This document shows, one piece after another, positions 1-22,557 of a DNA stretch of 22,557 nucleotides. The notes under the pieces are model-generated. The model saw nothing but the letters and a program-made list of their open reading frames with translations. It had not been told where the DNA came from and did no database searches. The translations under genes and the position numbers were made by a program. Each line of letters opens with the position of its first letter. The stretch's first letter is position 1. This DNA is from a virus: IMG/VR virus record IMGVR_UViG_3300034374_003289, positions 1 to 22,557 of that record. One strand, given 5' to 3'.

Positions 1-397
1 GAGGGATGTCACGTCGTTCTCTCTTGAGGGGTTTGCCTCTTCTGCCTATGAGACACAGTTCAGCATTTGATTTGGTGTAGTTGCCAACTCCTTTGAATAC
101 TGTGCCACTTACTGGATTGGTTTTAACCCAAGTAAAGCCGCAGGTTACATACTGAAACCCCCATCTTTCTATTACTTGATTTGTTCTCATTAGATAGGGC
201 ATGGTAGTCCAAATAAACAGTAGACTTCGATCTGAGCACCAGTCTTTAACTGGTATATTACAGATCTCTTCTAAAGTCATTGTGGGATATTTGTCAGTAA
301 CTCCACCTCCAAACGCAGTGTTTGTGTTTCTTTTTGCGTAATGCCAAGGTGGATCTGCGTATATTATGTCGTATTTCATTGGTTTCTCTGTGCCCAT
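1..397 (-). CDS. MT-A70 family N6-adenine DNA methyltransferase (3' end beyond the window)
   Basis: The gene runs off the left edge; 132 residues are visible. I translated the minus strand from ATG at 397. The N-terminus contains the catalytic DPPW motif at residues 15-18, in the context IIYADPPWHY. It is followed by LTLEEICNIPV-like, FIWTT and WGFQYV..FTWVK segments and by NAELCLIGRRGKP. This order is typical of MT-A70 proteins, which transfer a methyl group from S-adenosylmethionine to adenine N6. In phages such enzymes usually modify phage DNA to evade restriction; that role is inferred here. ATG 397 is preferred because AGAGGAGG lies 6 bases upstream. A second ATG at 379 would overlap the previous stop as ATGA but has a poorer ribosome site. 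The gene overlaps the upstream gene by 22 bases and should be translated from the same mRNA. The family call is confident; the true C-terminus is unseen. Confidence 0.9.
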   Translation of the reverse strand, partial: MGTEKPMKYDIIYADPPWHYAKRNTNTAFGGGVTDKYPTMTLEEICNIPVKDWCSDRSLLFIWTTMPYLMRTNQVIERWGFQYVTCGFTWVKTNPVSGTVFKGVGNYTKSNAELCLIGRRGKPLKRERRDIP

Positions 398-1068
398 GTT
401 TGGCCTCCTCTGTAGTTCTTGGGATTGGTCCATACTGTCTGTGCTCTTACGCCCTGTGCCTTTTGCTGTTTGGAGAAGTTATAGTCATATTCTACTGTGG
501 CGATAAAATCATATATGGCCAACATCACATACCAACTTTCATCTTCTGTGTTGTATGCCATTGAGGCGTAACAGTTGGGTTCTTTCTGTATGCCAGGCAC
601 TACACCATTGTGATCCTTGTGTAGATGGAACTTGCCATAGTATGGTGTTTTGTATCCCAGTTCTTGTGAAAATTTTCTTTTGGTTGCTTGGATCCAACCT
701 CTTGCCAACTCTAAGTCAGTGTGTCGTCTGAATATCCTTGCGTCCTTGTTCATAGTTGCAATCCATTCTGTGTTGGTCTTGTCTGTGTGATTTAGGCGAA
801 CTTTTAGTTTGTGCTTCTGTGTTGAATTTGTGTTGTAAAATATCTGTGATACCATGCGTAACACTGTGTCCATTGAGGGTGGTGTTGGTGCTTGTGCTAC
901 CACTTGACCTTCAGGCTTCGCCTCCTCTTGGCTTGAGTTCTTGTTCGACGAAGTCGATGCCAAAAGAGAGAAAGTATTGACTATATTTTCTTCATTATCT
1001 TTTCTTATAGATTTATTATCTATATTATAATACTCAACACCATTGGTGCGTTTTTGTGATTGGTTCAT
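376..1068 (-). CDS. Conserved-looking phage protein of unknown function, coupled to the methyltransferase
   Basis: This is a 230-residue soluble protein that I do not recognise. The first ~70 residues are low complexity, rich in Asn, Ser, Gln and Glu with a Pro stretch (APTPP). The rest looks like a compact mixed alpha/beta domain with many aromatic residues, for example GYKTPYYGKFHLHKDHNG, SWYVMLAIYDF and VEYDYNF. No signal peptide, membrane segment or catalytic motif is visible. An in-frame ATG at 1089 would add seven residues, but AAGGAG lies 6 bases before ATG 1068. A transcript from the late-type promoter at 1097-1104 would start near 1091, leaving ATG 1089 with no leader. The start at 1068 is therefore chosen. 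The stop overlaps the methyltransferase start region, so the two are likely one operon. It could be a partner or a DNA-handling protein, but nothing in the sequence proves this. Confidence 0.82.
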   Translation of the reverse strand: MNQSQKRTNGVEYYNIDNKSIRKDNEENIVNTFSLLASTSSNKNSSQEEAKPEGQVVAQAPTPPSMDTVLRMVSQIFYNTNSTQKHKLKVRLNHTDKTNTEWIATMNKDARIFRRHTDLELARGWIQATKRKFSQELGYKTPYYGKFHLHKDHNGVVPGIQKEPNCYASMAYNTEDESWYVMLAIYDFIATVEYDYNFSKQQKAQGVRAQTVWTNPKNYRGGQTWAQRNQ

Positions 1069-1096
1069 GTTAATCTCCTTTTCTACCATTCAAGTG

Positions 1097-1104
1097 TATT
1101 TATA
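1097..1104 (-). promoter_or_regulatory. T4-type late promoter core TATAAATA
   Basis: The minus strand reads TATATAAATACACTTG here, an exact TATAAATA core like the late promoters of T4-related phages. Placing the core at -13 to -6 predicts a start at G1091. That gives a leader of about 23 bases carrying the AAGGAG of the gene starting at 1068. No -35 element is needed for this promoter class. Its use by this phage is inferred from sequence alone. Confidence 0.55.
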
Positions 1105-1154
1105 TAATAAGGCTTACATTAGTCATAAATGCGATTTACTGCCATTGTTTAATT

Positions 1155-1183
1155 ATTATAGTATCAATATACATATTTGTCAA
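1155..1183 (-). promoter_or_regulatory. Consensus sigma70 promoter
   Basis: On the minus strand, TTGACA (1183-1178), a spacer of exactly 17 bases and TATAAT (1160-1155) match the bacterial housekeeping promoter consensus at all twelve positions. The start is predicted near 1148, about 80 bases upstream of the gene at 1068. This is the only perfect sigma70 promoter I found in the window. It would give early, host-polymerase expression of the unknown protein and the methyltransferase. Confidence 0.85.
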
Positions 1184-1191
1184 TAGACAAA
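1176..1191. promoter_or_regulatory. 16-base dyad overlapping the -35 box (candidate operator)
   Basis: TTTGTC-AATA-GACAAA is a perfect inverted repeat with six-base arms that covers the TTGACA -35 element. A protein bound here would block the sigma70 promoter. It is short and AT-rich, so it may be chance. Confidence 0.35.
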
Positions 1192-1231
1192 AGAAAAAAA
1201 CTAAATCGTGTTGTAGACTGTTTGCAATGCG

Positions 1232-1262
1232 TTAGTTTACACCATACGACGGTGTTTGCTAA
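1232..1262. repeat. Imperfect 31-base dyad upstream of the sigma70 promoter
   Basis: The plus strand shows TTAG-TTT-ACACC-ATACGAC-GGTGT-TTG-CTAA. Outer arms of four and inner arms of five bases are complementary, separated by a 3x3 mismatch. No T-run follows on either strand, so it is not a typical terminator. It lies about 50 bases upstream of the -35 box and could be a regulator-binding site or an RNA hairpin. Confidence 0.4.
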
Positions 1263-1288
1263 TTCGTGGCTCTCTTTTGGTCAAGCAC

Positions 1289-1319
1289 AAAAAAAGACCC
1301 TGCGTTTCCACAGGGCCTT
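1289..1319 (-). terminator. Rho-independent terminator
   Basis: The minus strand forms a nine-base stem, AAGGCCCTG with CAGGGTCTT (one G-T pair), around an 8-base loop, followed by a run of seven T at 1295-1289. It ends the candidate non-coding RNA that starts near 1452. It also separates that unit from the sigma70 promoter. Confidence 0.78.
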
Positions 1320-1452
1320 GTGTGTAGGATAGTATAATGTCTATCTTAAGGAGATAATTTTCAATGCCTGAAAATTAAAAAGTGTGATAGAATGCAACAA
1401 TAGGAGTAAATCAAATGGCAGTAAGATTAACAAGAATGACACATCCTATCAC
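1289..1452 (-). ncRNA. Candidate structured phage non-coding RNA, about 164 nt
   Basis: A late-type promoter core at 1465-1458 predicts a start at G1452, and a terminator ends at 1289. In between, the minus strand has no ORF longer than a few codons with a ribosome site. It does have three inverted repeats. GTGATAG (1452-1446), the predicted first bases of the RNA, pairs with CTATCAC (1390-1384). AATTTTCA (1376-1369) pairs with TGAAAATT (1363-1356) around a five-base loop. GATAG (1345-1341) pairs with CTATC (1332-1328). The terminator stem follows. I recognise no known RNA family. The RNA and its function are inferences. Confidence 0.42.
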
Positions 1453-1457
1453 AAAAG

Positions 1458-1465
1458 TATTTATA
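1458..1465 (-). promoter_or_regulatory. T4-type late promoter core TATAAATA
   Basis: The minus strand reads ATATAAATACTTTTGTG, close to the T4 late consensus TATAAATACTATT. It sits just downstream of the terminator that closes the structural operon. The predicted start is G1452, which opens the candidate non-coding RNA. Confidence 0.55.
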
Positions 1466-1486
1466 TTTTTTTTAGGATTGGGTGTT

Positions 1487-1522
1487 AAAAAAGGTTGAAT
1501 CCAGCCGGAACTGAATCCAACC
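1487..1522 (-). terminator. Rho-independent terminator of the tail/fibre operon
   Basis: On the minus strand, GGTTGGATTCAG pairs over all 12 positions (two G-T pairs) with CTGGATTCAACC around the loop TTCCGG. Six T follow at 1492-1487. It lies 23 bases after the stop of the zinc-ribbon gene, so it ends the long late transcript. Confidence 0.88.
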
Positions 1523-1544
1523 CCTTAGCCCCATTGAACAGTTC

Positions 1545-1760
1545 TTAGGAAGAGTGTTCAAAAGTATTTACACATTCTGGGCGAGTAAATGTGTGGCGAC
1601 ATTTTAGGCAACTTACCTTCCAATGAGGTATGACCTTGGGTTTGAGTTTCATGTTGCCTGCCATCTTGCGAATGTGTTGATCCGTGCCGTTGCACTGGGG
1701 ACAACGACCAGTCAGAATATAATATTCTAAATCACTAAGTTGCTGATATTGTTGATCCAA
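1545..1760 (-). CDS. Small zinc-ribbon protein
   Basis: This is a 71-residue protein with two Cys-x2-Cys knuckles, RCPQC near residues 19-23 and CLKC near 51-54. They are separated by a basic, Lys-rich stretch and followed by RHTFTRPEC. The layout fits a zinc-ribbon fold, common in small nucleic-acid-binding or structural phage proteins. The only workable start is TTG at 1760, with AAGG 9 bases upstream. It lies inside the previous gene, giving a 26-base overlap in a different frame. It is the last gene before the operon terminator. The exact role is unknown; the start is less certain than the domain. Confidence 0.72.
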   Translation of the reverse strand: MDQQYQQLSDLEYYILTGRCPQCNGTDQHIRKMAGNMKLKPKVIPHWKVSCLKCRHTFTRPECVNTFEHSS

Positions 1761-2163
1761 GGCTGATTACCTTCCAGTTTGAACCGTCATACACAGCAAT
1801 ACATTTTGATCCTGCGTCACCGTTTGAACAGTATGCTATGTCTCCTTCTACACTTGTGAGTGCATTTAGTTCTGTCACAGTCTTGGGATTCAACAACAGT
1901 ATGTCATTTACACTTACCCTGCCTTGATCTGGACTTAATATAAGATTGGTGCCCACACCTGACGTTATGGTGTTTGGCAACTGTGTGTTTGGTATTTTGC
2001 CTGTGCCATCAAGACTGGCAACACCATCTGCTGTGCCTCTGCCTGATATCACTGCCTGTAGTTCTACCAGTGCGTTATAAAGTTCTGCTCGTGCTTGACT
2101 TGGATCGTCTGCACTACTGTCTAAATTGTTTGTTGTAACATTTCCCAGTGTTCCCCAACTCAT
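1735..2163 (-). CDS. Small phage tail fibre-type virion protein
   Basis: This 142-residue protein begins MSWGTLGNVTTNNLDSS and continues with a segment rich in Ala, Leu and Val (ARAELYNALVELQAVISG). A GVASLDGTGKIPNTQLPN segment follows, a pattern I know from short fibre and tail-tip-associated proteins of many marine phages. The C-terminal ~60 residues are beta-rich, ending YDGSNWKVISL, like the receptor-facing domains of fibre proteins. The start has AGGAG 6 bases upstream. The gene lies between a LamG protein and the zinc-ribbon gene at the distal end of the tail operon. A structural, probably trimeric, fibre role is inferred. Confidence 0.75.
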   Translation of the reverse strand: MSWGTLGNVTTNNLDSSADDPSQARAELYNALVELQAVISGRGTADGVASLDGTGKIPNTQLPNTITSGVGTNLILSPDQGRVSVNDILLLNPKTVTELNALTSVEGDIAYCSNGDAGSKCIAVYDGSNWKVISLGSTISAT

Positions 2164-2172
2164 TGTTTTCTC

Positions 2173-3654
2173 CTATCTGTCCACGCCTGTGGATGTTTGT
2201 TTGATTTTAGGCAGTCCTCTCAGCACAAGGTCAACTGTGCCATCCCAAGGTTCTCCCTGATAATTTACCACTCTAATTGAGAGTGGATTCTTAGATTCGA
2301 CCACAGCAACACCACCTCTCTGTAGTATGAAGTAGAAATCATCACCATAGTCTGTTGGATTTGAATTGTCTAATATTGTGCCATTCACACTTGTTAATAA
2401 CAGTTCAACACCTGTTTCTTGATATTGTTCAACTGTGGAAGGTGTAAAGGCTGTGGTATATTTTGCACTGTTCCATACTATAAATTGCTGTATATAACCT
2501 GCATAATCTGTATAATTAAAATCTGTGTCTATGTCATCATCATTGTCTGAGTCTTCACCACCTATAAAGAAACTTCTTGTGGTTGATTTAACACTATCAC
2601 TTGCACCTATGGCCTGCGAATCTTTTTCTACACCATCCAAGTAAAGTTTAAAACTTGTGCTGGATCTGACTACAGCAACATGATGCCATGTGTCTTGTGT
2701 TAGCACGGCAGGATCTGATACTGTGCCTGTTAGCAATTGATAATCTGTATCGTCACTCATAATAATTGATAGATAAAGGTGTCCATCTTGAATAGTCATT
2801 CCTATTCTATCATCTGTGCCTGGATCTGCTGACCCAGTGTCTTGATAGAAGATTTGGTTAAAAGTGCTTATTTCACTTGGACGCATCCAAAATTCAATTG
2901 TAAAATCATTTGCACCCCAATCAAAAACATCAACTGTGTCAAATTCTATACTTCTATCTTGTCCATCTCTACCACCAAAGTTAAGACTGTCTATGGTTGT
3001 TATTTTCTGTATTACATTAGTTGTGGTCACATTATTGTTGGTAAAACTCACACTGGTTCTCGAATTGCCCACTGTGGCATTCTGTAGAGGCACATGATAG
3101 CCATCAGCAACATAGTCATCGCCCTGTAATGCTGTGGCCTGCACATTGGTTATCAATCCCAATGTTGTATCAACTAAACTAAAGCCACTTGAGTCTGTGC
3201 TTGCACTTGGTATGTCAACATCATTTAGAACCTGTGTCTCTGTGTCTATGAGATAGGCTGTGTCCCAACCTACACCTGCCTGTGGAATTGGCGTGTCTGA
3301 ATCTTGTGCTATGGTTATGAGATATCTGTAGTATCTACCTTGCACATAACTTTTGGCAGTGCCATCACTCAAATCAATTGTAGTTTCTTCTCCTGCAAAC
3401 GCACCTGTGTCACTTATTTTAAGAGTGATGCTGAGATCACCTTGTGAATCTAAAATCAACTGAGGTTGTCTTAGAAACACACTGCCTAAATCGTCTGTAA
3501 TAACCAATTCAATATCTTGAGGTTGTGGATGCCAAGTAGTCCAATTAGCCCAAGTTCCAAAAGGCGGATTTGCAAGGTCTGCCCAAGTGTTTGTGTCTTG
3601 TGGTAGGTAAGTTCCGTTTTGATCTTGATGTCCTGTTGTAATTGTTATTGCCAT
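2173..3654 (-). CDS. LamG/concanavalin A-like tail fibre protein
   Basis: This 493-residue protein follows the J-like hub gene directly, the usual place for side fibres or receptor-binding proteins. Residues ~225-400 form a LamG-type jelly roll: FTIEFWMRP, then a DTWHHVAVVRSSTSFKLYLDGV strand pair, then FFIGGEDSD and a final YIQQFIVWNSAKYT. Such domains bind sugars or glycoproteins. The N-terminal part (residues 1-200) is beta-rich and includes a DDYVADGY motif that recurs in the 804-residue protein at 18223-20637. The C-terminal ~100 residues are another small beta domain. AGGA lies 7 bases before the ATG. Host-surface binding is inferred from domain type and position. Confidence 0.82.
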   Translation of the reverse strand: MAITITTGHQDQNGTYLPQDTNTWADLANPPFGTWANWTTWHPQPQDIELVITDDLGSVFLRQPQLILDSQGDLSITLKISDTGAFAGEETTIDLSDGTAKSYVQGRYYRYLITIAQDSDTPIPQAGVGWDTAYLIDTETQVLNDVDIPSASTDSSGFSLVDTTLGLITNVQATALQGDDYVADGYHVPLQNATVGNSRTSVSFTNNNVTTTNVIQKITTIDSLNFGGRDGQDRSIEFDTVDVFDWGANDFTIEFWMRPSEISTFNQIFYQDTGSADPGTDDRIGMTIQDGHLYLSIIMSDDTDYQLLTGTVSDPAVLTQDTWHHVAVVRSSTSFKLYLDGVEKDSQAIGASDSVKSTTRSFFIGGEDSDNDDDIDTDFNYTDYAGYIQQFIVWNSAKYTTAFTPSTVEQYQETGVELLLTSVNGTILDNSNPTDYGDDFYFILQRGGVAVVESKNPLSIRVVNYQGEPWDGTVDLVLRGLPKIKQTSTGVDR

Positions 3655-3663
3655 ATCTCTATC

Positions 3664-6087
3664 CTAAAAGGGCGGTGTCGCCGTTAATGTTGTGACCAAA
3701 GATGATGCATGGAATATTCTTGATATATTCAGTGTAGCAGGACTCATAAGAGTGTTTTTAATTTTATAATCAACTTTGCCAATGTATTTTACAAAACGAT
3801 AAGGTGCTTGTGTTTCCATTTCAAAGAACTTCACACTGAAATCAATCTCAGCATCTTTGCCTGGTGATTGAGGTGTATAACTATTGGTTGAATTAAATGT
3901 TACACGACCATAAAGATTTTCATAGTCACTTGACCTAATTGCATGATTAAAATTATAGGCATAGAAAGGATATGTTCCTTCTAAATCTGTAAAGAAACTC
4001 GATCTTTTAATACTGGCAACACCACTTGAATAAACATCGCCCTGCACAAACCATTTTATGCCTGCTGTTAGTTCTTGTTCCATTTTGTGAACACCATCAG
4101 GATCTCCTGCACCTTGTAGCAACACAGGAACATACTGTGCGGCAATGTCAAAGCCTCCTGTATATGTGCCTCTGCCTCCAACATTTTTATCTTCGTATCT
4201 TACTGTTTGATCAAAACTTAATCTTTCAGGATCAAACAGCACATTGAGATTGCCTAAAGTAAATCCGTATCTGCCCTGAAAGTCTGTATAACAAAAACCT
4301 ATTCTTTTACTTGCACCTGTTCTTTCTGTGAGTGTTGGTGCAAACGCATAATAACCTCTTGTGAATTCTAAACCTGAAATCCTTTTAGCACCAAAAGCAA
4401 GAAATGCTCTCTGTGTGCTTGCATGATATGAAGTATCATTTTCATATGTAAATCCCAAACCTAAACTTGTGGCACCTGCAGATCTCACAGCACCTATCAT
4501 ATATTCACTGTTTGGTCCAAGCAAACTGTAGTTCGAAAAACCATTCACAGTTGCGGCGTTAAATTCAAAACTTGCTGGTGCGGGTGGGAATATGCTATTG
4601 TTTCCACCTGGGTCACCTGGACCTGGATTTGCATCACCTGGTTCTTTGGGAACTATTGCTCCACCACTGCCTTCTTCTTTGGGTCTAATAAGTTTACCAC
4701 CTGTGGTAGGTATTAATGCACCTTTATAGTCTTCAGGTAATTGTGTGTAGTTTGCATAAGGCCAAAAGAATGTGTCCGAATGTGTGTATGCTTCTACCTG
4801 GACTGTAAAATCAGGTTGTAAAGACATACTAACAATTCTAACAGGTTGATAGTCAATATCAGGAACACTTAGTTTTAATCTTACAATGTCACCAACTTGA
4901 TATTGGAATAGATCTTTGAAAACACGAAATTCATATTTTGCACTGGCTCTACTTCTAATCCAAAACTGTCTTGCAACTCTTTCAGCCATATAAGGATCTG
5001 TTATACTGTCAAGGCTGAGGTCTAAAACATTTACACTGCCACCATCTTCTGTTATATAAGGATTAATCAATTCCTGTGTTCTTGGCCAAGTTCTTGTGGT
5101 TGCTTGAAATCCATTGTCTGCATCAAGGAATGTGTATCTTACACTGTTGTATTTTGTTGCTCTGTCTGGATAGGTAATTCTTACCTGTTCTACAAAACTG
5201 TTTTCTGTAATATCAACTTCTGGTGACCCTGTTTGTTCTGTGACCAATACAAACTGTCCATTTATGTATGGCATAAGACAACTGTTGATTTTCAACATAT
5301 TCTTTATGTTTTGTTCAATAGTTTGTGCAGTGTTTATTGTGACGTTACTGGTATATCTTTTGGTTGTATAGGTTTGTCCATTTGACAGTATAAGGTCTGT
5401 ATCACTTGCAAAAAATGTTGTGGCATTGCCAAAACTTGTAGTTTCAATTGCTGAATTAGAAAAACCTGCACCATAGGTCGAATTCAAAAGATAATCTTGT
5501 ATGTGTGCGGCAGGATCAGTTGAATAAGAAACAGTTCCGGTTGGATTGCCTGCTGGTGCTACTCTTCTACCAAAGAAATCCAATGCAATTTTTGGAATAC
5601 CTTCATATGGTGAATTTTCACCTTCAAATCTAAATTTACAAACCAAAACACTGAGATTAGACATATCCTGCACAGGACTGTTTAGGTTCTGACTTACAAG
5701 ATTACTTAGATTGATGCTTGATTCTGAACCACTCATAAATTCAAATTCTGCTATACCATAATATGGATTGTCTGTTTGCTTTGGTCGTCTAATACCGTTA
5801 TTATGAGAACCTGTCATTGTCATAGGTTGGTCTGTTTCTACATAAACATCATCTACATACAATCTATAAACACCTTCACAAGGTCCTTCACTGATTGCGT
5901 AAATTACAATCAAATCATTTGTGTTCTTTGTGCTGATACTGGTAAAGATTCTACTTGGAACTGTTCTCTGCATACCATAAATTACAGGTATGCTCTTGTC
6001 AGTTAGATTACTATTTTGTTCTTGAAGTTCAAATTCTTTGTCTGGTAAATTGTCAAAAAATTCTCTATAAAACGGATTACTAAACAC
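3664..6087 (-). CDS. Central tail tip/hub protein (lambda gpJ-like)
   Basis: This 807-residue protein acts at the distal end of the tail. Early residues match the J-type hub pattern: SIPVIYGMQRT, then NDLIVIYAISEGPCEGV and RLYVDDVYVETD. The middle (about residues 250-450) resembles the Phage-tail_3 region with a PYMAERVARQFW segment and a YQVGDIVRLKL strand. A Gly/Pro-rich linker near residues 485-505 (PGDANPGPGDPGG) leads to a C-terminal beta-rich module of about 300 residues, probably variable and surface-exposed. The start codon is GTG, overlapping the previous gene by eight bases, with TGGGG upstream. Position after two distal tail genes and before fibre genes supports the call. It is shorter than lambda gpJ. 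Confidence 0.86.
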   Translation of the reverse strand: MFSNPFYREFFDNLPDKEFELQEQNSNLTDKSIPVIYGMQRTVPSRIFTSISTKNTNDLIVIYAISEGPCEGVYRLYVDDVYVETDQPMTMTGSHNNGIRRPKQTDNPYYGIAEFEFMSGSESSINLSNLVSQNLNSPVQDMSNLSVLVCKFRFEGENSPYEGIPKIALDFFGRRVAPAGNPTGTVSYSTDPAAHIQDYLLNSTYGAGFSNSAIETTSFGNATTFFASDTDLILSNGQTYTTKRYTSNVTINTAQTIEQNIKNMLKINSCLMPYINGQFVLVTEQTGSPEVDITENSFVEQVRITYPDRATKYNSVRYTFLDADNGFQATTRTWPRTQELINPYITEDGGSVNVLDLSLDSITDPYMAERVARQFWIRSRASAKYEFRVFKDLFQYQVGDIVRLKLSVPDIDYQPVRIVSMSLQPDFTVQVEAYTHSDTFFWPYANYTQLPEDYKGALIPTTGGKLIRPKEEGSGGAIVPKEPGDANPGPGDPGGNNSIFPPAPASFEFNAATVNGFSNYSLLGPNSEYMIGAVRSAGATSLGLGFTYENDTSYHASTQRAFLAFGAKRISGLEFTRGYYAFAPTLTERTGASKRIGFCYTDFQGRYGFTLGNLNVLFDPERLSFDQTVRYEDKNVGGRGTYTGGFDIAAQYVPVLLQGAGDPDGVHKMEQELTAGIKWFVQGDVYSSGVASIKRSSFFTDLEGTYPFYAYNFNHAIRSSDYENLYGRVTFNSTNSYTPQSPGKDAEIDFSVKFFEMETQAPYRFVKYIGKVDYKIKNTLMSPATLNISRIFHASSLVTTLTATPPF

Positions 6088-6655
6088 TTTGATTACCCCA
6101 GTTCACTTTGTCTGTTGTTGCACTACTAAAGGTGCTGGTTTTTCTACCATTAGTTGATCTTAGACCTGCAAACTTATTTGTAATCAAAAGAGTCAATGCA
6201 AAATCTGTTGTGGTTCTTGTGCCGTTAATCTTTGATATGTTTCCATCAAACAGTGGCATAACTACACCTGTGCTTTTTGGTGCTGTGCCTAAACCACTAC
6301 TTAATTCTCTAAACAGTAGGTCTATATACACATTTGTTTGTGTGTATCTGTATTGACTAAGTGCTGATTCCTGCGTCAAAGCATCATATACAACATCACT
6401 AACATCACCAATTGTTATTTGTATTTCGTTGAGGTTTAATTCATATAATTCTGATATATTGCCTACTATTTGAACACCATTGGTTGCTGTGTATGTTTGC
6501 ACACCAAATCCGTGTTGTGTGTCTTGGTCTGTGTTGAATTCTCCTGTGGTATAATAAAAATTACCACTGGGAGTTGCAATAGACAATAGTTTTTCAATGT
6601 AAAAGGGATTGTCTGTTAAATTGTTCTGTTGATCTGAACTTAAATCCCTTGCCAT
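6080..6655 (-). CDS. Distal/minor tail protein, tail tip assembly
   Basis: This 191-residue protein begins MARDLSSDQQNNLTDNPFYIEKLLSI and contains YELNLNEIQITIGDV, typical of small minor tail proteins that precede the J-like hub in siphoviruses (lambda gpL/gpK positions). No protease or membrane motif is visible. It starts at an ATG that overlaps the previous stop as TAATG, so translation is coupled. It overlaps the hub gene by eight bases. The precise role at the tail tip is inferred from order. Confidence 0.75.
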   Translation of the reverse strand: MARDLSSDQQNNLTDNPFYIEKLLSIATPSGNFYYTTGEFNTDQDTQHGFGVQTYTATNGVQIVGNISELYELNLNEIQITIGDVSDVVYDALTQESALSQYRYTQTNVYIDLLFRELSSGLGTAPKSTGVVMPLFDGNISKINGTRTTTDFALTLLITNKFAGLRSTNGRKTSTFSSATTDKVNWGNQSV

Positions 6656-7251
6656 TAGATTACCTCTATCATTTCAAGTGTAAAAGTTGCAAAGTCTGTT
6701 GGATCACTTCTATATGCAAGTCCTGAAGTGCTAAATCTTACATTAACAGGCACACTGATATGGGTAATCGCAGCACCATCACTGATATCATCTAACAGTC
6801 CTGGTTGTATGTTCATAGTTGCATTACCATTAATGTCTGCACTACTTACATCACTACTGACCATATAGGTTTTGTTGCTACCTGCGATTCTTACCAAGTC
6901 ACCTTTTTTAAGAATGCCCTGTCCAAGTCCTGCACTGGTATCTATTGAAATTGCTGTGTCATCTGCTGTATAGTCACCATCTACTGTGATCGATCCTGTG
7001 TATCCTGCACTACTTTTGCCTATGTCACCTGGTAGTGTAAAATCAAACGCATTTAGGCCGCCCCGTTGTTCTGCTATAAATCCCTGTATCTGTCTTCTTT
7101 CTGCATCCGAAAGATTTGAAAAGGTTGCTCTAATTACATACTTCTGTGTTTCTATTAGTGCTCTTTGTTCTCTACCATTCAAACTGGTTGTGACCAAAAT
7201 AGGTTGATTGTGTTCAAATTCAAGTGTGCTTGGTGTAATTGGGAATGCCAT
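6655..7251 (-). CDS. Distal/minor tail protein (gpM-like position)
   Basis: This is a 198-residue beta-rich protein. The N-terminal half (TLEFEHNQPILVTTSLNGREQRA...YVIRATFSNLSD) and the segment GLNAFDFTLPGD resemble distal tail proteins that sit just after the tape measure gene. A central KKGDLVRIAGSNKTYMVSSDV segment looks like an inserted beta-barrel. The C-terminus returns to the first fold (DFATFTLEMIEV). The ATG overlaps the tape measure stop as TAATG. It likely forms part of the ring at the end of the tail tube; this is inferred. Confidence 0.76.
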   Translation of the reverse strand: MAFPITPSTLEFEHNQPILVTTSLNGREQRALIETQKYVIRATFSNLSDAERRQIQGFIAEQRGGLNAFDFTLPGDIGKSSAGYTGSITVDGDYTADDTAISIDTSAGLGQGILKKGDLVRIAGSNKTYMVSSDVSSADINGNATMNIQPGLLDDISDGAAITHISVPVNVRFSTSGLAYRSDPTDFATFTLEMIEVI

Positions 7252-10145
7252 TAAAATGCTCCTTGTCTACTTGGTCTATTTTCAACAGCACTTCTAACCA
7301 AGTCTGTGATTAATGCTTTTTTCTGAACCAACATAGTATCAAAGCCACTTGCATCAATTGCATTGACTTGGAATGTTATGTTAATGTTGTCTCCGCCTAA
7401 CATACCTTGACTATCGGAGTTTGAAAACACACTGGCTGGTCCTTGCACAAGTTCTGGTCCCTGTTCTCCGACAACACCTATTGTGCCTGGACGAATATAA
7501 CCACCATCTGCAAAAAGACCTCCAAAGAGACTGCCTACGAAACCTCCAATTGGTCCAAATATTGCTGAACCTGCGGCTGAAAGGAATCCACCGATGCCTC
7601 CACCGCCACCGCCACCTCCTCCAAAGAGACTTCCGATAGCACCTGATATGCTTCTAAATGCTCCACCAAATGTTGAGCCTAAGAAATCACCAACACCGCC
7701 AAACAAACTAAAGATACCACTGGCTAATCCGCCTAATGAACCAAGTGCGTTTGAAACAAAACTACCAATTGCACTGAGTCCTGTTTGTAAGAATGTGCCT
7801 TCTATGGTGCTACTAATAGGTCCAAATATGCCTGGTGTTTGTCCAGCAAAGCCACCTAATTCATTTGCACCTTGTGTTCTAAATCCAAGTATGCTTCTTA
7901 TACCTGCGGCAAATGTCTGTTTAATAATGTCTGTGATATTCACACCAAATGTCAATTGAACGACTTCTTCAAGTATGCCAAATTCTTTTGATGTTAGTCC
8001 TGTAAATTCTTTTATCTTTTCATCTAACAGACCATACAAGTCGTCATATTCTTTTGTGACAGCATCTGCATAGTCTTTGTTTATTTGACGCAACACAGCA
8101 TCTTTGTCTATTTCACTTGCAATCAAATCGTCATTGAGTGCTTCATTTAATTCACGAATTCTATCTGTGTAGATATCATATGAATCTTTTTGTGATTCTA
8201 AAGCACGATTTGAAAAGTCAATAATTTCTCTGTGTTTTTCACGAGCAATTTCTATTTGTTTTTCTGCAATATCTTTGTCATATGCCGCAAGTGCATCTAA
8301 AGTTCCTTTGGCATTTTCTAAACCAAGTTCTCTTGCTCTTTGAAGAAACTGTTGTTTTTCATATTCTATTCTTTCAACTTCAGTTGCATATTTCAAATAA
8401 CTTTGTTCAAGAATTTGATCTGTTCTTTGTGTAAATTGTTTTCTATCTTCTTCTAATTTTCTTATTGCGTCTGCGGCGTCTTCAGCAGCCCTGATTTTAG
8501 CAAGTTGTCCTTTTACAAAAGTTTCTGCTTGTTCTTTTTCTGCTTCTGTTAGTTCTTCAATTGTTTTACCAAGTGATTTTGCAAGTGCCTCTTGGGCTTT
8601 CATTATTTCTGTGGCTTCACGTCTTTCGTCATTGCTCTTGCCAGCAAGTTTAACTTCATTCAACAGTGTCTTTTGATAGTCAGTAAATGCTTTTTCAACT
8701 TTTTCAACTTGGTTTTCTAACTTACCAAGTTCTTCTTTGTATTCATCTGTGACTCCTGTGTTTTCTTCAATCACAGCAGTATTATCTTCTATAACCTCAC
8801 TATAATCTTCTACTTCTTTGCCTATTTCATCGTATTCTTGTTTTAGTTTTTCTAAATCTTCAGTTGCTTGTGCAATATTTTCCGACCAATCTCCTAAACC
8901 TAAGAAATCCATTGCCTGCATTGCTGCTCTTTTAACATAGAGCCATCCTTGTGCAACAAGATTTAAGGCTTTTTCCCAATCAACAAAAAGTGAAAGAATA
9001 GAAATAATTATACCAACAACACCTGCCAATTTTGCAACTTTATTAAGGTAGATAAATCCTGTTGCAACAATACCTAAACCTTTACCTAATTTGATAGCCG
9101 CAAGTTGTGTAGTAGTAAATGCTTTATCAACCATAATAATTTGCCCTGCGGCGTTGTAAGATGCAGCACCTGCTGTGGCAACTCTTTCTGCAACACCCAT
9201 TAGTGCAACACTGGCTTTGATCAAACCTGTTCTAATTAGTGTTCCAAATGCCAATGTCAAACCAGCAACAGCAGGAATTACCAAATCAAATCTTGCTATT
9301 AAGTCTCCTATTGCACCAATAAAAGGTGTAATAATAGTAATGCCTCTTGAAAGAGCATTTATTAGTTCTGCAAGAGCAGGACCTAATTCTCTAAAGAAAC
9401 GATCTCCTGCCAAATCCATTGCAATTCCAAAGTTGCTCATTGCAGTGCTAAGGTTATCCATTCTTGATTCTGTTGCACCACCAAATCTATCGTTGATTTC
9501 ATTTGATAATGCTCTTAGGATCAGTTTTGCACCATCTGCACTTTTACCTAAGTCACTTAATTGTAATCTGTTCTTACCAAGAGTTTTTTGAAGCATATCA
9601 AAAACAGGAACACCTCTATCAGCAAGTCTGTTGAGATCTTCAAGACCCAAACCACCTGCTGTTGTTCTTGAAAACAAATCACTCATTGCTTCTAAGGCAC
9701 CAATTTGATCAGTGGTGATAGCCGCAGTGTCTGTGAACATGGTCATTAGTTCATCCATGTTTTGTAGACCATAGTTTGTTGGATCAACACCGTTGGCTTT
9801 TAATTTGATATAGGCTTTTGTAAGATCTTGAACACTGAATTGTGTGCTTGTGGCAAAATCACTTATCTTTTCAAATGCTGTTGCACCTGCTGATACACTA
9901 CCTTCAACAGCAGATAAAGAATCCCTTAGGTCTTCAAAGTCTGCCGCCACAGATACTACTTTACCGCCAGCAAATGCCGCCGCAATAGCCGCACCAACTT
10001 TTTTAGCAGTGCTCTCTAATTTTTTCATAGAGGCATTGCTTTTATTCACATTTTGTTCTAACTTACCAACACTTTTTTCTACATTATTGAGACTGGCGGT
10101 TGCTTTATCTACGAGTGTTAGTATTATTTGTGCGGTGTTTGCCAC
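7251..10145 (-). CDS. Tail tape measure protein
   Basis: This 964-residue protein sets tail length during assembly. An N-terminal helical region with tape-measure signature segments (AADFEDLRDSLSAVEGS, GLEDLNRLADRGVPVFDML) covers residues ~65-200. Hydrophobic segments follow near 270-305 and 370-390. A long Glu/Lys-rich coiled coil runs from about 420 to 740. The C-terminus is Gly/Phe/Leu-rich with a run of nine Gly and the common FADGGYIRPG...VVGEQGPELV motif. The start is GTG at 10145 with AGAGGA upstream; it lies inside the frameshifted chaperone gene (41-base overlap). The length suggests a tail near 145 nm by the usual proportionality. The call is firm. Confidence 0.95.
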   Translation of the reverse strand: MANTAQIILTLVDKATASLNNVEKSVGKLEQNVNKSNASMKKLESTAKKVGAAIAAAFAGGKVVSVAADFEDLRDSLSAVEGSVSAGATAFEKISDFATSTQFSVQDLTKAYIKLKANGVDPTNYGLQNMDELMTMFTDTAAITTDQIGALEAMSDLFSRTTAGGLGLEDLNRLADRGVPVFDMLQKTLGKNRLQLSDLGKSADGAKLILRALSNEINDRFGGATESRMDNLSTAMSNFGIAMDLAGDRFFRELGPALAELINALSRGITIITPFIGAIGDLIARFDLVIPAVAGLTLAFGTLIRTGLIKASVALMGVAERVATAGAASYNAAGQIIMVDKAFTTTQLAAIKLGKGLGIVATGFIYLNKVAKLAGVVGIIISILSLFVDWEKALNLVAQGWLYVKRAAMQAMDFLGLGDWSENIAQATEDLEKLKQEYDEIGKEVEDYSEVIEDNTAVIEENTGVTDEYKEELGKLENQVEKVEKAFTDYQKTLLNEVKLAGKSNDERREATEIMKAQEALAKSLGKTIEELTEAEKEQAETFVKGQLAKIRAAEDAADAIRKLEEDRKQFTQRTDQILEQSYLKYATEVERIEYEKQQFLQRARELGLENAKGTLDALAAYDKDIAEKQIEIAREKHREIIDFSNRALESQKDSYDIYTDRIRELNEALNDDLIASEIDKDAVLRQINKDYADAVTKEYDDLYGLLDEKIKEFTGLTSKEFGILEEVVQLTFGVNITDIIKQTFAAGIRSILGFRTQGANELGGFAGQTPGIFGPISSTIEGTFLQTGLSAIGSFVSNALGSLGGLASGIFSLFGGVGDFLGSTFGGAFRSISGAIGSLFGGGGGGGGGIGGFLSAAGSAIFGPIGGFVGSLFGGLFADGGYIRPGTIGVVGEQGPELVQGPASVFSNSDSQGMLGGDNINITFQVNAIDASGFDTMLVQKKALITDLVRSAVENRPSRQGAF

Positions 10146-10673
10146 GGTTCATTGTCCTCTCAGTATCCTTCTTTTCCAACATATAGTATGCCGCCCAAAG
10201 TCTCCATTCTAAGGTTGTCATATCCAATATGTCTTCCAATGTGCGACCCAGTTCCTTAGCCAAAAACATGGTGAACCTAAGGTCAGGATCGCCTTTTAGT
10301 TTTTTTCCAGTTCCTCAAGTGCAGGCATATCCTCTGGAGTTGCACCATTGATTTGTGTAGCAACACGCAATACCACTTGGGGATCAATTTCATTCATAAA
10401 CGATGCTTTATCATGTTTTGTGAATAAAGGATTTCCTTCTTCGTCTCTTGCTTTGTTGATTATGGTCATTACCAATGCTTCAACTGTCTTACCTGATTTG
10501 GTCAATTCAACAACTTCTGCTTCTGCTCTCAGTGTTTGAACTGGTCTATAATATATTTCGCAATCCCACTCAGGAACATGAAAACTTTTCATTGCACCTG
10601 AAATTTGTCTTTTGTAGTGGTTGGTTGCGTTTTGTAAAACACTCACCTTTGGTTTTTTTACTTCTTCCGTCAT
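10105..10673 (-). CDS. Tail assembly chaperone, long form made by -1 frameshift (gpGT-like)
   Basis: The short frame ends GAA AAA AAC TAA. A -1 slip on A AAA AAC moves ribosomes into a frame that stays open for 64 more codons to TAA at 10107-10105, giving 189 residues. The extension reads LKGDPDLRFTMFLAKELGR, then TLEDILDMTTLEWRLWAAYY. This is the classic 'T' domain pattern of siphovirus chaperones (a leucine-rich helix with ELGRT..., then EW..AYY). In lambda, gpG and gpGT bind tube protein and tape measure to start tail assembly. The gene lies directly before the tape measure gene, as expected. An inverted repeat (CCTTAG 10282-10277, CTAAGG 10259-10254) may form a weak stimulatory stem. The frameshift is inferred from sequence but very well supported. 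Confidence 0.88.
10296..10673 (-). CDS. Tail assembly chaperone, short form (gpG-like)
   Basis: This is the unshifted 125-residue product. It starts with a basic MTEEVKKPKVSVLQNA segment and contains WDCEIYYRPVQTL, then a helical region AEAEVVELTKSGKTVEALV and an acidic C-terminus (ATPEDMPALEELEKN). The DCEIYYRPVQTLR segment resembles the core of tail chaperones that bind the tape measure. The ATG overlaps the stop of the previous gene as ATGA. It should be the major product, with the long form as a minor fraction. Confidence 0.86.
   Translation of the reverse strand: MTEEVKKPKVSVLQNATNHYKRQISGAMKSFHVPEWDCEIYYRPVQTLRAEAEVVELTKSGKTVEALVMTIINKARDEEGNPLFTKHDKASFMNEIDPQVVLRVATQINGATPEDMPALEELEKN
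10299..10305 (-). promoter_or_regulatory. -1 frameshift slippery heptamer A AAA AAC
   Basis: The minus strand has GG, seven A, then C and TAA. The heptamer is in register with the reading frame (codons AAA, AAC) and sits directly before the stop codon, which would favour pausing and slippage. The -1 frame continues into a recognisable chaperone T domain. Confidence 0.87.
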
Positions 10674-10960
10674 TTGGTTTTTCCTTTGTTTATAGTTGCT
10701 CGTAGGGCTTGTTTGACAAAACCTCGAGGAGCCTGTTTAGAATAACCACCTTCAAGTCTTTCAATGTAAGGAACTTTGTTCTCTACAATTCTATCCCTGC
10801 CTTGTGATCTCTTATTCCAGCCTCTTCGGGCTCGTCCTTTGTCAATAGGAGTGCGTTTTTTCACTTCAGTTTGATAGGTATTTTGCAAAAAGTCTAATTC
10901 CTTTTTAACCAAAGGTTCAAACTCTTTTACAATATTATCTGCACGAAATGTAATACGCAC
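10670..10960 (-). CDS. HK97 gp10-like tail completion/head-tail joining protein
   Basis: This 96-residue basic protein has the pattern TPIDKGRARRGWNK, then VENKVPYIERLEGGYSKQAPRGFV. It matches the HK97 gp10-like family ('TPvdTGrar..W', 'N.vpYa..lE.G.s.qaP.G'). These proteins act at the neck or tail end during siphovirus assembly. The start is GTG at 10960 with a strong AAGGAG 8 bases upstream, overlapping the region after the tube gene stop. Its end overlaps the chaperone start as ATGA. Confidence 0.85.
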   Translation of the reverse strand: MRITFRADNIVKEFEPLVKKELDFLQNTYQTEVKKRTPIDKGRARRGWNKRSQGRDRIVENKVPYIERLEGGYSKQAPRGFVKQALRATINKGKTK

Positions 10961-10972
10961 TCCTAAATCTCC

Positions 10973-11386
10973 TTAGATGGTTGATGTAGTGATAGCACCT
11001 GTTCCAGTAAATGAAACACTTGCTTCAGTTATACCATCGTATGATGCTGTCACTGAGTAAGAAGTGACAATTACATCACCTGCAAACTTAGTAGCAGTCA
11101 CACTACCATCTGGGAACAATTCTACACTGACAGTATCGTCAGTTGCAGGATCTAATGCAGTTGACACGATTGTATCTTCTGAATCGTCATAAACGATATC
11201 CATTGAACCTGAATAGGATTGTAGTCCCTTTTTGTATGTTCTAACACCACTTGACCCCATAGAAGTATCTTCTACTGTGTCTCTTGTGATATCCATACTC
11301 CAAGATCTAACACTCGCCACCGCCGTGAGAGCATCAGAGCCGGATTTGATTTTAACTGATCCTGCGGATCCTTCATATCTCGCCAT
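10973..11386 (-). CDS. Major tail tube protein
   Basis: This 137-residue protein is almost all beta strand, with alternating Ser, Thr and Val and no long helices, as in siphovirus tube proteins. Key segments are SWSMDITRDTVEDTSMGSSG, TYKKGLQSYSGSMDIVYDD and the C-terminal ASYDGITEASVSFTGTGA, a common tube-family pattern. It would stack as hexameric rings around the tape measure. The ATG overlaps the preceding stop as TAATG. Position between terminator and chaperone genes supports the call. Confidence 0.9.
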   Translation of the reverse strand: MARYEGSAGSVKIKSGSDALTAVASVRSWSMDITRDTVEDTSMGSSGVRTYKKGLQSYSGSMDIVYDDSEDTIVSTALDPATDDTVSVELFPDGSVTATKFAGDVIVTSYSVTASYDGITEASVSFTGTGAITTSTI

Positions 11387-11628
11387 TACTCTTCTCCTTC
11401 GTTAGTTGTTGGCATAGAGGTGTCATCTAAACTATATGTCCAGTTGTCCTCATCTTCCTGAGGAGCATCCTCCTCTATGACATCAGCAGTGGCTTTGGCA
11501 TTGCCAATCTTGCTGACTTTTTTCTTCACAGTGCCAACTTCTTGCCAACCCTGTGAAAGAAAATTGTGTAGATAACGGCTTTTGACTTCTTGAGTCATTC
11601 CGTCTTTCTCAATTGTTACTTTGCTCAT
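11386..11628 (-). CDS. Small phage protein of unknown function between tail terminator and tube genes
   Basis: This is an 80-residue protein. The N-terminal third (VTIEKDGMTQEVKSRYLHNFLSQGWQEV) resembles a short motif seen in small phage structural proteins: a strand, a helix, then 'GW..V'. The C-terminal half is acidic and probably disordered (EEDAPQEDEDNW). The gene is bounded by TAATG junctions on both sides, so it is translated with its neighbours. It may be a minor virion or assembly factor; no function can be assigned. Confidence 0.78.
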   Translation of the reverse strand: MSKVTIEKDGMTQEVKSRYLHNFLSQGWQEVGTVKKKVSKIGNAKATADVIEEDAPQEDEDNWTYSLDDTSMPTTNEGEE

Positions 11629-12053
11629 TATGTTGTCCCCTTAGTGTAGAGGTATCTTACCTCAACGGTTATAGCCACCTCACCTAAGGGTGGCAATCTG
11701 TCGACCACTTCAATAAAAGTGACCTGTGTCTTCATGTCTTTGCGACTTGAATCTCTTGAACGATCTGTGTCTAATGTTTCTTCTATTCTTTCGATGATAT
11801 CGTTCTTCTTTTTATCTAATTCGTTGCCTCTTACAAAGGCTCTAATAATATATGTGATTGTGCCCTGTCTTTTTATGCCCATGCTGTAGTCAGCACGAGT
11901 TTCATTGAATGTGTTAATCAATATTGCAGGGAATTGTGTGATTGCTAATTTTTCAACATCAAAAGGTTCTCGTGTCACAAGCACAGGTTTTGGATCTGCC
12001 ATGTTCTTGAGAACATCAACTATGTTTTCTGCGAAATCGTTTCTTAAACTCAT
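11628..12053 (-). CDS. Tail terminator (tail completion) protein
   Basis: This 141-residue alpha/beta protein begins with a helix (MSLRNDFAENIVDVLKNM) and has FPAILINTFNETRADY, GTITYIIRAFVRG and VAITVEVRYLYTKGTT. The strand-helix order and length fit lambda gpU or SPP1 gp17-type terminators, which cap the tail tube and bind the head connector. It lies between the connector and tube genes, the canonical position. Stop and next start overlap as TAATG. Sequence identity to named members cannot be judged here. Confidence 0.78.
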   Translation of the reverse strand: MSLRNDFAENIVDVLKNMADPKPVLVTREPFDVEKLAITQFPAILINTFNETRADYSMGIKRQGTITYIIRAFVRGNELDKKKNDIIERIEETLDTDRSRDSSRKDMKTQVTFIEVVDRLPPLGEVAITVEVRYLYTKGTT

Positions 12054-12056
12054 GTC

Positions 12057-12503
12057 TTACCTCTGCAATCGCAAGAAGTAAGCAGGTTCCTTTTCTACAT
12101 CAGTGACTGTTCCATCATTGTCAATGTCATATTCAACACCATCTTGGATCACCATTGTAATCTCTTCATTAAACCTTTGTTTGTAGTAGTCCATTTTGAC
12201 CTGGAACACATCAAGTTCAGGTTCAAATTTTGATAGTTGAGGATAGATGAAATATGCGAGAGCATAGTATACAGTTGCTCTTGTCATCTGACTTTCTGTT
12301 AGTAAAGCAGAATTCATTTCTGCATTTAGACCAATTACAGTGATGTCAAATTTACCAATCTGTTGTGTTGGCCACCAATGCACTCTAAGATATCTTTCAA
12401 CGTCTGCTTGTGCTTTAGACAAAGCATCGTCAAAGTTGTGAATGCCATAGTTTTGGATGTCTGGTTCGTATTCTAAAACATCCGAGATAGTTGCAAAAGC
12501 CAT
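12057..12503 (-). CDS. Head-tail connector (adaptor) protein
   Basis: This 148-residue mostly helical protein has ISDVLEYEPDIQNYG, ALSKAQADVERYLRVHWW and MTRATVYYALAYFIYPQLSKF. This is the typical layout of gp6/gp15-like adaptors that add to the portal after packaging. The C-terminus carries an acidic patch (DIDNDGTVTDVE). A strong GGAGGAG lies 5 bases before the ATG. It is the first gene after the capsid terminator and heads the tail operon. Confidence 0.8.
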   Translation of the reverse strand: MAFATISDVLEYEPDIQNYGIHNFDDALSKAQADVERYLRVHWWPTQQIGKFDITVIGLNAEMNSALLTESQMTRATVYYALAYFIYPQLSKFEPELDVFQVKMDYYKQRFNEEITMVIQDGVEYDIDNDGTVTDVEKEPAYFLRLQR

Positions 12504-12537
12504 CGGCTCTCCTCCAGTCCTACTAAAAGGTTTAACA

Positions 12538-12556
12538 AAGCAAGTCCTTCTTGCTT
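12538..12556 (-). promoter_or_regulatory. 5' leader hairpin before the connector gene
   Basis: On the minus strand, AAGCAAG-AAGGA-CTTGCTT is a perfect seven-base stem with a five-base loop. It lies 35 bases upstream of the connector start and has no T-run, so it is not a terminator. If the weak late promoter at 12561-12568 is used, the RNA would begin at the base of this stem, as in 5' stabilising hairpins of phage mRNAs. Confidence 0.5.
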
Positions 12557-12560
12557 AATA

Positions 12561-12568
12561 TATTTAGT
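12561..12568 (-). promoter_or_regulatory. Weak late promoter-like core (ACTAAATA)
   Basis: The minus strand reads GACTAAATATATT, two differences from TATAAATA and one from the looser NATAAATA form. It sits between the capsid terminator and the 5' hairpin, just where a promoter for the connector/tail operon is needed. The match is imperfect. Confidence 0.3.
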
Positions 12569-12573
12569 CAAAT

Positions 12574-12604
12574 AAAAAAAAGGGCCCTCGAAAGAGCCCT
12601 TTTT
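12574..12604 (-). terminator. Rho-independent terminator after the major capsid gene
   Basis: On the minus strand, AAAAAGGGCTC pairs through a GC-rich stem with GAGGGCCCTTTTT (one G-T pair, TTTC loop region) and ends in eight T at 12581-12574. It starts 14 bases after the capsid stop. Capsid mRNA would end here, allowing a higher capsid than tail dose. Confidence 0.88.
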
Positions 12605-12617
12605 CTAAAGTTTGTTA

Positions 12618-13478
12618 TTAGTCAATAACAGCATCTGTAGTGATTGCAACACCATGTAGGTCTTGTAGTTCACCAACAGCATATGTCATAGAACCAACAA
12701 TTTCAGTTGCTCTTAGAGAAGCATCTCTTTGAGTTTCAATTGAAATGTCTTTCTTAACAGCATATGCAATCGCATCTGGATGCATCACAGCACCTACATA
12801 TGCACCAGTGGAATCACCAGTTACAACAGCAGATTCGTATAAATCTACGCCTGCGATACGACCCACGAAGCCTTCTGCAAGAGCAGCATTACCAATGTCA
12901 CTTAGTGCATGGTTGATTGCTGAAGCACCTGAGTTAGTTAATTGCTTCTTAAGGTTATACATTTGGTTTGGATGGAATACACCAACATATGGTCCCATTA
13001 CTGAGTTTGCTCTTAGGTTAGCAACAGCCTGGAAGATCAAGTCAGCAGTTAATTCTGGCTGAGTTGCAGCACCAATAGTAGTTGAAAAACCACTGAATAG
13101 AGCAGCAATATCTTCGTCAACTTTCTTAGCAAGACTCTCACCAATGATACGACCAATGCTTGCAGCAGTGTCGTCATTAGCACTATCACGAGCAGTGTCA
13201 GTTAGTGTGACCAATGCCGCAATTTCGTCTGCGTCGAAAGTTTTTTCAGTTGCAGTAACAGCAACATTAGTTGCGTCTGTGCCTTCACCTGATACAAGTG
13301 AAGAAGTTGCAATAGTTGGGTAGATACCCACTTTTGCTTGTTTGCCTGGCTGTCCTGTAAGATTAAAGTTTCTTACTAAAGGACGCATGAAGCCTCTTTC
13401 CTGCATAGTGAATAGTGCAGCCTGCTGAACGTCACTAAACAGGGCGGCTAAAGTTGTTCCAGTTGTTTCGTTTGCCAT
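12618..13478 (-). CDS. Major capsid protein (HK97 fold)
   Basis: This 286-residue protein lacks the long N-terminal delta domain of self-scaffolding coats. Recognisable segments are VGIYPTIATSSLVSGEG, TFDADEIAALVTLTDTARDSA (the E-loop/spine region), VGVFHPNQMYNLKKQL, IAGVDLYESAVV and the C-terminal LRATEIVGSMTYAVGELQDLHGVAI. They fit HK97-fold coats of scaffolded phages. It follows the scaffold gene by 33 bases, with AGGAG 7 bases before ATG, and is followed by its own terminator. The call is firm; the exact family is not. Confidence 0.9.
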   Translation of the reverse strand: MANETTGTTLAALFSDVQQAALFTMQERGFMRPLVRNFNLTGQPGKQAKVGIYPTIATSSLVSGEGTDATNVAVTATEKTFDADEIAALVTLTDTARDSANDDTAASIGRIIGESLAKKVDEDIAALFSGFSTTIGAATQPELTADLIFQAVANLRANSVMGPYVGVFHPNQMYNLKKQLTNSGASAINHALSDIGNAALAEGFVGRIAGVDLYESAVVTGDSTGAYVGAVMHPDAIAYAVKKDISIETQRDASLRATEIVGSMTYAVGELQDLHGVAITTDAVID

Positions 13479-13504
13479 GTTATTTCTCCTGTGTTATAGC
13501 AATT

Positions 13505-13522
13505 TAAGGATTTACATCCTTA
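13505..13522. repeat. Hairpin spanning the scaffold stop codon
   Basis: TAAGGAT-TTAC-ATCCTTA is a perfect seven-base inverted repeat overlapping the stop codon of the scaffold gene, 27 bases upstream of the capsid start. There is no T-run. It could affect mRNA processing or coupling between scaffold and capsid translation. Confidence 0.45.
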
Positions 13523-14219
13523 TACCTTTGGACTTCATCAACTCTTTGTAGATTTTTCTATCTTCCGCAGAGTTCATGTTTAAGGATGAAACATCTACTT
13601 TGCCAGGTGTTGAACCACTGGAGTTTGCGATATTGCTGGTAGTGCCTGAACCATTTGGACCTGCACTTATGAAATGTGGATTGGTTTGAAGAAAATCTTT
13701 AACCAAATCATCAACACCCATAGCAACACCTTTGTCAGTGTATCTAACATTGCCATTGTCGTCAAGCACTTCAACATCACCGGCATCGCCAAGTCTAATG
13801 TTGTTTTTCAGCAAACTCACAACCTGTTTAGGATTGATTGCTTTGCCTGCACTCGCCGCATTTAACAATGCACCGTCGACTTTGATAGAGGTCAATTCCT
13901 TTTGCAGTTGATTGATAACACCATCTTTCTTTTCAACAGTTGACTTAAGGATAGTTTCAAATTCTCCTCTTGCCTTTTGTTGTTCAAGACGTGCTTCTTC
14001 TTCTGCCGCAATCATTTCTCTATATTTGTTGACGTCAACGCCTTCAAATTGTTTAGAGATCTTTTTGCGTTCTCTATCTAATCTTTCCTTGACTATTCTG
14101 TCAAGTTCATCCTGGCTAAAAGCCTTTGTTTCTTCCTGGTTTTCTGCTATAAAGTCCTGATTATTTTCAGCAGTAGGCTCGCCAGTTGCCTGTTCTGTTT
14201 GAACTTGTTCTTCGTTCAT
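13512..14219 (-). CDS. Capsid assembly scaffolding protein
   Basis: This is a 235-residue acidic, helical protein. It begins with a disordered Glu/Gln-rich tract, then FSQDELDRIVKERLDRERKK, a segment typical of GP20/DUF4355-type scaffolds. A Glu/Lys/Gln coiled coil follows to about residue 120, then GKAINPKQVVSLLKNNIRLGDAG and DKGVAMGVDDLVKDFLQTNP. The C-terminus is short and basic (IYKELMKSKGIRM), like the coat-binding tail of many scaffolds. The start at 14219 has AGGAGG 6-7 bases upstream. A longer version from 14252 has GAGGG too close to its ATG. The gene directly precedes the capsid gene. Confidence 0.86.
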   Translation of the reverse strand: MNEEQVQTEQATGEPTAENNQDFIAENQEETKAFSQDELDRIVKERLDRERKKISKQFEGVDVNKYREMIAAEEEARLEQQKARGEFETILKSTVEKKDGVINQLQKELTSIKVDGALLNAASAGKAINPKQVVSLLKNNIRLGDAGDVEVLDDNGNVRYTDKGVAMGVDDLVKDFLQTNPHFISAGPNGSGTTSNIANSSGSTPGKVDVSSLNMNSAEDRKIYKELMKSKGIRM

Positions 14220-14284
14220 TTGTATCCTCCTGTTATGGTAGAAGTCCCCCATTCCCTCGTAATTGAGTAAAACTTATACACCAA

Positions 14285-14292
14285 TATTTATC
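14285..14292 (-). promoter_or_regulatory. Late promoter core GATAAATA before scaffold/capsid
   Basis: The minus strand reads GATAAATATTGG, matching the NATAAATA core of T4-related late promoters. It lies in the only sizeable gap (about 105 bases) between the small genes and the scaffold gene. The start is predicted at G14279, about 60 bases before the scaffold start. It could raise capsid expression over packaging genes. Confidence 0.42.
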
Positions 14293-14325
14293 TAAGATGC
14301 CTGTAAACCAACCAAAAACGGTGAT

Positions 14326-14388
14326 CTAACGGCCTCCACGACGGCCACCTCTTTTGCCGCCTTTTTTCTTCTTTTTTTTCATAGCCAT
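14326..14388 (-). CDS. 20-residue Lys/Arg/Gly peptide
   Basis: This tiny gene reads MAM, six Lys, GGKRGGRRGGR, so 11 of 20 residues are basic and nearly all others are Gly. AGGAGG lies 8 bases before the ATG and overlaps the stop codon of the previous gene (TAAGGAGG), one of the best ribosome sites in the window. The peptide would be disordered and bind nucleic acid, like a protamine or Arg/Gly-rich tail. It sits between the portal group and the scaffold gene, so it may enter the capsid with DNA or help packaging; this is inference. It falls below usual gene-finder limits. Confidence 0.7.
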   Translation of the reverse strand: MAMKKKKKKGGKRGGRRGGR

Positions 14389-14401
14389 GTCACAGCCCTC
14401 C

Positions 14402-14578
14402 TTACATTCCCATTACTACGGCAATTAACTGTGCAAACACAGCCAATGTCACAGCACCAAGAAATCTTTTGATCATCAACATATCTTTTTCCATATGCTT
14501 TAAATGATTGTCTAATACCAAATCTATTTTTTGTTCTAAGAGTGATAACCTCTTGTCCAAATTTTCGTATTCTTTCAT
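14402..14578 (-). CDS. Small one-TM coiled-coil membrane protein (XhlA/holin-like layout)
   Basis: This 58-residue protein begins MKEYENLDKRLSLLEQKIDL, an amphipathic helix with heptad-like Leu/Ile spacing. It continues VLDNHLKHMEKDMLMIKRF and ends in a hydrophobic segment (LGAVTLAVFAQLIAVVMG). The order of coiled coil, NHL-H motif and C-terminal membrane span is shared with XhlA-type hemolysin/holin partners and small membrane proteins of many marine phages. The ATG overlaps the previous stop as TAATG, with AGGAG 9 bases upstream. It may be a lysis accessory or membrane anchor, but its place beside portal genes leaves other roles open. Confidence 0.78.
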   Translation of the reverse strand: MKEYENLDKRLSLLEQKIDLVLDNHLKHMEKDMLMIKRFLGAVTLAVFAQLIAVVMGM

Positions 14579-14820
14579 TAGTCTTCACTCCTGTAGATTG
14601 TATCTGCAATTTCACCTCTTCTTGCCCTCACAAGATGGTAGATGTTTAACAGATGTTTTCGTGCCCTCACGCCTGCTGAATTATTCCATCTTTTCATAAA
14701 TTTTTCATTTTCCTGATAGTATGCTTTGAGTTCACGCATAAGTTCTTCGTGGCAATCTGTAGGTTGCACACGATAGGTAAACTCTTTCACCAAAACATCT
14801 ACATCAGGTTCATTACTCAT
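14578..14820 (-). CDS. Hc1/histone H1-like small basic protein
   Basis: This 80-residue protein has a helix of about 30 residues (HEELMRELKAYYQENEKFMK), followed by NNSAGVRARKHLLNIYHLV and a basic RARRGEI. The AGxRARK-L-x-L...R.EI pattern is the one found in Hc1/histone H1-like proteins of Chlamydia, Bacteroidetes and phages, which coat or bend DNA. The start chosen is ATG 14820, which overlaps the portal stop by eight bases and has GAGG about 10 bases upstream. A longer reading from 14859 has no support. It is next to the portal gene, so a DNA-packaging or ejection role is possible. The family call rests on motif resemblance only. Confidence 0.7.
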   Translation of the reverse strand: MSNEPDVDVLVKEFTYRVQPTDCHEELMRELKAYYQENEKFMKRWNNSAGVRARKHLLNIYHLVRARRGEIADTIYRSED

Positions 14821-16300
14821 CTGGTGAATCCTCTGTGTCTTCTTTTTCAAACAATTCATTTAGTTCTGGATGCAGATCCTGTATCTGTTGATCAGTGTAT
14901 CCTGCATTGACCATTTCTCTTAGATGTGTGACTAAATCAGTAGGTGAAGTAACTGGTCTATGTTGCACAGCATCCAATTGAGGCTGTGTGGTTAGTTCTT
15001 CATATCTGTCTTCGTCAACAATCAGTGCCAACATTTTGTTTTCAACTTCTTTGTTTAGGATGGGTGAATCAATACCTGCTTCTTTGGCCAGTTTCAACAT
15101 ATTCATATCATTGTATTTGTCTTGAATGTTAAAACTGTCTGGGTATTTTACAACACCATTCCATACTGTGCCTTGCCATAGGCTGTATATACGCCATATC
15201 TGTTCTTCTGCGTGTTCTAAGTTGTCTGCTTTTTCTGCAAGACGAGCATTTAGAAGTTGGAATTCTGTAGCAAGTGCAACACCACTTAATCTTCTTGTTT
15301 CAATTGAACGAATACCACCCATGTGTGTCATTCTATCTATTGCTTCAACTTTTTTATTAATAGATTCAAGTATGCCTTCAATACCTGAACCATTTGGTTC
15401 TAATAGATATGGTTTGACACTTTCTGGTAAATCGTCTGGCACTTGTATAACTGATCCTGCACCTGCCGCAGCCTGTGTGGATGCAGTTTTAACAAGACTT
15501 GGATGATTTGAAATACGAATTAACTGTTCCAATTCACTTAGTTCATTGTAGATTGATTTGCTCATATCTGCAACATCACCCACGTCTGAAATACCTATGC
15601 CTTTGATTGGAGACCTTTGGCTGTAAACACACACCGCAGGAATTATACCAAGTGCATTTGGTATTTCTTCCATTATGATTTCTTGATCGTCATCATAGGC
15701 AACAACCTTGATTCTATCAAGATAGTATTTTCTAAATGTGTCACGACCATTGTTTCTACCTTCATATAATTTTAGGTATGAAAGATAGTAGTGTCCGTTT
15801 GCGGCTCTTTGATATTCCCAGTCTAAAACATTTTCTGGAGTATACAAACTCATATAAGGACGAATGCCTTGATCAAGTTCTTCTGCTCTTGTGAATGCAA
15901 CAGTGTTGGGTTTGTCAATCACACACCATATGTGTCCATACACACTTGAATATGTGCTGACATCACGCATAACACTGTCAAAACTTCTACCATCTAAATC
16001 TGTGTCTTGTAAAAAAGCATCCAATGCTGAATCATTATCAATGTTTCCAAATTCTCTTTTAGGTGGCATACGGAATAAGAAACTGTTGTAGATTGCAACA
16101 ACGGCTTTAACATGGTTATCATAAGGAGTATTATCTAATCTTGTTTCATATTGTTCTCTGTTTTCGAAAATATAACTTGCAAGATATTCTCCTTCCTTGT
16201 AAGAATGTCCACCACTGTAGGAATCAATAAGGAACTTCCATCTTTTGATAAGTTCTTTCCATTGTGGGTGGGCTGATATAATTTGACTATTTTTTGACAT
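14813..16300 (-). CDS. Portal protein
   Basis: This 495-residue protein follows the large terminase gene, the canonical place for the portal ring through which DNA enters the head. N-terminal HPQWKELIKRWKFLIDSYSGG and TPYDNHVKAVVAIYNSFLFRMPPKRE resemble DUF4055-type portals of marine phages. Later segments include YSSVYGHIWCVIDKPN, MSLYTPENVLDWEY and a long helical stem with MTHMGGIRSIETRRLSGVAL. The C-terminus is acidic (EKEDTEDSPDE). AAGGTGG lies 6 bases before the ATG. Size and order make this call firm. Confidence 0.9.
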   Translation of the reverse strand: MSKNSQIISAHPQWKELIKRWKFLIDSYSGGHSYKEGEYLASYIFENREQYETRLDNTPYDNHVKAVVAIYNSFLFRMPPKREFGNIDNDSALDAFLQDTDLDGRSFDSVMRDVSTYSSVYGHIWCVIDKPNTVAFTRAEELDQGIRPYMSLYTPENVLDWEYQRAANGHYYLSYLKLYEGRNNGRDTFRKYYLDRIKVVAYDDDQEIIMEEIPNALGIIPAVCVYSQRSPIKGIGISDVGDVADMSKSIYNELSELEQLIRISNHPSLVKTASTQAAAGAGSVIQVPDDLPESVKPYLLEPNGSGIEGILESINKKVEAIDRMTHMGGIRSIETRRLSGVALATEFQLLNARLAEKADNLEHAEEQIWRIYSLWQGTVWNGVVKYPDSFNIQDKYNDMNMLKLAKEAGIDSPILNKEVENKMLALIVDEDRYEELTTQPQLDAVQHRPVTSPTDLVTHLREMVNAGYTDQQIQDLHPELNELFEKEDTEDSPDE

Positions 16301-16303
16301 CGT

Positions 16304-17542
16304 TTACCACCTTTTTGTTCCAAAAGTCCAGTGACTGAGTTCTTCTTGTTCAACCCGTGTCTTGATTGGGAACAAGTAGTCACAAAGATAGCCAACAGCA
16401 TCTGCGAAATGGTCAAGTCCTGAATCTTTATCTATTTGATTTGTATTTTCTTTGTATGTTAATCTTTGAAGACTATCAATGGTATGCTTACATTTAGGAT
16501 CAACTAATAATTTTCTTTCACCAGTTGCTGATCTAAGCATAGCATTGACAGCATTTACCCTATCTCTGATAGGTGTATGATATTGTCTTGATTTGACTGT
16601 AAAGCCTGCATTCTGTAGTATTGAAAAATCTGTTTTACCACCTGCAGAAGTTTTCTTTTGTCTTGAGGCAGGATCTGGATACACAACAATTTGACTGTTT
16701 GGATATCTGTGTTTGATTTCGTCTACTACTTCTTCTGTGTTTGATCCACGCATCATTATCTCGTCAAATATATGTATGCTATTTTTCGATACCTGTGCAA
16801 TAGTTGTGGCCATGCCGCCAATGTTGAAGTCTTGTCCTACATGGATAACACCTATCTGTGGATCTGCCAAAGGTTTTACAGTGCCTTTGTAATCAAAGTT
16901 ATAGTATACAACACCTGAATAGGTGTTGAATGTTGCGAGATATTCCTGTGCGAAGGTTTTGTCGTCCAGGTCTCTCCTTGCGGCTTCTATTTCTGTTTCA
17001 GCAACCATTCCACCTTCAACAGTGGTAAATTGCCATGCGTCCCAATCGTTTTCATTTAGAGCCTGTGTGTATAGTTCATGACTCCAACTGCCAACGCCTT
17101 TGGGTGTCCCGCAGAATAGTGCCTTTCCTTGCTTGTCAGATAGTGTGGGACGAATAACTTCTGTCCAAGCCTGGCGTGGAACATCTTGATACTCGTCTAT
17201 GACGACAAAATCTAATCCAACACCACGAAGACTGTCAAAATTGTCTGCACCTTTTAATTGTATCATTGAACCGTTTCTAAGCACCAAAGTCAATTCTGCT
17301 TCATTCTTGGTCTTGATCCAACGAAGGCTGTTTAATTTAGATACCAATTGCAACCATACAATGTTTTTTGACATTCTGTATGTGGGAGCAATGTATTGTA
17401 TATTTGCACCTGGGTTTTGTGCGGCGTGCCTGCATATTTCACGGATACACAGATGCGTTTTTCCAAAACGACGTCCCGTCACAAGACATTTGAATCTTGC
17501 TGGACTATCTGCAACCGTTCTTTGTGGCACACTTAATGGCAT
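16304..17542 (-). CDS. terL: Terminase large subunit (packaging ATPase and nuclease)
   Basis: This 412-residue motor cuts concatemeric DNA and pumps it into the prohead. The ATPase part has Walker A GRRFGKT at residues 23-29, Walker B FVVIDEYQD near 110-118 and a coupling motif CGTPKG near 148. The RNase H-like nuclease part has acidic residues in HVGQDFNIG (near 233), VVYPDPA (near 283) and DHFADAVGYL (near 385). All expected catalytic acids seem present. The ATG overlaps the small terminase stop as TAATG. It is of the short T4/SPP1-type length. Confidence 0.95.
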   Translation of the reverse strand: MPLSVPQRTVADSPARFKCLVTGRRFGKTHLCIREICRHAAQNPGANIQYIAPTYRMSKNIVWLQLVSKLNSLRWIKTKNEAELTLVLRNGSMIQLKGADNFDSLRGVGLDFVVIDEYQDVPRQAWTEVIRPTLSDKQGKALFCGTPKGVGSWSHELYTQALNENDWDAWQFTTVEGGMVAETEIEAARRDLDDKTFAQEYLATFNTYSGVVYYNFDYKGTVKPLADPQIGVIHVGQDFNIGGMATTIAQVSKNSIHIFDEIMMRGSNTEEVVDEIKHRYPNSQIVVYPDPASRQKKTSAGGKTDFSILQNAGFTVKSRQYHTPIRDRVNAVNAMLRSATGERKLLVDPKCKHTIDSLQRLTYKENTNQIDKDSGLDHFADAVGYLCDYLFPIKTRVEQEELSHWTFGTKRW

Positions 17543-17874
17543 TAATCTTCATCCCAAGGAAGTGGTTGATTTTCTGAAGTATTTTCTGGAGTCTCCTGCT
17601 GCGACAAGTAATTCTTGCCCAAAAAGATCTGCATACGGGTATCACCATTTAGTGCTTTGTCCCACTGTGCTCTTCTCAAACTCTTTTTACCGACACTTTT
17701 GCCCTTTTCAATAAGATCTCCAAAGTTCTTACGCACCGCATCGTGACTGATACCTACAACATCTGCTATTTCTCTCAATGTGCATTGCATACAGGCCAAA
17801 CGCCATACAGTTTCTCTATCAACATCTTTTACCTTAACCGGGCGTCGGTTTTTAGGTATTTCATATTCATCCAT
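17542..17874 (-). CDS. terS: Terminase small subunit
   Basis: This 110-residue basic protein recognises phage DNA for packaging. A helix-turn-helix spans residues ~25-52 (ACMQCTLREIADVVGISHDAV), followed by KNFGDLIEKGKSVGKKSLRRAQWDKALNGDTRMQIFLGKNYL, the usual oligomerisation region of small terminases. The C-terminus is acidic and short. The ribosome site is GAGGGG but rather distant (about 12 bases). It abuts the large subunit by TAATG. Confidence 0.9.
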   Translation of the reverse strand: MDEYEIPKNRRPVKVKDVDRETVWRLACMQCTLREIADVVGISHDAVRKNFGDLIEKGKSVGKKSLRRAQWDKALNGDTRMQIFLGKNYLSQQETPENTSENQPLPWDED

Positions 17875-17890
17875 AGTTTTTTCCGCCCCT

Positions 17891-18223
17891 CTATTCTATG
17901 CTCCGGGCACCTACTTTAACACGAAAATATCGTCTTTCTGTTAGGCTCCCGTCTGTGGTTATTGTATTATAAACTTTGTATATGTTGCCTTCTGTTCCGC
18001 CTGTAAGAGTAATTTGTGTTGTGTTGTCTGTTTTGGTATTGCCTGAAGTAGATAGGTTATCTGTGTCACCGGATATGGTTTCAACTTCCCATGTGCTTGT
18101 AGAAATTATACTACCAGCAGGAAGCCAATCCACCCAGTCAAGCAAATAACTTAGTGTTGCTTCTGGATCTTTGTCAATTACATATCCTGTGTTGTCTTTA
18201 TAAAATCCTGTTGTTGTTGCCAT
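17891..18223 (-). CDS. Ig-like virion accessory protein
   Basis: This 110-residue all-beta protein has DPEATLSYLLDWVDWLPAGSIIS, a variable middle and TQITLTGGTEGNIYKVYNTITTDG plus YFRVKV at the end. I know this pattern ('D.DW..WL..gdtI', 'lsGGtaGt.Y.v.n.i.T..g') from a widespread family of small phage structural proteins with an Ig/Fn3-like fold. Two adjacent ATG codons exist. The second (18223) is preferred, since AGGAG then has a 6-base spacing; the first leaves only 3. It overlaps the preceding stop by one base. The role is probably in the virion; its partner is unknown. Confidence 0.8.
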   Translation of the reverse strand: MATTTGFYKDNTGYVIDKDPEATLSYLLDWVDWLPAGSIISTSTWEVETISGDTDNLSTSGNTKTDNTTQITLTGGTEGNIYKVYNTITTDGSLTERRYFRVKVGARSIE

Positions 18224-20637
18224 CATAAACTCCTGTCGTGCATTTTTAGTGTTCGTTTGTCTTGAGGCACCAATAAACCTCTGGATTCAGGCAGCACTGT
18301 ATTTATTCGTGTTTCAGAATCCAGTGCAAAAACCCTTGATTCTGGCAGAATATTGCCTATTCTTGTTTCACTTGGCACATTTAATCGTGCATACAACGGC
18401 ACAGCAAATAGATAATTGCCTTCTGTGATTACAGTTGATTGTCCGGCCAATGCACTTGTGCCGAATAGTCTGTATCCTGCCAATGATTGAATGTCACTGG
18501 CACTTGATATAGTTAAGTCAGGACCAATAAACATTGTTGCACTTCCGGCAACCTGTAGATCACTTGCTAAACTACTTTGTGCATCAAATATTCTACCACC
18601 CAATGCTGATGTTTCACTTTGAGATTGTAGTGTTGAATTTGCACCTATGTTTAATCCGCCAACAAAATTTGTTTGACTGTTAAACAAAATATTACTAAAA
18701 TTAGATGATATCAATCCTACACTTGGCACAGTTGTAAATTGTCCTGCCATGCTACTACCAGCACTTATGCTGAGATTGGCTGTGCCTGTGGCAGTGGCTT
18801 GACTGTCAAGATTTATACCACCATCTAAAATTATTGCCAAACTACCTGTTAATGAAGTTTGTGTATCACTTGCAAGACTTTGACTAACATCAAACAGCAA
18901 TCCTGCGTTTGGTGTTGTGGTGCTTTCACTTAACATAGTTAGTGCATCCATATCTATATCTACACCACCTACAATGTCTGTTTGTGATTGTGTGTCTAAG
19001 TTTGCAATACTATCTAATCTAAATCCTGCTACACTGTTGATTTGTGTGGTGCTGGTCAGTGTTGCATTACCACCAGGTTGTAGTCCTGCTGTAATGTCAA
19101 GTGTAGTAGCACCTTGTTGATTTTGAATGTTGCCTATACCATCAAAATAATCTTCTACTGTGTAATCAAAATCTACATATCTATCAAAGAATCCAATTTG
19201 ATTTGAGGCATTGATTGTAGCATCTGCTTGTGCAAGGAGAGAAGCAATAGAACTTAGATCTACACCGCCTATGATATTTGTATCTGTTTGTGTGTTAAGA
19301 CTACCTATGCCACTTAGTGTTAGATTTGCTGTTGGGTCTATAACAAAATCACTTGCTATTGAACTGTCTGCATTTAGTCTAAATCCATCCAGTATGTTTA
19401 CGGCACTTTCACTGAATAGATTTGAATCAGCACCAATGTCTATTGCAGGATTTTGTGTTATCTGTGATTGACTTTCTATACTTGTATCAGCACCAATAGT
19501 GTTAGATGCTGTTTGAGAAGTTGCAAATTGACTTTGAACATCTATTTCAGGTGCAAGTGAAAATCCTGCAAGTATGTAGAATTTATCTTTGACATAAACT
19601 GTTTCTTGAAAATAATCCACAGCCACATAACCATCAGCAACATATGGATCTTCGTCCATATAATCATCTACAAAATAAGGTTTTGTTGCAGTTCCTGAAC
19701 TACTTTCACCAAGGGTTTGACTGTCTGCATATACAGCAAATCCACTTAGATTGTTTAATTGAAAATCACTGGCAAAATTTATAGGATCCATCAAAGGACC
19801 TGGTGGTCCAAATGTATCTGTGCCACTAAAACTAAGATCAAGTCCAGTTAAACTGTGATTGTCTCCAAAATCACTGCCTGGTTCATACAGCCAATACACA
19901 GGAGTATCACCATCTGGATAACCACTGTCTGCATCAAACCATCCTGCTGTGGTTCCAAAACTATCTGTGTTGGCAAGACTTACTTGGCCATTGTCAAAAT
20001 AATTTTCATAGGTAATTGTTTGTGTGTTGTCTTGAACATTTAGATAGAATCTATCCCAATCACATCTTTGATCAAAATGTATTTCTCGCACAACCATTTC
20101 TGTTTGACCACTTAGGTTTTCATTGCCAGGAATTGCACCACTTGCTTCAATACTACCATCAATGTTTAGAACATATCTTAGATCAGTTGATATCTGTGTG
20201 ACATTATAGTGAAAACTTAAAAAATGCCATTCATTGTCTTCTAATAAAGTCTCATCTAATCTTACCCGGTAGGTAGCAAAAGTAGGAGTAAACTCTATAA
20301 AAAGATTAAAATAACCTGTAAAATTATCAAATTGATCTTTTTGTCTTGCTAAACCAAATATCCAACTACTTTCAATATAACCTGTGCCTGGTGAGTTGTT
20401 GTTAGTTAAAAGAATCTTTTGACCACTAATTTTTAGTATGTTATAGTCTTGGTCAGGAACCCCAGGGCCTGGATCTATATCACTGATCGTGGGAACACGA
20501 AACCAAAAACTAACCACATGGCTCTCGCCCACAATATCAGTGGTTGTTTGAGGTGACCCATTATACGGCGGTGTATAGACCGCAATCGTATCTGTAGATG
20601 CAAGACCGTTTAGATCAGAACTTGGACTAATAGCCAA
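18223..20637 (-). CDS. Large repeat-containing adhesin/fibre protein with ConA-like N-terminal domain
   Basis: This is an 804-residue virion-type protein. Residues ~35-210 look like a LamG/ConA jelly roll (SHVVSFWFRVP, EWHFLSFHYNV, YVLNIDGSIEASG). Residues ~320-360 contain repeated Asp/Tyr motifs (DPYVADGYVAVDYF). From ~370 to ~745 about 16 degenerate repeats of 20-21 residues follow, with the pattern 'l.sqs.t...gG..l.a.S.', interrupted near 495 by RYVDFDYTVEDYFDGIG. The last ~50 residues are nonapeptide repeats built on ETR/ESR (ETRIGNILP, ESRVFALDS, ETRINTVLP, ESRGLLVPQ). The start is TTG at 20637 with AAGGGG 7 bases upstream; no ATG is near. It probably forms a long fibre or surface spike; function is inferred. 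Confidence 0.8.
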   Translation of the reverse strand: MAISPSSDLNGLASTDTIAVYTPPYNGSPQTTTDIVGESHVVSFWFRVPTISDIDPGPGVPDQDYNILKISGQKILLTNNNSPGTGYIESSWIFGLARQKDQFDNFTGYFNLFIEFTPTFATYRVRLDETLLEDNEWHFLSFHYNVTQISTDLRYVLNIDGSIEASGAIPGNENLSGQTEMVVREIHFDQRCDWDRFYLNVQDNTQTITYENYFDNGQVSLANTDSFGTTAGWFDADSGYPDGDTPVYWLYEPGSDFGDNHSLTGLDLSFSGTDTFGPPGPLMDPINFASDFQLNNLSGFAVYADSQTLGESSSGTATKPYFVDDYMDEDPYVADGYVAVDYFQETVYVKDKFYILAGFSLAPEIDVQSQFATSQTASNTIGADTSIESQSQITQNPAIDIGADSNLFSESAVNILDGFRLNADSSIASDFVIDPTANLTLSGIGSLNTQTDTNIIGGVDLSSIASLLAQADATINASNQIGFFDRYVDFDYTVEDYFDGIGNIQNQQGATTLDITAGLQPGGNATLTSTTQINSVAGFRLDSIANLDTQSQTDIVGGVDIDMDALTMLSESTTTPNAGLLFDVSQSLASDTQTSLTGSLAIILDGGINLDSQATATGTANLSISAGSSMAGQFTTVPSVGLISSNFSNILFNSQTNFVGGLNIGANSTLQSQSETSALGGRIFDAQSSLASDLQVAGSATMFIGPDLTISSASDIQSLAGYRLFGTSALAGQSTVITEGNYLFAVPLYARLNVPSETRIGNILPESRVFALDSETRINTVLPESRGLLVPQDKRTLKMHDRSL

Positions 20638-20648
20638 CGGTTATCCCC

Positions 20649-21068
20649 TTATGTTAGGGTTACCGTGAGATTTCCCGATGCCACTTGGAAGGTGTCTCCC
20701 GTTGTGACTGTCTTGCTCTGTGTTAATTCTCCTGCAAAAAGTGCATTTCCGCCAGTAGAAGCATCCATTACGGCCAATACTGTGACAGCACCATCATAGT
20801 TTGCTGTTGCTGTTGGGAATGTCACATCAGCATCATTGCTGATAGAACCACTTGATGGTGATCCAAATGTGACTGCCGTTCTTGCATAAGAACCCAGTGT
20901 TATTTCGTCTGTAAATGTTCCGGCTTCAATATTTGCCAAAACACTTGCGGCTGTGCCATAAAACAAAGCCACATATAAATTACTTGGTGATGTGTATGCA
21001 CCTGAGTTTCCGTTTAACCAGAAATCAAGTGTAGCATTCTCCAAGTAGTCGGTTGCTGCATTACTCAT
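20649..21068 (-). CDS. Small beta-rich virion protein
   Basis: This 139-residue protein begins MSNAATDYLENATLDFWLN and has SPSNLYVALFYG, then LGSYARTAVTFGSPSSGSI, DADVTFPTATANYDGAVTVLAVMDA and GDTFQVASGNLTVTL. This is a well-known family of 120-140-residue phage structural proteins ('SYAR.avtf', 'TFP.AT..wg.vt...i.Da', 'G.lt.s.tv..GDt...a.g.l.v.l'). AGGAG lies 7 bases before the ATG. It sits between two LamG-type proteins and likely belongs to the same fibre or head-decoration complex. The exact role is unknown. Confidence 0.82.
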   Translation of the reverse strand: MSNAATDYLENATLDFWLNGNSGAYTSPSNLYVALFYGTAASVLANIEAGTFTDEITLGSYARTAVTFGSPSSGSISNDADVTFPTATANYDGAVTVLAVMDASTGGNALFAGELTQSKTVTTGDTFQVASGNLTVTLT

Positions 21069-21092
21069 ATATTCTCTCCTTTTGTAATTGCA

Positions 21093-22557
21093 TTAAGTTG
21101 ATTGTTTTCCATTGTCGTCTATGAAAACTGTTGAACCATCTGTGCCATCCATGTGCAACAGTAGTAGTGTGTTAGCATCATTCTGGAATGGTGTGGTATC
21201 TGGTGTAAATCCTGCGGTGTATCGTGCTGTATCTGAAATGCGAACTTCGTCTATGTGTCCGTTAAAAAATCCTGTGCCAGTATTAAATTCTTCGCCTATA
21301 GATAGATTATCACCTTGGTATACTCCTTGTGTAACTCCAGTATCACTTGCTTCCTGTGTTCCATCTAAAAATAGATAAGCATTGCCACCTGTGGTAGTTA
21401 CAAATGCAACATGATACCAAGTTCCTGTAGATAATGTGCTTGTAGTAGCAAGATTAGTTCCGTTAGTTCCGCCTATGAATGCTTTTAGTTTATTATCCGT
21501 ATCCACCCACATTAAAAATCTACCATCTGGAAGAACATCATATTGATTGAATATTTCTTTTCTTGTTCCTGTGGTTGCTATTCTAATCCAACATTCTGTT
21601 GTAAATCCAACAGAACTTGGAACAACAGGTTGTGAGGTTTGTAAGTAATCACCTGTGCCATCAAATAGAGCACTTGCACCACCAAACTTGTATTGTGCTG
21701 TGTCTACTTGTGCATCAGCAATAGCAGTTACACCAACAGCACTTCTACCTGTGCCATTGTCATCACGGAATCCTGCACCACTTTGGTCACCATCATTACC
21801 ATTAAAGTGATGAAGTGCAAGTGTGTCACTGTCGTTTACAAATGCAGTTGTTGGCACTGTTATAGTTGAATTTCCAACTCCGTATCTATCAACACTTGAA
21901 ATCCTAACTTCATCAATCCATCCATTGTCACTAACATTCAAATTATTTCCTATGTCTAAATTACCATCAGTTCCAATATCACCGTCTGTTGTGGTTAGTG
22001 TTGTGTTGTTGTATCTGGTTCCATCAACCCAAACACTGAATTCACTTGTTGTCCATGCCATTGCGAGGTGAATCCATGCACTTGGTAGTGTCACAGCACT
22101 CATACCTGTGCCACCCCAAACTATCTTTTGACTACTTGATGCTCCTTTGGGATAATAAACTGCCTGGAATTTTCTATCATAGTTTCTCCACATCAGTGAA
22201 CATGCTCTTTCAACAGTAGCATTTGATGATCCCAGTGTCACAAGTGGAACTGTGTTAGATCCAGTGTCACTATTAATTTTAACAAAACATTCTACAGTCA
22301 TAGCACCTGCTCTCTGATAGAAAGGACCTGCGTTTGATCCTGTGTATCTGACCAATGCACCATTTCCTGATGCTTTCAGTGAACTTGAACCAAACTTTTT
22401 CTCTGCTGTATCAATTTCACTTTGTGCGTTTACTGTTGTAAAATCAATTGGTGTTCTACCTACCCCATTGTCATCTTCAAAGAATGTGCTGGCATCTGTG
22501 CCGTTCATGTGTAGCAATAGTTTTGTGTTGTCGTCGTTGACAAAAGGTGTTGTGCTT
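21093..22557 (-). CDS. Multi-LamG adhesin (5' end beyond the window)
   Basis: The frame stays open to the right edge; 487 residues are visible and no true start lies inside (an internal TTG at 22517 is not a start). Two full LamG-type domains are seen. The first, residues ~15-215, has AMTVECFVKI and SAWIHLAMAWTTSEFSVWVDG. The second, ~225-460, has GFTTECWIRI and GTWYHVAFVTTTGGNAYLFLDG. Each begins with a linker like 'NDxxTLLLLHMNGTDGS..F.DDNG'. A third copy of this linker forms the very C-terminus, ending DDNGKQST. Such domains bind carbohydrate or protein, so this is a likely receptor- or host-surface-binding virion protein. How many further domains lie outside is unknown. Confidence 0.85.
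   Translation of the reverse strand, partial: STTPFVNDDNTKLLLHMNGTDASTFFEDDNGVGRTPIDFTTVNAQSEIDTAEKKFGSSSLKASGNGALVRYTGSNAGPFYQRAGAMTVECFVKINSDTGSNTVPLVTLGSSNATVERACSLMWRNYDRKFQAVYYPKGASSSQKIVWGGTGMSAVTLPSAWIHLAMAWTTSEFSVWVDGTRYNNTTLTTTDGDIGTDGNLDIGNNLNVSDNGWIDEVRISSVDRYGVGNSTITVPTTAFVNDSDTLALHHFNGNDGDQSGAGFRDDNGTGRSAVGVTAIADAQVDTAQYKFGGASALFDGTGDYLQTSQPVVPSSVGFTTECWIRIATTGTRKEIFNQYDVLPDGRFLMWVDTDNKLKAFIGGTNGTNLATTSTLSTGTWYHVAFVTTTGGNAYLFLDGTQEASDTGVTQGVYQGDNLSIGEEFNTGTGFFNGHIDEVRISDTARYTAGFTPDTTPFQNDANTLLLLHMDGTDGSTVFIDDNGKQST

Follow-up and report, generated by a model that had tools for sequence, protein, structure and literature searches.

The late promoters of phage T4 (TATAAATA) are read by gp55 together with gp33 and gp45. 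Late promoters of the NATAAATA type are known from T4-like phages with gp55, gp33 and the sliding clamp, and the cyanomyoviruses are T4-like phages that carry g55, g33 and g45. According to the accessible part of one report, the late promoters of the cyanomyoviruses S-PM2 and Syn9 have the consensus NATAAATA with a variable first base (PMC2984593). The same part describes genes of RB49 and S-PM2 that are believed to be served by early and late promoters overlapping each other, and the logic of stacked promoters therefore has a precedent (PMC2984593). In T4, transcription starts about 6 bases after the late core, as stated in the accessible part of another report (PMC1524935). No description of NATAAATA-type promoters in small siphoviruses was found in the literature searched, which had most subscription papers outside it.

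In this study, we analysed a stretch of 22,557 bases (positions 1 to 22,557 of the IMG/VR virus record IMGVR_UViG_3300034374_003289), called the window here at its full length. Its minus strand encodes a terminase, portal, scaffold, HK97-type capsid, tape measure, distal tail, J-like and lectin-type fibre proteins. This gene set indicates a siphovirus-type phage that is not T4-like. The nearest named phage is DSL-LC06 (29.8 kb, terminase identity 55%; locus L032 here), followed by the Pelagibacter phages HTVC111P, 202P, 112P and 026P (46-50%). Terminase, portal, scaffold, capsid and tail genes of these siphoviruses are homologous to those of the window, but the terminase identity is only 46-55%. 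A family 'Nanhuiviridae' has been proposed for DSL-LC06, and the word 'promoter' is absent from the accessible main text of that report (PMC10611076). DSL-LC06 was deposited as a complete genome; the genome of the window species is incomplete and lacks a few kb. Contig L004 belongs to the same species as the window (4990-18481 corresponds to window 22553-9062, 99.87% identical over 13.5 kb) and extends it by 4,989 bases. With the last tail gene (1735-2163) as query, 41 related loci were obtained. A terminase scan of genome contigs for the host gave just two distant loci, at 42-43%, and a search for tRNA and tmRNA found none.

A sequence-only reading had proposed that an early and a late promoter are stacked at 1068-1191. 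The features at and around this site are as follows.

2 to 397, minus strand: second gene, an MT-A70-type DNA methyltransferase, truncated at the edge of the window
376 to 1068, minus strand: first gene, 230 aa, no recognised family, with a Shine-Dalgarno sequence upstream
1073 to 1082, minus strand: Shine-Dalgarno sequence AAAAGGAG of the first gene
1097 to 1104, minus strand: late-type core TATAAATA (as TATAAATAC), 28 bases before the first gene start; predicted start about 1091
1119 to 1145, minus strand: eight-codon ORF MAVNRIYD, its AUG about 3 bases from the predicted 5' end
1155 to 1183, minus strand: perfect sigma70-type promoter TTGACA-17-TATAAT; predicted start about 1148; position conserved in relatives
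1176 to 1191, minus strand: perfect 16-base dyad TTTGTC-TATT-GACAAA (6-4-6) over the -35 box; at chance level and not conserved
1287 to 1319, minus strand: intrinsic terminator T2, 11-bp stem and U tract, upstream of the promoter
1287 to 1453, minus strand: predicted structured RNA of about 167 bases, z -5.8, 13-bp closing stem, ending in T2
1458 to 1465, minus strand: second TATAAATAC core, 17 bases downstream of TTAACA (1488-1483)
1486 to 1526, minus strand: intrinsic terminator T1, 15-bp stem and U tract, at the end of the structural operon

The sigma70-type promoter was present where it had been placed, with its -35 box TTGACA at 1183-1178, a 17-base spacer and its -10 box TATAAT at 1160-1155. 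It matches the consensus at 12 of 12 positions and is the sole perfect one in the window. Window-wide shuffles had a mean of 0.08 perfect promoters (8 of 100 shuffles contained one, and the window has 1), and within the 800 bases after the tail gene a perfect promoter occurred in 1 of 500 shuffles. We compared 12 boundary regions, one per near-identical group and with the window included. A match of at least 10/12 lay on the coding strand after the tail gene in nine of them (window, L002, L032, L040, L042, L043, L045, L049 and L050); lone 10/12 matches are frequent in shuffles, and what counts is the common position together with the 11/12 and 12/12 matches. No match of at least 10/12 was found at this boundary in L037, L046 or L051; in L051 a perfect promoter is placed further on, preceding a possible distant relative of the first gene. 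In the antisense control, the best match was 9 or lower in 11 of the 12 regions. DSL-LC06 has one perfect promoter, on the coding strand at the equivalent boundary and 6 bases before an annotated start. An exact copy of the window's promoter was searched for in IMG/VR, and none was found. These comparisons indicate that a strong predicted sigma70 promoter at the end of the structural module is conserved in relatives.

The TATAAATA core was likewise present as claimed, at 1104-1097 on the minus strand and downstream of the sigma70 promoter, with 50 bases between the -10 box (1155) and the core. Its wider form, NATAAATA, was counted in the sense gaps between automatically called genes, where each gap between divergent genes was used in both directions. 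The window species had 6 copies against 0.54 expected, a number reached in none of 200 shuffles. The same held for G001 (4 against 0.43), G002 (3 against 0.38) and G003 (9 against 1.70), each with 0 of 200 shuffles. G004 was enriched for ATAAATAC (5 against 0.36, 0 of 200 shuffles) and less for NATAAATA (21 of 200). Enrichment was marginal in DSL-LC06 (15 of 200 shuffles) and was not found in HTVC111P (43 of 200) or HTVC026P (no copies), the two HTVC genomes tested, which differ from the window species in this respect. These automatic counts include copies formed by Tyr-Lys-stop codons, namely one of the three G002 sites and others in L043 and L045. A TATAAATA conserved before the tail gene was considered as a promoter and rejected, as it consists of the Tyr-Lys-stop codons of the preceding gene. 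Such copies were not taken as evidence and are absent from the hand-picked species count and from the scaffold and post-capsid counts described below.

The element was also found before particular late genes, and the window has two such sites.

14285 to 14292, minus strand: GATAAATA, a conserved late-type site 32 bases before the scaffold gene (14252)
12561 to 12568, minus strand: ACTAAATA, a degenerate core of late type that follows a terminator and precedes the post-capsid gene (12503), with a hairpin 5 bases on

A scaffold gene match was obtained in 30 loci, from which four without a start codon were dropped (L052, L060, L087, L101). NATAAATA lay at most 110 bases upstream of the scaffold gene in 21 of the remaining 26. 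After 10 near-duplicates were dropped (L003, L004, L014, L016, L006, L008, L009, L011, L062, L067), it was upstream of the gene in 12 of 16 clusters against 0.98 expected, and in 0 of 16 on the antisense strand; the clusters were picked by eye, and two positive ones, L061 and L066, remain rather similar. The maximum in 100,000 simulated sets was 7. The scaffold upstream regions of L012, L013 and the two HTVC phages had no NATAAATA. For the gene downstream of the capsid gene, 30 loci were reduced to 25 by dropping five without a start or upstream sequence. TAAATA preceded this gene in 7 of 15 clusters, several times directly after a terminator; 10 of the 25 loci had been dropped, either as repeats or for no good reason, and these include L052, L066 and L087, none of which has TAAATA.

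We next considered what reads the element. At 24 NATAAATA-type sites the best -35 match had a mean of 3.0/6, compared with 2.94 in shuffles. Twelve sites in the T4 late region behaved in the same way (3.0 compared with 2.90 shuffled), and seven sigma70 sites of the window's phage family had 5-6 of 6. It is somewhat unlikely, given these values, that NATAAATA is an ordinary host sigma70 -10 box (TATAAA) assisted by an activator and needing no phage sigma factor, because the 24 sites as a group stand at shuffle level for the -35 box. The core also includes bases beyond the -10 hexamer, up to TAAATA, after which the window species mostly has C, and the second conserved box expected for an activator was not seen in a non-exhaustive look. 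In favour of such a host promoter, the 1465 copy has TTAACA at 17 bases, a fair -35 box (5/6, compared with 4/6 for the 1104 copy), and this copy at least might thus be the -10 box of an ordinary sigma70 promoter.

The search for gp55-like or other sigma factors, which found none, also speaks for the activator. The gp55 family phrog_234 was searched for at E<=0.001 in nine records and at E<=10 in ten, and sigma70 region 2 (PF04542) and phrog_12791 in ten records each; T4 alone matched in all cases. Since several records are fragments, the absence is firm only for DSL-LC06 and two HTVC genomes, and of these three DSL-LC06 alone shows any sign of the element. The T4 machinery implied by the sequence-only reading thus failed to appear in any relative searched for phrog_234. 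A phyletic profile of NATAAATA genomes against both HTVC genomes contained no recognisable sigma factor. Among the families common to the NATAAATA genomes and missing from both HTVC genomes were head and neck proteins, a large protein of unknown type, a 307-aa protein, a 111-aa protein near the terminase genes and a 95-209-aa protein that is PacI-like by the DSL-LC06 annotation.

In the entire window, TATAAATA was seen twice against 1.02 expected (25 of 100 shuffles reach 2), and pure chance was our first reading, later overturned by counts in related sequences (species gaps, family and scaffold). Both copies lie within one non-coding gap of 476 bases, and two or more copies arose there in 1 of 1000 shuffles. 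With genes hand-picked, the window and L004 together have 1,110 non-coding bases, in which TATAAATAC occurred four times on the sense strand and not at all on the antisense strand; shuffles had a mean of 0.026, and none of 2000 reached four. In an open count of these gaps, TATAAATAC was the commonest 9-mer, and among 8-mers TATAAATA was level with the Shine-Dalgarno sequence AAAAGGAG. One L004 copy precedes, by 30 bases, a 43-aa ORF that contains a hydrophobic stretch and by inspection would encode a membrane protein. The other lies 34 bases before a gene weakly similar to a tail-fibre connector (phrog_677, E 2e-8). In L004:737-1537 we also observed a near-perfect sigma70 promoter (TTGACA-17-TATAGT at 1536) ahead of leftward genes, standing opposite a rightward TATAAATAC core.

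The sigma70 promoter might work alone; the TATAAATA at 1104 would then be an accident of A/T-rich sequence, perhaps a remnant of a small gene that decayed between the promoter and the first gene. Relatives do have a small gene at this place, often leaderless, and TATAAATA arose in 71 of 2000 shuffles of the leader. The window leader also aligns with both ends of the L002 small gene, with TATAAATACA on TTTAGAAATACA; the whole alignment was reached in 1 of 1000 shuffles, but its ends contain the start codon and the Shine-Dalgarno sequence, and the interior was reached in 33 of 1000. We regard such an accident as unlikely, since TATAAATAC is strongly over-represented in the gaps of the species and both L004 copies stand at a distance from their genes that matches the layout in the window.

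RNA folding was examined behind the cores. At five of eight sites a hairpin began 4-5 bases after the core; two others had it from base 1, and the last from base 17. Hairpins at 4-5 bases lie near the start expected from T4 geometry. As a separate observation, the RNA upstream of the post-capsid gene forms a predicted hairpin in the window (12530-12560, minus strand) and in L006, L007, L010, L032, L099 and L102; the stem sequences differ, the loop is mostly AAGGA, and most begin close behind the TAAATA core. It is improbable that NATAAATA is a feature of the mRNA, such as a processing site or an A/U-rich enhancer of ribosome binding, rather than a promoter. The element does often lie 18-34 bases upstream of a start codon, and a Shine-Dalgarno sequence then stands between the two, but the scaffold and post-capsid cores are about 50-70 bases upstream in most clusters, and several cores come directly after a terminator with hairpins beginning just behind.

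These results suggest that NATAAATA behaves as a promoter of the T4 and cyanophage late type. By sequence comparison, the putative sigma70 promoter is conserved, and TATAAATA belongs to a family-wide, strand-specific element that lacks a -35 box and precedes scaffold, post-capsid and tail-fibre genes. The likeness to T4 late promoters covers the core sequence, the missing -35 box, the position shortly before late genes and an expected start about 6 bases after the core. In contrast to T4, the phage is of siphovirus type with relatives of about 30 kb, no gp55 family member is detectable, the first base is variable, and the next base is C in all four copies of the window species. The cyanomyovirus late promoters, as far as the accessible text goes, share the consensus and occur beside early promoters in some genes, whereas the window's phages are not T4-like.

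Since the sigma70 promoter is conserved and TATAAATA is family-wide, 1068-1191 is best read as a stack of two signals, one early-type and one late-type, and the proposal of an early plus late stack is probably correct in kind. The predicted starts, about 1148 and about 1091, follow from the positions of the -10 box and the core. The proposed stack held for the presence of both signal types; it did not hold for the dyad, the methyltransferase pair and the gp55 machinery. In all three loci with a BLAST-detectable homologue of the first gene (the window counted), a core of the form (N)NTAAATA follows the sigma70 promoter: TATAAATAC in the window, 50 bases after the -10 box, AATAAATA overlapping the end of the -10 box in L002, and CTAAATAC in L050. 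The leaders of L002, L050, L051 and L040 do not retain the exact TATAAATA, and conservation of the stack is therefore suggestive.

The region would act as a tandem control point where the structural (late) module of a small siphovirus-type phage meets a non-structural operon. The late operon would stop at a terminator, and from the consensus sigma70 promoter unmodified host RNA polymerase would start the downstream operon of the first gene and the MT-A70 methyltransferase. Fifty bases on, the TATAAATAC core may give a second, later entry into that operon. We infer that the sigma70 promoter acts early and that TATAAATAC is a promoter, used late and read by a sigma-like or RNA-polymerase-modifying factor of the phage. 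A control point of this kind, with an early sigma70 promoter and a later TATAAATAC entry to the methyltransferase operon, appears reasonably probable to us.

The data hint that late genes are switched on in a T4-like way, in a phage family for which no such switch is known. More tentatively, and with slightly less than an even chance, the whole family of aquatic siphovirus-type phages of about 30 kb may use a late programme of the T4 and cyanophage type, with -35-less NATAAATA promoters, a phage-encoded reader not recognisable as gp55, and one such promoter in tandem with a host-type promoter before the methyltransferase operon. A T4-type core before scaffold and capsid-region genes of small siphoviruses raises the question of whether a T4-like late factor spread and diverged until it was no longer recognisable or the motif arose twice. 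The predicted early sigma70 promoter, late cores, terminators and leaderless genes make a first regulatory map for uncultivated phages near the proposed family.

The dyad over the -35 box lies at 1191-1176 as the sequence-only reading had noted, and its regulatory role found no support. A comparable dyad occurred in 164 of 500 shuffles of the promoter segment, and about 6% of the window's hexamers touch such a dyad; we therefore gave it no weight. No dyad is present in 7 of the 10 promoters compared, L002 and L032 have different ones, and the dyad as a conserved operator was rejected on this ground. That a phage repressor shuts the early promoter through this dyad is very improbable: the 6-4-6 repeat is perfect, but it is at chance level, has a single perfect copy in the window and is not shared by the other promoters.

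Only the second of the two downstream genes is a methyltransferase, and the 'methyltransferase pair' of the sequence-only reading does not stand. The second gene, whose start (397) overlaps the end of the first, matches MT-A70 (PF05063, E 8e-18) and phrog_359 (E 8e-46), and its C-terminal part lies beyond the window. Its translation contains DPPW, which we take to be the motif of the MT-A70 domain. The first gene matched no Pfam or PHROGs family at E 0.01, and a PDB profile search gave no match under E 0.13; on these results it was rejected as a methyltransferase. Its AlphaFold model was unusable (pLDDT 41.7). Homologues of the first gene detectable by BLAST were in L002 (70%) and L050 (33%).

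The predicted structured RNA at 1287-1453 lies between T1 and T2 and begins about 5 bases after the second TATAAATAC core. An Rfam search with intergenic RNAs of 10 sources gave none at the gathering score; the window's matches were weak (E up to 5) and far below gathering scores. Non-coding stretches with short common segments were also observed near the small gene in L043, L045, L046, L049, L037 and L032 (about 750-1180), with GGGGTTAAAACACGACCC common to L032 and L037. These stretches are possibly other structured RNAs. Within the structured-RNA region of the window, the plus strand has a candidate 27-codon ORF (1415-1498) with the Shine-Dalgarno sequence MAVRLTRMTHPITKVFIFFLGLGVKKG.

A well-known leaderless phage mRNA is that of lambda cI. 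In the relatives L040, L042, L043, L045, L049 and DSL-LC06, an ATG lies 6-7 bases after the -10 box, at or adjoining the predicted first RNA base, which resembles the lambda case and fits a sigma70 start about 7 bases after the -10 box. The reading frames behind these ATGs are mostly unrelated in sequence. The shared promoter and the unrelated frames suggest that, in relatives, the early-type promoter stays constant while the leaderless first gene behind it is exchangeable. A search of viral contigs based on the promoter pattern gave 18 loci, and in 10 of them the tail gene lies 546-717 bases upstream. A leaderless small gene behind a strong sigma70 promoter was also seen in L084; the DSL-LC06 case is L032:1293-1633.

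The slot in the window has only the eight-codon frame, followed by a gene with a Shine-Dalgarno sequence. MAVNRIYD is possibly a remnant of the relatives' leaderless small gene, as the leader alignment weakly suggests. Translation of mRNAs with a 5'-terminal AUG and a Shine-Dalgarno leader has been studied in E. coli, according to the accessible part of the report (PMC4965119). The window's predicted transcript would likewise begin close to an AUG and carry a gene with a Shine-Dalgarno sequence further downstream, but differs from leaderless and 5'-AUG mRNAs in that its predicted 5' ORF has only eight codons. A further small gene was noted in DSL-LC06, where L032:607-750 contains an unannotated homologue, recognised by eye, of the small KHIQWL-type gene. 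It has an in-frame TGA where relatives read on, and may be a pseudogene or a case of recoding.

Follow-up and report, generated by a model that had tools for sequence, protein, structure and literature searches.

A reading frame of 20 codons between the portal and scaffold genes of a virus raises two questions: is it a gene at all, and what could so short and so basic a product do in a phage head? We analyzed the whole stretch of DNA that contains it, 22,557 nucleotides of IMG/VR record IMGVR_UViG_3300034374_003289, hereafter the window, and compared it with relatives.

A polybasic reading frame between portal and scaffold genes

The head-gene region of the window is arranged as follows:
12618..13478 (-): major capsid protein (MCP; phrog_267, phrog_544)
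13512..14219 (-): scaffold protein (phrog_206, E 1.6e-17), net charge -8, first 60 residues -7
14326..14388 (-): tiny polybasic ORF, ATG to TAG, MAMKKKKKKGGKRGGRRGGR, 20 residues, net charge +13 (K+R), zero acidic residues
14396..14403 (-): Shine-Dalgarno (SD) sequence AAGGAGGG of the tiny ORF, about 8 nt before its ATG, containing AAGGAGG
14402..14578 (-): 58-aa protein, hydrophobic near its C-terminus, absent from PHROGs and Pfam
14578..14817 (-): 79-aa helical-hairpin protein with a Pfam Hc1 (histone H1-like) match just over the curated cut-off, net charge 0
14813..16300 (-): portal protein (phrog_145, E 3e-61)

Reading of the minus strand showed the 20-codon K/R/G-rich ORF exactly as the original prediction had described it: ATG GCT ATG, six lysine codons (AAA AAA AAG AAG AAA AAA), GGC GGC AAA AGA, GGT GGC CGT CGT, GGA GGC CGT and TAG. 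In agreement with the same source, AAGGAGGG (14403-14396) and the TAA stop (14404-14402) of the upstream 58-aa gene have two bases in common. The flanking genes, which had been called portal and scaffold, were confirmed as such by profile search, along with the terminase and capsid genes. The likely scaffold start is the ATG at 14219, which has its own AGGAGG; the start listed at 14252 is an in-frame ATG further upstream. When both strands of the window were searched under a strict rule (ATG, SD sequence, 10-40 aa, K+R of at least 45% and at most 1 acidic residue), the tiny ORF was the sole match, and the dinucleotide-shuffled window gave 0.03 matches per 22.5 kb.

Conservation and selection among relatives

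A portal-protein query recovered 30 IMG/VR contigs, one of which (L011) ends at the portal gene; nearly all had a tiny basic ORF, preceded by a ribosome site, between the portal-linked small genes and the scaffold gene. An alignment of 13 scaffold proteins, used as a second query, gave 80 loci. By a mechanical rule, an SD-led, K/R-rich ORF of 15-37 codons with almost no acidic residues was found in the portal-scaffold interval of 74 of these 80, and the count rose to 77 of the 78 informative loci once relocated or longer versions were included. The two uninformative loci have 25 nt (L043) and 407 nt (L110) of upstream DNA, and the latter is too little because the close relative L100 has its ORF 479 nt upstream of the match. 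A relocated version of 36 aa lies directly after the portal gene in L104, with which L105 was grouped by its like scaffold match, and the version in L102, 34 residues long, includes acidic residues. The tiny ORF was absent from one of the 80 scaffold loci, L098. Within the 55 loci of at least 5 kb (365 kb), the strict rule gave 51 matches, 47 of them between portal and scaffold and 4 elsewhere. Near-duplicates are many: among the 53 sampled loci, the distinct ORF sequences number 43 and the distinct peptides 37. Some loci match the pattern without being this gene and were rejected, namely L129 and L138 (an 87-aa repeat protein), L135, L142 and the L145 type. In L005, L009 and L108, the tiny ORF is in frame with an upstream ORF of the phrog_31267 type and an internal ribosome-site-like sequence is kept, suggesting that the tiny peptide can also be the basic tail of another small protein.

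A genome-collection search yielded a single close relative only, the MAG contig L116. The one complete GenBank relative, DSL-LC06 (OR003941.1), is a 29.8-kb circular genome from a Dishui Lake assembly, placed in the proposed family 'Nanhuiviridae' (PMC10611076). It contains MKYKKKKPGRGGKKY at 16540-16587, preceded by AAGGAG, and this is the sole looser-rule match in its 29.8 kb. The stop overlaps the next start (TAATG), and the ORF is unannotated in the record, just as automatic annotation had been expected to miss it.

Among relatives, the length changes by whole codons (15-37), with the start, stop and ribosome site retained; 35 of the 37 distinct peptides are free of D/E, and net charges run from +8 to +15. 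Pairwise comparisons gave synonymous to nonsynonymous changes of 10:0 for L109/L113 (1.7 synonymous expected), 8:0 for L054/L092 (1.9), 10:1 for L044/L066 (1.7), 5:0 for L069/L079 (0.8) and 6:4 for L090/L099 (1.6), and some pairs had no synonymous excess, e.g., L097/L109 with 2:3. The pairs share ancestry and hence are non-independent, and their overall direction is consistent. Judged from these sequences, the synonymous bias and the acid-free composition are characteristic of a peptide that is translated and for which charge is important. The ORF is very short and of low complexity, as a chance ORF or a sequencing artefact might be, but conservation, position, SD sequence and synonymous bias all oppose such an origin and refute it, leaving it scarcely credible. 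The conservation check proposed beforehand was run, and the refutation by absence failed, both the ORF and its ribosome site being kept in relatives. The sequence comparisons make it nearly certain that the tiny ORF is a real head-module gene, overlooked by annotation. A gene of 15-37 codons, below the usual gene-caller size, is near-constant in the head module of this uncultured aquatic phage group, and a rule for finding such genes would be an SD sequence, 10-40 codons, K+R of at least 36-45%, almost no D/E and a place in the portal-scaffold interval.

Outside this group, no such ORF was seen in the head region read in the Pelagibacter phages HTVC026P, 111P, 112P and 202P, whose portal and scaffold proteins are related, suggesting that the peptide is not essential to this kind of head. 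These phages have a MuF-looking intervening protein and no peptide; replacement of a MuF-like gene by the peptide was considered and dropped because L131 and L134 carry both, in the order portal, protein whose C-terminus looks MuF-like by eye (with no profile match in support), tiny ORF and scaffold. When IMG/VR was scanned for MAMKKKK preceded by a ribosome site, 18 contigs matched, 15 of them with this head module (scaffold or portal profile), and a scan for MKYGKKK found 39, most of a different marine lineage (L141-L179). In that lineage, a gene for a 21-29-residue MKYGKKK...Y peptide lies upstream of a GroES-like gene (Cpn10, E 3e-14, L157), and also upstream of a roughly 300-aa acidic protein rich in Glu and Lys, which by composition only may be a scaffold. 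Four MKYGKKK contigs have a 12-residue version after an ORF matching terminase in L170. The recurrence of similar peptides beside a terminase-like ORF in one further lineage and beside a GroES-like gene in another counts in favor of the packaging role proposed below. Common descent of the MAMKKKK and MKYGKKK peptides is not claimable, because the pattern was peptide-derived and the sequences are of low complexity; the ..RGGK/R and ..GKKY types are likewise low-complexity and beyond sequence-based homology testing. Profile searches with ten variants against PHROGs and Pfam, for which HMMER filters are weak with such low-complexity peptides, gave no family match, nor did one variant match PDB sequences.

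Transcription unit and scaffold leader

Two further elements lie between the tiny ORF and the scaffold gene:
14285..14291 (-): ATAAATA, resembling a T4/cyanophage late promoter
14236..14267 (-): a pair of small hairpins (CUC..GAG; UGG..CCA) within the 5' leader of the scaffold gene (14219-14280), found by eye, ahead of the ribosome site

The T4/cyanophage late promoter is NATAAATA (PMC2984593). Further ATAAATA sites in the window are at 1097, 1458 and 18300 (-). In 231 kb from 24 relatives, this motif occurred 47 times on the coding strand and 0 times on the other, 41 of the 47 being outside ORFs of 90 aa or more, and the TAAATA before the scaffold gene was invariant in 30 aligned relatives. 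Because the tiny ORF abuts the preceding gene and lies upstream of ATAAATA, it most likely belongs to the terminase-portal rather than the scaffold-capsid unit. The operon membership originally claimed on the strength of the overlapping ribosome site holds in this form, the terminase-portal operon being the apparent one on the evidence of those two features.

The apparently complete genomes of the group, L180 (DSL-LC06) and L181-L184 (with terminal repeats of 153 bases in G001, 33.8 kb, and of 123 bases in G002, 30.0 kb), contain virion-type genes almost exclusively. A Pfam search of these genomes for DNA polymerase A, DnaB helicase and sigma-70 region 2 found none of the three families. The absence of these three families and the T4-like late promoters raise the question of whether these phages depend on a co-infecting T4-like phage.

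The hairpin stems vary by lineage with apparent compensation by eye (CUAC/GUAG, CUGC/GCAG and CACC/GGUG; GGUG/CACC, UGGU/ACCA and GAGU/ACUC). Thermodynamic z-scores are modest (mean -1.25), the case resting on this by-eye compensation, and Rfam gave no match in the scaffold leader of the window and one sub-threshold match elsewhere. RGG/KR-rich peptides generally bind RNA. By analogy, in principle, with lambda N and boxB, the arginine-rich peptide could act on the two leader hairpins and set scaffold and capsid translation. Its RGG/KR-rich composition, the conserved leader with apparently compensating hairpins immediately downstream, and the pelagiphages that are without both peptide and hairpins are consistent with such a regulator. 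However, phylogeny confounds this co-occurrence, L104 combines the peptide with a scaffold start inside another gene and no clear leader, and K-rich and RGG types meet similar hairpins; we consider RNA regulation quite unlikely.

A cis-acting leader peptide or coupling device that controls the scaffold gene, e.g., by poly-Lys stalling, would also suit a short ORF with lysine runs and an SD sequence, just upstream of the scaffold gene in most relatives. Its position is not fixed, however: the distance to the scaffold gene ranges from about 60 nt to about 2 kb (L104), and genes or long stretches intervene in L014/L016/L017, L032 and L100. The promoter-like element that separates the two genes, and selection on the whole peptide beyond any stall motif, likewise disfavor cis control, which we regard as highly improbable. 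In L104, the order is portal, tiny ORF, other genes, Hc1-like gene and scaffold, and intervening genes were found in L014, L032 and L100; since genes can intervene before the scaffold and the ORF moves within the interval, action in trans is preferred over a leader peptide.

Function of the peptide and comparison with known systems

With no fold to predict and a conserved charge, binding to nucleic acid or to acidic head partners is the simplest reading, and the gene order favors head assembly or packaging. Our best explanation, to which we give a chance slightly short of even, is a nucleic-acid-directed role in head filling or packaging; the DNA condensation originally suggested is plausible. 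The ORF would be translated beside the upstream stop, within the terminase-portal transcription unit, into a 20-residue, presumably unfolded polycation of net charge +13 that would act late, in trans and by charge. It would bind nucleic acid, with the phage genome as the likeliest target, and probably also the acidic prohead interior, and would most likely be carried into the head or be active there, easing DNA entry or packing as microvirus J does. Assuming one copy per capsid subunit and about 415 subunits (T=7), 415 x 13 charges against the 59,622 phosphates of a 29.8-kb genome would neutralise 9%, suggesting that the peptide could tune the DNA, this being too little for full condensation alone. 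Tailed phages usually neutralise their DNA with polyamines and Mg2+, which counts against the proposal. Should DNA or the prohead prove to be the target of the peptide, few dedicated head proteins of tailed phages would be smaller.

Composition and position fit a DNA or packaging role and also a cofactor for the acidic scaffold or an RNA-binding peptide; as PHROGs and Pfam lack the family, the function is one that we infer. As an assembly cofactor, the polycation would bridge or neutralise the acidic scaffold N-terminus, the portal or the capsid lining in the prohead core and be lost on maturation, in the manner of a minimal T4 core protein, DNA contact being unnecessary. The gene lies between portal and scaffold, the scaffold N-termini are acidic (first 60 residues, net -3 to -8), and T4 has abundant small core proteins, some of them dispensable (PMC9958956); the composition, however, suits nucleic acid equally, and this role is possible, if doubtful. 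The peptide could instead be host-directed or lytic, either as a membrane-active cationic peptide or as an inhibitor of host nucleic-acid functions, and in the window its gene adjoins that of a small hydrophobic protein. It nevertheless has no hydrophobic or amphipathic segment and sits in a head operon, and in many relatives the slot of the hydrophobic 58-aa gene is taken by different, unrelated small genes with the peptide retained, which makes this very unlikely.

The packaging role that we prefer can be set beside several known proteins. The portal-scaffold interval is a hot spot of small basic proteins, gained and lost among relatives (phrog_38321, phrog_28338, phrog_7595, phrog_2423 and phrog_2859; L007 6778-7473, L104 2152-2835, L023 7944-8412). 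Like the tiny ORF product, phrog_2423, phrog_31267, phrog_7595 and phrog_28338 are small, basic and encoded in this interval; they are, however, about 40-100 aa long, with recognisable profiles and a patchy distribution, whereas the tiny ORF is shorter and nearly universal.

The Hc1 plan is a helical domain with a basic tail; here, the helical domain is a neighboring gene and the basic peptide a separate one. The 79-aa product matched Pfam Hc1 (PF07432) with 24.0 bits against a cut-off of 23.5, 11 of 13 relatives matched at E<=0.01 (best 6.2e-10), and the tiny ORF product did not match this family. AlphaFold2 predicted a confident helical hairpin for the Hc1-like protein (pLDDT 89.8), and a fold search with the model gave weak helical-hairpin matches only, none at E<=0.001. 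Of 79 scaffold loci, 67 carry the gene, and those without it are mostly contigs with little upstream DNA. A strict dependence of the peptide on it was dropped, as L090, L091 and L099 keep the peptide without it. Unlike Hc1, the window protein is neutral (net charge 0) and contains no lysine-rich DNA-binding tail. The pairing of an Hc1-type domain with a separate basic peptide is suggestive, the two genes not always being together. They could form a minimal chromatin-like pair, in which the helical protein and a protamine-like tail peptide with a gene of its own, both made beside the portal, would load onto DNA or the prohead and organise dsDNA in a tailed-phage head; we consider this unlikely. 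Other large aquatic phages have been reported to carry Hc1 homologues, for which genome compaction was suggested (PMC12619734).

The tiny ORF shares its place between portal and scaffold with the T4 gp67 and gp68 genes. Together with the internal proteins, gp67 and gp68 are small T4 head-core proteins (PMC9958956). These T4 proteins are larger and partly protease-processed, and no sequence relation to the tiny peptide was found.

The J protein is a component of ssDNA microviruses, where its partner is the F coat protein. In phiX174, J coats the DNA at about 120 copies per RF (PMC13386984). A search of ten variants for the J family profile in Pfam gave no match at E<=10, HMMER filters being weak at such low complexity. 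The tiny family nonetheless has J-like traits (15-37 aa, 35/37 without D/E, net +8 to +15), and like phiX174 J, its members would be very small, highly basic phage proteins with a part in genome packaging, here in a tailed dsDNA phage with scaffold and terminase.
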